A stretch of 50,837 nucleotides of DNA from Luminiphilus sp. (GTDB taxonomy: Bacteria > Pseudomonadota > Gammaproteobacteria > Pseudomonadales > Halieaceae), in the NCBI GenBank assembly GCA_016779445.1, contig JADHNP010000010.1, positions 1 to 50,837 on the forward strand. The letters are read 5' to 3'. A program made the position numbers and the translations under genes. This document shows positions 1 through 50,837 of the stretch, piece by piece. Positions within the stretch are counted from its first letter, which is position 1. Each line of letters starts with the position of its first letter. The notes beneath the pieces were generated by a model. The model was not told the DNA's origin, searched no databases, and saw only the letters and a list, made by a program, of their open reading frames with translations.

Positions 1-1
1 C

Positions 2-268
2 AACAACCCACTCACCTCGCTTGATCACCGCGGTGCGACGGGGCCCGCGCTAGTCTGCTCCCAGGGAACCACCATCGCATATTTTGGCGAAGAGGCTGTT
101 ACCGTCCCCGCGGGCACTTTCGAATGCCACCATTTCGCCTATGTCATGATCGCTACCGACCATCCCGAATACCACCTGTGGGTGACTACGGACGGCGACT
201 TTATTTTTGTCAAAGGCACGGTCGCTGCGCCTTATGACTGGTCATTCGAACTGGTTGACCTGGCCTAA
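2..268 (+). CDS. Hypothetical protein, C-terminal 88 residues only
   Basis: An open frame enters from the left edge and ends at TAA 266-268. The visible tail contains VPAGTFECHHF, followed by a run of beta-strand-like segments (HLWVTTDGDFIFVKG) and a PYDWSFELVDLA terminus. A VPAGTF-C/x-H pattern followed by a W-rich strand recalls DUF3108-like beta-barrel proteins, but this is only a resemblance. The protein's N-terminus and any signal peptide lie outside the window. It is separated from the next gene by about 105 bases. I cannot assign a function. Confidence 0.7.
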   Translation, partial: NNPLTSLDHRGATGPALVCSQGTTIAYFGEEAVTVPAGTFECHHFAYVMIATDHPEYHLWVTTDGDFIFVKGTVAAPYDWSFELVDLA

Positions 269-379
269 CAATCTGAGCGGCCGTCTTAAAAGCGCGGCAA
301 AAATTGCCATTGGGCTAGTTTACATCCGTGGCACCCCACTCCAACATATGAAGTCATCCCCCTATGGAAAACCGTGCCC

Positions 380-1450
380 ATGAAATCGTCTTTGCGCTTG
401 ATACCACTGCTGTTATCACTGCCGTGGAGTGGAATCGTCCTCGGTGATGAAGACCAGAAAATTTATGATTTGAACGATTTCTCTCTCGAGTCAGGGGCAA
501 CGCTACCCGCAGCCAAACTCTCTTACACCGTGCACGGCTCGATGAATACTGAGGGTAACAACGCCATACTGGTGCCCTCTTTTTACTTGGGCGACCATCA
601 TGGCTACGATTTTCTGATAGGGCCGGGAAAAGCGCTGGATCCCGAAAAATACTTCATCATCGCCACCGACATGTTTCAAAACGGACTCTCTAGCTCCCCC
701 AGTAACACGCCCCCGCCTTTTGACGGGGCAAATTTTCCCGAAATTTCCATCCGGGATAACGTCACCGCCCAGCTACAACTGCTCACTGCCGAGTTGGGAG
801 TCTCTCACCTCCGCGCAGTAATCGGGTTTTCCATGGGTGCCCAACAGGCCTTGCAATGGGCAGTCAGCCATCCCGGGTTTGTGTCCAACATCGTTCCCAT
901 GTGCGGATCGGCGGTTGAGCACCCCCATGGCATTGCAAGGCTTGAGAGCTTCAAATTAGCAATCACAACAGACCAACAATTCATGGATGGCCAGTATGTC
1001 GAGCCTCCAATCGCCGGGCTTAGATCTGCCGCCGTTCACTGGGCGGCATGGGGTACCTCACAGGAGTGGTTTCGGCGAGAGGCGTGGCAGGAGCTGGGAC
1101 TCAGCGAATTAGAGGACGTCTATGATTTTTATTTCGCGCTGATGACTAGCTGGGATGCCAACGACCTTCTTGCGCTGGCAAGCACCTGGCAACAAAACAA
1201 CGTGGGGGACTCGCCAGGCTTCGATGGCGACTACGGTGCGGCTCTGGCAGCAATTTCGGCTAGGGTGCTCTATATGCCCTGCGAAACCGATCTCTATTTT
1301 CACATTGATGCGCTGGCACATGAGGCCTCTTTCATACCGAAAGTCACCTTTTTACCTATTCCGTCAGATTGGGGCCATCTTGCCGGCGGCGGTTTTGCTG
1401 AAGCAGACGCGGCGTTTATCAATGAGGCCATCAGTAATTTTCTGAAATAA
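380..1450 (+). CDS. Secreted alpha/beta hydrolase of the MetX (homoserine O-acetyltransferase-like) family
   Basis: The 356-residue product starts at ATG 380; a GTG six bases upstream (374) is the alternative. It begins with a signal peptide (MKSSLRLIPLLLSL...), so it is likely periplasmic, which is unusual for cytosolic MetX-type acyltransferases. The nucleophile elbow GFSMGAQQALQWA puts the catalytic Ser near residue 151. The acid is in CETDLYFH and the His in DWGHLAGGGF near the C-terminus, so the triad looks complete. The IPSDWGHLAGGG pattern is typical of MetX-fold proteins. The exported location argues for a hydrolase acting on an ester or similar substrate rather than methionine synthesis. 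It stands alone and ends at a strong terminator. Confidence 0.8.
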   Translation: MKSSLRLIPLLLSLPWSGIVLGDEDQKIYDLNDFSLESGATLPAAKLSYTVHGSMNTEGNNAILVPSFYLGDHHGYDFLIGPGKALDPEKYFIIATDMFQNGLSSSPSNTPPPFDGANFPEISIRDNVTAQLQLLTAELGVSHLRAVIGFSMGAQQALQWAVSHPGFVSNIVPMCGSAVEHPHGIARLESFKLAITTDQQFMDGQYVEPPIAGLRSAAVHWAAWGTSQEWFRREAWQELGLSELEDVYDFYFALMTSWDANDLLALASTWQQNNVGDSPGFDGDYGAALAAISARVLYMPCETDLYFHIDALAHEASFIPKVTFLPIPSDWGHLAGGGFAEADAAFINEAISNFLK

Positions 1451-1457
1451 TGCAATT

Positions 1458-1489
1458 GCGCTACCACTGATAGTAGCGCCGTTTTTTTT
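1458..1489. terminator. Bidirectional intrinsic terminator
   Basis: A perfect 7-bp stem GCGCTAC (1458-1464) and GTAGCGC (1473-1479) is followed, after two bases, by eight T residues (1482-1489). It sits between the plus-strand hydrolase (ends 1450) and the convergent minus-strand cupin gene (ends 1488), so it probably serves the plus-strand gene. Confidence 0.85.
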
Positions 1490-2201
1490 AGGTTTGCGAG
1501 CTCCTGCTAGAAAACACCAACCAATCGGCTCCCTCAGGGCCCGCTTCCAGCGTATAGCTGCCATTCTCCGAAGCACAGAAAAATTCGCCCGCCTCAATCC
1601 TATGACCATCACACACATCGACAGCCCCGGCGCGCATAAACCAGACACAGTCAAAGCCAGGACTGAATCCCTTGGCGCGAGCTTCACCAGACATCTTGAT
1701 ACGAAAAATAAGCGGCCCTTCGTCCGGCATCGCCTCCCATCCGGGCAGTTCCTCGTTGGGATGCACGACCGGCATCGCGTCGATCTGCCGCCGGCCTGCG
1801 ACCTGATTGAACTCTCCCAAGCGCGCTTTTAAAACCTCGGGAACTTCATACAGGTCAGCCCAATTCAGCCCAATATCGCCGCCCAAACTGAACAAATGAA
1901 ATTGAACACCCTCTTCCCCCGCCTGCTCGGGACCATACACATGACCTGCCTTGACCCATCGAATGTCTCCGGGAATAAAACCACCCTCCTCCCCAATACG
2001 CATCTCGCCGCGAGTAATCAGATAAATAGTATCGTGAGGATGCCAGTGAAGCCCGGCATGGAAATGCGCGGGAAAATCTGCCTCGATCAAAAACGGCTCA
2101 CGGGTTCTTAGCACCCTTGTGGGCGTCGTCGGCCTCCCGTGGGGGTCGTGAAACGTCTCCCACTCGAGATCCTGCGGTCGTATGTGGTGCGACTCCATCA
2201 T
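1488..2201 (-). CDS. Two-domain (bicupin) protein
   Basis: The 237-residue product has an N-terminal cupin with HFHAGLHWHPHDTIYLITRGEMRIGEEGGFIPGD at about residues 45-80. Its clustered His residues suit binding of a metal such as Fe, Mn or Ni. A second, weaker cupin-like half (FMRAGAVDVCDGHRIEAGEFFCASENGSYTLEA) follows near the end. The start ATG overlaps the stop of the upstream VOC gene by four bases (ATGA at 2198-2201), so the two are translationally coupled. Cupins of this size include dioxygenases, sugar isomerases and regulatory sensors. With a VOC partner, small-molecule oxidation or ring cleavage is possible, but the substrate cannot be read from the sequence. Confidence 0.8.
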   Translation of the reverse strand: MMESHHIRPQDLEWETFHDPHGRPTTPTRVLRTREPFLIEADFPAHFHAGLHWHPHDTIYLITRGEMRIGEEGGFIPGDIRWVKAGHVYGPEQAGEEGVQFHLFSLGGDIGLNWADLYEVPEVLKARLGEFNQVAGRRQIDAMPVVHPNEELPGWEAMPDEGPLIFRIKMSGEARAKGFSPGFDCVWFMRAGAVDVCDGHRIEAGEFFCASENGSYTLEAGPEGADWLVFSSRSSQT

Positions 2202-2668
2202 CCAGACCCCTTTAACGATTGCGCATAAAGCCCATGAAGGTAAGCGAGAAGCGTGTCGCCAATCACCTCAACCAGCAAGCCGTCAGGTTGTTTGAAGTAC
2301 CCCTGAGGATCCCCTTCTACACCCAGCAGTCGCATAAAACCCTGTTGCTCGAGGCCTTTACAGGCACTGACTGAATCGGGGCTATAAAAACAAAGGTGGT
2401 GCTGACTAATAGCCTCGGTTGTAATCCAGGGAGTGTTGGGAATCGCCTCGATTAACTCAAAATTTGCCTGTCCTGTACTGGCATGTGCGATACGCAGCGA
2501 GAGAGTCACGCTCTCCCCATTCAGAGTCAGATTCCAATCCTCTCGATCCACCCCGATCCAGTGCACACCCAACAGGTCGCCCAGATGCACTTTGGCGGCG
2601 TCGATATCACGACAGACCAATCCCGTGTGCACCAGTTGCAAATCCCTCAGGTCGCCGATACTCGCCAC
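2198..2668 (-). CDS. VOC (glyoxalase/bleomycin resistance/dioxygenase superfamily) protein
   Basis: The product is 156 residues from the GTG at 2668, chosen because GGAGG lies seven bases upstream on the minus strand (2676-2680). The open frame extends further upstream but has no homology-like sequence there. The protein opens LRDLQLVHTGLVCRDIDAAKVHL, a typical first beta strand of a VOC module with a metal-ligand His. A second module begins near ISQHHLCFYSPDSVSACKGLEQQGF, where a further His and a late Glu (LLVEVIG) complete a glyoxalase-like ligand set. Coupled to the cupin gene and divergent from the TIM-barrel isomerase (166-bp gap), it may serve the same catabolic pathway. Confidence 0.8.
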   Translation of the reverse strand: MASIGDLRDLQLVHTGLVCRDIDAAKVHLGDLLGVHWIGVDREDWNLTLNGESVTLSLRIAHASTGQANFELIEAIPNTPWITTEAISQHHLCFYSPDSVSACKGLEQQGFMRLLGVEGDPQGYFKQPDGLLVEVIGDTLLAYLHGLYAQSLKGSG

Positions 2669-2833
2669 GCGACTGCCTCCATCATTTCCTGCCACTCGCG
2701 TCTGATCATGCCCTATTCGCCCCCCGACGCGAAAGACTGGCTGACTCGCCAATATCGCTGCAAGATAGTAGCTTGGCAATCAGTGGTAACCGCGGCGGCG
2801 ACCAGATCGATCCTTACCGGGAGTAAACACACT

Positions 2834-3652
2834 ATGAGCGAACGCTTGATTGCACTGGCCTCGGGAGTTCACGACGGCAACCCCCCTAAGGTATCCGCAG
2901 CCGACATGGTCCGTATCGCCGCCGGAGCGGGCTATAACAGTGTTGGCCTTTGGGTTGCCCCCGGAGAAAACTGGCGCTCATCTACCAGTGGTGAGGTCAG
3001 TGCGGTGCTGCGCGAAACGAGGCTTATCGCGCTGGATGTCGAAGTTATTTGGTTACAGCCGGGCGGTAAACCCGACCCGATGCACCACGAGATTATCGCC
3101 ATTGGTGGCGAGATTGGTGCCAAAAACTGTCTGATCGTCAGCTCGGAACCCAACCATGAGATCACAAAATATTTATATGAGGATCTTTGCGAACATGCCG
3201 GGCGGGCGGGTATGCGGGCCTGCCTCGAGTACATGGCCGTTACCGAAGTGAAAACCCTCGATGACGCCCTCGACATTGTGAACGCTGTGAACCATCCCGC
3301 AGGCGGCATCCTTGTCGATCCGTTTCACCACGAACGGATCGGACATAAACCAGAAAAAATACGAGAGATCCCGGAGCATTGGTTGAGCTATGCACAGCTC
3401 TGTGACATGCCTGAATGCGGTGTCATTACCGATCCGGATGCTTACCTTGTCGATGCCATTGATGGGCGCCTGGCGCCGGGAGAGGGTTCAATCCCCGTAG
3501 ATGCCATGGCGCGCGCACTGCCACCCGAATTGCCCATCAGCCTGGAAATTCGATCGCGGCATTATCGAGAGCAGTACCGGGATCCGCTAGAGCGGGCCCG
3601 AGTTATTCTTGAGCGCACCCGTGCTTTTCTTACCAACATGGATGAAAACTAA
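2834..3652 (+). CDS. Sugar phosphate isomerase/epimerase-like TIM-barrel protein
   Basis: The product is 272 residues from ATG 2834. The frame is open for another 350 bases upstream, but that stretch overlaps the divergent VOC gene and reads as shadow. The sequence follows the xylose-isomerase-like/AP endonuclease 2 barrel: IRIAAGAGYNSVGLW near the start, LIALDVEVIWL, GAKNCLIVSSEP, an acidic CLEYMAVTEV strand, GGILVDPFHHERIGH and PISLEIRSRHYREQY. The Glu, Asp, His and Glu residues at strand ends are those that bind a divalent metal in this family. Reactions range from hydroxypyruvate isomerisation to epimerisation or dehydration of inositol derivatives. The stop codon directly abuts the start of the next gene, so the two form an operon. 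Confidence 0.82.
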   Translation: MSERLIALASGVHDGNPPKVSAADMVRIAAGAGYNSVGLWVAPGENWRSSTSGEVSAVLRETRLIALDVEVIWLQPGGKPDPMHHEIIAIGGEIGAKNCLIVSSEPNHEITKYLYEDLCEHAGRAGMRACLEYMAVTEVKTLDDALDIVNAVNHPAGGILVDPFHHERIGHKPEKIREIPEHWLSYAQLCDMPECGVITDPDAYLVDAIDGRLAPGEGSIPVDAMARALPPELPISLEIRSRHYREQYRDPLERARVILERTRAFLTNMDEN

Positions 3653-5257
3653 TTGGCATCACTGACTCCCTTCCAGGAAGGTATCCGACTTCTCTCAGAG
3701 GGCAATACCATCGAAGCGCGGCGCACGCTCTTTGCAGTGTGGGAGAGCGGTGGCAGCGACGCTGCGCGGGCCGCTGGTTTCGTGGCACACATTGACAAGG
3801 GCGACCGGCGTTTTAGCAACGCCATTTCGATTCTCGAGTCTTCACTGGAAAAGCTGGGTGACAGTGCGCCCACTCTGGCTCAGCTTGCAGAGCTTTATAT
3901 GACGATGGGCGACCATCAAAAGGCCATCGATGCGGCCAGCAGATCGCTTGAGGAAGTTCCGGACAATGCTGTCACAGCATTGAATCTGGCGATCTGGCGC
4001 AGCAACTACACAGATAATCCTTCAGCGATAAAAACGGCGTTTGAACGATGGTCGGATCGCCACATAGAAGCACCCGAGAGCGACACACCGCTACCGACTG
4101 CCGCTCAAGCCCATGCAAGACCGTTGCGGATCGGTTACGTATCAGGGGATTTGGGTAATCACCCGGTCCGCTATTTCATCGAGCCCTATCTCAAACTTCA
4201 TGATCCCTCACGATTCGAGATCCACGCCTTCATGACAGGAGAGGAGGATGAAATATCGCAGTTTCTGAAGGAATCGGTGCCTCATTGGCACAGTGTTAAA
4301 GCGCTGGATAACGGCGCTCTGCTGAGCCTCATCCGCGGGCTGGAAATCGATATTCTCGTGGATCTGTCCGGTCACACGGAAGCATCCAGGCTTGAGATCT
4401 TTGCGGCAAGAGCAGCACCCCTGCAAGTCACTTGGTGGGGCTTTGTCCATACCCTTGGCATTAAAGAAATTGATTATCGATTGACCGATTTTGAAGCCTG
4501 TCCCAAAGGCGCGGAGGCACATTACACCGAGGCGTTGTGTCGAATGGCATGCCTGACTGCCTACACGCCTCCTGTTAATACTGAAAAGCAGTATCCATCG
4601 CCTTGGCAGCGCAACGGCTATATCACCATGATTAGCCTCAACCATACGCGAAAAATCAGCGGGGCCGCTCTTGGCCGATGGAAAGAAATCCTCTCGCAGA
4701 ACCCCAATTCCGGCCTCATTATTGTCACCTCAGAAACAACCGAAGCGGAGGCAAGTAATTACTTCACGCCGAGACTTGTTGAACACGACTTCCCCATGGA
4801 CAGGGTCTCGGCGGTGCCACGCCTATCCATGTTGGAATACATGAACGTGGCATCGGTCGCCGACTTTGCACTGGATTCATTTCCTGTATCCGGCGGTGTG
4901 ACGACGCTGCACGCTCTTTGGATGGGGTTGCCAGTGCTTACTATGAGGCCCGAGACCACGATTGCGATGCAAACCTACAGCGGTAATACACTTCGGCTCG
5001 TAGGCCTTGATGAATGTATTACGAATGACACCGCAGAATTGGTGTCGCGCGCCTCTCAATGGATTCAAAATCCAACGTTGATTGATCAGCTGAGGGAAAA
5101 GACACGCCCGAATCTCGTTGCCAGCCCCTTTATGAATCACGTGGCTCGAGTTCGAGAGCTCGAGGCTTGTTTTTGCGGGATCTGGCAACGGCACATCGAC
5201 AATCAGCCGGTAAGTGACTTTGACAGTGCCGATGTTCTCGATACGCCCGATGAATAA
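3653..5257 (+). CDS. TPR protein with SPINDLY/O-GlcNAc transferase-like catalytic domain
   Basis: The 534-residue product reads from TTG 3653, immediately after the stop of the isomerase gene. No earlier start is possible without overlap, and the next ATG (residue 83) would cut the repeats. Residues 1-130 hold tetratricopeptide-like helices (LAQLAELYMTMGDHQKAIDAASRSLEEVP). From about 155 the OGT/SPY catalytic region is clear: RIGYVSGDLGNHPVRYF, DILVDLSGHTEASRLEIFAARAAPLQVTWWGFV, DYRLTDFEACP, SLNHTRKISGAALGRWKEIL, and FALDSFPVSGGVTTLHALWMGLPVLTM. These are UDP-sugar-binding GT41-family signatures. In bacteria such proteins glycosylate proteins or have unknown acceptors. Its position inside a catabolic operon is odd. 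No signal peptide is seen. Confidence 0.88.
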   Translation: MASLTPFQEGIRLLSEGNTIEARRTLFAVWESGGSDAARAAGFVAHIDKGDRRFSNAISILESSLEKLGDSAPTLAQLAELYMTMGDHQKAIDAASRSLEEVPDNAVTALNLAIWRSNYTDNPSAIKTAFERWSDRHIEAPESDTPLPTAAQAHARPLRIGYVSGDLGNHPVRYFIEPYLKLHDPSRFEIHAFMTGEEDEISQFLKESVPHWHSVKALDNGALLSLIRGLEIDILVDLSGHTEASRLEIFAARAAPLQVTWWGFVHTLGIKEIDYRLTDFEACPKGAEAHYTEALCRMACLTAYTPPVNTEKQYPSPWQRNGYITMISLNHTRKISGAALGRWKEILSQNPNSGLIIVTSETTEAEASNYFTPRLVEHDFPMDRVSAVPRLSMLEYMNVASVADFALDSFPVSGGVTTLHALWMGLPVLTMRPETTIAMQTYSGNTLRLVGLDECITNDTAELVSRASQWIQNPTLIDQLREKTRPNLVASPFMNHVARVRELEACFCGIWQRHIDNQPVSDFDSADVLDTPDE

Positions 5258-5403
5258 AGGCAACATCTCTTAAAGAGCACTTATCGTCGAGCATACATAA
5301 GAATTGAAGCGATAAGGTTGTGCCGAGCCCAAGATCGACCGCACAATCACCGTATGAAGCTAATAGCTTGAAGACATGCGCCAGAGGCGTTAGGCGACGG
5401 GAT

Positions 5404-7551
5404 ATGGGAAAGTCACACAATATTGGATCAACATTAGATGGTGTCGATCTTACTGCCTGCCACCCACATCATCAGGTCCTGTTTGAGCCAATTCAAATTG
5501 GGCCCGTGGTCGCCCCCAATCGCTTTTACCAGGTCCCACATGCGAGTGGCATGACCGAGAGTAATCCTAGAGTTCGAGCAGCTTTCCGGGAAACAAAAGC
5601 CGAGGGCGGCTGGGGTGTGGTCAGCACCGGTGCCGTCTCGATTCATCCGAGCTCAGACGATTCACCCCTGCCTTTTGCCCGCCTTTGGAACGACGCCGAT
5701 ATCGCCTCCCATGCACTGACCACCGAGGCCGTTCATCGTCATGGCAGTCTCGCTGCAGTTGAGTTATGGCATGGCGGAGCGGTTGTCATGAACCGCACGT
5801 CCCGTCTTGCACCCCTGTCGCCCTCAGGGATCCCTTGGGCCGCCACGCATATCGGCTTCATGGGCCAACTCCGCCCAAAGAAAATGACCGGGGCCGATAT
5901 CGATGCGGTATTACATTGGCAACGACTCGCCACCCGACGCGCTCTGGATGCCGGCTTCGATATCCTTTACGTCTACGCGGGTATGGGCTACCTCGGCTAT
6001 GAGTTCCTGCTACCGGAATACAACTACCGCGATGATGGCTATGGTGGGTCACTGGAAAACCGCGTGCGTTTTGTGCGCGAAATGCTGGAAGTCACTCGCG
6101 ATGAAGCCGGCAGTCGCGCGGCAGTTGCACTGCGAATCAGTCTGGAAGAGCTACGCGCCAAATCATCTGAACACTACGAAAGCGAAGCACACGGCGTTGT
6201 CAGTTTGCTCTCAAATGTCCCTGACCTGTGGGACGTGAAAATGGATTCCAGCCCAACCGATTGCGGGGCCTCCCGGTTTCGGCAAGAGGGTGCCCACGAA
6301 CCCATCATTGACTTTGTCAAATCAGTAACAGATCGCCCTGTCGTGGGCGTGGGCAGGTTTACCTCACCTGACACTATGGTCTCGCAGATTCGCAGAGGCG
6401 TGCTCGACCTGATCGGCGGCGCTCGCGCCAGCATCGCTGACCCATTTTTACCCAGTAAGGTTCGTGAAGGTCGTTATGATGACATTCGCGAATGCATCGG
6501 ATGCAACATCTGCATCGCAAGTTGGCATGATGGTGTGCCAGTGCGCTGCACCCAAAATGCCACTGCCGGAGAAGAGTGGCGGCGGGGTTGGCACCCGGAA
6601 AAATTTCGGCAAACGCTCGCTCCTGCCAAGGTCTTGGTCGTAGGTGGTGGACCGGCTGGTCTCGAGGCAGCGCTGATTGCCGCTCGGCAGGGCTTTGACG
6701 TCACGCTCGCTGAACAAGATGAAGACTGGGGCGGCCGGGTTGTACAGGAAAGCCAGCTACCTGGGATGGCAAGCTGGCGCCGTGTCAGGGACTATCGCGT
6801 TTGGGCGCTTTCTCAAATGGGTAATGTTGCCATGTTCACCAATAGCCAACTGGACGCCGCGGCTTTGAGCGATTTCGGAGCCGATCATATTGCATTGGCG
6901 ACGGGTGCTCAGTGGACAACGAGACTCTACTCGCCACTGGAAATACCGGCAGCACCCCTCGAGGGACCACAAGTCTTCACGCCCGAGGATGTCTACGCGG
7001 GCAGGGTGACCGGTGACCGGCTACTGGTATTTGATTTTGACAATTATTACCTCGGTGGCGTGATCGCAGAGCACCTTGCCGAGCAAGATAGGTATGTGAC
7101 CTACGCTACACCGGCAGGGCATGCTTCCGCATGGACGTTCATGACCAATGAACTCCCATATGTCTATCAGGCACTCGAGAATGCGCGCGTGAATATCCAT
7201 ACCACTGCTAACCTGATGGGCTTTGATGGACGGGTGGCCACTCTCAAAAATCTGTTCCACAGTGCGGAGACGGAACTCGAGATCGACGGAGTGGTCATCG
7301 TCGGGCATCGCGAGGCGAATGACACCTTGTATCAATCGGTCAGCGATTTGAGCGGTAACGGAAACCGGTCCTCTGTCACGCTGATTGGCGACGCGCTGGC
7401 GCCGGGTGCCATCGTGCATGCTGTCCACAGCGGGCATCTGTACTCACGCGGACTGATCGATCCTGACGCCACCTATTTACGTGATGAACCTGTCACATTG
7501 CACGAACCCGACAGTGTTTTCCCTGCTTATCAATCCGACCCAGGCAGTTGA
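5404..7551 (+). CDS. Trimethylamine dehydrogenase-like FMN/[4Fe-4S] oxidoreductase
   Basis: The product is 715 residues from ATG 5404; an in-frame extension to 5320 looks non-coding. Residues 20-350 form an old-yellow-enzyme-type FMN barrel (LFEPIQIGPVVAPNRFYQVPHASGM, LPEYNYRDDGYGGSLENRVRF, RPVVGVGRF). Cys364, Cys367, Cys370 and Cys382 (CIGCNIC then VPVRC) give the [4Fe-4S] spacing of trimethylamine, dimethylamine and histamine dehydrogenases, and TQNATAGEEWRRGWHPE is typical of that family. A nucleotide-binding fold starts at about 411 (VLVVGGGPAGLEAAL). Relatives oxidatively N-demethylate tertiary or secondary amines, including N-methylproline, with electrons leaving via the cluster. The Rieske oxygenase directly downstream supports an N-demethylation role; 2,4-dienoyl-CoA reductase is the less likely alternative. 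Confidence 0.88.
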   Translation: MGKSHNIGSTLDGVDLTACHPHHQVLFEPIQIGPVVAPNRFYQVPHASGMTESNPRVRAAFRETKAEGGWGVVSTGAVSIHPSSDDSPLPFARLWNDADIASHALTTEAVHRHGSLAAVELWHGGAVVMNRTSRLAPLSPSGIPWAATHIGFMGQLRPKKMTGADIDAVLHWQRLATRRALDAGFDILYVYAGMGYLGYEFLLPEYNYRDDGYGGSLENRVRFVREMLEVTRDEAGSRAAVALRISLEELRAKSSEHYESEAHGVVSLLSNVPDLWDVKMDSSPTDCGASRFRQEGAHEPIIDFVKSVTDRPVVGVGRFTSPDTMVSQIRRGVLDLIGGARASIADPFLPSKVREGRYDDIRECIGCNICIASWHDGVPVRCTQNATAGEEWRRGWHPEKFRQTLAPAKVLVVGGGPAGLEAALIAARQGFDVTLAEQDEDWGGRVVQESQLPGMASWRRVRDYRVWALSQMGNVAMFTNSQLDAAALSDFGADHIALATGAQWTTRLYSPLEIPAAPLEGPQVFTPEDVYAGRVTGDRLLVFDFDNYYLGGVIAEHLAEQDRYVTYATPAGHASAWTFMTNELPYVYQALENARVNIHTTANLMGFDGRVATLKNLFHSAETELEIDGVVIVGHREANDTLYQSVSDLSGNGNRSSVTLIGDALAPGAIVHAVHSGHLYSRGLIDPDATYLRDEPVTLHEPDSVFPAYQSDPGS

Positions 7552-7558
7552 GGGGTTG

Positions 7559-8656
7559 ATGCTCGACTCACTGGAAAAAACCCTCCCCAGAGACAGCTAC
7601 CTGTCTGAGGCCCAGTTTAATACCGAATACCCCGCCATATTTGAGTCAGATTGGGTGTGTATTGGCCGCAGCGAATCGCTTCCTAACCCCGGTGACTATC
7701 TGGCGGTAAGACTCAAGGAGCAGTCGTTACTCATTGTGCGAGCAGAAGACGGCAATCTCTCCGCCTTCTTTAACGTTTGCCGTCACCGCGGCACCGAACT
7801 GATCGCGCTGCCGGACCCGGGTCCCGTTACCGGAACATTTGAGCGAAATATCGTCTGCCCTTATCACGCCTGGACCTATCACTTGAATGGGTCCCTGCGC
7901 GGCACGCCCCATCTCAATATCGCCACCGACGGCGTCGCGCTCCATGCAGTGTGGCTGGAGGAATGGGGTGGCTTCCTGTTTGTCCATCTGGGAGAGCAAA
8001 AGCCCTCCCCCCTCACGCAAACATTGGGTGACGGTACGCGAAGACTGCAGCGTTACCCACTAGCTGAATTGCGAGTTGGCGCGAGTCTAACCTACGAGGT
8101 CAATGCTAATTGGAAGGTCATCGTCGAAAATTATAATGAGTGTTATCACTGTGGGCCCGTTCACCCGGAACTATGTCATATCGTGCCTGAATTTCGCCAA
8201 GGTGGCGTCGGGCTGGACTGGGATGAAGGCATTGCCCAGCGCGAGGGAACCAATACCTTTACCGCCAATGGAATCACCAATCGCGCGCCCTTCCCGGGAC
8301 TTAGTGAGGCCGAAAAAACACACCACAAAGGAGAGCTCTTTTATCCCAACTTGATGCTGAGCCTGTCGATGGATCATGTTGCTGCATTTTATCTGTGGCC
8401 ACAGCGTGCCGGGCACACACGCATCAAGTGCGATTTCCTGTTTCACCCAATAGAAATGGCGCGCTCGGATTTTGACGGTAGCGATGCGGTTGATTTCTGG
8501 CATCTCGTGAATACACAGGACTGGCATGTTTGTGAGAGCGTACAACGAGGGATGCACAACCGAGTCTTTGAGCATGGTTACTACGCTCCGATGGAAGACT
8601 ATAGCCTCGATATTCGCCGCTATGTCCGCGAAAAACTATCGGCCACTGACCTATAA
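7559..8656 (+). CDS. Rieske non-heme iron oxygenase, alpha subunit (betaine/carnitine demethylase-like)
   Basis: The product is 365 residues from ATG 7559, preceded by GAGGGG; a longer frame from 7481 overlaps the upstream gene and is unlikely. The Rieske cluster ligands are Cys74/His76 (CRH) and Cys100/His103 (CPYH). The mononuclear iron site is His197 and His202 in ENYNECYHCGPVHP with Asp321 in NTQDWHVCE, and EDYSL is near the C-terminus. The NECYHC..VHP form fits the GbcA/stachydrine/carnitine group, whose members use a separate ferredoxin reductase to hydroxylate and so demethylate quaternary amines. No reductase gene is visible next to it, so electrons must come from elsewhere. It lies seven bases after the TMADH-like gene. 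Confidence 0.88.
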   Translation: MLDSLEKTLPRDSYLSEAQFNTEYPAIFESDWVCIGRSESLPNPGDYLAVRLKEQSLLIVRAEDGNLSAFFNVCRHRGTELIALPDPGPVTGTFERNIVCPYHAWTYHLNGSLRGTPHLNIATDGVALHAVWLEEWGGFLFVHLGEQKPSPLTQTLGDGTRRLQRYPLAELRVGASLTYEVNANWKVIVENYNECYHCGPVHPELCHIVPEFRQGGVGLDWDEGIAQREGTNTFTANGITNRAPFPGLSEAEKTHHKGELFYPNLMLSLSMDHVAAFYLWPQRAGHTRIKCDFLFHPIEMARSDFDGSDAVDFWHLVNTQDWHVCESVQRGMHNRVFEHGYYAPMEDYSLDIRRYVREKLSATDL

Positions 8657-8799
8657 AATGGGTGCTCAGAGATATCAACATATCGGCGTTTTAATAACCG
8701 AGGCATGCTATTGGGGGCCTGCCGTGCCGCAATGTTGTCCTCGTAATTGTCGCCCTCTACCGAGCAATCGACACAGGCCCCCGGGACCGTTCAATCAAT

Positions 8800-10089
8800 A
8801 TGATTAACCCTTCGATTCCCACGCGCTGGCGACTTTTCAGCGTGCTGATTTTGCTCAGCTTTCTGTCGTATCTGATGCGCCAGAATATCCATGTGGCGGG
8901 GGAATTGATGATGCCCGAGCTGGGCATCAGCGAGCTAGAAATGGGCTGGATATACGCGGCCTTTATATGGGGCTATGCACTATTTCAGCTGCCTGGGGGC
9001 GTATTCGGCAAGTTAATAGGACCCCGTGTCGCGCTAACCAGCATCGGGCTTGTGTGGATGATAACCACAGGTTTAACCGGCTGGCTGCCGGGTCAGGTGT
9101 TTAGCAGTGGTTTCGGCGTCATTGGCTCCCTCATGGTCATACGCTTTGTGATGGGCATTGCTCACGCTCCTATCTACCCGATTCAAGGGGCAGTTGCGGA
9201 ACGATGGTTTCCGGTGGGTCAATGGGCGCTGCCGAATGCCGTGGGTAGCACCGGGTTAACGCTCGGCGCTGCCCTCGCGCAACCCCTGATCGCGATTATT
9301 ATGGTGTACTGGGGATGGCGCGTCTCTTTCTATCTTTTTATACCGCTGGGCCTGGCAGTCTTCTGGCTATGGTGGTGGTACGCCACCGACGAACCCTCCG
9401 CCCATCCAGCAATGTCACAAAATGAACTCGCCGAGATAGAGGCAGGCCGTGAGGCGCTCACACCTCATGTCGGCTCGGGCGCATGGACGCAGCTCATTCG
9501 CGACCGAAACACCCTCATGTTGGCCGCAGCTTACTTCGCGGAAAACTTTGTCTTCTATCTTTTTTTCACCTGGTTCTTCCACTACCTGGTGTCCGAACTC
9601 GGCTTTAGCATCCTCGAAACCGGTTTTCTCGCCTCGTTACCGTGGTTATGTGGCGCAGTCATGGCGTCAGTCGGTGGCTACCTCTGCGATACGCTTTGTG
9701 CAAAGTTCGGGCCCCGGCTGGGTTGCAGAGTTCCCGCTATCACCGGGCTGGTGGGTGCCGGCATTTTTTTATATCTCGGGCTCTACTCAAGCTCGCCTTA
9801 CGTCGCTGTTGCATTACTTTCGCTCTGCTTTGCCAGTACGCAATTCACTGAGGGCGCCTACTGGTCGGCACAAACCTATGTCGCTGGGCCCTACACTGCA
9901 CCCGCCTGCGGAGTGATGAATACCGGCGGAAATCTCGCGGGCATTGTGGTTGCCCCGCTCATGCCCTTTCTTGCAGGTCATATCGGCTGGGTCGCGGCTC
10001 TTTCAACCGGCTCCATTATGGCCTTCGTCGGAGCCGCGTTGTGGTTATTTATTCGTCCCGATGAGCCCTTCCAACCGCAATCAAAATAA
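8800..10089 (+). CDS. MFS transporter, anion:cation symporter-like
   Basis: The 429-residue product starts at ATG 8800 and has about twelve hydrophobic segments in two halves joined by a hydrophilic loop near residues 195-230. The first half begins LFSVLILLSFLSYLMRQNIHVAGELMMPELGISELEMGWIYAAFIWGYALFQLPGGVFG, the pattern of the ACS family (hexuronate, glucarate and phthalate carriers). It follows the Rieske gene in the same direction after 143 bases and probably imports the substrate of that pathway, which would favour a carboxylated compound. The substrate cannot be read directly. Confidence 0.83.
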   Translation: MINPSIPTRWRLFSVLILLSFLSYLMRQNIHVAGELMMPELGISELEMGWIYAAFIWGYALFQLPGGVFGKLIGPRVALTSIGLVWMITTGLTGWLPGQVFSSGFGVIGSLMVIRFVMGIAHAPIYPIQGAVAERWFPVGQWALPNAVGSTGLTLGAALAQPLIAIIMVYWGWRVSFYLFIPLGLAVFWLWWWYATDEPSAHPAMSQNELAEIEAGREALTPHVGSGAWTQLIRDRNTLMLAAAYFAENFVFYLFFTWFFHYLVSELGFSILETGFLASLPWLCGAVMASVGGYLCDTLCAKFGPRLGCRVPAITGLVGAGIFLYLGLYSSSPYVAVALLSLCFASTQFTEGAYWSAQTYVAGPYTAPACGVMNTGGNLAGIVVAPLMPFLAGHIGWVAALSTGSIMAFVGAALWLFIRPDEPFQPQSK

Positions 10090-10159
10090 TCAGTATGGGC
10101 TAGTGTTGGTATCGATTTTCTCCGACAAGGACCGAACAGCATGCGTATTGGATTGAGAC

Positions 10160-10522
10160 TTAACTCGAAAAGCGGCGCGCTCTAAACGCCACCCCGAGCC
10201 AGCTGATAATGAGCAGCAGGCCGCCGATCGGAGTGATCATGGCAAGTGTTGAGATACCCGTTAACACGAGCAGATAGAGCGAAAAAGAAAAAAGGCAAAC
10301 CCCAATAACAAAACCCATGATGGGCCAGCGCCACAGGGCCTGATGCTGCTGCAATGCGAGCACCAAGACGACCACTGAGTGAATAAGGTGATAGTAAGCC
10401 GCTGTCTCCCACACCGAGAGGCGCTCAGCTGTCACCACATCGTCCAAAGCATGTGCACCAAAGGCCCCTGCCGCCACTCCGGTCGCGCCCAACAACCCCG
10501 CCATCAACAATCCCATATTCAT
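10160..10522 (-). CDS. DUF423 small inner-membrane protein
   Basis: The 120-residue product has four predicted membrane helices. It begins MGLLMAGLLGATGVAAGAFGAHAL, the DUF423 (YgdD/TMEM256-like) signature, followed by ETAAYYHLIHSVVVLVLAL and GVCLFSFSLYLLVLTG. The family's function is unknown. It is convergent with the MFS gene (70-bp gap) and divergent from the HD-domain gene. An ATG six bases further in (MGLL...) is a possible alternative start. Confidence 0.85.
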   Translation of the reverse strand: MNMGLLMAGLLGATGVAAGAFGAHALDDVVTAERLSVWETAAYYHLIHSVVVLVLALQQHQALWRWPIMGFVIGVCLFSFSLYLLVLTGISTLAMITPIGGLLLIISWLGVAFRARRFSS

Positions 10523-10674
10523 CTATCGCATTCACACCACGTCGCCAATGACACCCCACCGCCAGGAACCGTCATGACAATCTCGGCTCCCCAAACGCAC
10601 CCGTCCAGCCTACACTGCTCTCACTGTCACCGATATCGAGGATACCCCTCTTGCAAACAGTCTCATTCACTGCC

Positions 10675-11223
10675 ATGAAACAAGGCACGCAAGCCGATTA
10701 TATGTTGCTGGATCGCTACGAGCAGCAACATGTCACCACTTTACCCGATCGCATTCTCGACACATTGGCCCGGCTCGGCGAGGGTCTGGGAGGCTATCAA
10801 ATCGACCGACTACAACACTCTCTGCAAGCGGCGACCCGTGCAGAGAACGATGGGGCTGACGAGGAATGGGTTGTAGCGGCTCTGATTCACGATATCGGTG
10901 ACGACTTGGCACCCATGAATCACTCTGCATTAGCGGCCGCCTTGATCAAACCCTACGTGAGAGAGGAAGTGCACTGGGTAGTGGAGCATCATGGACTGTT
11001 TCAAATGGCCTATTACGCCCATCATTTAGGGCAGAACCCCAACGGCAGGGCGCATTACAAAGACCATCCGTTCTATAAGAGCTGCCTCAAGTTCTGCGAG
11101 CGTTGGGATCAGGCTTCGTTTGATCCAGCCTATCCGACACAGTCACTGGAATACTTTTCGCCCTTGGTAAGGCGAATTTTCTCGCGAGAGCCCTTTCCAG
11201 AATCAGATCGAGAAGCTTTGTGA
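10675..11223 (+). CDS. HD-domain protein resembling PhnZ/TmpB mixed-valent diiron oxygenases
   Basis: The product is 182 residues from ATG 10675; a TTG at 10651 is an alternative. Candidate iron ligands are His48 (QHSLQAA), His72-Asp73 (LIHDIGD), His83 (NHSALAA), His105 or His106 (VEHHGLF) and Asp145 (CERWDQ). The H...HD...H...H...D order and the HSLQ and R-W-D contexts match the small HD-domain oxygenases that split organophosphonates such as 2-aminoethylphosphonate, rather than classical nucleotide phosphohydrolases. The Glu that in PhnZ contacts the substrate amine appears to be Tyr here, so the substrate probably differs. The family assignment is from remembered sequence, and hydrolase activity is not excluded. 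No phosphonate genes are adjacent. Confidence 0.75.
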   Translation: MKQGTQADYMLLDRYEQQHVTTLPDRILDTLARLGEGLGGYQIDRLQHSLQAATRAENDGADEEWVVAALIHDIGDDLAPMNHSALAAALIKPYVREEVHWVVEHHGLFQMAYYAHHLGQNPNGRAHYKDHPFYKSCLKFCERWDQASFDPAYPTQSLEYFSPLVRRIFSREPFPESDREAL

Positions 11224-11596
11224 ATTTAGCGCTGAGTAGCGCCATCGCTCTCTATGTCGCCAGGCTCCTGCTCGCGAGCGATGCGCCAGGGAAGCCCTCC
11301 ACAGCGCGCCCTGTCTGGACACTCTACAGTGCACCCCCGGCAAGGAAGTGGTACCACCCCGTCTTCTTCATTTGAATCAGGCACGCCCGAGATCTCCTTT
11401 ATTTTTTATCGACAGAGGGTAGCGGTCGGCCCGCATTGTGCCACTGCAATCGGGCACTGTCTGCCAAAACATCCAACACCATCCGGTACAGTCAAAGTGA
11501 CGTAGAATGATACTTAGGGCGAGCTCTATCAGGATAATTCTCTGGGATCGTCTCTACCTGAATCAACCGGTCCGGCCCAATGGAGCACTGCCCGAC
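11224..11596. other. Non-coding gap before the RND operon
   Basis: This is 373 bases between the HD-domain gene and the membrane-fusion protein. The open frames in it have atypical composition and no recognisable sequence. I see no clear hairpin. The promoter for the efflux genes is expected here but no convincing -35/-10 pair stands out. Confidence 0.5.
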
Positions 11597-12718
11597 ATGG
11601 CTCATCGGCATTTACATCTATTCAATACCTCTCTGGTGACACTGGTGCTATTCAGCGCACTGGTCGGTTGCACTGAAGAAGCGGCTGAAAGCCGCTTTAC
11701 CTACTCCCAGAACGCTGGTGTTTCAGTGGTGACCGAACCTGCAAAATTGACTGATTTGGTGGAAACGCTGACCTCCGTGGGAACCGCGCGGGCACTGCAG
11801 AGTGTCAATGTTTTTTCAGATACGTCAGGTCGTGTTACCGCCGTCAATATCAACGCTGATCAGTATGTGGATACGGGCGACCTACTTCTGCAACTGGATG
11901 ACCGAGACGAGCGATTAGCAGTGAAGCTTGCCAACGTAAAGTTAGCCGACGCAAAACGACTGGCGGAACGCTACACCACGGTCAACGCGCGGGATGCCAA
12001 TATCCCTGAAAGCCAGCTGGATGATGCGCGGGCAGCAGTCGACGGCGCTCGTATTGCACTAGAGCAAGCGGAGGTGGCGCTTGACCGAAGGCGCATCACC
12101 GCACCTTTTGCCGGACGAGTGGGACTCACCGAAATCGATGTGGGAGATCGCATAGATACCAATACTCTGATTACTACCATTGATGACAGAGCAGTTTTGC
12201 TCGTCAATTTTTCCGTGCCCGAGGTGTATGTTGAACGGGTATCACGAGGTACCGGTGTCGAGGTTCGCCTCTGGGATGCTGCAGATAAAGCCGTCTCAGG
12301 AGAAATCATTGCCGTTGATTCACGCATCGATGTTAATTCGCGCTCTTTTATCGCCCGTGCGGCCATCGATAATTCAGCTGATCGATTTCGGCCTGGCATG
12401 GCCTTTGAGATCAGTTTAGCTGCATCACGTGGTGCATTTATGTCGGTGCCCGATATAGCAGTGCAGTGGGGTGCTGACGGTGCCTACGTCTGGGTGGCTC
12501 AGGAGGGGGTTGCGGCACGCCGCGAGGTGACGCTGGTGAAGCGGATGGCGGGCGCCATTTTGGTTGATGGCGATCTCGTTGAGGACGACCAGGTAGTCAT
12601 GGAGGGTATCCAGTCCGTGCGCGCTGGCGTCACGCTGAAAGTGCTGACCCCCTCCGAGCTCGACGCCGGTATCAAAGCGAAGGCTCCCACTGAGACTGAT
12701 GAGTTTGGTAATGGCTGA
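11597..12718 (+). CDS. RND efflux periplasmic adaptor (membrane fusion lipoprotein)
   Basis: The product is 373 residues from ATG 11597, chosen because it gives a lipoprotein signal peptide ending LFSALVGC, with Cys24 as the lipid-attachment site. The first lipoyl half is at SVNVFSDTSGRVTAVNINADQYVDTGDLLLQLDD. An alpha-hairpin with coiled-coil character follows (KLADAKRLAERYTTV...ALEQAEVALDRRRI), then TAPFAGRVGLTEIDVGDRIDTNTLITTI, and beta-barrel and membrane-proximal domains. It anchors in the outer leaflet of the inner membrane and links the pump to an outer-membrane channel. The 3' end overlaps the start of the pump gene, so they form one operon. Confidence 0.92.
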   Translation: MAHRHLHLFNTSLVTLVLFSALVGCTEEAAESRFTYSQNAGVSVVTEPAKLTDLVETLTSVGTARALQSVNVFSDTSGRVTAVNINADQYVDTGDLLLQLDDRDERLAVKLANVKLADAKRLAERYTTVNARDANIPESQLDDARAAVDGARIALEQAEVALDRRRITAPFAGRVGLTEIDVGDRIDTNTLITTIDDRAVLLVNFSVPEVYVERVSRGTGVEVRLWDAADKAVSGEIIAVDSRIDVNSRSFIARAAIDNSADRFRPGMAFEISLAASRGAFMSVPDIAVQWGADGAYVWVAQEGVAARREVTLVKRMAGAILVDGDLVEDDQVVMEGIQSVRAGVTLKVLTPSELDAGIKAKAPTETDEFGNG

Positions 12719-15700
12719 CCAGAAACGATTTCTGGGGGGGCTCCCTGAGCTGGGCGTTAGACGTCCCTGGCTGGTGCTGGTCATGAACCTGTTGGTGGCG
12801 ATTGCCGGGCTGGCTGCGCTACTGGCCATTGAAGTCCGAGAGTTACCCGATGTGGATCGCCCCGTCGTTTCCGTGAGAGCCTTCCTGCCCGGTGCCTCGC
12901 CCGAGACAATGGATGCTGAGGTCACACGGCTACTAGAGGGCGCTGCTGCGCGAGTCTCGGGAGTGCTCGAAATCAACTCGTCGAGCGAAGAGAACAACTC
13001 ACGTATTTATATTGAATTCCGGTCTGACGTCGACGTGGATCAGGCGGCATCCGACGTTCGCGAGGCGGTCAGTCGTATCGAGCGGGACTTACCCGATGCG
13101 GTCGAGCAACTCTCGGTGTTCAAGGCAGATGAACGCGCAGAGGAAATTATTCGTATTGCAGTGAAGTCGTCCGAACACGCCGAGGAGGAACTGAGTCAGA
13201 TTATCGAGCAGGACATCGTTCCACGTTTTATCTCATTGCCTGGTGTCGCCGATGTACCGCTCTTTGGATCACGGCAGCGCGTGCTACGGATCATCCTTGA
13301 TCCCCTGCGACTGACCAGCTACGGGTTGACGGTTGCCGACGTCACGGCGGTATTGCGAGCGGCCCCGCTCGATGTCCCCGCGGGCAGCTTTCGAACAGGA
13401 GATCAGCAGCTATTGGTGAGGGCAGATGCCGCGGTGACCAAAGAGGATGATATCGCTGCGCTCATTATCAGAGACGACATTCGTATCCGTAATGTTGCCA
13501 AAGTGGCCTTCTCACCCGAGGACGCCTCCGGCTTTGTCAGACTTAACGGCGAACGTGTTGTAGGGATCGGTATTATCCGCCAAGCGGGATCCAACACCAT
13601 CAACATTGCTAAGGGTGTCCGCGAAGCGGTCGCAGACGTTAACAACCGAATGCAGGACCTCCAGCTAGAAATCATATCGGATGACTCTGTGTTTATCAGG
13701 GGCTCCGTACGCGAGGTGATAACCACTTTGCTGATCTCCGTTTTAGTGGTGATCAGCACTATTCGCCTGTTCACCGGCTCAATGCTTCTCACTTTGATAC
13801 CCGCCATCGCAATCCCCATCTCCCTACTCGGCACACTTGCAGCAAGTTGGGTGCTGGGTTTCTCGATCAATATTTTAACTTTGCTGGCTCTGGTTCTTGC
13901 AGCGGGTTTGATCGTTGACGATGCGATAGTGGTGCTTGAAAGCGTCCAACGGCGGCGCTCCGAAGGGGCGGCGCCAGGCACAGCGGCTGTCACCGGCACA
14001 CGGCAGGTCTTCTTCGCAGTGATCGCCACAACCGCTGTATTGATTGCTGTTTTCGTGCCTATCGCCTTTTTGCCAGGTACTGCAGGCCGACTATTTCAAG
14101 AGTTTGGTTTGGTACTAGCGGTCGCGGTCGCCATTTCTTCCTTTGTCGCGCTGAGTCTGGTTCCCGCGACGATGGCCAAGCTGGCCACCTTACAACCCAG
14201 GCAACGCCGCGTCGAAAAATGGGGTGCCCAATTGGCAAAGGGCTACCATCGCTCACTCACGGCGACACTCAACGCGCCACGCCGCGTATTTTTTGCCTCT
14301 CTGGTAGCGGCCGGCTTTGCTGCTGGGCTCTATGTTTTCCTCGACCAAGAACTGCTGCCTCAAGAGGATCGTGGATCAGTGATGCTGTTTGCGAGGGGCC
14401 CTGATGGCGTCGGCCTAGACTACACCGAGCGACAGGCCGATCGAATGGAGAATATTCTCGTACCGTTGCTGGATCGCGGTGAGATCACCTCGCTGTATTC
14501 CAATATCGGTCGGTGGGATCCGAATATAGTCTTTATCGTCGCCAGATTGGCAGATTGGGGTGACCGAGAGCGCAACCAACAGGAGATCGCTGCAGAGCTC
14601 AAACCATTTTTTGCCGACCTCCCGGGCATGACAACACGCATCTTTAGTGGCAACTCATTGAATCTCCGCGGCACCTCTAGTGGCGGGCTGTCTCTGGCTT
14701 TACTCGGCACTGATTACGATGAGATCTATGCTGCAGCGCGAGACTACACTGAGGCCATACGAGAACGGGTCGGCTCTGTCAGTCGGCCGCGTGTCAGTTA
14801 CGACCCTTCTCAACCTCAGCTTTCAGTGCGAATAGATCGTGAACGTGCTTCCGATCTGGATATTCCACTCGAGGATGTCGCCCAAACACTTCGGGTGATG
14901 GTCGATGGATCACGCGTCGTGGATCTAAACGCCAATGACCAGACAGTGCCCATCATTCTTGAGGCGGGCTCGGATAAAATCCGCGACCCTGATGATTTAG
15001 TCAATCTATACGTTCGTGCCCGCTCGGGTGCGCTTGTCCCGCTCGCGAGTATCGTGCAACTCAATGAGAAAGGGGTTGCAGGGCAGCTCGATCGCCGCAA
15101 ACAACGGCGCGCGATCGACCTGGACGTGGAAATCAATCCAGGCATTGCAATGCAAGAAGCGGTAGATGATCTATTTGCGCTCGCCAACGAGACATTGCCC
15201 GAGGGCATTACCCTAATCACGCGTGGTGAGGCGGCGGCCTTGGCTGAAACTAACCGAGAAACGATGATCACTTACGGCTTTGCCATGCTGATCGTATTTT
15301 TGGTTCTTGTGGCGCAATTCGAAGGCATTACCTCTGCGCTGGTCATCATGGCTATCGTACCCTTTGGCCTCGCCGCCGCCGTGTGCGCACTGTTCCTTAC
15401 CGGTACGTCTTTGAACATTTATTCGCAGGTAGGTCTGGTGATGCTCATCGGGCTTATCGCGAAAAATGGTATTTTACTGGTCGAGTTTGCCGACCAACTT
15501 CGCGATCGCGGACATGCCGTGCGCGATGCCATTGAAGAAGCAGCCCGCATCCGCTTACGGCCGATTGTAATGACGCTGGTTTCCACCATCTTTGGCGCAT
15601 TGCCGTTAATATTGTCATCCGGCCCCGGCTCGGAGGCGCGCTCCGCTGTGGGCTGGGTGGTCTTTGGCGGGATGGGGCTCGCCACGGTCTTTACGTTGTA

Positions 15701-15815
15701 TCTGACGCCAGTCGTATATCTAGCTGTGGCACGGTTCGCCACGGCACGATCCACATCTGGAGATCAATTGGATCAGGAACTCCTCGATGAAACTACGCGA
15801 GGGTTGTCTTCCTAA
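12711..15815 (+). CDS. RND efflux pump, inner-membrane transporter (HAE-1/AcrB-MexF type)
   Basis: The product is 1034 residues from ATG 12711 (ATG 12699 is in frame and equally possible); both overlap the adaptor gene. It has twelve membrane helices and two large periplasmic loops in the usual duplicated layout. The proton-relay acidic pair is present in helix 4 (GLIVDDAIVVLES, about residues 399-411), and the relay Lys in helix 10 (GLIAKNGILLVEFADQ, about residue 914). The N-terminus (GVRRPWLVLVMNLLVAIAGLAAL) and PDVDRPVVSVRAFLPGASPETMDAEVTRLLE are standard. It exports hydrophobic or amphiphilic compounds by proton antiport. No TolC-like outer-membrane gene is adjacent, so a shared channel is presumed. 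Confidence 0.95.
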   Translation: MADQKRFLGGLPELGVRRPWLVLVMNLLVAIAGLAALLAIEVRELPDVDRPVVSVRAFLPGASPETMDAEVTRLLEGAAARVSGVLEINSSSEENNSRIYIEFRSDVDVDQAASDVREAVSRIERDLPDAVEQLSVFKADERAEEIIRIAVKSSEHAEEELSQIIEQDIVPRFISLPGVADVPLFGSRQRVLRIILDPLRLTSYGLTVADVTAVLRAAPLDVPAGSFRTGDQQLLVRADAAVTKEDDIAALIIRDDIRIRNVAKVAFSPEDASGFVRLNGERVVGIGIIRQAGSNTINIAKGVREAVADVNNRMQDLQLEIISDDSVFIRGSVREVITTLLISVLVVISTIRLFTGSMLLTLIPAIAIPISLLGTLAASWVLGFSINILTLLALVLAAGLIVDDAIVVLESVQRRRSEGAAPGTAAVTGTRQVFFAVIATTAVLIAVFVPIAFLPGTAGRLFQEFGLVLAVAVAISSFVALSLVPATMAKLATLQPRQRRVEKWGAQLAKGYHRSLTATLNAPRRVFFASLVAAGFAAGLYVFLDQELLPQEDRGSVMLFARGPDGVGLDYTERQADRMENILVPLLDRGEITSLYSNIGRWDPNIVFIVARLADWGDRERNQQEIAAELKPFFADLPGMTTRIFSGNSLNLRGTSSGGLSLALLGTDYDEIYAAARDYTEAIRERVGSVSRPRVSYDPSQPQLSVRIDRERASDLDIPLEDVAQTLRVMVDGSRVVDLNANDQTVPIILEAGSDKIRDPDDLVNLYVRARSGALVPLASIVQLNEKGVAGQLDRRKQRRAIDLDVEINPGIAMQEAVDDLFALANETLPEGITLITRGEAAALAETNRETMITYGFAMLIVFLVLVAQFEGITSALVIMAIVPFGLAAAVCALFLTGTSLNIYSQVGLVMLIGLIAKNGILLVEFADQLRDRGHAVRDAIEEAARIRLRPIVMTLVSTIFGALPLILSSGPGSEARSAVGWVVFGGMGLATVFTLYLTPVVYLAVARFATARSTSGDQLDQELLDETTRGLSS

Positions 15816-15826
15816 ATGACGCGCCG

Positions 15827-17215
15827 CTAGAGCAAATCAAAGTCGTAGTTCACGATAATTCGAAAATCAAACATATCGTCCGAACCCGGGAAGGCGTCAT
15901 CTTGATTCACCCACGCTGCCCTCAGTCTTACCCAGACTTTCTCTGACCAGCCGCGGTTCAGGCGCCAGTCAACCGTCAGGTCCAACTCGCTGGCATCGGG
16001 GCTCGCGATGGGACCCGTATCTGGCGTGTCTCCCCAGACCATATTGGTGAACAGGCTCAACTTCCCTGCACCCACCTGACCAAAGTCATAGGAATAGCCC
16101 ACGGAGAAAGCATCCTCACCGGCGCGGTCAAAGTCGTTAATAATGATAGAGAGATAATTGGCGGGGTTGCCGTAAGGCTTCTGAATGTTGCCACCCTCGT
16201 CTGTAGTGCTGGCTGCGATCCGGAATTTTTGCCGGCCGGACACCCACTCAAGCCGGCCCGAGATCAAATGCGTTGAAAAATTGCCAATCAATTCCTGCCC
16301 CATACTGCGCTGTGAAGTCCAAGAGAGATCTGCCCACAAACTGGTCTCCCCTGAAAACGTAAAGCGTTTCTCTGCCTTGGCGAAAGTGGTATTGAACAAA
16401 TCTGGCGTGCGCTGGTGGAGCACGCCATAAACGGAGTTATCGGGCATCCGATATCGCACGCCCCAGAAGGTCAGTCCATCATCTGTGCCCTCAGCACCCG
16501 CCGCCTCCGACATAGAGATGAATTTATCGCTGTCTTTGTATTTGATCGCATTTACATAGCCCGCCATGTAAGCAAGGCCGTCGCCGGGTTTGTTGCCAAT
16601 GCCGACCGCTTCAAAGGTGTTTGGGATCATGCGAAGGTCGTGCTTGCCTAGGTACGGCAGATCGAGCGTTTGACGACCGACTCGAATACCGTGGTCACCG
16701 AAAAGGCGCACGGTCGCAAAAGCCTCGCTCACAACCGAAAAACCCTCGGGACCAGGCTTAAAAAGCTGGGTGCCATCTTTCTCTTCAGGACCATATAGCT
16801 TTTGCGAGGTTGCAAGCGTGGCACCAAGCCGAATACGGTCCTGCCACCAGCCCGATCGGAACTCCAGCCCGCCCCCGAGCGCCCACCCGGCGCGCGTATC
16901 AGCAACGTCGTAATCCCGATACAGGTAATAGGTTCGGGGCTTCAACACCAGCTCAGCACCCTCGAAGAACCACCTAGAGCGCACCTCATCAGTGCCAATC
17001 TCATCCATTTTGGTGTCCTGATTGGGCTCTTCGTCAATGACTCGATCACCCTCATCAGCGATTTCCTGAGCACAAAGATGGCCAGCAAAAGTAAGCGCTA
17101 AGCAAAATGGAATGAAACCCGAGAATAGTTCCCGACCATCATGAAAGCTGCGGTCGAGCGCCGTGTTAACACTTTGACCTGCAGTGGACGACAATAGACG
17201 ACTTTCCAACCTCAT
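15827..17215 (-). CDS. OprD-family outer-membrane porin
   Basis: The 462-residue product has a long N-terminal leader whose hydrophobic stretch LFSGFIPFCLALTFAGHLCAQ looks like a signal peptide beginning unusually far (about 30 residues) from the ATG. The mature chain alternates aromatic beta strands (FEGAELVLKPRTYYLYRDYD, GWALGGGLEFRSGWWQDRIRLGATLATSQKLYG). It includes VRLFGDHGIRVGRQTLDLPYLGKHDLRMIPNTFEAVGI, the OprD-type passage, and ends with a strand in VNYDFDLL. OprD porins admit small carboxylates, amino acids or peptides. The start overlaps the stop of the amidohydrolase gene by four bases (17212-17215), indicating translational coupling. Confidence 0.82.
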   Translation of the reverse strand: MRLESRLLSSTAGQSVNTALDRSFHDGRELFSGFIPFCLALTFAGHLCAQEIADEGDRVIDEEPNQDTKMDEIGTDEVRSRWFFEGAELVLKPRTYYLYRDYDVADTRAGWALGGGLEFRSGWWQDRIRLGATLATSQKLYGPEEKDGTQLFKPGPEGFSVVSEAFATVRLFGDHGIRVGRQTLDLPYLGKHDLRMIPNTFEAVGIGNKPGDGLAYMAGYVNAIKYKDSDKFISMSEAAGAEGTDDGLTFWGVRYRMPDNSVYGVLHQRTPDLFNTTFAKAEKRFTFSGETSLWADLSWTSQRSMGQELIGNFSTHLISGRLEWVSGRQKFRIAASTTDEGGNIQKPYGNPANYLSIIINDFDRAGEDAFSVGYSYDFGQVGAGKLSLFTNMVWGDTPDTGPIASPDASELDLTVDWRLNRGWSEKVWVRLRAAWVNQDDAFPGSDDMFDFRIIVNYDFDLL

Positions 17216-18417
17216 CTCGAAGGCTCATCTACTGAGCACAGCGCCGGCGCCTCATAGGGAATTTCCATTAATTCAAAATAATTTTGGCCCAGTGCAATGT
17301 TTCTGAAGGCGTCGTCCTCTAGGACTCGAAGCGCTCTACTCGTCACCTCCAACTCTCGGGCATAGTCCTCCCAAGTCTTGTAATCAGCGGCCACAAAATC
17401 GGTGCCAGGAAGAATGCGGGTGGAGTAGGCATTGAAGAAGGGCACAAAAATTTCGCCCCAGCGATGGTACGAGTTGTAGATCACATCCCAGGAAATATCT
17501 AGATACAAATTGGGATAAGCATCCAAACGCTCTCCCATCAAGCGCACGTGCTGCGCCGGACTCATCGTTGTCAGCTCTTTTGACAAACCCATATGGGCCC
17601 AGACAATTTTATTGTCGGGATAGCGCTCTAGAACGTAATCCATGAGGTGTAGGAATTCAGTCGGGTTGGCGTTATTGCCTAAGTCGGAATGCAATGTCAC
17701 GGGAATGCCGCGTTCACGAAAAACTGCCATGAATGGCGCCCAGGTATCAATGCTCTCTATTGTGGCCGGCTCAGCGTTATTCCCTAACAGGGCCTGCTTC
17801 ATAATATTGAGCTCACCCGACCAGGAAAACATGCCGGGAAACTCGCGATCATAAAGTTGAATCATCTCGACGGCATTTTCGGCCTGAGCAAGATCGATGA
17901 AGGTCATCGAAAGCGTAATGTGAACTTTATCGGGGTCATGGGCAGCAAGCTCCAGCCCATTCACAAAATCATTCTTGATACTGGGAGTAGCAGAGACCCC
18001 GGGACAATCGAGGTAATAGGCGCAATTGGCATCCAGTTGCAGCACCTGGCCGATACCAAAGTAGTTAATAAACCTGACCCCCAACCGGTCAAACGTCTCC
18101 CACAGATGCTGCGCATCCATTGCCGGACCACCAAAGGGTTTGGGATGAAAATGACTGTCGACCACGGCAGTATAGGGTTGAGCAGCGCGATCAAAGCAGT
18201 AGTCTCCCACTTCGCCGGGCCTGAAATGCGCCAGCGTATGATCCGGTGCGGGCAATTTTCTCCAGTCGAGCTCAGAGGCTGGCGCCACACTGGGGGGGAG
18301 CGTGGAGGACACCACATCACCAGCACCACTGGAGTCCACCGCAGCGCTGCTGGCGCATCCCAAAACTGAGCTCATTAAAAACGCGGGTAGCGCGCGCGTA
18401 ATCTGTTGGTAAACCAT
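17212..18417 (-). CDS. Lipoprotein amidohydrolase (amidohydrolase-2 family)
   Basis: The product is 401 residues from ATG 18417, which has GAGGT eight bases upstream; a longer frame from 18447 has no such support. The N-terminus is a lipoprotein signal, MVYQQITRALPAFLMSSVLGCAS, with the lipobox Cys at 21. The catalytic barrel starts at AVVDSHFHPKPFGG (metal-binding H-x-H). It continues with VTLHSDLGNN (His), KIVWAHMGLSK (His) and LPGTDFVA (Asp), giving the ligands expected of metal-dependent hydrolases or decarboxylases of Pfam PF04909. A periplasm-facing, membrane-anchored member is unusual for a family that is mostly cytosolic. It is coupled to the OprD-like porin and probably hydrolyses a compound entering through it. 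Confidence 0.83.
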   Translation of the reverse strand: MVYQQITRALPAFLMSSVLGCASSAAVDSSGAGDVVSSTLPPSVAPASELDWRKLPAPDHTLAHFRPGEVGDYCFDRAAQPYTAVVDSHFHPKPFGGPAMDAQHLWETFDRLGVRFINYFGIGQVLQLDANCAYYLDCPGVSATPSIKNDFVNGLELAAHDPDKVHITLSMTFIDLAQAENAVEMIQLYDREFPGMFSWSGELNIMKQALLGNNAEPATIESIDTWAPFMAVFRERGIPVTLHSDLGNNANPTEFLHLMDYVLERYPDNKIVWAHMGLSKELTTMSPAQHVRLMGERLDAYPNLYLDISWDVIYNSYHRWGEIFVPFFNAYSTRILPGTDFVAADYKTWEDYARELEVTSRALRVLEDDAFRNIALGQNYFELMEIPYEAPALCSVDEPSR

Positions 18418-18666
18418 GAGTGGGACCTCTTCCTGTAAGTAAAACAATCGGGGCAGCTACGAACGACAGCCGCACGCAGAGCGTACGACAACATAACCGC
18501 GGTAAAAGCAGCGCCCAACACAATAGACTAAATACATTGCTCGCCTCCCGCCACTCCATAGGCGACAAATGGGCGCCGCAGGTGACACCGCGTATCCGCG
18601 GGCTTGACCTTGGCAACTGATTCCGCGAAGGTCTAGCCCGCATTAACAAAAATACTAGGCCGCACT

Positions 18667-19893
18667 ATGGAACTCGTTGAAGGCACGCTTAGCGTCGATC
18701 ATTTCCTGACGGTCACGCTGGGTATCGTTGTCTTATTCATTGGCAAACGACTGAACCAGGTGATACCCGCATTCCGCGAATTCAGCATTCCCGAACCGGT
18801 CACAGGTGGGCTGCTGGTTTGTATTCTCTTTTATGCCCTGCACGTGTTTGGGGGCATCAGCGTGCAATTCACTCTGGGGGCAAGAGACGTACTGCTGGTG
18901 TATTTCTTTACGACAATTGGCATCAATGCCAGTTTTCGAGACCTGTTGGCGGGAGGTAAACCTCTCGTGATTCTGCTGTGCGCGACCATGGTCTTCATGA
19001 TTATTCAGAATCTTACGGGAATTGGGGTCGCAACCGCTGTGGGCCTTGAACCGGCGGTAGGCCTCCTCGGAGGCAGTGTGTCTCTCATAGGGGGTCACGG
19101 CACATCCATCGCTTGGGCACCCATATTTGCCGAGCGTTACGGTATTACGGGCGCCATGGAGCTGGGTATCGCCTGCGCCACATTTGGACTAGTGCTCGCA
19201 AGCCTGATGGGTGGACCGATTGCCAAATTTCTTATTCAAAAGCATCAGCTCAGCCCCGAAAGCAACGAGCCTGTGGATGTTGGCATCATGGACGCAGACA
19301 AACCGGTGGGCCTGCACTATATGGATGTATTGGACGCCATACTGTCGATCCACATCTGCATCATTATCGGTGTTTTCTTTGACGAAGGGCTCGAGCAGCT
19401 TGGCGTTCAACTGCCGCTTTTCGTGAGCTGTCTATTTGCCGGTATTTTGATCACTAATCTGCGCCCAGATGCCCTGCCCCGTATCACCGGGACCAAATGG
19501 CCGGCCCGAACACCCGCCGTAGCGCTGATCGCGGATGTATCGCTGGGTACCTTTCTTGCCATGTCACTCATGAGCATGAAACTGTGGGAATTGGTGGAGC
19601 TGGCTGGACCACTGGTGCTCATTCTCGGTGCTCAGGTAGCGGTCGCTGCCACCTTTATCATCTTTGTTGTATTCCGGATTATGGGAAAAAACTACGAAGC
19701 GGCGGTTGTATCTGCCGGCTTCGGTGGCTTTTCGTTGGGTGCTACCCCAACGGCCATGGCCAATATGTCGGCGGTGACCAAGAGTTATGGCGCTTGTCAT
19801 CAGGCCTTCATTATTGTGCCTTTGGTAGGCGCCTTCTTTATCGATATTGCGAACGTTATCATCATAGAACTGATGCTGGGCTGGTTTGCCTGA
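18667..19893 (+). CDS. gltS: Sodium/glutamate symporter, GltS family
   Basis: The 408-residue product is close to the family's usual length of about 400. It opens with FLTVTLGIVVLFIGKRLNQVIPAFREFSIPEPVTGGLL, the characteristic first helices with the PEPV-GG re-entrant loop signature. SLIGGHGTSIAWAP and the matching GFGGFSLGATPTAMANM in the second half are the two inverted-repeat binding hairpins. It imports glutamate, or a related dicarboxylate, driven by sodium in the inner membrane. It is transcribed divergently from the amidohydrolase/porin pair across a 249-bp gap. Confidence 0.92.
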   Translation: MELVEGTLSVDHFLTVTLGIVVLFIGKRLNQVIPAFREFSIPEPVTGGLLVCILFYALHVFGGISVQFTLGARDVLLVYFFTTIGINASFRDLLAGGKPLVILLCATMVFMIIQNLTGIGVATAVGLEPAVGLLGGSVSLIGGHGTSIAWAPIFAERYGITGAMELGIACATFGLVLASLMGGPIAKFLIQKHQLSPESNEPVDVGIMDADKPVGLHYMDVLDAILSIHICIIIGVFFDEGLEQLGVQLPLFVSCLFAGILITNLRPDALPRITGTKWPARTPAVALIADVSLGTFLAMSLMSMKLWELVELAGPLVLILGAQVAVAATFIIFVVFRIMGKNYEAAVVSAGFGGFSLGATPTAMANMSAVTKSYGACHQAFIIVPLVGAFFIDIANVIIIELMLGWFA

Positions 19894-19940
19894 GCCGTTA
19901 GTTTGACGAACTCCGAGTCTCTGCACGCCAAAGCACTGAG

Positions 19941-21221
19941 GTGAGCACCCCCTGGCGACGCGCCCTAGTGATTTGCTCCCTGATTTGCGCGGGAGAAGCA
20001 ATCTTCACCCTGCCCTATCATGTCACACGCTTCTTCCGCCCCACTTTTCTTGAAGTTTTTGAACTCAGTGCAACGCAACTGGGTGTTGCACAAAGCGCCT
20101 ACGGCTTCATCGCCATGATTGCGTACTTTTTCGGAGGCCCGCTGGCAGATCGTTTTGAGCCCCGGTTGCTGCTGGCCAGCTCGCTATGGGCTACTGCGCT
20201 GGGCGGTGTGTACCTCGCATCCTTTCCTGATGTTTTTGGTGTCATGTTGGTCTGGGGCTTCTTTGGTTTAACCAGCATTCTGCTTTTTTGGGCGACTCTC
20301 ATTAAAGTCACTCGGGCGTGGGGGGGACACGAGCAGCAAGGAATGGCCTATGGCCTGCTTGACTTCGGCAGAGGCCTGATCGCGGCGATACTCGCCTCCG
20401 CTGGGGTATTCGTTTTTTCATCTGCGTTCCCCCTAGGTTACGACGAAGCCACCTTGACCCACAAAGGGGCCGTCTTAAAACAGGTTATTTATGGTTATAC
20501 CACTGTCACAGCAGCGGTAGGTGTCCTGGTTTGGTTCACACTGAAGGGGTTTAGTGAGGGTGATGAAAAATCGAATCAGCACTCCCCTAGCCAATTTTTC
20601 CGGCAGGTTAAATCTGTCATCCAGCTCAAAGTCGTCTGGCTACAGGCGACGGTTTTAGTCTGTGCCTATACCAGCTACAAAGCCTTTGACCAATACGCCC
20701 TCTTTGCCGTTCGGGGGCATGGCATCGACGAAATCGATGCCGCACAGATCGTCACCATTGGCGCATGGACCCGACCCATCGCCGCGTTAGTGCTAGGTGT
20801 GCTGGGCGATCGTTGGGGGATCTCACGCATGGCACTGGTATGCTTTGTTTTGTTAATCATCAGCCACTCACTTTTTGCTTTCACTGGCACTGCACTTGGC
20901 TCTCTGGGCATGATTTTGTTGAATACATTGGTCACAGGTATCGCGATCTTTGGATTGCGTGGTCTCTACTTTGGCTTGCTGGAAGAGGGTCAAGTTCCCC
21001 TGGCGCAAACCGGCACAGCTGTCGGCGTGGTCTCTGTGATCGGATTTACGCCAGATGCCTACGTCGCGGCTATGGCTGGATTTTTGATTGACCACAGTCC
21101 GGGCCTTCTGGGCTTTCAGCACCTCTTTGGCATATTGCTCGTTTTTTCTGTGGTCGGTGCAATCGCCGCTTTACAGTTTCCGAAACACGTCCAGACCCGG
21201 ACTGATCAAACCACTGCGTAG
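19941..21221 (+). CDS. MFS transporter
   Basis: The 426-residue product starts at GTG 19941 and has about twelve hydrophobic segments. The first half reads LVICSLICAGEAIFTLPYHVTRFFRPTFLEVFELSATQLGVAQSAYGFIAMIAYFFGGPLADRFEPRLLL, with the conserved GGPLADRFEPR loop of the major facilitator superfamily. The second half carries the equivalent LVLGVLGDRWGISRM. It follows gltS by 47 bases and is probably cotranscribed. Relatives include sugar phosphate and uncharacterised carriers; the substrate is unknown. Confidence 0.83.
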   Translation: MSTPWRRALVICSLICAGEAIFTLPYHVTRFFRPTFLEVFELSATQLGVAQSAYGFIAMIAYFFGGPLADRFEPRLLLASSLWATALGGVYLASFPDVFGVMLVWGFFGLTSILLFWATLIKVTRAWGGHEQQGMAYGLLDFGRGLIAAILASAGVFVFSSAFPLGYDEATLTHKGAVLKQVIYGYTTVTAAVGVLVWFTLKGFSEGDEKSNQHSPSQFFRQVKSVIQLKVVWLQATVLVCAYTSYKAFDQYALFAVRGHGIDEIDAAQIVTIGAWTRPIAALVLGVLGDRWGISRMALVCFVLLIISHSLFAFTGTALGSLGMILLNTLVTGIAIFGLRGLYFGLLEEGQVPLAQTGTAVGVVSVIGFTPDAYVAAMAGFLIDHSPGLLGFQHLFGILLVFSVVGAIAALQFPKHVQTRTDQTTA

Positions 21222-21532
21222 GTGGCGATAAAACTAGATCGTCATGAAAACAGCGACGCCAACAATAAAGCGTCGCGCCCAGCCCTGACTAAAAACCGGT
21301 ACTGTGCGCGCCGCGATATATCAGTCCGCCACTGCCACCACCGGCACAATGTTGACCACACCACCCAACAGGTCTGCTGTTAACAGTAGAAAATACGTAG
21401 ACGTCACTCCTCTTGGGCGTGGCGACATGGCAGGCCGATGTTTTACGTAGCCAATCAGATTAAATCGCGCCTTGGGAACCACAGCGCCACTAATTGCTGT
21501 AATAATCGAGCTCAAGTCATCGGGGGCAGGCC
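21222..21532. other. Intergenic gap before the NhaC-type gene
   Basis: This gap is 311 bases. A 64-codon open frame on the minus strand shows no recognisable features. I see no RNA gene or clear terminator. The promoter of the downstream antiporter gene would be here. Confidence 0.45.
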
Positions 21533-23443
21533 ATGCGAGGCAACTTCTTCAGCGAATTAGTCGTTATCTTGCTTGCCTGCCTATTGAGCGCCATGACGTC
21601 ACCCGCTCTCGCCAACCAGGAAAGCGTTTCCTTACCAAAGGTATTTCTTGAGGGCATCCCCTACGACCTAACGGTTTCCTCTGCCGGAGCGCCCCACGCA
21701 TCCTCGTTGGGGGTTCCGCCCAAGCTCATTGTCAATGACCGTTCCTACAACGCTCAAAAGAGAGGCGACAATTGGGTTTTCCTTGGGGTGGTCGCGCAAG
21801 ACGCCAGCACCGTGCAACTGAGACTGATGGTCAATAACACCCTCGCCAGCGATGGGAGCGTACCGGTGATTCCTGGCTGGGTATCGATTCTGCCGCCCCT
21901 ACTGGCCATTGGTATGGCATTGCTACTCCGCAGTGTCCTGCCCGCGCTGATGCTGGGTCTTTGGCTAGGCGCCTGGGCACTCGAGGGAATGAGCCTTGAG
22001 GGAATCTTCTACGGGCTTTTTGATAGCTTTGAAGTGTATGTGGTGAATGCGGTGGCCGATCGCGACCACGTTACCATCATGCTATTCACCTTCATGATCG
22101 CCGGAATGGTTGGTGTCATTTCTCGCAACGGCGGTATGCGCGGCATTGTGGAGTGGATCATCAAGGGGGCAAACAGTGCTCGACGGGGTCAGCTCGCGGT
22201 GTGGTCCCTCGGCCTCGTGATTTTTTTCGATGATTACTCCAACACCTTAGTGGTGGGAAATACCAGTCGCTCCATTACAGACCGGCTGCGAATCTCTCGG
22301 GAGAAGCTGGCCTACATCGTCGATTCTACTGCCGCACCGATTGCGACTGTCGCGCTGGTCACGACCTGGATCGGATACCAAGTCAGCTTGATTGGTGACG
22401 CAACCGCTCAACTGGACGGACTTGACCAAAGCGCCTACAGCATCTTCCTTAACTCGATTCTCTACAGTTTTTACCCCTTCATGGCCATCTTTCTCATGGT
22501 GCTGGTGATCACTACGGGCCGGGAGTTTGGTCCTATGCGGGCAGCCGAACAGCGTGCTCGCGCTACTGGCGTCACGGTGCCCCCAGTCACATCTACCGTT
22601 GGGCAAGATGACGAGGCGGCACTGGCCATGAAAGATGGTGTCCAACCAAAGGCCATCAACGCCCTGATACCCGTGATAGTCATGATCTTCGGCATTCTGG
22701 CGGGCCTGTATATCACTGGTGACGGCGAAACCATCAGCGACATCATCGGCTCGGCCAATTCGTACCAAGCGCTCATGTGGGCATCCTTGCTTTCTGCGTT
22801 CACGGCTGTCGTCATGACCGCTCTACAAGGGCTATTGACGCTGGACGAGATTGTTGACGCTTGGGTATCCGGTGCACGATTCACGTTCATCGCCATGATT
22901 ATTCTTGTACTGGCCTGGTCAATGTCAGAAATCAGCCGAGAATTGCACACCGCCGATTTTCTGATCGCCAGCCTTGGCGACAGTCTGCCAGCCTCAGCGC
23001 TGCCCGCGACTATTTTTGTACTCGCGGCTTTTACGGCTTTTTCAACCGGCAGCAGCTGGGGGGCCATGGGAATTCTTCTACCGCTGGTATTGCCCTTGTG
23101 TTGGGCAATTATGAATAGTCAGGGATTGGCGGGACCAGAGGGTCATCACATTCTTTACGCCTCGGTGTCGGGGGTACTGGCTGGTGCGGTATGGGGAGAT
23201 CACTGCTCACCTATTTCAGACACCACGGTGATGTCCTCCCTGTCAGCCGGATGCGACCACATGGAGCATGTGAGAACCCAGTTACCGTATGCTGTGTTGG
23301 CAGGTGCCGCCGCATTATTTTGCGGGACCGTCCCAACCAGTCTTGGATTACCCTGGTGGGCAGGCATGCTGCTTGCAGCCGCAGTCACTGCGGTGGGCTT
23401 ACGATTGCTGGGAGAGCCGGTTGAGGATTATCGACCGCAATAA
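21533..23443 (+). CDS. Na+/H+ antiporter, NhaC family, with N-terminal periplasmic extension
   Basis: The 636-residue product begins with a signal-like helix (MRGNFFSELVVILLACLLSAMTSPALA). A soluble beta-rich stretch of about 95 residues follows before the transport domain, which starts at SILPPLLAIGMALLLRSVLPALMLGLWLGAW. Later signatures are VIFFDDYSNTLVVGNTSRSITDR, PIATVALVTTWIGYQ, and near the end FSTGSSWGAMGILLPLVLPL and GAVWGDHCSPISDTTVMSS, all typical of NhaC-type carriers (ion transporter superfamily). It probably exchanges sodium for protons, or couples sodium to organic acid movement, in the inner membrane. The N-terminal soluble domain is seen in a minority of family members and may sense or bind a ligand. 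Confidence 0.9.
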   Translation: MRGNFFSELVVILLACLLSAMTSPALANQESVSLPKVFLEGIPYDLTVSSAGAPHASSLGVPPKLIVNDRSYNAQKRGDNWVFLGVVAQDASTVQLRLMVNNTLASDGSVPVIPGWVSILPPLLAIGMALLLRSVLPALMLGLWLGAWALEGMSLEGIFYGLFDSFEVYVVNAVADRDHVTIMLFTFMIAGMVGVISRNGGMRGIVEWIIKGANSARRGQLAVWSLGLVIFFDDYSNTLVVGNTSRSITDRLRISREKLAYIVDSTAAPIATVALVTTWIGYQVSLIGDATAQLDGLDQSAYSIFLNSILYSFYPFMAIFLMVLVITTGREFGPMRAAEQRARATGVTVPPVTSTVGQDDEAALAMKDGVQPKAINALIPVIVMIFGILAGLYITGDGETISDIIGSANSYQALMWASLLSAFTAVVMTALQGLLTLDEIVDAWVSGARFTFIAMIILVLAWSMSEISRELHTADFLIASLGDSLPASALPATIFVLAAFTAFSTGSSWGAMGILLPLVLPLCWAIMNSQGLAGPEGHHILYASVSGVLAGAVWGDHCSPISDTTVMSSLSAGCDHMEHVRTQLPYAVLAGAAALFCGTVPTSLGLPWWAGMLLAAAVTAVGLRLLGEPVEDYRPQ

Positions 23444-23560
23444 GGTACTCATAGGGCAAAGACCAGCGCCCAGTTTTTTTCACCCATACGCGCTCGTATA
23501 ATGGCGTGATAACTGACTCAGGAGTGATGTTGGTGTCCACCACACACTGAAGCCTGCACC

Positions 23561-24583
23561 ATGACAATCTGGACCTTCAAAACAAGCAAGGGGCGACTGT
23601 GGCATAGCGGCGCCATTGCTTACTCGCTCCTCACTTATTCGATCGGCTGGTACTGCCTTCTGGTTGGAGGCTCGGGTGGCTTTCTACCCGGCGTTTTGCT
23701 GTTGGGCCATGGCATGATCATTGCCGCTTACATGATCCATGAATGCGCGCATAACACCATCTTCAATATAAACCGTCATAACCTCCAGTTAGGTGCACTA
23801 CTGGGTTGGGTTTGCGGGTCCTGTTACGGCACCGTGGAAGACATCCGCACCAAGCACTTCCGCCACCACGTCGAAAACGATGACGTGGTGTGGTTTGACT
23901 ACGAAACGTTTTTCCGGACCCACCCACTCGTATATCGCCTAACGACATTCTTCGAGTGGTGTTACATCCCCGCGCATTGTATTTTGATGCACTCGATCAT
24001 GGTCTTTACCGCGTTCATCATTCCACAGCGGCGCCAACAAATGCTGAGGAATGTCATCATCATCTTGATACGGTTTAGTGTGCTTTGCGCACTCGCGTGG
24101 TGGGCACCGGTGGCCCTGGCCGGCTACCTCATTGCCTACATGCTGATGATTGTTGTGTTGCGGTTCGTTGACGGCCTGGAACACGACTACCCCTATCGAA
24201 CTAATCTCTTTACCGACGAGGTATCTGAGCACAAGGGAGATCTGGAATGGGAGCAGGAACACACCTTTAGCCCGATACTCTCTTGGCGCTACGAGTGGGT
24301 AAACTGGTTAATCCTGAACTTTGGTTACCACAACGCGCACCATGCCAAACCCACCACACCATGGTTTGAACTCCCTGCTTTGCATCGCGCGTTATTTGGG
24401 GAAAACCCCGATACGGTTATTCGCCTATGGCCGCAACTGGTGATGTATCACCGCTATCGCCGCTATCGTATTTTTCACGATGCGCCGGGTCTGAAAAGCG
24501 TCACTGGCAAGGCCTTTCTTCGGGCTGCACAATCAGCGCAACTCACCGGGGGAAATGCGGCCTCCTTTTTAACCGCCTTCTGA
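23561..24583 (+). CDS. Membrane fatty acid desaturase family protein
   Basis: The 340-residue membrane protein contains all three histidine boxes of the di-iron desaturase/hydroxylase superfamily: HECAH (about residues 60-64), HFRHH (about 100-104) and HNAHH (about 257-261). Hydrophobic segments lie between them (YSLLTYSIGWYCLLVGG, LLGHGMIIAAYMI, CALAWWAPVALAGYLIAYMLMIVVL). It would insert a double bond or hydroxyl group into a lipid-linked or free hydrocarbon chain using an electron donor encoded elsewhere. The stop is one base before the start of the next gene, so the two are cotranscribed. Confidence 0.9.
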   Translation: MTIWTFKTSKGRLWHSGAIAYSLLTYSIGWYCLLVGGSGGFLPGVLLLGHGMIIAAYMIHECAHNTIFNINRHNLQLGALLGWVCGSCYGTVEDIRTKHFRHHVENDDVVWFDYETFFRTHPLVYRLTTFFEWCYIPAHCILMHSIMVFTAFIIPQRRQQMLRNVIIILIRFSVLCALAWWAPVALAGYLIAYMLMIVVLRFVDGLEHDYPYRTNLFTDEVSEHKGDLEWEQEHTFSPILSWRYEWVNWLILNFGYHNAHHAKPTTPWFELPALHRALFGENPDTVIRLWPQLVMYHRYRRYRIFHDAPGLKSVTGKAFLRAAQSAQLTGGNAASFLTAF

Positions 24584-24584
24584 C

Positions 24585-25445
24585 ATGTCCCACTCGCTCG
24601 AGGTCTATCAATCGCTATGGGGCATGGAGCAACGCATACCAGGAGTAGCCGAGGACCCACCTGAAATCCATCTTGAGCGCATAGCCGCGGCGGGTTACGC
24701 GGGCGCTTGTGTTGATCCCAATGTCTCCGAGATAGGCGATTGTCAAAAACTCCGACCAGCTTTCGAAGCACTACATCTCAAATGTATGGTGAATGCTTTC
24801 CCTCATGATGTGGCCTCACTTGAACCGCTACTCAATCTCGCGGGAGAAATGGGGGCCACGCAGGTCAATGTCATTGGTGGCGTCATGCCCCTGAACCCGG
24901 TTGATGCGATCCCCATTGTGAATACCTGGCTTGCCATGGCCGAGGATTATCCCTTTCCAGTGCTATTGGAAACCCACCGCAATGGCACACTGAATGATCT
25001 ATTTTTCACGCTGGAAGTTTTAGCCGCAGCGCCCGAACTACGCCTTTGCGCCGACCTGTCGCACTTCGTTGTAGACCGGGAATTGCAACTCCCACTCAAT
25101 CCAACTGACTCTGATTATTTTGCAACGATTCTTGAGCGCTCTGACTCTTTTCAGGGCCGGATTTCCAGTAACCAGCAGATACAGATCCCCTTGGGTTTCC
25201 CACAACACACTGTCTGGGTAGAGCAATATCGCAGCTGGTGGAAGGCAGGTATTAGTTGCTGGTGCGACCGTCAGAGTGAAGATGCCACGCTTCGTTTTTT
25301 GGTCGAGTTAGGCCCTCCCCCCTATGCCATTACCGATGGCAATCAGCGAGAGTTATCGGATCGCTGGCTGGAAGGGCTGACCATACGCCAGTGGGTCGAA
25401 GCGATCTGGTCTGAAGCTCACCCCGCAACCACAACCGCATGCTGA
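24585..25445 (+). CDS. Sugar phosphate isomerase/epimerase-like TIM-barrel protein
   Basis: The 286-residue product starts one base after the desaturase stop. The barrel is recognisable from IHLERIAAAGYAGACVDPN, GATQVNVIGGVMPLN, FPVLLETHRNGTLND (metal-binding Glu), LRLCADLSHFVV (Asp and His) and later RISSNQQIQIP. It belongs to the same superfamily as the protein at 2834-3652 but is not an obvious recent duplicate. The substrate is unknown. Pairing with a desaturase is unexpected and may only reflect shared transcription. Confidence 0.78.
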   Translation: MSHSLEVYQSLWGMEQRIPGVAEDPPEIHLERIAAAGYAGACVDPNVSEIGDCQKLRPAFEALHLKCMVNAFPHDVASLEPLLNLAGEMGATQVNVIGGVMPLNPVDAIPIVNTWLAMAEDYPFPVLLETHRNGTLNDLFFTLEVLAAAPELRLCADLSHFVVDRELQLPLNPTDSDYFATILERSDSFQGRISSNQQIQIPLGFPQHTVWVEQYRSWWKAGISCWCDRQSEDATLRFLVELGPPPYAITDGNQRELSDRWLEGLTIRQWVEAIWSEAHPATTTAC

Positions 25446-25452
25446 GGCTTCA

Positions 25453-26691
25453 CTAGGCGGCAAGTGTTGCCTTGATCATCTCCAGCGCCTGGTCTACCTC
25501 ATCCAGCGTGTTGTAGTGAGCAAGCCCGAGACGCAACACACCCTCATGGGGATCAAGATTCAACGCACGCGCCACCTCAAACGCATAGTTGTCACCCCAA
25601 TGACAGTACACGCCCGCCGCCGAGAGCTGTTGAGCAACGGCGCTGGCCGGATAGCGATCGTGTGTGAATGAGAAAGTGGCCACCCGGTGCTGCAAAGTTG
25701 GCGCTCCTTGAAGTGCTAATCCGGGCACGCTCAATAGTCCTTGCAGGAGACGCTCGGATAACTGATCCTCATGAGCGCCCATCGCCGCATAGGCGGCTTT
25801 AAATTGTGAACGACGCTCACCCGTTTCGCCGGTTTTTTCTGCGAGCCAAGTAAAATAGTCCAGCGTCCCCAGCAATCCGGCGATTAATTCAAACGCCGGC
25901 GTACCAATACTAAAGCGGAGCGGTAGATCATCGGTCGCACAGCGCAACTTGTAGGCGTGGAGCGCTTCGAGACGCGCGCGCTTTCCAAACACCACCCCAA
26001 GATGCGGGCCGTAAAACTTATAGGGCGAACATGCGAGAAAATCGCAGCCCAGATCCGTAACGTCAATTAAGCGATGCGAGGCGTACTGCACTGCGTCGAC
26101 ATAGACGATGACGCCAGCGGCTTGCGCCATGGCAGTCAGCGCTTTCACATCATTGACGCCCCCAGTCAGGTTACTGGCGTAGTTCAGTGCAAGGAGTCGG
26201 GTACGCTCGGTTAGCAGGGGTTCGAGCAAAGCGGGCTCCACCCGCCAGCTGTCACGATCAAACTCCAGCCACTTCACCACCAGATCATTGTCTTCGGCCA
26301 TCTGCAGCCAGGGCGTGACGTTACCCTCGTGTTCCATACGGGAAATGATGATCTCGTCTCCGGGCGCAAATTGATGCGCCAGACTCCGTGATAACTGGTA
26401 GGTAAGAGTCGTCATGTTGGCCCCGAGAAGCACCTCTCCCGTATCACCAGTACCGAGAAAATCGGCCATCGCGGCCACCGCCTCGGTATACATGGCATCC
26501 ACCGCCACCGACGTAGGATTGAAAACACCCGTATTACTGTTAAATCGATGAAAAAAATCGACAATACGAGCAATCGTTTGCTGTGGCACCTGAGTGCCGG
26601 CCGCATTATCCAAATAAATACGGCGCTGCCCATTGTCAGTGGTTGCCAGTGAGGGGAACTGGGATCTCACGGCTTCGATAGGAAATGTCAT
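25453..26691 (-). CDS. Cysteine desulfurase-like aminotransferase class V protein
   Basis: The product is 412 residues from ATG 26691; the open frame extends 105 bases upstream, but the homologous sequence starts at MTFPIEAVRSQFPSLATTDNGQRRIYLDNAAGTQVPQQTI. The PLP-binding Lys is in CSPYKFYGPHLGVVFGK (near residue 224), preceded by the cofactor Asp and His in YVDAVQYASHRLID. It resembles the cysteine-desulfurase-like proteins of the VC1184 type. I do not see the mobile loop with a catalytic Cys typical of SufS or IscS, so sulfur transfer is unproven and lyase or selenocysteine chemistry is possible. It is convergent with the isomerase gene (7-bp gap). Confidence 0.85.
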   Translation of the reverse strand: MTFPIEAVRSQFPSLATTDNGQRRIYLDNAAGTQVPQQTIARIVDFFHRFNSNTGVFNPTSVAVDAMYTEAVAAMADFLGTGDTGEVLLGANMTTLTYQLSRSLAHQFAPGDEIIISRMEHEGNVTPWLQMAEDNDLVVKWLEFDRDSWRVEPALLEPLLTERTRLLALNYASNLTGGVNDVKALTAMAQAAGVIVYVDAVQYASHRLIDVTDLGCDFLACSPYKFYGPHLGVVFGKRARLEALHAYKLRCATDDLPLRFSIGTPAFELIAGLLGTLDYFTWLAEKTGETGERRSQFKAAYAAMGAHEDQLSERLLQGLLSVPGLALQGAPTLQHRVATFSFTHDRYPASAVAQQLSAAGVYCHWGDNYAFEVARALNLDPHEGVLRLGLAHYNTLDEVDQALEMIKATLAA

Positions 26692-26978
26692 AAAACGGCT
26701 CTCGTTACTGCTCGCCCACACTGCGAAGCGCGCAAGTGAGAAGTTGTCCACTACAGGGACCCAAAGAGTGTCAGAAAGCGAAGATGAATGCATCACTCAA
26801 CTCGGCAAAAGTCAGGGTCGCTGGCTTTGGGGTCGCGAGCGCTATTCGAAGCGCAGGCAAACTCATGCAACCTCCACTGAGCCAGTCATTTGCAGAGGCC
26901 AGAAGCTCAGACTTTTTGCACGTCTTATTGCGACATGCACGCTACACTAGTGGCGCCAATCACTATTCGGATGACAGT

Positions 26979-27737
26979 ATGCAACTTGCCGATAAGGTCG
27001 CAATTGTTACAGGTGCCGCACGCGGTTTGGGTCGAGCCTACTGTGAAGCTATGGCGCGAGAGGGAGCAGCTATCGTCGCGGCGGACATTATGAATTGCGA
27101 GGAAACCGTGGCTGCAGTCACAGCAGCAGGCGGTAACGCAATCGCCATTCATCTCGATGTGGCCGATGCCCAAAGCTGCGAAGCGATGGCGATTCAGACG
27201 ATTGAAGCTTTTGGGCGCATTGATGTACTTATCAACAACGCTGCCCTGTATGCCGGTTTGAAAGGAGCCCGATTTGAACACCTGGACGAAGCGCAGTGGG
27301 ATCGGGTCATGCAGGTCAACATAAAGGGGACGTGGCTCACCACTCGCGCGGTCGTGGCGCACATGCGTACCAGCGGCGGTGGATCAATCATTAATATTTC
27401 GTCACTTGCGGCAGTGTTTGGCCTACCCTATGGACTCGATTACGTTGCCTCAAAATCAGCCGTTATCGGCATGACTCGAGGAATGGCGCGTGAACTGGGT
27501 GCTGATCAGATTAGAGTAAATGCAGTGGCTCCCTCTGCCGTAATGACAGAGGGAACACAGGAGTTTTTTGGCGAGAAGTTTGACAAGGCAAAAGCGGTCA
27601 TCGCCGACAATCAGCTGATTCCGCGCAATCTTGAAACCGAAGATCTCACAGGCACCATCATGTATTTAGCGTCAGATGCGAGTCGGTTTGTCACCGGGCA
27701 AACCCACATGGTAGACGGCGGCTCTTGGTTTTTATGA
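26979..27737 (+). CDS. Short-chain dehydrogenase/reductase
   Basis: The product is 252 residues from ATG 26979. The frame is open upstream to 26736, but that part overlaps the divergent gene and is not SDR-like. The cofactor motif is TGAARGLG with ADIMN ending the second strand, where Asp favours NAD(H). NNAA follows, and the catalytic Ser (ISSLAAV), Tyr155 and Lys159 (YVASK) are in place. The late GTIMYLASDASRFVTGQTHMVDGG is the standard C-terminal SDR pattern. It oxidises or reduces a hydroxyl or carbonyl group of unknown substrate. It stands as a single gene before the zinc locus. Confidence 0.92.
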   Translation: MQLADKVAIVTGAARGLGRAYCEAMAREGAAIVAADIMNCEETVAAVTAAGGNAIAIHLDVADAQSCEAMAIQTIEAFGRIDVLINNAALYAGLKGARFEHLDEAQWDRVMQVNIKGTWLTTRAVVAHMRTSGGGSIINISSLAAVFGLPYGLDYVASKSAVIGMTRGMARELGADQIRVNAVAPSAVMTEGTQEFFGEKFDKAKAVIADNQLIPRNLETEDLTGTIMYLASDASRFVTGQTHMVDGGSWFL

Positions 27738-27824
27738 CTGATCCCATGTCCGCTATCACGGCCAAAACTTTTGTCGTTATTGGTTAGTAATACCATGATT
27801 CAAATCGTTTTTTAATGTGACGCA

Positions 27825-27846
27825 CACTCGTTTTTTTAAAAGAGTG
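27825..27846. terminator. Possible hairpin terminator after the SDR gene
   Basis: CACTC (27825-27829) pairs with GAGTG (27842-27846), with a T7 run and A4 run in between that can extend the stem. It is weak and has no T-run after the stem on plus. It lies in the 270-bp gap between the SDR gene and the zur operator. Confidence 0.3.
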
Positions 27847-27952
27847 AGCGCCAAGCAGGAAACTCATAGGTGATTCGGTTCGCTCTCATTCGCGGGATCA
27901 GGCCCGTGTTTTGTTCTCACCCAATCACTGGCTTAACGCGGTATCGAGTTGA

Positions 27953-27971
27953 AACGATATAGTGTATCTTT
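27953..27971. promoter_or_regulatory. Putative Zur operator upstream of zur
   Basis: AACGATATAGTGTATCTTT contains the core palindrome GATATAGTGTATC (27956-27968), about 40 bases before the zur start. It matches two other sites in this locus (30179-30195 and 33829-33847), and resembles the gammaproteobacterial Zur box ATGTTATA-n-TATAACAT. It suggests autoregulation. Confidence 0.65.
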
Positions 27972-28007
27972 TACTCCCTCTGATTATGACGGGCCGCATT
28001 ACCAGAC

Positions 28008-28469
28008 ATGCTTGATTACGAGAAAGCAATCTCGGTTGCTGAACAAAAATGTGCTGACCGAGGAATCAGATTTACCCGCCGACGCAAGCAGGTATTGGCC
28101 GTACTCATCAAGGCTGATGCTGCTCTTTCGGCCTATGAAATAGCCGAATTATGCGACGCCGATGGTGACAGCAAAATGCCTGCAATGTCGGTGTATCGCA
28201 TACTGGAGCTATTACAGGATGGAAACCTTATTCACAGACTAGAGCTCGCTAATAAATACGTATCGTGCTCTCATATTTCCTGCTCGCATAAGCACAAGCA
28301 GTCACAGTTTCTCATCTGCGATAGTTGTCGACATGTTGAGGAGATAGATCTCTCGAGCGAAGCAGTTGATGCTTTGAGAGTCGCAGCCAGTGCTGCTGGC
28401 TTCAATTCGATCAGCTCTCAGTTGGAAATCAAAGGATGGTGCGCACAGTGCCAACCAAGCAGAAACTGA
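28008..28469 (+). CDS. zur: Fur-family transcriptional repressor, probably Zur
   Basis: The 153-residue product starts at ATG 28008. The winged-helix half includes RGIRFTRRRKQVLAVLIKADAALSAYEIAELC and MSVYRILELLQDGNLIHRLE, typical of Fur-family DNA-binding domains. The dimer/metal half has CSHISCSHKHKQSQFLICDSCRHVEEIDL and a final CAQC, so the two CxxC pairs of the structural zinc site are present. Zur rather than Fur is inferred from the neighbours, which are nearly all zinc-uptake and zinc-allocation genes, and from the palindromes upstream of three units. It heads an operon with the MerC-like and ZrgA-like genes (11-base gap, then overlap). Confidence 0.88.
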   Translation: MLDYEKAISVAEQKCADRGIRFTRRRKQVLAVLIKADAALSAYEIAELCDADGDSKMPAMSVYRILELLQDGNLIHRLELANKYVSCSHISCSHKHKQSQFLICDSCRHVEEIDLSSEAVDALRVAASAAGFNSISSQLEIKGWCAQCQPSRN

Positions 28470-28480
28470 GGTAAATCTTC

Positions 28481-28897
28481 ATGATTCATCAGACGACATT
28501 GAGGCCAGCAGCCGACAAAGCAGCTATCAGCCTTTCTGCGCTTTGCGCTGTGCACTGCTTGATTTTACCCGTAGCGGTGTCACTTTATCCGTCAGTGGTT
28601 CTCATGGCATTGCAGGATGAAAAAGTTCACCTCGCCCTACTGATATCTGTTATTCCCATAAGCATCTTTTCCCTGACCATGGGCTGCAAAAAACATAGAC
28701 AAACCTTGATAGTAGGTCTGGGGCTGACAGGTATATTGCTTCTCGTTATGTCTGCGCTGTTCGGCGGTGATTTGGGTGGCTCGCGTTTGGAGGTGGCCGG
28801 CACACTTATGGGGTCCGTCGTCATTGCATTGAGCCACGCATTGAACTTCAAACTCTGCCGATCTTCACGCACTTGCGGAGAAAATCATGATTGCTAG
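28481..28897 (+). CDS. MerC-domain membrane protein
   Basis: The 138-residue protein starts at ATG 28481 with GAGG upstream. About four hydrophobic helices are visible (ISLSALCAVHCLILPVAVSLY, VHLALLISVIPISIFSLTMGC, TLIVGLGLTGILLLVMSALF, LEVAGTLMGSVVIALSHALNF). The ALCAVHC-P motif in helix 1 is the MerC-like metal-binding Cys pair, and the tail CRSSRTCGENHDC adds three Cys and a His. MerC proteins move Hg(II), but family members in Zur operons are thought to act with zinc. It overlaps the next gene by 11 bases. Confidence 0.83.
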   Translation: MIHQTTLRPAADKAAISLSALCAVHCLILPVAVSLYPSVVLMALQDEKVHLALLISVIPISIFSLTMGCKKHRQTLIVGLGLTGILLLVMSALFGGDLGGSRLEVAGTLMGSVVIALSHALNFKLCRSSRTCGENHDC

Positions 28898-29525
28898 GCG
28901 CGTCCCGATTGCTGTGCGTCTTTTGGTATTCAGCGCCGCTGCAATTGAATCGGCCTATATTTGGGCAGCGGGCGGCCTGCATGAGCATGGCGTTGCAACG
29001 TTACTTCTATCCGCGGAAGGACAGAATGTTCAGGTAGAGGTTACCTTGCCAGCCGAGAGTGTGGTGGGTTTCGAGACCGAATATGCCACCACTGAGCAAA
29101 GAGAAACCGTTGAGCAGGCGCGAACTGCTTTACTGGTGCCGAGTCACTTATTCGTTTTACATGGCAACACCTGCGCGCTAACTGATGCCACGGTTGATGT
29201 CGGATCCATCTTGGGAGCAAGCCAGTCTGCATCCGAAGAGCCTCATCAAAAAGATCACGAACATGAGGACCTGGAATCAGCATTAGATGACCACAAGCAT
29301 TCTATTCATGATGAAGATGCTGAAAGCGCCCCGAACTCCCACAGCGATATTTCGGTCTCATATCGCTTTGAGTGTGAAAGTGATGAGGCAATAACGCGGG
29401 TCGCCTTCGGAACTGATCAACTGCCTTTTGGTTTAGAGCGAATCGACGTCTTATGGGTCGCAGACTGGGGTCAAGGCGCGGCGCAGGCTTTGCCAGAAAC
29501 ACCTCAGGTCACGTTACAAAACTGA
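28887..29525 (+). CDS. zrgA: ZrgA-like zinc uptake protein (DUF2796)
   Basis: The 212-residue exported protein has a short N-terminal hydrophobic signal. It then begins GGLHEHGVATLLLSAEGQNVQVEVTLPAESVVGFE, the usual opening of the DUF2796/ZrgA family. A His/Asp/Glu-rich linker (about residues 115-155: EEPHQKDHEHEDLESALDDHKHSIHDEDAESAPNSH is read in short pieces as HEHED, DDHKHS, HDEDAE) would bind zinc in the periplasm. YRFECESDEAITRVAFG and a C-terminal QVTLQN complete the domain. In Vibrio the Zrg system is a second, ZnuABC-independent zinc importer. It is the last gene of the zur operon and convergent with the DUF3299 gene (4-base gap). Confidence 0.83.
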   Translation: MIARRVPIAVRLLVFSAAAIESAYIWAAGGLHEHGVATLLLSAEGQNVQVEVTLPAESVVGFETEYATTEQRETVEQARTALLVPSHLFVLHGNTCALTDATVDVGSILGASQSASEEPHQKDHEHEDLESALDDHKHSIHDEDAESAPNSHSDISVSYRFECESDEAITRVAFGTDQLPFGLERIDVLWVADWGQGAAQALPETPQVTLQN

Positions 29526-29529
29526 CTGA

Positions 29530-30126
29530 TTACTCGCTGTAAGGCGACAACCGATGTAGTTTCATCGCGTAAGCAGATTTAGCCATGTCATTTTCTGTGA
29601 TGGTTGTCGCGATTTGACCCTCCAGCCAAAACGGTTCGTACAAAGCAGACATCTGCACACCGTTGGGAGCATTTACCAGAATAATTTGGTTGGGCGGCGG
29701 CGGCGGCATGTGCAGGCATGCTCCAAAGTAGGGGACCAAAAAAAACTGACTGATAGTTTGTTCCTCATCGAATTCGAGCGGCACCACAAAACCGGGAATC
29801 CGAATCTTTTGGCCATCCAAGACTGGATTCACATCCGTTGATGCCAAGGCCTGCTGATATATATCTTCCTCTTCTTCTACCAGAGTGTTCTTTATCTGGC
29901 TGGCAATTTGATCCTCGTCAGAGCCATCTTCGATCTCAGCGATATAGCTTGGGGGGTTCAGCAGGATCTTCAATACCTCCGATGGAATCAGGTCAACCCA
30001 TTCAACGGTCTTGAATTCCGGCTCCGCCTCGGAACCGCTGAGGTCACCCTGCGCCCAGACGAAGCTGCCAAAACCAAGAAGTTGTATGAATCCGATCCAC
30101 CAAAAAGTTTTTGAGATTACCTTCAC
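29530..30126 (-). CDS. DUF3299 exported protein of the Zrg-type zinc locus
   Basis: The 198-residue product has a signal peptide (FWWIGFIQLLGFGSFVWAQG). The core KIRIPGFVVPLEFDEEQTISQFFLVPYFGACLHMPPPPPNQIILV is the DUF3299 signature, with Cys and His (ACLH) that could bind metal. DUF3299 proteins accompany LolD/FtsX-like ABC genes and ZrgA homologues in Zur-controlled clusters. Its molecular role is not known. It is transcribed divergently from the ABC genes, and the operator-like palindrome at 30179-30195 lies between them. Confidence 0.85.
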   Translation of the reverse strand: MKVISKTFWWIGFIQLLGFGSFVWAQGDLSGSEAEPEFKTVEWVDLIPSEVLKILLNPPSYIAEIEDGSDEDQIASQIKNTLVEEEEDIYQQALASTDVNPVLDGQKIRIPGFVVPLEFDEEQTISQFFLVPYFGACLHMPPPPPNQIILVNAPNGVQMSALYEPFWLEGQIATTITENDMAKSAYAMKLHRLSPYSE

Positions 30127-30178
30127 TAAATGTCCCTCAAGTGCTGATCGCGCGCCAAACTAGATGACTGAATTCTAC

Positions 30179-30195
30179 ATGTTATAGAGTATCAT
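30179..30195. promoter_or_regulatory. Putative Zur operator between DUF3299 and ABC genes
   Basis: ATGTTATAGAGTATCAT shares 14 of 17 positions with the perfect palindrome at 33830-33846. It lies 53 bases from the start of the DUF3299 gene and 46 bases from the ABC ATPase start, so one site could control both divergent units. Confidence 0.65.
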
Positions 30196-30240
30196 TAAGC
30201 GAGATAATGGGGAGGGTCGTCACTCGACCAAGCATCGTTC

Positions 30241-30912
30241 ATGGCAGTGCAGCTTACTGGAATTCAATTTTCCTTTGGGGATGACCACCAGAGGCCGTTG
30301 CTTGATATTGATCACTGGGCCGTCCAACGTGGAGAAAGAGTACTTATCCACGGTCCCTCAGGCGTGGGTAAGTCGACCTTGATGAACATCTTGAGCGGTT
30401 TGTTGACTTGCGCCACTGGAGAAGTGTCGGTGCTGGGCCAGCGGCTGGATCAAATGTCGGTCAGACAGCGAGATCAATTCCGCGCCGACAATATTGGCTG
30501 TGTTTTTCAGCGATTTAATCTGATCCCATATCTGAATGCGATTGACAATATTGGACTGGCCAACACATTTTCCGCCGGCGGTAACGGTCGGTGGCGCGAG
30601 GAAGCGGCGGCACTACTTACCGCTTTGACGGTTCACAAAGATAGCTGGGCTAAACCCACATCAAATCTCAGCATGGGGCAACAGCAGCGAGTCGCTATTG
30701 CGCGAGCCCTCATCAACTCACCTGAGATTCTGATTGCTGATGAGCCCACCTCATCCCTGGATAGCGAAAATCGCGATAATTTTCTCTCCCTGCTAATGGG
30801 CCTGATTAAGGAGCGGGATATGACGCTGATATTTGTAAGTCACGACATGGCGTTGGCGAAGTATTTCACTCGCCTTGAAGCCCTATCTGATATTACAGAT
30901 AAACCGGACTAA
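30241..30912 (+). CDS. ABC transporter ATP-binding protein, LolD/MacB type (Zrg-like)
   Basis: The 223-residue ATPase has Walker A GPSGVGKST (about 38-46), Q-loop GCVFQRFNLIPYLNAIDNI, signature LSMGQQQR (about 143-150), Walker B ILIADEPTSSLD (about 164-175) and the switch His in FVSHDM. Its length and the NLIPYL pattern are those of LolD/MacB-type (type VII) ATPases, which drive mechanotransmission across the periplasm rather than classical import. It is four bases from the FtsX-like permease gene. In this context it probably energises the Zrg-like zinc uptake apparatus. Confidence 0.9.
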   Translation: MAVQLTGIQFSFGDDHQRPLLDIDHWAVQRGERVLIHGPSGVGKSTLMNILSGLLTCATGEVSVLGQRLDQMSVRQRDQFRADNIGCVFQRFNLIPYLNAIDNIGLANTFSAGGNGRWREEAAALLTALTVHKDSWAKPTSNLSMGQQQRVAIARALINSPEILIADEPTSSLDSENRDNFLSLLMGLIKERDMTLIFVSHDMALAKYFTRLEALSDITDKPD

Positions 30913-30915
30913 AAC

Positions 30916-32151
30916 ATGTTTCTGAAGGTAGCTACCAGTAGCTTAATGACCAGGAAGGGTTCTGCAGTGATGACCCTCATGGCCATTAGCGTCGCCATTT
31001 TTGTTTTGCTGGGCATTGAGCACATTCGCCAGCAGGCACGAGACAGTTTTGCGAGCACTGTATCCGGCGTTGATTTGATCGTCGGCGGCAAAACCGGTTC
31101 ACTGAACCTCCTGCTCTACTCCGTATTTCGAATCGGATCTCCCACCGACAACATCAGCTGGCAGGCCTACCAAGACATAGCGCAGCTGGAGGATGTCGCC
31201 TGGACGATCCCTATTTCGTTAGGTGACTCGCATGAAGGATATCGTGTGGTGGGTACGACACACGCGTTTTTTGAACATTACCATTTTGGCAGGAAACGCA
31301 GTCTTGCTTTTGCCGAGGGAGGCTCGTTTGCAGAGACCTTTGATGCAGTTTTGGGCGCAGAGGTGGCATCAGCTTTGGGTTATACCACCGGCACTGACAT
31401 TATCCTTGCTCATGGATTGGCAAGTACCAGCTTTACAAAACATGAAAGCAAGCCATTCGTTGTAGTGGGCGTATTAGCGCCTACGGGGACACCCGTGGAT
31501 CAAACGATACATGTCCATTTGGATGGCATTGAAGCGATGCATGCAGGTGTTGCTCGCGCACCAGTCTCCATTTTCAGTGCCGTAGGCAAAAACCAAGTCA
31601 CAGGATCGACTCCCGAGAGCATCACTGCCTTCATGCTTGGGCTTAATTCGAAGTTGAATACTTTCACTGTGCAGCGACAAGTCAATCAATTCAAAGGAGA
31701 GCCGCTCATGGCAATTTTGCCCGGCGTCGCTTTGTCTGAGCTCTGGCAGATGATGCGTATTTTTGAAAACGTACTCAGGTTGATTTCGACTCTTGTATTG
31801 CTGGCAGCTGTACTCGGCATGGGCGCTGTCCTGTTGGCATCCATAAGAGAGCGGCATCAGGAGATCCATCTGCTTCGCATCATGGGTGCTAGCCCGCTCT
31901 ACTTGTTCTGCCTCGTCGAAATGGAAGCCATCATTCTATGTTTGCTGGGGATGCTATTGGGCGGCACTAGCTTGTACGTGGCGCTGTTACTTTTAGGAGA
32001 CACAATGCTCTCTCGGTTCGGGCTGTATTTAGAGACCGATATCCTGACGCACGAGGGAGCGACGATACTTGGCGCGGTCCTGATTGCTACCCTTGTGGCC
32101 GCGGCCGCCCCCTCAGTAAAGATGTATACTGCTGCTAAGCAGGTGTCTTAG
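30916..32151 (+). CDS. FtsX-like ABC permease (Zrg-like)
   Basis: The 411-residue product has one N-terminal membrane helix (KGSAVMTLMAISVAIFVLLGI), a large periplasmic domain of about 230 residues (SFASTVSGVDLIVGGKTGSLNLLLYSVF...), and three C-terminal helices (LISTLVLLAAVLGMGAVLLASI, YLFCLVEMEAIILCLLGMLLGGTSLYVALLLL, EGATILGAVLIATLVAAAAPSVKMY). The RERHQEIHLLRIMGASPLYLF loop is the coupling signature of MacB/FtsX permeases. It pairs with the adjacent ATPase. The periplasmic domain would contact the exported partners (DUF3299, ZrgA-like, and the 150-residue protein downstream). Confidence 0.9.
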   Translation: MFLKVATSSLMTRKGSAVMTLMAISVAIFVLLGIEHIRQQARDSFASTVSGVDLIVGGKTGSLNLLLYSVFRIGSPTDNISWQAYQDIAQLEDVAWTIPISLGDSHEGYRVVGTTHAFFEHYHFGRKRSLAFAEGGSFAETFDAVLGAEVASALGYTTGTDIILAHGLASTSFTKHESKPFVVVGVLAPTGTPVDQTIHVHLDGIEAMHAGVARAPVSIFSAVGKNQVTGSTPESITAFMLGLNSKLNTFTVQRQVNQFKGEPLMAILPGVALSELWQMMRIFENVLRLISTLVLLAAVLGMGAVLLASIRERHQEIHLLRIMGASPLYLFCLVEMEAIILCLLGMLLGGTSLYVALLLLGDTMLSRFGLYLETDILTHEGATILGAVLIATLVAAAAPSVKMYTAAKQVS

Positions 32152-32200
32152 AAACGGCCCCTACTGCACAGCTGCGCCACCCGAAATTGGGAGTGTTGAT

Positions 32201-32653
32201 ATGAGCAAGCTATTCAAAATACTGATCGGCGTTTTACTTGTCGTCTTATCCAGCGGGTCTCACGCATGCTATGACCATCTGATGCTTAACCCTAACAACC
32301 TGGGCTTCGTTCAGGGCACTATCGCCCGCATGGCCGGCCTCGTCCCCCCAAAACCTGTCTTCGATGTTGCCCACCCCTCGATGGCGCGGGTTCAGGTGGG
32401 AGAGAAAAGCACGGTAACGATCAGCTTCTCCCGGCCGCTATTTTCAAAAAATGTGTCTCTCAAGGTCCGCGCAACCGAAAATGTGGTGCTTGATGCCGAT
32501 GAAATTGCCCTAGAGGACCGGTCAGGCAGCGTCAGCTTTGATTACGAGCTGACCGATGGCGCAAACTATGAGTCGATCATACTCACGATTACGGGAGAGC
32601 ATGACGGCAAGGTCGTCAATCAATCGTCGCAGATCTATATCCGAGGCGTTTAG
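32201..32653 (+). CDS. Small exported protein of the zinc locus, unknown function
   Basis: The 150-residue product starts at ATG 32201, 49 bases after the permease gene. A signal peptide (MSKLFKILIGVLLVVLSSGSHA) is followed by CYDHLMLNPNNLGFVQGTIARMAGLVPPKPVFDV, then a beta-rich region (VQVGEKSTVTISFSRPLFSKNVSLKVRATENVVLDADEIALED) that reads like an immunoglobulin-fold domain. Cys and His directly after the predicted cleavage site (ACYDHLM) are suggestive of metal binding. I do not recognise the family. Its position as the third gene of the ABC operon suggests a periplasmic partner of the permease. Confidence 0.75.
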   Translation: MSKLFKILIGVLLVVLSSGSHACYDHLMLNPNNLGFVQGTIARMAGLVPPKPVFDVAHPSMARVQVGEKSTVTISFSRPLFSKNVSLKVRATENVVLDADEIALEDRSGSVSFDYELTDGANYESIILTITGEHDGKVVNQSSQIYIRGV

Positions 32654-32688
32654 TCAGAACGATTCCTTAAACGTCTCACTCGCCTTGG

Positions 32689-33696
32689 TCATCGCGCCAC
32701 AAGACATTCCATCAGCGCCTCTTCCCATCTTGAATCTGAATCTGACTCTGCGGAGATAATTTCCAATCGACTCTCCATGCAGTCGTCGATGAGTATTTCC
32801 GAAAATGCAGGGCCACTGATGTTGTATCCAAAAATACCCGCGTCGGTAATCAATACCGCTTTAATTCGCTCAGCCCTCAATCCCTTCAGAAATGAAACCA
32901 CTTTGACGTAGCTAAATATTTTCTCAGCACTGAACCGCCACCCCTGACTCGTATATCCCTCCCCTGTGTTCGTGGCCCACAGAAACCCGCTATCAGGTAT
33001 CGGAACATCAGAGACCGAGGTGTAGTGAGAGCTTGGATGGTGTTGCACATTCGGTACTTGCAACCATGATGAACGACCATCAAGAAGGTCGAGACTCATG
33101 CTGCCGTACTCGGTGAGATGCATTGCTATGTTTGCGGCGCAATGATGATCCAAACATTTTCGCAACTCACCTAAATCTGACTCGGAGACCAAATCGGCTT
33201 TGTTAGCTAGGACCAGATCTGCCACCGCTAGCTGCTGAATGAAGCTTGGGTGATTCCGATGCTGCGCTTCATTGATACCGCGCGCATCAACTAACGCCAC
33301 CGTAGTGCGAAGCTCCAGCAGTCGCTGATAATGGTCGGTAGCCAGTACCCCCAACACTTCTGCCGGGTGCCCTAAACCGGTTGGCTCAATGATTAAGCGA
33401 TCAGGAGCGCCCAAAAAAAATATTTGGCTCAATGCCATCTCCAAAGGCAAGCCCGCAGCACAACACATGCAGCCGCCAGGGACCTCGAAGACCATGACAT
33501 CATCTCTTGGCGCTGATTGGCCCTTTATCAAACCGCGATCTACGCCAATTTCGCCGAACTCATTCACGAGTATTGCCCACTGCTCATGGTCAGGCTTTTG
33601 TTGCAAAAGGCTGAGGATCGCCGATGTTTTGCCGACGCCCAGGAATCCAGTAATGACATTGACGGGGGTCAGTTTTGACTTTTTGGGTAAATAGAT
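32689..33696 (-). CDS. COG0523-family zinc GTPase (CobW/ZigA-like) with apparent non-ATG/GTG/TTG start
   Basis: The first ordinary start in this frame is TTG 33606, which would delete the Walker A motif. The frame stays open to a stop at 33736-33738, and the extra codons encode LTPVNVITGFLGVGKTSAILSLL, the expected N-terminus. I placed the start at ATC 33696 because GGGAG lies seven bases upstream (33704-33708); CTG 33672 is the alternative. From 33696 the product is 335 residues, with Walker A at 17-24, CMCC (Cys76, 78, 79), EPTGLGHP, and NKADL for guanine recognition. COG0523 proteins deliver zinc to client enzymes under starvation. It is divergent from the receptor unit across a Zur-like palindrome. 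A sequence error at the start cannot be excluded. Confidence 0.75.
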   Translation of the reverse strand: MYLPKKSKLTPVNVITGFLGVGKTSAILSLLQQKPDHEQWAILVNEFGEIGVDRGLIKGQSAPRDDVMVFEVPGGCMCCAAGLPLEMALSQIFFLGAPDRLIIEPTGLGHPAEVLGVLATDHYQRLLELRTTVALVDARGINEAQHRNHPSFIQQLAVADLVLANKADLVSESDLGELRKCLDHHCAANIAMHLTEYGSMSLDLLDGRSSWLQVPNVQHHPSSHYTSVSDVPIPDSGFLWATNTGEGYTSQGWRFSAEKIFSYVKVVSFLKGLRAERIKAVLITDAGIFGYNISGPAFSEILIDDCMESRLEIISAESDSDSRWEEALMECLVAR

Positions 33697-33828
33697 AGCA
33701 ACGCTCCCAAAGCTAAGGGTTGCGACTGGTTTGAGTCACTTCTGACCGCAGATCGAGACGACTCAGCCGCTGTTCCGGTCACTTAATTGACATGCTTGTT
33801 GTGAGGGACTGCATTTTTTCTCCATATT

Positions 33829-33847
33829 TATGATATAATGTATCATA
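33829..33847. promoter_or_regulatory. Putative Zur operator, perfect palindrome
   Basis: TATGATATAATGTATCATA has perfect 7-base arms (TATGATA/TATCATA) around a 5-base centre. It lies 29 bases before the small Cys protein gene and about 132 bases from the COG0523 gene. Its TATAAT-containing left half could overlap a -10 element, which would give direct occlusion by the repressor. Confidence 0.72.
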
Positions 33848-33875
33848 TTATTGCTAACTTTGGCTGGAGCCCCGT

Positions 33876-34160
33876 TTGCCCCTGAGTAGCCACATTCGTT
33901 ATTCCTTACTGCTCGCTTTCTTAGTCGCGACGTCAATTCTGCACGCTTCGGCTTTCGACGCTGAACATCTCGGCCAAATCGACTGTGACAATCACATTTG
34001 TGCGCAATGTCAGCTACTGCCCGGAGATTGGTCACTACCTCAAGACGACTTCCAATCAACGCTGCAAGTGAACCACGCTTTCGCAAGGAGCGGATTCCCT
34101 ACTCGATCTTGCGTACCCACCGAACGTCATTTTTATGCGAGGGCGCCTCCTGCTCAGTGA
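33876..34160 (+). CDS. Small secreted Cys/His protein of the zinc locus
   Basis: The 94-residue product starts at TTG 33876, with GGAG six bases upstream. The signal peptide is IRYSLLLAFLVATSILHASAF. The mature protein begins FDAEHLGQIDCDNHICAQCQLL, a C-x5-C-x2-C cluster with His residues, and contains one further Cys and several His. It resembles the small DUF2946-like proteins that precede TonB receptors, but I cannot confirm the family. It is the first gene after the palindrome at 33829-33847 and 53 bases before the receptor gene, so it is likely cotranscribed and zinc-controlled. A zinc-binding or sensing role in the periplasm is inference. Confidence 0.7.
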   Translation: MPLSSHIRYSLLLAFLVATSILHASAFDAEHLGQIDCDNHICAQCQLLPGDWSLPQDDFQSTLQVNHAFARSGFPTRSCVPTERHFYARAPPAQ

Positions 34161-34213
34161 TCCGATTAGAGAGCCACTAATTTTCCACTGAACATTTAGT
34201 TAAGGAGGTCGGC

Positions 34214-36598
34214 ATGCGCCGCACCACAGCTCATGCACTCGCAGCACTTTATATGCTGCCTGTCGCAGCCATTGGCAACGAAGATACATTAACTGAGGAA
34301 GTGGTCGTCTCCGCTTCATTTACCGGGGTGACCGATCTTATGACGGCCCCTATTCACGTACTGAGCGGTGAGGATGTCGCGAGGGCGGGTGTTCAATCGC
34401 TCGGAGAGCACATTGACTCGCTGGTGGGCGTATCCACCGCCGACTTTGGTGCGGCCGCAGGTCAACCCATTCTCCGCGGGCTGAGCGGTACACGGGTCAA
34501 GGTGCTTAACAATGGCACCGTGATTAGGGACGTCTCAGGCCTGGGACCCGATCACGCAATCGACGCACCACTATCCGACCTCCAGCAAATTGAAGTCGTC
34601 CGTGGACCCTCTGCGCTCATGTATTCGAACGGTTCGGTCGGCGGAATTGTGAATATCGTTGATAACACAATACCAATGACTGATCTGGAAGGCTTTAGCG
34701 GGTTCTTGGGTGCCGAAGCACAATCGATCAACGACGGCGAAGCGATCGACCTTGGTCTCAGGGGCAATGTGGGTGGTTTCAACATCACTTACAGCTTTCA
34801 GGAGCAGGATCTGGAAAATTATGAGGTACCCGACAACGCGGTGCTTCATCTGGATGAAGAGCATGACGAAGAGCACCATGATGAAGAACATCATGAAGAG
34901 GACCACGACGAGGGTCATCACGACGAGCACGGCGAAACGGGTGAGCTAGCCAATTCGGACTTTGAATCCACTGCACACCGATTGGGTCTCTCCACGACAG
35001 GGGACTGGGGCTATGTAGGCGTCTCCTACAGCGATATTAATACTACTTATGGTATTCCCTTCCATGTTGAGCCTCCTGGTGGGCACGATGGTCATGAAGA
35101 AGATCACGATGACGAACATGAAGAAGATCACGAAGGAGAGCATGAGGGAGAAAATCATCACGATGAGCACGGTGAAGAGCGCGTTTACGCTGAAACTGAA
35201 TCTGAAACACTAGTTTTGAGAGGGTCTATCAACACCTCTTTGCCCTGGCTGAACTCTATTGACTTTGCGGTCAAAGATACCGATTACGAACTGTCTGAAG
35301 GGCACATGGAAGCCGAGCATGGTGATGAAGAGCATGAGGGCGAGGACCATGATGACCACGAGGGACATGGCGGAGCAGAGCATGGGCCTACTGTATTTAG
35401 CAACGAATCAACAGAACTTCAGATTGCGCTGGATTTGAGCTCTGGTGAACGGATTCGTCGCTTGGTATTCAATTATGCAGAAGAAGACATGTCCATCATT
35501 GGTGAAGAAGCTTTCATGGCCCCTGTAGATTCCACAGAAACAACATTGGGTTTCTTCAGCTCGGATGACTTAGGCTTTGCCACTCTCGATCTGGGCGTGC
35601 GTTTTGACCAAATCGAACGCGATGGCTTCGTTTCCGAGATGCACCACGACGAAGAACATGGCGAGCATGAGGATGAGCACGAAGAGGAAGATCACGACGA
35701 AGACCACCATGATGAGCATCACGAAGACGAAATGGTTTTCGAGCCTCAGTCCTTCAAGGAAGACGTATTCAGTGTGGCTGCCGCATTGAGCCGCAATCTG
35801 AATGACTACACTTCTGTCTCCCTTGGGTTGTCGAGTGTTGGCAAGGTTCCCTCGGCGATCGAGCTCTACATGAATGGCGAGCACTTGGCCACTAATCGCT
35901 ATGAAGTAGGGGATATCACCCTAGATACGGAGCGGGCTGACAGCGTTGATTTGACCTTCAGTTTTGAGGGTAACGGTTGGTACGGTAAAGCATCCGTGTA
36001 TCACAACCGGATCGACAACTACATCTACTTACGTGACGAGCTCGACGATGAGCACGACGCGCACATGGATGACCATGATGGCGAGGAAGAGCACGACGAT
36101 GAGCATCATGAAGAGGAGCATATTGATCACGGTGGCTTGATGTTGGCTGAATATAAGCAGCGAGACGCAGAGTTCACTGGCTACGAGATCGAAATTGGCA
36201 AGGTGATTGAGCTGCCTCGCGGAACCTTGCAACTGAGTCTTGCTCGTGACGAGGTCGAGGCGGAATTCTCAAACGGTGAGGACGTACCTCGAATCGTACC
36301 AGCGCGCAATATGTTGACTGCACGCTATACGCTGAATGACTTCTCTGCAAAAGTATTGGTGAAGGATGTCGAAAAGCAAACTAGTGTGGCCCCGGGCGAG
36401 TCGAACACCGATAGCTTTACGCTTGTGAGCGCTGATGCTTCCTGGTCTTACGGCTTCAGCGACTCAACGCGTCTCACTTTGACGGCCTTCGCTCGAAACC
36501 TGACTGATGAAGTGGCGCGCAATCATGCCTCTTTCGTTAAGAATGAGGTGCCACTGCCGGGTCGGAACGTGGGGGTCAGAGTCCAGCTGGACTTCTGA
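34214..36598 (+). CDS. TonB-dependent receptor with five His/Asp/Glu-rich insertions (ZnuD-like)
   Basis: The 794-residue product starts at ATG 34214 with GGAGG upstream. A signal peptide is followed by a TonB-box-like EEVVVSA. The plug domain carries VLSGEDVARAGVQSLGEHIDSLVGVSTADFGAAAGQPILRGLSGTRVKVLNNG, and IEVVRGPSALMYSNGSVGGIVNIVDN ends the plug. The barrel closes with a terminal Phe (VQLDF). Five low-complexity stretches of His, Asp and Glu occur at about residues 213-245, 290-325, 363-395, 475-510 and 608-640, all within predicted extracellular regions. ZnuD of Neisseria carries such zinc-capturing loops, but five is a large number. It imports zinc, or a zinc complex, across the outer membrane using TonB. 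A terminator follows. Confidence 0.92.
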   Translation: MRRTTAHALAALYMLPVAAIGNEDTLTEEVVVSASFTGVTDLMTAPIHVLSGEDVARAGVQSLGEHIDSLVGVSTADFGAAAGQPILRGLSGTRVKVLNNGTVIRDVSGLGPDHAIDAPLSDLQQIEVVRGPSALMYSNGSVGGIVNIVDNTIPMTDLEGFSGFLGAEAQSINDGEAIDLGLRGNVGGFNITYSFQEQDLENYEVPDNAVLHLDEEHDEEHHDEEHHEEDHDEGHHDEHGETGELANSDFESTAHRLGLSTTGDWGYVGVSYSDINTTYGIPFHVEPPGGHDGHEEDHDDEHEEDHEGEHEGENHHDEHGEERVYAETESETLVLRGSINTSLPWLNSIDFAVKDTDYELSEGHMEAEHGDEEHEGEDHDDHEGHGGAEHGPTVFSNESTELQIALDLSSGERIRRLVFNYAEEDMSIIGEEAFMAPVDSTETTLGFFSSDDLGFATLDLGVRFDQIERDGFVSEMHHDEEHGEHEDEHEEEDHDEDHHDEHHEDEMVFEPQSFKEDVFSVAAALSRNLNDYTSVSLGLSSVGKVPSAIELYMNGEHLATNRYEVGDITLDTERADSVDLTFSFEGNGWYGKASVYHNRIDNYIYLRDELDDEHDAHMDDHDGEEEHDDEHHEEEHIDHGGLMLAEYKQRDAEFTGYEIEIGKVIELPRGTLQLSLARDEVEAEFSNGEDVPRIVPARNMLTARYTLNDFSAKVLVKDVEKQTSVAPGESNTDSFTLVSADASWSYGFSDSTRLTLTAFARNLTDEVARNHASFVKNEVPLPGRNVGVRVQLDF

Positions 36599-36614
36599 TC
36601 GTTGACGTCAAAAC

Positions 36615-36654
36615 GGGTGGTGGATGAGGATATTGTCTTCATCATCACCCTTTC
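36615..36654 (+). terminator. Hairpin terminator after the TonB receptor gene
   Basis: GGGTGGTGGATGA (36615-36627) pairs almost completely with TCATCATCACCC (36639-36650), leaving an 11-base loop, and is followed by TTTCTG. The T-run is short, so termination may be partial and allow read-through into the downstream GTPase gene. Confidence 0.55.
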
Positions 36655-36811
36655 TGATCGGATAGCTAAAACACGGTGATCGAGCACTCGGATACTGGAT
36701 GCTTTCTAGAGCGGTGTGACAAACAGGCGTCATGTGGTCGCTTCTCTACTTCATTTGGTTCTTCATATTGATGTACCGGGCTCATCTCATGCAATTCGGG
36801 GTTACTACTAT

Positions 36812-38020
36812 ATGGATGTAAAAAATCGTTTACCTGTTACCGTCCTGTCAGGCTTTTTGGGTGCGGGAAAAACTACCGTCCTGAGTCACATTCTCAATAA
36901 CCGAGAGGGCAGAAAAGTAGCGGTCATCGTCAATGACATGAGTGAGATAAACATTGACTCTGCAATTGTCAAAAATGAGGTGACACTGAATCGCAGCGAG
37001 GAAAAACTGGTAGAGATGAGCAACGGCTGTATCTGCTGTACCTTGCGTGAAGACCTGCTGGAGGAGGTGCGGAATCTGGCTGCTCAAGGACGATTCGACT
37101 ACCTTGTGATTGAGTCTACGGGTATTTCCGAGCCTTTGCCGGTCGCCGAAACGTTCACCTTTGCAGACGATCAGGGTGTATCACTGTCTGATGTCGCGAC
37201 GCTCGACACGATGGTGACGGTGGTAGATGCGGTTAACTTCCTGAAGGACTACGAGGAAGCCAAGTTTCTGCAGGAGACGGGCGAATCCCTCGGCGAAGAC
37301 GATGAGCGCAGCGTCGCAGACCTGCTGGTCGACCAGGTGGAGTTTGCGGATGTCATCTTGCTCAGCAAGGTCGATCTGGCGGGTGAAGCTCAGGTTGAGC
37401 GACTAAGCGCCATTCTGAAAACACTCAACACTGATGCCGAGATCATTCCGATTGAGCACGGAGCTGTCGATCTTGAGGAAGTGATTGGCACAGAACGATT
37501 CAATTTTGAGCGTGCGCAACAGGCTCCTGGGTGGCTCAAAGAGATGCGGGGCGAGCACATACCAGAGACCGAAGAATATGGTATCGCCAGTTTCAGTTAT
37601 CTCGCCCGTAAGCCATTCCATCCAAAGAAATTTTTTGATTTTCTTCACGGCACTGAAGACTACGGAAAGTTGCTTCGATCGAAAGGCTACTTCTGGCTAG
37701 CAAGCCGGCCTGAATTTGCCGGGCAGTGGAGCCAAGCAGGAGGGATCGCCCGATATGGTTTCGGGGGTCGCTTCTGGTCGGCGGTTCCTCGCGCGCATTG
37801 GCCAGACGACCCGGATTATCTGTCGAGTATTGAACGAACCTGGGAGGAGCCTTTTGGTGATATGCGCCAGGAGCTGGTCTTTATTGGCCAGAACCTTGAT
37901 CAAAACAGAATCAAGCAAGCACTAGACGATTGCCTGCTCAGCGAAGATCAGCTGCTTAGGGGGCGACAGTTCTGGGAAACACTTGCAGATCCCTTCCCCG
38001 CTTGGGAGGAAGCGGCATGA
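36812..38020 (+). CDS. COG0523-family zinc GTPase (ZigA/ZagA-like)
   Basis: The product is 402 residues from ATG 36812 ([22 protein letters not shown]); the frame is open upstream to 36716 without homology-like sequence. Walker A is GFLGAGKTT (14-22), Cys73, Cys75 and Cys76 form the CxCC zinc motif (CICC), ESTGISEP gives the switch region, and SKVDL the guanine site. The C-terminal CobW domain includes [14 protein letters not shown]. The family acts as zinc metallochaperones, and this one is only distantly similar to the COG0523 protein at 32689-33696. Its stop overlaps the DUF1826 start (ATGA). I found no palindrome directly upstream, so control may come from read-through or an unseen site. 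Confidence 0.92.
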
Positions 38021-38718
38021 ATGCTCGTATGGGTGCACTCGACCGCACTGACAGCACCGCCTCGTCAACCGAGCGGAGCGCTGGCAAACGGCATATACGA
38101 GCAGCCATTGGCGGTGATGTGACGACACTGTCTGAGATCTATCACGACAATACCAATATCGCCATATGGCAGAGGCAGTTTTCAGATCAGGATTTAAGCG
38201 CTACCCAGTTACTACTAGAACGCGCTCCGGGATTGGCGCTAAACCTTATGGTGTCTCCCGAGCATGTTCACACAGAAATATCTCGGGTCTTGCCAGCGGA
38301 GCACTTGAACGCTCTGGCTCAGGATGTCACCCAACTTGCCGAGATGTTTTGCTTTTTGTTCGACCTGAAGCGTATCGGTCTGCGACTGAGCGCATTAGAT
38401 AGAGCGATGTGTCCAAGATTCCACGTTGATGCGGTCCCTTGTCGGCTAGTAACAACCTATGGCGGAGCCGGCACGCAGTGGCTGCCCCATACGACAGTAG
38501 ATCGCTCCAAGCTGGGAAGCGGTAGTCAGGGTTTGCCGGATAACGAATCAGGACTGTATAGCTCCGCAAATGATGTCCAAACCCTGAAACCGCGAGAGGT
38601 GGCGCTATTAAAAGGCGAGGCATGGTCTGGTAACGAGGGTGCCGGATTAGTCCATCGATCGCCGCCCTCCTCTCCGCGTGAACGCCGGTTATTATTAACG
38701 ATCGATTTTGGCCGATAG
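38017..38718 (+). CDS. DUF1826 protein of the zinc locus
   Basis: The product is 233 residues from ATG 38017, overlapping the GTPase stop by four bases. It includes [20 protein letters not shown], then [48 protein letters not shown], a Cys/His-rich passage, and [21 protein letters not shown]. These are DUF1826 signatures; the HVD...H-like spacing suggests a cupin-type metal site. DUF1826 genes commonly follow COG0523 GTPase genes under Zur control, but the biochemical role is unknown. A client or alternative metal-independent enzyme for zinc starvation is plausible. Confidence 0.85.
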
Positions 38719-38904
38719 TTTAGCTTCCTGAAGTGCATGTGATATCAGGAGCACAAACACTTGATGGAATCTCACTACAAAAACAGCATATTTGTTGCGA
38801 TTTTCGGTATTTGATTCTCCAACAAACAACATCGCCGCCCACAGTCTATTGTGCGGACGAATAACGCCTAAGATACCCCAGAGCGCTATTTTCACCAGAC
38901 TGCT

Positions 38905-39372
38905 TTAGGTTTCTTCTCTATCCACGGTGAAAGCGCCCTCTGAAAAATCAAAACGCATTTGATTGGCGGACTCCGAAGCACGGCGTACCCGTACTTTTTT
39001 AGGTGTGGCGGGCAACCATGAATATTCCACGCCGGGTTCGAGCGCTTGCGCCTGCATTCGTTTTTTGAGTTCTGCGGGTGAAAAAGGCGTGTTTTGGCTC
39101 CATTCCATTGGCGCCCCCTCGGCTTCTGCCTTATGTCTTTGTCGCGCGCGAAAAATTCGAGACCGACAGGTTGCCCCACAGGTTTTTTGGTCTGGCCTGC
39201 CGTGGAAAACACTTTTACAACCCACGCACATAATCCTGACCTTAGCGGCGGGTGCTCGTTTGGCGTTGTGGTGTGCCACTCGGCACTCCTCGCTACAAAA
39301 CTTGCTCTTTGCTCGCTTTCGGCAACCGTGCCGCGCACAGGCTTTAAGTGAATTGTGCTTATCGTCTGACAT
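38905..39372 (-). CDS. Cys-rich zinc-ribbon-like protein, unknown function
   Basis: The 155-residue basic protein starts at ATG 39372. Two Cys clusters are visible: CARHGCRKRAKSKFCSEECR with a following HH, and VRIMCVGCKSVF...KTCGATCRSRIFRARQR. Each provides four Cys, so two zinc ribbons are likely. The rest is rich in Lys and Arg, which would suit nucleic-acid binding. A longer overlapping minus-strand frame (38892-39413) lacks this organisation and is rejected. It lies 186 bases beyond the zinc regulon, convergent with it, and preceded by a very AT-rich 110-base stretch. It is not obviously part of the zinc system. Confidence 0.7.
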   Translation of the reverse strand: MSDDKHNSLKACARHGCRKRAKSKFCSEECRVAHHNAKRAPAAKVRIMCVGCKSVFHGRPDQKTCGATCRSRIFRARQRHKAEAEGAPMEWSQNTPFSPAELKKRMQAQALEPGVEYSWLPATPKKVRVRRASESANQMRFDFSEGAFTVDREET

Positions 39373-39482
39373 ACATTCATCAATAAAACGTTTTTTTTGC
39401 TATTAGACAACATAAATTTTAATTTTTAAAACATATTTTTGACATTTTAAATTGTAGGATTTATGTCTTAGATTCGAGATAT
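39373..39482 (+). promoter_or_regulatory. AT-rich promoter region
   Basis: This is a strongly AT-rich segment between the divergent Cys-rich gene and a possible small plus-strand gene. On plus, a TTGACA-like -35 occurs in TTTTTGACATTTT, with a TTATGT -10-like element about 16 bases on. It is a plausible promoter, not proven. Confidence 0.35.
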
Positions 39483-39707
39483 ATGTCTCGCAGACAGCCC
39501 ATTAACCGACGAAAAGTGCCAACACGAACCAACACGGAGAGTCTCAGGCGGCGACTCAAACCCTCCCAAAACCTGGCCACTCGATTTCCCCAGCCTCAGA
39601 ATGATGGCCTTAGGTCGCCAAACCCCGTCAATCAGGCCACATCTAATGCACCTGCCCCAACCACCCTGCCCCGTTGGAACCGACAACACTTGCGCCGGCG
39701 CGAGTAA
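39483..39707 (+). CDS. Possible small Arg/Pro-rich protein
   Basis: This is a 74-codon frame starting at ATG 39483 directly after the AT-rich region. The product is very basic (MSRRQPINRRKVPTRTNTE..., ending RWNRQHLRRRE) and has no recognisable domain or signal peptide. It precedes the isomerase gene by 42 bases. The ribosome site is weak (GAG nine bases upstream). It could be a real nucleic-acid-binding microprotein or a chance frame. Confidence 0.3.
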   Translation: MSRRQPINRRKVPTRTNTESLRRRLKPSQNLATRFPQPQNDGLRSPNPVNQATSNAPAPTTLPRWNRQHLRRRE

Positions 39708-39749
39708 GCAGTGAGCATTGATATCATCCTTATCTGAGACGGCAACGCT

Positions 39750-40367
39750 ATGAAAACGCTGGAAGTATTTTACGACCTCTCCTCTCCCTGGACGTATCTC
39801 GCGTTTAACAATATTCAACCTATGATTGCTGCGACCGAGGTCGTGGTGCGGTGGCGGCCCTTTTTGGTCGGAGGCGTGTTCAACGCCGTGAACCAGAGCG
39901 TGTACGCAGCACGCGCAGAGCCCATGGCACCCAAAATTGTGCACAACTATCGCTGGCTACATGAGTGGGCACGGCTCGCAGAATTACCGCTGCTGTTCCC
40001 TACAGAACATCATCCGGTAAAGTCGGTGCAAGCGATGCGCTGCTGCTGCGCACTGGAACAGGACCCCGAAGCGCTGCTGAGATTTTCGCTGGCAGCGTTT
40101 CGCTCGTACTTTGCCCATGGCGATAACATCGACGAGCCTGCTGTTCTAATAGACATTGCCAGCCAGTGCGGCTTAGCTGGAGAGACCCTTTTAGAGCGAG
40201 CTTCAACGCAGCCAGTCAAAGATCAATTGCGCGCCAATACCGAGGAGGCGATCTCTCGCGGCGCTTATGGCTCCCCCACTATTTTTATCAACGACAAGTT
40301 ATATTTTGGTAACGATCAATTGCCGTTGGTAAGGCAAGCCTTGCTTGATGAGAGCGAGGCTTACTGA
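39750..40367 (+). CDS. 2-hydroxychromene-2-carboxylate isomerase family (DsbA-fold) protein
   Basis: The 205-residue product starts at ATG 39750. It opens KTLEVFYDLSSPWTYLAF, where the Ser-Pro-Trp pattern is the glutathione-binding start of kappa-class GST/HCCA isomerases. It continues VRWRPFLVGGVFNAVNQ, NYRWLHEWARLAELPL, and ends GAYGSPTIFINDKLYFGNDQLPLVRQAL, the canonical thioredoxin-fold C-terminus with cis-Pro (GSPT). In naphthalene-type catabolism this isomerase acts on a ring-cleavage product using glutathione. No other aromatic pathway genes are adjacent, so a general glutathione-dependent isomerase or disulfide role is equally possible. Confidence 0.88.
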   Translation: MKTLEVFYDLSSPWTYLAFNNIQPMIAATEVVVRWRPFLVGGVFNAVNQSVYAARAEPMAPKIVHNYRWLHEWARLAELPLLFPTEHHPVKSVQAMRCCCALEQDPEALLRFSLAAFRSYFAHGDNIDEPAVLIDIASQCGLAGETLLERASTQPVKDQLRANTEEAISRGAYGSPTIFINDKLYFGNDQLPLVRQALLDESEAY

Positions 40368-40675
40368 CTAAATCTCAGATACCACTCGTTCACTGTTACT
40401 TCACTGGTAACCCTATGCTCCATATCAACTCGCGGTGCTGACACAGTGCGGGATGTTGCTGTGGCGAAACTGAGAGGCGGCAACTCGCTCCCCAAACCCG
40501 CCTATTAAGCTTACTCGCCATGATGGACTCGACCTTAGCGTTCGCGCACTGCCCGGAATTGGCGCGTTTAGACAAAACCTTGGCGGAGCATGGCAATCAA
40601 TAACGCTGAATTTACTCGATTCTTACTCGCAGGAAATGGCCGAATTTCGGCCAGTCGATTATTAGGAGACATGGA
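40368..40675. other. Gap without a recognisable gene
   Basis: These 308 bases lie between the isomerase gene and the small gene at 40676. Short open frames on both strands show no family features or good ribosome sites. No hairpin terminator stands out. Confidence 0.4.
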
Positions 40676-40942
40676 ATGTCCCGATACAGCAGCGTCTCAA
40701 TTCAAGAGGCCCACAGCAAAGCGGTGGAAGAAAAGCGCTATGCCATGGCGACGCAGGAACTCTCCAAACATACGGTCCGGGTAGGCTTATGGGCGAAGGC
40801 ATGGTCTATGGCACGTGGTAACGACCGCAGGACTGCAGCGCATTACCTAGCACTTCGCGTCGAGATGATGGCAGCCGAGCATTGCTTACACGCCTCCGCT
40901 GCAGATTGGCGGCTCCGCATAGCAATGGATCGCGCCGCGTGA
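40676..40942 (+). CDS. Small hypothetical protein, 88 residues
   Basis: The frame starts at ATG 40676 with AGGAG about ten bases upstream. The product is mainly helical and amphipathic (SIQEAHSKAVEEKRYAMATQELSKHTVRVGLWAKAWSMARGNDRRTAAHYLALRVEMMAAEH), with no signal peptide or membrane segment. I do not recognise it. It is preceded by a 308-bp gap and followed by the convergent protease gene. Confidence 0.5.
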   Translation: MSRYSSVSIQEAHSKAVEEKRYAMATQELSKHTVRVGLWAKAWSMARGNDRRTAAHYLALRVEMMAAEHCLHASAADWRLRIAMDRAA

Positions 40943-41094
40943 TGTAACCCGTGCAGCAAGAGCATTGCCCTGTTGCCACTCAATTTGTCACACGTACTTA
41001 GCCTCGCAACCCAGTCAGGGCGGACCAGGCTGGAGCGGAGAATCTCACGAGACCCCGCACCACAAGCCAGTCAATTGATCGTTTAACACCTGCC

Positions 41095-43851
41095 TTAATC
41101 TGACGCCGGTATTGGCTTTCCGTCCTCATCGATAATTTGCACATCACCCAGCTCCAAATCGCGAATCTGCTGTTCGATCTGCTCCAGATCCCCAACAATC
41201 AGCCAGATCAGATTTTCGGGGTGGATGACTTGTTGAGCAGCCGCGTGAACGCCCGAAAGATCAACTGCCTCGTAACGACGCTTCAGAGAACTGATGTAAC
41301 TATCGGGGCGCCCAAAGCGGTCGTTACTCAGCAACGCATTCAATACCGCACCCGCCGTTTCGAACTGTCCTGGGAGACTGTTCACGTTGTTGCGGACGCT
41401 TTTATCGAGCTCCTCCTGCCGAGCCGGCGCTGAACTCAGAAATTCGTCCATTTCACGCGTCAGTTCCTTAATCGAATCGGCAGTTTTGTCAGTCTGTACC
41501 GGCGCGTACGCGAGCCATGGTCGTTGGCCCCGAGCGTCCTGCATGAAGGTATATGCCCCATACGCCCACCCTTTGTCCTCTCGCAGATTCATATTGACGC
41601 GCGCGGTAAACGACCCGCCTATGACATCGTTCATGGTCAGAATATCGATGTTGTTATCCGCACCGGTCGATGGCGCAACATGTCCAGCGAGAATCAGCGA
41701 CTGGGGAGCGCCGGGCTTGTCGATCAAATAGACAGAGCCCTCCTTCATTGCCACCTCGGCAATGTTTTTCTCGGGAACCGCCATCCGATTCTCTTGCCAG
41801 GCACCAAAGTACTGATTCAACAAGGGCAGCATCTCTTCCATGGTGGTGTCACCCACCACAAACAAAGTGCCGTTACTGGGCCGTATCCAAGTTTGATGCC
41901 AGCTCACCAACTCATCCCTTGTGAGCGCGTTTATCGACGCCTCCGTGCCGGAACCCGTGAAAGGAATACCATAGGCATGGTCATCGCCATACATCAGCAA
42001 TGGCAACGTTCTGAGTGCCAGTTGAACGGGTTCGTTTTTCTCTTGCCCAATCCCAGCGATCCACCGTTTCCGTAACCGCGCCAGCTCATCCTCTGGAAAG
42101 GCAGGCTCCTTTACCACCTCCGAGAAGAGGTCGAGCGAGGGGGCCAACTGCGTTTTGAGTGCAGAAAGAGAGGCGGTAGACGTATCCAGATCCGAGTCAG
42201 TGAAGATATAAGCGCCTAGCGACTCTGCCTCGGCGGCGATTTGCAGCGCATCGCGACTTGAGGTGCCCTCGTCCAACATAGACATGGTGAAACTGGCCGC
42301 GCCTAACGTACCAAATGAATCTGCCGCATACCCCGCATCAAACTGTAAAGCGATGTTGACGACCGGTACGGCATTGCGCTGGGCCAATACAACCTTCAAT
42401 CCATTTTCCAGCTCCGCGCGCTCAACGGCGGGGAAGACCAAATCTGGCATGGTACCAACCACTGGCAGGCCAGCACTCCGGTCAACCGAGGACTCAGTGG
42501 TTGCAAAATCGCCAAAAGGATACACCTCCAGCTTGTATCGACCTCGACCCAGCCATTCGGCGGCCGTCGCCTTGATACGCTCTGGGGTCGCGGCATTGAT
42601 CCACTCGAGTCGCGTCTTCCAAAAACCCGGGTCGTCAGCGTAGAGCTCGCTTTGCGCTAGCGTGACCGCTTTACCGCCGAAACCGCCAATTTGTTCGAGG
42701 CCTCTGACGACTCTCGCGTTAATGCGCGTCTGGACACGCTGCAACTCATCGGCGGTGGGGCCGATGTCGATAAAACTTTGTAGCTCGCGCTCGATAATAG
42801 CGTTGACCCTATCCATCGACGCATCGGGCTGGAGCGTAACGTCGATATCGAACATGCTGACCAGCTCCTGACCCTGCAAAGAAGAACTCGCGTCGACTGC
42901 GAGTTGCTGGTCATAGATGAGGGCTTGGTAGAGGCGCGAGTTCTTGCCACTGCCCAGAATACTGGCGACCAACTCCAACTCTGCCGCCGCTCGGGTGGTG
43001 CGTCCGGGTGCCACCCAGTTGTGAAAAACGCGCGCCTGCGGTACCCGGTCATACATCACCTCATGGGTATCGGACAGGTGGGTGGGCACGGCCGCCTTCA
43101 TTCTCGTGACGGGCGGTCCCGCATCGATATCACCAAAATATTTCGCTGTCAGTGTCTTGGCCTGATCAATGTCAATATCGCCTGCCAGCACGAGCACTGT
43201 ATTGGCCGCACCGTAATAATCTTTAAACCACTGTTGCACGGTTTCGAGCGAGGCAGCACTGAGATCTTCCATTGAGCCAATGGTGCTATGTCGATAGGGG
43301 TGTCCGGGTGGAAAGAGGGCTTCGAGAATACGGTATTGTGTTTTGCCATAGGGCTGGTTGTCGCCCTGTCGCTTTTCGTTCTGCACTACGCCAATCTGGT
43401 TATCCAGCTTTTCTTGGGTCACGGCACCCAGCAGGTGCCCCATGCGATCTGACTCCATCCACAACGCCATTTCCAGTGCAGGCGTTGGTACCGTCTCAAA
43501 ATAATTCGTCCGATCAAACCAGGTGGTGCCATTCATTCCGGTCGCCCCTACGTTTTCGAAGGGCTCAAAATATTCGGCGTCATAGTTCTCGGATCCGTTA
43601 AACATGAGGTGTTCAAACAGGTGCGCGAATCCCGTTTTACCTTCGGGCTCGTTCTTGGAGCCCACGTGGTACCAGATACTGACAGCAACAATCGGGGCTT
43701 TGCGATCTTCATGCACTATTACTGTGAGGCCGTTGTCGAGCGTGAACTTGTCGTAGGGAATATTGATGTCCGGCATTTGCGAGGATGAAACAAGCCCCGC
43801 ATAAAAAGACAACACCAAAGCAACAAGGCAAGTGCTGACCGATCGCTGCAT
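41095..43851 (-). CDS. M16-family zinc metalloprotease, two-domain, exported
   Basis: The 918-residue product starts at ATG 43851 with AGGAG upstream. A signal peptide (MQRSVSTCLVALVLSFYAGLVSSS) is followed by an N-terminal M16 domain. The inverted zinc motif HLFEH is at residues 77-81 in GKTGFAHLFEHLMFNGSENYD, with the downstream Glu region EKRQGDNQPYG. Domain two (from about residue 480, VERAELENGLKVVLAQRNAVPVVNIALQFDAG) lacks HxxEH and is the usual inactive half. The form is that of PqqL/YmxG-like periplasmic peptidases that degrade unfolded or imported peptides. As a zinc enzyme it is a possible client of the nearby zinc chaperones, but there is no operator at its start. Confidence 0.92.
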   Translation of the reverse strand: MQRSVSTCLVALVLSFYAGLVSSSQMPDINIPYDKFTLDNGLTVIVHEDRKAPIVAVSIWYHVGSKNEPEGKTGFAHLFEHLMFNGSENYDAEYFEPFENVGATGMNGTTWFDRTNYFETVPTPALEMALWMESDRMGHLLGAVTQEKLDNQIGVVQNEKRQGDNQPYGKTQYRILEALFPPGHPYRHSTIGSMEDLSAASLETVQQWFKDYYGAANTVLVLAGDIDIDQAKTLTAKYFGDIDAGPPVTRMKAAVPTHLSDTHEVMYDRVPQARVFHNWVAPGRTTRAAAELELVASILGSGKNSRLYQALIYDQQLAVDASSSLQGQELVSMFDIDVTLQPDASMDRVNAIIERELQSFIDIGPTADELQRVQTRINARVVRGLEQIGGFGGKAVTLAQSELYADDPGFWKTRLEWINAATPERIKATAAEWLGRGRYKLEVYPFGDFATTESSVDRSAGLPVVGTMPDLVFPAVERAELENGLKVVLAQRNAVPVVNIALQFDAGYAADSFGTLGAASFTMSMLDEGTSSRDALQIAAEAESLGAYIFTDSDLDTSTASLSALKTQLAPSLDLFSEVVKEPAFPEDELARLRKRWIAGIGQEKNEPVQLALRTLPLLMYGDDHAYGIPFTGSGTEASINALTRDELVSWHQTWIRPSNGTLFVVGDTTMEEMLPLLNQYFGAWQENRMAVPEKNIAEVAMKEGSVYLIDKPGAPQSLILAGHVAPSTGADNNIDILTMNDVIGGSFTARVNMNLREDKGWAYGAYTFMQDARGQRPWLAYAPVQTDKTADSIKELTREMDEFLSSAPARQEELDKSVRNNVNSLPGQFETAGAVLNALLSNDRFGRPDSYISSLKRRYEAVDLSGVHAAAQQVIHPENLIWLIVGDLEQIEQQIRDLELGDVQIIDEDGKPIPASD

Positions 43852-44256
43852 GAATTCTCTCCTGATACATTTGTGGGTGTGAGGACGGGGTAGATAACGT
43901 TGTAGGGAAGCACTGACTGCTTGCTTGTCCCCTTAATCACTACTAGGTAAGTATAGATCTCTTTACATTCAACTCAGAGCAATAATAAAGGTATAAGCGA
44001 TCGTGCATTTTTGCAAAACCGCGTTAGAGCGGCAGTCCGTATGAAACACGCGGTCAGGAATTCGAGGGAAGATCCATTATTTTGTCTTTAAACACAGAAG
44101 GTTATTGCCGGCGATAGCAATAGCGCTGACTCAACCACTCCAACTATGAAACACGCTCGCCTTAAGGCAAGAGGTCAGGGCACTGAGGAGCATGACTAGA
44201 CTGACTTACAAACCATGCAAGCTGGCCCGTCATCGATTAGCTTGATAGCCATCAGA
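43852..44256. other. Intergenic region with a short direct repeat
   Basis: These 405 bases lie between the protease gene start and the end of the GNAT gene. TATGAAACACG occurs twice (about 44039 and 44145), and GCCTTAAGGC (about 44161) is a small palindrome. No gene or clear terminator is seen. Confidence 0.4.
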
Positions 44257-44634
44257 TTATTGGGTCCCCTCTTCATCACCGTACAGACACATCATGTCTC
44301 CCTCCTCGACAAAACCCATCTCCCTATACCAGCCCTTAAGCTGTTGCGTCTGCCAGTCAATCTTGTCGCCACACTCTACTTCTATTGGCAGAGGGTAAAT
44401 AACCACTGGCCTACCCTGCCTCAACAACGCATGCACCACCGATCGACAGATCCCTCGACGACGATATTCAGGGCTTACGCTAATATTCTGCAGGTAGATA
44501 ATGTCCTTTGCCGGCGACTGTAACTCGCTGCAGTCCTCCGGTGGCTGCTCTCCCGCATTCACTTTATAGGCGTAAAAATCAGCAACCACCTCCCTATTTA
44601 TCAATACTTGACCATTCTTGATGTCTAAAATCAT
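44257..44634 (-). CDS. GNAT-family N-acetyltransferase
   Basis: The product is 125 residues from ATG 44634 (an in-frame GTG-type start at 44640 adds two residues). The acetyl-CoA loop is in IIYLQNISVSPEYRRRGICRSVVHALL, with R-R-x-G-I/C in place of Q-x-x-G-x-G, and the final GWYREMGFVEEGDMMCLY is the usual last strand. It is a short single-domain acetyltransferase of unknown acceptor, divergent from the crotonase gene across about 155 bases. Confidence 0.82.
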   Translation of the reverse strand: MILDIKNGQVLINREVVADFYAYKVNAGEQPPEDCSELQSPAKDIIYLQNISVSPEYRRRGICRSVVHALLRQGRPVVIYPLPIEVECGDKIDWQTQQLKGWYREMGFVEEGDMMCLYGDEEGTQ

Positions 44635-44791
44635 GACCACAGCGCCCCGCCAAATCTGAAGAGGCTTACATCACCTCTTTTTTTTAGAGGGTACAATCTA
44701 AAAAACCATGGTCACCCACTTAAATAAGAAAACAGATTCGCAGTCAGAGAGCGAAGTCGCTCGGTTGAAGAGCGATGAGGAGTCAATCGTC

Positions 44792-45637
44792 ATGAACTAC
44801 AGTTGTTTTGAACTTACCGTTGCGAACCACGTTGCCCATATCCGCTTGAATCGTCCGGAGAAGGCGAACTCCATGATTCCAGCGTTCTGGACCGAGCTGC
44901 CAACAGCAGTAACCGCGCTTTCACGAGAGGCCTCAGCGCGCGTGATTGTGATCTCTGCTGAGGGCAGGCATTTCTCCTCGGGAATGGATATATCGGTCTT
45001 CACCGACGGCGGACTAGATACTCCCGCAGACACTAACCGCTCCATCGGCGCGGAAGCATTCCGCCATCACTGTATGGCACTCCAGGACGCGTTCACCTGC
45101 CTGGAAGAGGCACGTATGCCTGTATTAGTGGCCGTTCAAGGGGCCGCGGTGGGTGGCGCTATGGATCTCATTACGGCCTGCGACTGCCGTTACGCCACCA
45201 AAGACGCCTTTTTCTCAATCCACGAGACTGCGATTGGCATGACTGCCGATGTTGGCACATACCCTCGTTTGGTGAAGCTCATTCCTGAGGGTTGGGCGCG
45301 TCAGATGTCCTATACCGCTGAGCGCATCAGCGCGGAAAAAGCGTGCACGATTGGACTGTTAAATGAGATCTATGACTCTGCAGAGGAGATGCTCGAGGCG
45401 GTCATGAATATTGCTCAGCAGATTGCTGCAAATTCTCCCCTAGCCGTGACAGGGGCAAAGCGCATGGTGAATTATGCTCGTGATCACAGCACAGCAGACG
45501 GTCTGGACTACATTGCGACATGGAACGCATCGATGCTCGACGGTGACGCAATTCGACAGACCTTCGCGGCTCAAGCCAAGGGGGAGAGACCCCAATATAA
45601 TGACTTGCTGTCAGTGAAAAAAACCGCGGGTGAATAA
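44792..45637 (+). CDS. Enoyl-CoA hydratase/isomerase family protein, dienoyl-CoA isomerase-like
   Basis: The product is 281 residues from ATG 44792, with AGGAG nine bases upstream; ATG 44708 would add 28 polar residues outside the family core. The crotonase fold is clear in HIRLNRPEKANSMIPAFWTEL, GRHFSSGMDISVF (oxyanion hole) and VQGAAVGGAMDLITACDCRYA. Glu and Asp in HETAIGMTADVGTYPRL match the catalytic pair of delta(3,5)-delta(2,4)-dienoyl-CoA isomerases, which shift double bonds during oxidation of unsaturated fatty acids. The later YTAERISAEKACTIGLLNEIYDS helix-loop is standard. It is a single gene without other beta-oxidation genes nearby. Confidence 0.88.
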   Translation: MNYSCFELTVANHVAHIRLNRPEKANSMIPAFWTELPTAVTALSREASARVIVISAEGRHFSSGMDISVFTDGGLDTPADTNRSIGAEAFRHHCMALQDAFTCLEEARMPVLVAVQGAAVGGAMDLITACDCRYATKDAFFSIHETAIGMTADVGTYPRLVKLIPEGWARQMSYTAERISAEKACTIGLLNEIYDSAEEMLEAVMNIAQQIAANSPLAVTGAKRMVNYARDHSTADGLDYIATWNASMLDGDAIRQTFAAQAKGERPQYNDLLSVKKTAGE

Positions 45638-45773
45638 TGGGGTGCCGCTAGCCGGCATCGCCCCGTCGACCTCCAGCCTATCAGTGTTCAGTAATGAACA
45701 TCCGGCACCAGTATGTTAATCATCATGACAGCCGAGGTCGCACTAACAAGACTGCGATTCAAGATAATGTCGA

Positions 45774-45980
45774 TCAAGGCACCAAACCCAGCCAGAGTAC
45801 CGTTTGGGTGGCCGCATACAGTGCGAAGCCCGCCCAAAGCACGAAAACAAATACTCCGAAGATTCCGTCTTTTAACCAATCGGGTCGTTGAAAGTTAAGC
45901 TTTGCAAGGATTACCCACGGCGCAGCGATGAACGCCACAACGATAAATAAATCAATGATCAAAAAAAGAAACTGCGTCAT
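45774..45980 (-). CDS. Small two-helix membrane protein, 68 residues
   Basis: The frame starts at ATG 45980. The product has two hydrophobic helices (FLFLIIDLFIVVAFIAAPWVILA and GIFGVFVFVLWAGFALYAATQTVLWLG) joined by a short basic/acidic loop (KLNFQRPDWLKD). Regular helix-loop-helix architecture supports a real gene, but the family is unknown. An overlapping frame in another register (45688-45879) is rejected. Confidence 0.6.
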   Translation of the reverse strand: MTQFLFLIIDLFIVVAFIAAPWVILAKLNFQRPDWLKDGIFGVFVFVLWAGFALYAATQTVLWLGLVP

Positions 45981-46524
45981 AGCGTGAGTATATGCTCCCG
46001 CGCCCGGATCGTCGCTAAGGATGTGATGACATGATCGCGATCAGTGTCTCAGTGGCACAGACTGCTAGAAATAGAGTCGTGATGATCGTCATTATTGAAT
46101 TTTGTGATTGGTGCAATTCACGCGGAGGTGAACACTGTCATGCTTAGATCAAATGCTTTTGCCATTGAGGTGCACCATGGCGTCAGCTCGAAAAAAAAGA
46201 TCGAGCCGAGAATTGGGCCGCTCTCAGAGCCGTTAACGTACTCCTTTGATTCTCTGTAAAGAGCGGCGCAGACACAGCAGCAAAACGTCTCAGAGCTGCG
46301 TTTGGCCTGAAACAATTTGCATCAGAAATTGTGCTGGAGCCAGACGGGATCGAACCGCCGACCTCAACACTAAACGCCCGCGTTTCCGCCATTCCAAATT
46401 TCTATGTCTCGTCATTAGGTCTATGCGTACAGAAACTCAATGACGGCTGCAACAGCAAGACAGCCAGTCATAAGTATGGTCAGGGTCGCTATTGCATTAC
46501 ACTGAGGGAAACGAGGATCGTCAT
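45981..46524. other. Gap holding a tRNA-derived fragment, otherwise no gene
   Basis: These are 544 bases. Apart from the tRNA fragment at 46335-46397, I see only short frames that conflict with each other on the two strands. The frame covering the fragment on plus is a translation of antisense tRNA and is not a gene. Confidence 0.5.
46335..46397 (-). repeat. tRNA-derived 3' fragment, copy 1
   Basis: Read on minus, this ends GGCGGTTCGATCCCGTC then TGGCTCCA, i.e. a T-arm with its TTCGATC loop and an acceptor 3' strand. It shares most of this with copies at 48607 and 50249. Upstream of the T-arm it has TGTTGAGGTC like copy 3, then TGGCGGAAACGCGGGCG, which resembles a D-arm of a different (Leu-like) tRNA. 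There is no 5' acceptor strand, so it is not a functional tRNA. The 3' end is followed by GCA rather than CCA. Confidence 0.65.
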
Positions 46525-46791
46525 ATGTCATCAAACAAAAACGGCTGGTTATACGCCTTCATCGCCGCCCCTGTATTACTAGGAGCTGCGTACGGCATCA
46601 GCCTATGGTTGATGACCGATCCAGAGGGCGAGACGGTCGCCGATATCTCTCTCGCATACGGATTACTGCTTTGGGTCGGCGCCCCCATCGTATTCGTGGC
46701 GGCCCTGCCAATACTCGCAGGCATCCTCAAAGCCTTCACCAAACCTGAATGGCTCGCGCGTGCCGCTGATCATCTGGGTAGGCGGCGATAA
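46525..46791 (+). CDS. Small two-helix membrane protein, 88 residues
   Basis: The product starts at ATG 46525, with GAGG about ten bases upstream; an upstream in-frame start at 46492 is less likely. Two hydrophobic helices (GWLYAFIAAPVLLGAAYGISLWLM and YGLLLWVGAPIVFVAALPILAGIL) flank an acidic loop (TDPEGETVADIS), and a basic tail follows (ARAADHLGRRR). The family is unknown. It is the first gene after tRNA fragment copy 1. Confidence 0.6.
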   Translation: MSSNKNGWLYAFIAAPVLLGAAYGISLWLMTDPEGETVADISLAYGLLLWVGAPIVFVAALPILAGILKAFTKPEWLARAADHLGRRR

Positions 46792-46995
46792 GGCAGGAGT
46801 AGCCAACGCCCCGCGTGACATCCAAATTAGTGTGAGCCAGAAATAGGGCGTTAATCGCTACTGATGTTGCAAAATCGCAACGATAAATAACTTAAATACA
46901 ACGCCTGTTGCACTAAAATCTTTAATCTCTGTCCCGTAATCTCAGCATCAAATGATTAACCATCAGCGGAAAACAAACAAAAGGGGATGTGAGAT

Positions 46996-47733
46996 ATGTA
47001 CCGAACGATAGTGTCTTTACTGGGAATCTTGATGTCCACAGCTAGCTTTGCTGCGCATCACGAAGAACCTGAGCCAATGGTCGCAGAGGTCTACGACTGC
47101 TCGCTTAACGATGGTGTGAGTGCTGGCGACGTTGTTGCACTGGGTTCCGGTGACTTTGCCGGCTTTGTAGGCAAGCACAATTTGAACATGACCACTTTCT
47201 TGTGGGAGGCGGTTGCGGTCGGGCCTCCTCATAACGAGCCAGATGTCCGTTGGGTCAATTACTTCCCAACTTGGGGTGATTATTTTGCTGCTGATGCCGC
47301 GTGGCGAGAGCATGGCAAGAAAATCGATGTAAAGATCAACAAGCTGATGACCTGCGGTCGTCCCACTATGTCTGGCTTCCATCAGGCTGGAGAGGATGCC
47401 CCTGATGCGCCAGTGAAGCCGCTGTATATTCGTGTTTGCAAATTGAAACCTGATAATACGATCGCAAATGCTTTGGCATATAGAAAAGCAGTTAACAGCA
47501 CTCAAAATGAGCAAATTGGCAGTACTGTAGGCAGCTATATGTTCACCCCGGGTTTCGGTAATTCCGGTTTCGATTACGGGGCAATGGTTACTGGAACACC
47601 TGACGATATGGCTAAGTTAATGGATCATTCTCGTGATGGTTCGACGAGCGAACTCCTGACCGCTGCCGGTTACACAGAGCCGGGTAGCTGCACTGTTGAT
47701 CTTCATCGTTCGCATATGATGGTGTCGCAATAA
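46996..47733 (+). CDS. Secreted protein of unknown function, 245 residues
   Basis: The frame starts at ATG 46996 with AGGGG upstream. A signal peptide (MYRTIVSLLGILMSTASFA) precedes a mature chain starting AHHEEPEPMVAEVYDCSLNDGVSAGDVVALGSGDFAGFVGKHNLNMTTFLWEAVAVGPPHNEPDVRWVNYFPTWGDYFA. Four Cys (YDC, MTCGRP, RVCKL, GSCTV) could form two disulfides. The aromatic WVNYFPTWGDYF stretch and KPDNTIANALAYRKAV repeat-like half suggest two related ferredoxin-like (dimeric alpha-beta barrel) modules. I do not recognise the family. A clear terminator follows. Confidence 0.75.
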   Translation: MYRTIVSLLGILMSTASFAAHHEEPEPMVAEVYDCSLNDGVSAGDVVALGSGDFAGFVGKHNLNMTTFLWEAVAVGPPHNEPDVRWVNYFPTWGDYFAADAAWREHGKKIDVKINKLMTCGRPTMSGFHQAGEDAPDAPVKPLYIRVCKLKPDNTIANALAYRKAVNSTQNEQIGSTVGSYMFTPGFGNSGFDYGAMVTGTPDDMAKLMDHSRDGSTSELLTAAGYTEPGSCTVDLHRSHMMVSQ

Positions 47734-47748
47734 CTCCAGACAGTTCTG

Positions 47749-47784
47749 ATAAAGCCCTAGTTCCTGCTGGGGCTTTATTATTTC
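47749..47784 (+). terminator. Intrinsic terminator
   Basis: ATAAAGCCC (47749-47757) pairs perfectly with GGGCTTTAT (47770-47778), with a 12-base loop and TATTT after it. It ends the transcript of the secreted protein gene. Confidence 0.85.
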
Positions 47785-47870
47785 TGGAGTGCTACTTAGG
47801 TTACAAACTAGGCGCCTGGGTCACCCGCCTCCCGTAGTACTCTGCCAACCCAATTCATGGAGTCCGGTCA

Positions 47871-48257
47871 ATGATTACTGCCTTTTATGCATCTCTGCTA
47901 GCCATCCTTTTGTTCATCCTGTCGATCAGAGTTATCGGCTTAAGAGGCAACCCTGCTTTTGCGTTCATTGCTCAGGGCAAGGGTGACGATGAGTTACTCC
48001 AGAGGGCCATCCGCGCCCATGGAAACCTCACTGAGTACCTACCAACAATGCTTATCCTGTTGTTCTTTCTTGAGAGTTCCGGAGTAGAAGACACGACCCT
48101 ACACGTTATTGCTGGTGCGTTCTTGCTAGGGCGTGTGATGCACGGCATCTGCATGGGCTTCATGAGATCAAACATGCCTCTGCGTGTGGGCGGTACAGCG
48201 TTGACGTTATTTCCGTTGGCTGCTGCAGCCATGGCGCTGCTCGCGCAGATGCTTTAG
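47871..48257 (+). CDS. MAPEG-family membrane protein
   Basis: The 128-residue product starts at ATG 47871 with GGAG eight bases upstream. Four helices are visible. Between the first two lies GKGDDELLQRAIRAHGNLTEYLPTMLILLFFLE, the glutathione-interacting RAHGNLTEY-P motif of the MAPEG family (membrane-associated proteins in eicosanoid and glutathione metabolism). LLGRVMHGICMGF follows. Bacterial members are taken to be glutathione S-transferase or peroxidase-like, mostly untested. It lies between tRNA fragments 1 and 2. Confidence 0.88.
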   Translation: MITAFYASLLAILLFILSIRVIGLRGNPAFAFIAQGKGDDELLQRAIRAHGNLTEYLPTMLILLFFLESSGVEDTTLHVIAGAFLLGRVMHGICMGFMRSNMPLRVGGTALTLFPLAAAAMALLAQML

Positions 48258-48356
48258 CGCCATCTACCTGTTTGAGATCTGCTCTCGAGGTTTTGATTTA
48301 GACCCTCAGCCTCAGTAAAATTCTCTCAGGTCTGATGTTCCAAAAGGTCAGAACAG

Positions 48357-48599
48357 ATGAAAGATCTTCTCGAAAAGATTTATCTGCCCATCATTCTCTG
48401 CGATGATTGCGCTAATGGCGTGGATAGACTACCGGAGTGATGGAGACCGGGTAAATCTTGCCTTCGCTGTCGTGCTGACAGCAATCACCCTCCTTAGCAT
48501 CTACTTTGCGTTTTTCCATAAACCAAAAGAGGCCGAGTACTCATCATGGTGTCGCGCGACCCCATTCCTGATGACGACTGGAAGGACTGGTATTACTAA
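48357..48599 (+). pseudogene. Frameshifted small membrane protein
   Basis: Three consecutive pieces read as one small protein only if the frame changes twice. ATG 48357 gives MKDLLEKIYLPI. A second frame (from about 48397) gives FSAMIALMAWIDYRSDGDRVNLAFAVVLTAITLLSIYFAFFHKPKEAE, with two hydrophobic helices. The first frame again (from about 48546) gives a natural-looking acidic/aromatic end, DPIPDDDWKDWYY, with stop at 48597-48599. Two indels or a sequencing error would explain this. The middle frame alone (48403-48618) runs on into the tRNA fragment, which makes it unlikely as an intact gene. Confidence 0.5.
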
Positions 48600-48606
48600 G
48601 AACATG

Positions 48607-48667
48607 TGGTGGAGCTAGACGGGATCGAACCGTGGGAGTCTCCGCGGCCTTGCGGGCTCCGCTCTAT
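48607..48667 (-). repeat. tRNA-derived 3' fragment, copy 2
   Basis: On minus it ends ACGGTTCGATCCCGTC, TAGCTCC and ACCA, so the encoded CCA is present. Its first 24 plus-strand bases (48610-48633) equal copy 3 exactly. Beyond the T-arm the sequence differs, but TTGATAGAGC at its far end resembles the 3' half of a D-arm. There is no 5' acceptor half. Confidence 0.65.
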
Positions 48668-48828
48668 CAATAACGAGAAAATATAGAAAAACTTGAGGTT
48701 GATTGAATACTATCTCGGCGATTGACCCCCAGCTAATACTGGACAATCATTTACATCCGTCAACTGACTTAAAAACCATAAGGTACCCTCGACAATGCAA
48801 AGTGAGAAGCCCTGTAGTAGGCGCACAC

Positions 48829-50196
48829 ATGGATCATGACGCCCTTACACAATTTGCCGAGCGGGAAGGCACCAAGATCGCCTACCGAGTCTATGGGAGT
48901 GCATCGCGAGATTTGATTATTGTGCCGGGGATTATTTCGCACGTAGAGTATGCCCACAAATTACCCGGTTACAACGAATTTCTCGATCGTTTGTCTACCC
49001 ACTTCCGGGTTGTCGTTTTTGATAAGCGCGGAAATGGTTTATCGCAGAAAATTGAAGACTCCGCGCCCACACTAGAACAGCGCATGGATGATATTCGTTT
49101 CGTAATGGATGCAGTCGGTTCTAAACGAGCGACCATCATGGGAGTCTCAGAAGGAGGGTCTTTATCTACGCTATTTGCCGCGATGTATCCGGAACGGACA
49201 ACGAACTTAATCTTATTTGGAGCATTTGCTCACACACCCGGACTTGAAAAGCTCAAACGCTATCCCGGTTTTATCGGAAGATTCTTAAAGCGATTCGCTA
49301 TGAAGAGAGCAGTCAAGTCCATTTATAAAACCTGGGGGGACGGCTCCTTCGTAAGGAGTGTAGTTCCCTCTCGCACACTTATTAACAACGAATTGAGGCA
49401 AAAATTCAAAGAATTCGAGTTGGCATCAACCAACGCTGCGGACATGGCGAAAATGGTTTCCCTTCTTGGTGAGATGGATGTAACCGCTTTTCTGAAGGAC
49501 GTGAGATGTCCAACGCTAGTGATGCATTCACACGACGATAAGTTAATCCCGTTTAGCTACGGACAAGCTCTTCATGAGGGCATTCGGGGTTCCGAGCTAA
49601 TTGAACTGTCCGATGTCGGTCATACATATTTTATGTCAAAGGACCCCCGGATCGCTGACGAGATCATTTCATTCCTGTCAGATGAGGAGCCCAACAAGAA
49701 CGAGCAGAACATGCAGGGACGCGTTTTAGCGACTGTGATGTTTAACGACATAGTCGGATCAACACGCCTCCAGGTTGAGTTAGGGGACGAAGTGTGGAAA
49801 ACAAAAATAAGAAAGTTTGAGCAGATGTGCAAAGACAGCATTCATCGTTTCGATGGCATCTTCATCAAGGGTCTCGGTGACGGAGTATTAGCAGTCTTTT
49901 CTGGCCCCGCCCGAGCGATTCGTTGCGCTATTGAGATAAAAGAAGACGCTAAACGATTAGACATTGAACTTCGCACAGGGCTGCACGTTGGAGAAATTGA
50001 GAAAGATACTGACGATATCAGTGGCATTAACGTAAATCTAGCTTCTCGGATTCAAGCAGTTGCCACTGCAGATCAAGTTGTAGTTTCTGAGGTATTAAAG
50101 AGCTTAGCTTTTGGCTCTGGTTTAACGTTCGAGGAATTAGGCGACTACGAACTTAAGGGTTTCGATGGGAAGTGGAAATTGTCGGCGGTTCGCTAG
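48829..50196 (+). CDS. Alpha/beta hydrolase fused to a class III adenylate/guanylate cyclase domain
   Basis: The product is 455 residues from ATG 48829; the frame is open back to TTG 48703 without homologous sequence. Residues 1-280 form an alpha/beta hydrolase: DLIIVPGIISHVEYAHKLPGY, VVFDKRGNGLSQK, nucleophile Ser107 (GVSEGGSL), acid in HSHDDKLIP (about 238) and His265 (DVGHTYF). Residues 300-455 are the cyclase: VMFNDIVGSTRLQVELGD with Asp307, GLGDGVLAVFSGPARAI with Asp351 (the two metal Asp), RTGLHVGEI, and NVNLASRIQAVA with the Asn/Arg pair. The fusion could make cAMP or cGMP in response to a hydrolase ligand. It lies between tRNA fragments 2 and 3, and its codon use is more AT-rich than that of the left half of the window. 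Confidence 0.9.
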   Translation: MDHDALTQFAEREGTKIAYRVYGSASRDLIIVPGIISHVEYAHKLPGYNEFLDRLSTHFRVVVFDKRGNGLSQKIEDSAPTLEQRMDDIRFVMDAVGSKRATIMGVSEGGSLSTLFAAMYPERTTNLILFGAFAHTPGLEKLKRYPGFIGRFLKRFAMKRAVKSIYKTWGDGSFVRSVVPSRTLINNELRQKFKEFELASTNAADMAKMVSLLGEMDVTAFLKDVRCPTLVMHSHDDKLIPFSYGQALHEGIRGSELIELSDVGHTYFMSKDPRIADEIISFLSDEEPNKNEQNMQGRVLATVMFNDIVGSTRLQVELGDEVWKTKIRKFEQMCKDSIHRFDGIFIKGLGDGVLAVFSGPARAIRCAIEIKEDAKRLDIELRTGLHVGEIEKDTDDISGINVNLASRIQAVATADQVVVSEVLKSLAFGSGLTFEELGDYELKGFDGKWKLSAVR

Positions 50197-50248
50197 GAAC
50201 CTCGCACTCTCCACCCTATGTAATCCACCAAAGCCATATGATTTCTGT

Positions 50249-50295
50249 TGGAGCTAGACGGGATCGAACCGTCGACCTCAACACTGCCAGTGTCG
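50249..50295 (-). repeat. tRNA-Ala(GGC) 3' half, copy 3
   Basis: On minus it reads an anticodon arm (stem CGACA/TGTTG, loop CTGGCAG with anticodon GGC), variable AGGTC, T-arm GACGGTTCGATCCCGTC and acceptor strand TAGCTCCA. This is the 3' 47 bases of a tRNA-Ala. The 5' half is missing: the sequence upstream on minus is unrelated. The end is followed by ACA rather than CCA. Confidence 0.75.
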
Positions 50296-50490
50296 TGTGG
50301 TGTTATGTTTTACAACGGTTTCAGGGCATTTGGTTCCACCAAATGGTTCCGAAACGCATCACTTCAGTTTCATGTCGTCCACTGCGGGCGCCTCCTGAAC
50401 CCTCGGCTCGGGATCGTGCCTGAGCAGTTCGTTCAGGTGCTGGTCGCGCGTATGGGGTCCAGATGGCGCTTCGCTAATCGGCGCCCGGAG

Positions 50491-50553
50491 GGCTCCCAAG
50501 GGTCAGAGTCCCGACTACGTCGCGACGAGAGGTCCCCAAGGGCCAGAGTCCCG
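50491..50553. repeat. Two-copy direct repeat, 40-base period
   Basis: A 23-base unit of the form GG-YY-CCCAAGGG-Y-CAGAGTCCCG occurs at 50491-50513 and 50531-50553 with about three differences. It lies just beyond tRNA fragment copy 3. No function can be assigned. Confidence 0.6.
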
Positions 50554-50667
50554 TGGGTCCCATATTTAATTTCGGGAATGGCCTGATAAGATCCGTTCAG
50601 GATGAAGTCAGAGGCTTCACGGAGAAGGCAAAGCCTTCTTGTCTGAGATTTGAGGGGGTCTGAGATG

Positions 50668-50837
50668 ATGAGCGCGATTTGGCAATTTATTAAGAAGCAC
50701 GAGTTTTGGTTTCTGACAGCCATTTGTATCGGATTTTACATAGCCCACGTAAAAACAGATGACGCTCTATTTGCGAACATCGGTTTCGTGATTTTTATGG
50801 TCGCCGGGCTTCGACTGTCGATGCATCCAATGTGGAA
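50668..50837 (+). CDS. Small membrane protein, N-terminal part only
   Basis: The frame starts at ATG 50668 (or 50665's overlapping ATG out of frame), with GAGGGGG about nine bases upstream, and runs off the right edge. The visible 56 residues (MSAIWQFIKKHEFWFLTAICIGFYIAHVKTDDALFANIGFVIFMVAGLRLSM) contain two hydrophobic helices. The family is unknown. Confidence 0.6.
   Translation, partial: MSAIWQFIKKHEFWFLTAICIGFYIAHVKTDDALFANIGFVIFMVAGLRLSMHPMW

Follow-up and report, generated by a model that had tools for sequence, protein, structure and literature searches.

Twelve genes at positions 27956-38718 of the window, that is, the 50.8-kb stretch of a Halieaceae draft genome that was analysed, very probably form a zinc-starvation cluster under Zur repression, one that represents a marine version of the Zrg/ZnuD/ZigA type. 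Profile searches confirmed the gene order and families, namely, Zur, a MerC-like protein, ZrgA, ZrgE (DUF3299), the ZrgC ATPase, the ZrgB permease, P150, two COG0523 GTPases (one a clear ZigA), a 94-residue protein, a ZnuD-like receptor and DUF1826 (Table 1). The families, boxes and conservation described below are read from sequence. An earlier, sequence-only reading had counted about ten genes; the order and families that it gave stood, its count did not. Its description of a compact Zur-type cluster lacking ZnuABC was borne out by the families and boxes, with neither ZnuA (PF01297) nor ABC-3/ZnuB (PF00950) being matched in the host assembly (2.47 Mb, 86.8% complete).

Table 1. Genes and predicted Zur-type sites of the cluster, with positions in the window.
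Feature	Position	Strand	Evidence or remark
Zur-type palindrome GATATAGTGTATC, before zur-merC-zrgA	27956..27968	.	second-best motif match in window; similar sites precede zur in relatives
Zur, Fur-family zinc repressor	28008..28469	+	PF01475 E=1.3e-12; NCBIfam Zur model E=5.1e-25; 4mtd E=2.8e-18
MerC-like membrane protein, CxxHC motif, candidate zinc carrier	28481..28897	+	PF03203 E=1.4e-26
ZrgA-family periplasmic zinc-binding protein	28887..29525	+	PF10986 E=1.2e-36, above cut-off; PA4063 structure 7ahw E=1.3e-11
ZrgE, DUF3299	29530..30126	-	PF11736 E=2.5e-46; structure 4hsp E=1.2e-29
Degenerate Zur-type palindrome GTTATAGAGTATC, between divergent zrgE and zrgC	30181..30193	.	third-best motif match in window
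ZrgC, ABC ATPase	30241..30912	+	PF00005 E=7.1e-32; nearest NCBIfam DevA, LolD, YbbA, below cut-offs
ZrgB, FtsX/MacB-type permease	30916..32151	+	FtsX and MacB_PCD domains; MacB structures E ~1e-3
P150, predicted secreted Ig-like protein	32201..32653	+	C23, H26 just past signal peptide; model pLDDT 84.9
Second COG0523 GTPase, no CobW_C match	32689..33672	-	PF02492 E=8e-43; CTG is the assumed start
Zur-type palindrome GATATAATGTATC, between GTPase and 94-residue/receptor genes	33832..33844	.	best motif match in window
94-residue protein, N-terminal hydrophobic stretch and Cys, doubtful DUF2607 (ZrgD) relative	33876..34160	+	PF10795 E=0.01
ZnuD-like TonB-dependent receptor, His/Asp/Glu-rich stretches	34214..36598	+	NF038289 E=2.3e-65; ZnuD structure 4rdr E=2.4e-39
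ZigA, COG0523 zinc metallochaperone GTPase	36812..38020	+	NF038288; start checked
DUF1826, predicted Fe(II)/2-oxoglutarate dioxygenase	38017..38718	+	PF08856 E=3.6e-60; start checked

Predicted Zur sites

The linkage of the cluster by palindromes, claimed previously, held. When the window was scanned with a matrix built from 59 sites of relatives (the window itself and the close relative L049 having been left out), the palindromes at 33832, 27956 and 30181 were the top three matches (27.3, 22.3 and 12.3 bits, respectively), followed by a fourth site at 10.9 bits. As such, the Zrg genes are preceded by predicted Zur-type boxes at 27956 and, more weakly, at 30181. We take the form of these boxes to resemble that of the E. 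coli Zur box. Across the 2.47-Mb assembly, a strict palindrome pattern matched at 27956 and 33832 only, with the reversed control giving 0 matches. In relatives (48 loci, 729 kb; reversed control, 0), 54 of 61 boxes were close to the start of one of the cluster genes, in loci that had been picked for such clusters and on which the box pattern was itself shaped; the other seven were located elsewhere. With two mismatches allowed, 62 and 46 genome matches were obtained, as compared to 21 and 24 in the control, such that further weaker sites are possible. As for additional Zur targets, the three one-mismatch sites elsewhere in the host genome fell inside or at the end of frames, and no zinc gene was recognised there by eye. 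A generic promoter/terminator scan of the cluster region revealed no excess over shuffled sequences (3 vs 10.4; 12 vs 10.3).

The earlier proposal that Zur governs zigA-DUF1826 in the host genome was not borne out. No box upstream of the pair was found with the motif matrix in the 50.8-kb window; the gap there contains a hairpin.

Transport genes and the direction of transport

The zrgABCDE genes of V. cholerae and V. parahaemolyticus and PA4063-PA4066 of P. aeruginosa likewise comprise a ZrgA-family protein, DUF3299, an ABC ATPase and a MacB-like permease, and are described as Zur-controlled in those organisms in PMC9817125 and PMC11481552, the former also reporting raised expression of the V. 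parahaemolyticus genes under zinc limitation. Indeed, zrgABCDE, ZnuD, ZigA and DUF1826 are already published members of Zur regulons. In the host, a gene of the ZrgA family (PF10986) adjoins those encoding an ABC ATPase and a MacB/FtsX-type permease, the arrangement by which Zrg is recognised. Because its ZrgA scored 89.6 bits against a cut-off of 185 for the NCBIfam equivalog NF047873, it is called a ZrgA-family protein and membership in the same equivalog is not claimed. The host cluster differs from its counterparts in the addition of zur, merC, a second COG0523 GTPase, P150, a ZnuD-like receptor, zigA and DUF1826, in having zrgE on the opposite strand, in that ZnuABC was not found in the genome, and in that the relation to ZrgD is doubtful.

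A survey of 140 genomes of the family agreed with the earlier expectation of co-occurrence, with MerC, DUF3299, DUF1826 and the 150-residue protein accompanying ZrgA well above background, with kinship uncorrected; as related genomes are not independent, the Fisher values are too small. MerC was present in all 26 ZrgA genomes (directly adjoining zur in 20) and DUF3299 in 25. The ZrgA count had been reduced from 30 by removing G017, G041 and G120, below cut-off, and G054, short and above cut-off only with its neighbours. DUF3299 genomes went from 31 to 27 (G015, G027, G029 and G030, above cut-off yet far weaker, were dropped), and MerC genomes from 43 to 41 (G029 and G109, below cut-off, were dropped).

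Should the cluster act as the preferred reading holds, low zinc would cause Zur to leave the boxes at 27956, 30181 and 33832, relieving repression. The ZnuD-like receptor would then carry zinc across the outer membrane and ZrgA would bind it in the periplasm, with the inner membrane being crossed via the MerC-like carrier and/or ZrgBC working with ZrgE and P150. Finally, the COG0523 GTPases would pass scarce zinc to client proteins, and DUF1826, a predicted Fe(II)/2-oxoglutarate dioxygenase, would contribute to the starvation response.

Speaking of a complete pathway, as had been done, went too far, given the presence of a ZIP permease elsewhere in the assembly (contig C70) and the description of the P. 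aeruginosa Zrg ABC pair as an exporter in PMC11481552. A role for the cluster as sole zinc importer was likewise rejected, as ZIP was detected both in the host assembly and among the family genomes, in 128 of the 140; accordingly, the cluster is not necessarily the main importer.

The direction of Zrg transport, whether import of zinc or export of a metal carrier, is disputed. It is possible, if somewhat doubtful, that ZrgB and ZrgC, together with the periplasmic proteins, work as an exporter of some metal-binding molecule, with zinc entering through the MerC-like carrier or ZIP. The FtsX/MacB-type nature of ZrgB is in line with export, as are the MacB-like model and the effect on cobalt content of the P. 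aeruginosa counterpart, proposed as a pyochelin-cobalt exporter in PMC11481552. Furthermore, in six relatives a contiguous zur-merC-zigA-DUF1826 stretch is found with no zrg alongside. Against export, V. cholerae zrgA is required for normal growth of a znuA background in zinc-deficient medium, according to PMC9820375. A lineage with Zrg, in which ZnuABC was not found and merC is tied to zur, offers a good place to test the direction.

That MerC is a conserved member of Zur clusters appears to be a new point. The host protein, at 93.6 bits against a gathering cut-off of 27.6 for PF03203, is like the MerC of mer operons in its Pfam domain and unlike that of mercury resistance in that its gene adjoins zur in a cluster without mer genes. 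In an alignment (A4) of 33 of 36 MerC sequences (without L039, L040 and the diverged L180, and with L049 lost to unread bases), C22, H25, C26, H50, H72, H119 and C126 were invariant. In five relatives where neither Zrg nor a strong ABC-3 match was found, MerC is the only transporter within contiguous zur-merC-zigA-DUF1826, with a ZIP permease elsewhere. Outside the family, CxxHC was kept at 69 of 70 MerC loci; zur was seen at 38 and a box at 44. Within the stretches read, a further gene of the set accompanied merC at 55 of these loci and was lacking at 15. A distant merC is reported next to a CobW-type gene in Stenotrophomonas maltophilia (PMC5253648). The MerC-like protein is proposed as an inner-membrane zinc carrier. 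Tentatively, and quite possibly, the zur-linked MerC branch with CxxHC in its first helix would serve as a Zur-controlled zinc importer across the host's order, in which case Zrg may work beside MerC and not as a channel. MerC as a replacement for ZnuABC was considered and rejected, strong ABC-3 matches being found in 4 of the 41 genomes with MerC and in 3 of the remaining 99. Here, ABC-3 genomes had been cut from 19 (18 above cut-off) to seven by dropping matches of E 1e-12 or weaker; those of the dropped G044, G049, G050 and G053 may be real.

An improbable alternative is that the MerC-like protein acts on a toxic metal, mercury or some other, its adjacency to zur being incidental. The family name, the link of merC to mercury resistance and acquisition (PMC5253648), and a related Tolypothrix plasmid gene accompanied by an ArsR-type regulator and a heavy-metal P-type ATPase speak for this. 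By contrast, profile searches detected no mer genes among those of the cluster, tblastn against 72,556 plasmids (E 0.01) returned eight records, with mer genes in none of the five examined, and zur directly neighbours merC at 28 of 36 loci of relatives. Control by a Fur-family member responding to a metal other than zinc (iron or manganese) is very improbable: the host Zur did score below the cut-off of the NCBIfam model (88 vs 167 bits) and its top structure match, 7dh7, is titled merely 'Transcriptional regulator fur family', yet the second and third matches, E. coli Zur (4mtd) and a probable zinc uptake regulator, outrank Fur and PerR, placing this Fur-family protein near Zur, the boxes are similar to Zur boxes, including a Vibrio box quoted in PMC9817125, and most target families are zinc-linked.

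GTPases, receptor, small proteins and DUF1826

The sequence-only reading treated several parts as undefined, overstating the case for ZrgA, ZrgE, ZigA and the ZnuD-like receptor, all of which match known proteins. ZigA exceeded the NF038288 cut-off (693 vs 600 bits). The receptor resembles ZnuD in its sequence match to the ZnuD structure and its metal-ligand-rich stretches; it differs in reaching 221.5 bits against the NCBIfam ZnuD (NF038289) cut-off of 950, and so is named ZnuD-like only. In the second GTPase, no ATG, GTG or TTG was found between the upstream stop and the P-loop. The 94-residue protein matched PF10795 weakly (16.6 bits against a cut-off of 24), two homologues gave no match, and homologues were found at 2 of the 31 loci first fetched (G066 and G095).

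P150 (150 residues) is predicted to be a Zrg-linked, Ig-like secreted protein. Pfam matches were obtained solely at E >=0.07, along with a below-cut-off match to NCBIfam choice_anch_U (E=0.0025), and the fold matches of its model are generic Ig-like sandwiches. It was detected in 20 of the 140 genomes, 19 of which contain ZrgA. A strict tie to Zrg was rejected, as P150 occurs apart from Zrg, in a boxless stretch, in G038, G039, G040 and three genomes of another family, two of the latter with a zur-merC-zrg cluster elsewhere. A pattern scan of genome contigs, whose recall was low as it relied on one short pattern, found ten P150 loci, nine in records named Halieaceae and one in HTCC2148. In G028, taken to be this cultured marine gammaproteobacterium, the gene order is zrgA-merC-GTPase-zrgE-zrgC-zrgB-P150-zur.

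Fe(II)/2-oxoglutarate dioxygenases carry an HxD...H metal triad and an Arg some 11 residues past the last His. H135, D137, H212 and R223 of DUF1826, invariant in 19 sequences (numbering without the first Met), fit this signature, and the model (pLDDT 88.7) suggests a double-stranded beta-helix. The model gave 208 PDB matches at E<=0.001, of which the best 50 belong by title to the Fe(II)/2-oxoglutarate dioxygenase superfamily, ACC oxidase included, in a loose fit, given TM values by query length of 0.34-0.50 and rmsd of 5.9-13.2. By sequence, DUF1826 matched no known family of oxygenases, either in Pfam (19 members) or among PDB sequences. DUF1826 is thus predicted to be such a dioxygenase, a point that looks new. 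Two candidates emerge from the cluster: MerC for the carriage of zinc, and DUF1826 for an oxygenase acting in the response to zinc starvation.

A COG0523 GTPase beside DUF1826, as in the host, is described for Zur clusters by Haas et al. 2009 (PMC2770081, Figure 4) and for P. aeruginosa PA5534-PA5535 in PMC9431628, where PA5534 (DUF1826) is listed in the Zur regulon and rises with N-acetylcysteine, interpreted as zinc chelation. Unlike these published pairs, that of the host occurs with merC and zur and showed no box directly upstream. Across the 140 family genomes, DUF1826 was accompanied by MerC in 25 of 29, a count in which all 29 genomes were kept, including partial matches and two with an internal stop.

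Composition of the cluster and its Zur-type boxes

The cluster, found in a draft assembly of 2.47 Mb (132 contigs; 86.8% completeness), comprises twelve genes, namely, those encoding Zur, a MerC-like protein, ZrgA, ZrgE (DUF3299; opposite strand), the ZrgC ATPase, the ZrgB permease, a 150-residue protein (P150), a COG0523 GTPase (opposite strand), a 94-residue protein, a ZnuD-like receptor, ZigA and a DUF1826 protein. It is well supported as a Zur cluster of a mostly known type with a novel arrangement. Earlier papers describe zrgABCDE and their control by Zur (PMC9820375, PMC9817125). The P. aeruginosa Zrg counterpart has been read as a MacB-type exporter of pyochelin-cobalt (PMC11481552). 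Whether Zrg systems import or export is disputed. The parts worth following are the link between zur and merC and the fold of DUF1826.

Structure matches were obtained for ZrgA (PA4063), ZrgE (4hsp), the TonB-dependent receptor (ZnuD) and Zur (E. coli Zur, as second match). Zur, ZrgA and the receptor did not reach their NCBIfam cut-offs and are thus diverged members of their families. The overlap of merC with zrgA, and of the zigA stop with the DUF1826 start (ATGA), suggests coupled translation of each pair.

Positions of the cluster and selected features in the window
Feature	Position	Strand	Remark
Cluster	27956-38718		twelve genes
Palindrome	27956		ahead of zur
Degenerate palindrome copy	30181		between zrgE and zrgC
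P150	32201-32653	+	downstream of zrgB
Second COG0523 GTPase, P-loop and start region	33606-33684	-	P-loop upstream of first ATG/GTG/TTG
Palindrome	33832		between GTPase side and receptor side
zigA	36812-38020	+	
DUF1826	38017-38718	+	

When scored with a matrix built on 59 sites of relatives (the window and L049, a locus from a relative, being excluded), the three boxes ranked highest across the window. The strict pattern occurred at two places in the whole assembly, both inside the cluster (control, 0). With two mismatches, 62 and 46 matches were obtained by strand versus 21 and 24 in the control; as this is a roughly twofold excess, some weak sites may be real, while most are not distinguishable from chance. 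Among the 61 matches across 729 kb (48 loci of relatives), 54 lay between 400 bases before and 200 bases inside a cluster gene's frame (control, 0), a placement that speaks for consistency and is not an unbiased test, since the loci were picked for containing the clusters and also served to shape the pattern. Ahead of zigA in the window, the best 19-mer ranked only 130th; the gap there contains a hairpin (z -2.6), and seven loci of relatives present a box beside the zigA start.

As for the second COG0523 GTPase, an ATG directly precedes the P-loop in three relatives (G090, G093 and G094). The window and G066 are without that ATG and have a CTG close by, with G066 also containing a TTG farther upstream; no such codon was found within the stretch read in G067.

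Distribution of the genes and the proximity of merC to zur

A survey of 140 Halieaceae genomes, the window's own included, was conducted, with weak rows dropped; as these are incomplete drafts, absence of a gene is weak evidence. ZrgA was found in 26 genomes, DUF3299 in 27, P150 in 20, DUF1826 in 29, MerC in 41, strong ABC-3 permeases in seven and, by search tally, ZIP in 128. ZrgA and DUF3299 occurred together in 25 genomes. MerC was present in all 26 ZrgA genomes and in 25 of the 29 with DUF1826, ZrgA in 19 of the 20 with P150, and DUF1826 in 15 of the 26 with ZrgA (Fisher values for co-occurrence, 3e-6 to 3e-24, ignoring kinship).

Of the 41 MerC genomes, the locus could be read by profile in 36 besides the window; no match was obtained within the stretch of G011, G018, G027 or G048. 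The immediate neighbor of merC was zur in 28 of these 36 loci, and zur lay within the same stretch in 34. Among ZrgA genomes, the two were directly adjacent in 20/26, window included. Six stretches (G057, G058, G070, G078, G092 and G098) hold contiguous zur-merC-zigA-DUF1826 with no adjoining zrg genes, which in G070 are located on a different contig. Across the order Pseudomonadales, the MerC profile matched in 75 of 390 genomes, 68 of these outside the family. In 70 loci read from the latter (two more places in G237 being left out), zur was seen in 38, a box in 44, one or more genes of the set in 55 and a conserved CxxHC in 69. A MerC gene carried by an Alteromonadales plasmid is followed by genes encoding DUF3299, an ABC ATPase and a permease, a setting not found in the other four plasmid MerC regions opened.

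No title among the open-access matches listed placed MerC under Zur, and no link between the two appeared in the available portions of three open papers on Zur and zinc. On this open-access literature, the zur-merC link is provisionally considered new. In Stenotrophomonas maltophilia and related species, a distant merC is reported to adjoin a CobW-type gene; its first helix is altered in lung isolates, and the study suggests a divergent role (PMC5253648). Cys and His residues of the first helix are important for transport by MerE, which is another mercury carrier (PMC5715351). We infer that the cluster MerC carries zinc.

In two other genomes (G014, L173; G015, L180), MerC, ZigA and DUF1826 share their Zur cluster with a diverged Zrg-type ABC pair, and no ZrgA match was obtained. 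On a cyanobacterial plasmid (L286), a MerC relative adjoins an ArsR/SmtB regulator and a heavy-metal P-type ATPase.

P150 and the DUF1826 protein

P150 begins with a signal-like stretch, followed at once by invariant C23 and H26, and is predicted to adopt an Ig-like sandwich (pLDDT 84.9, the N-terminal part being weaker). In 15 of the 20 P150 genomes, the gene lies downstream of zrgB in the same orientation, being split in one of these. Across the order, it was found in eight of 390 genomes, three of them outside the family. The closest named match, from a Halieaceae draft genome, is 92% identical. In L041 (G095; 16172-17913), zrgB and P150 are each broken over two frames, which may reflect sequencing error or decay.

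In DUF1826, H135-x-D137, H212 and R223 were retained in 19/19 sequences, with the spacing of Fe(II)/2OG dioxygenases. The predicted structure (pLDDT 88.7) gave 208 PDB matches at E<=0.001, with the best 50 of the 208 all belonging, by title, to the Fe(II)/2OG dioxygenase superfamily (E 4e-6 to 7e-5); the fits among these 50 were loose (TM by query length, 0.34-0.50; rmsd, 5.9-13.2). By sequence, neither PDB nor Pfam revealed a link to these enzymes. DUF1826 is a predicted Fe(II)/2OG dioxygenase, with the triad judged on residue spacing and the fold on the model. No oxygenase label was found in the accessible portions of three open papers naming DUF1826, one of which says that the domain occurs in predicted succinylglutamate desuccinylases. 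In the other two, DUF1826 is listed as belonging to the Zur regulon and as raised by N-acetylcysteine (PMC9431628) and, according to a figure legend, drawn in Zur clusters (PMC2770081).

An additional, diverged DUF1826, which retains the HxD...H residues and has a Zur-type box at the gene start, is present in three loci of relatives (L035, L053 and L056). In L042 (G028; about 8632-9524), the DUF1826 gene adjoining zrgA is broken by a stop.
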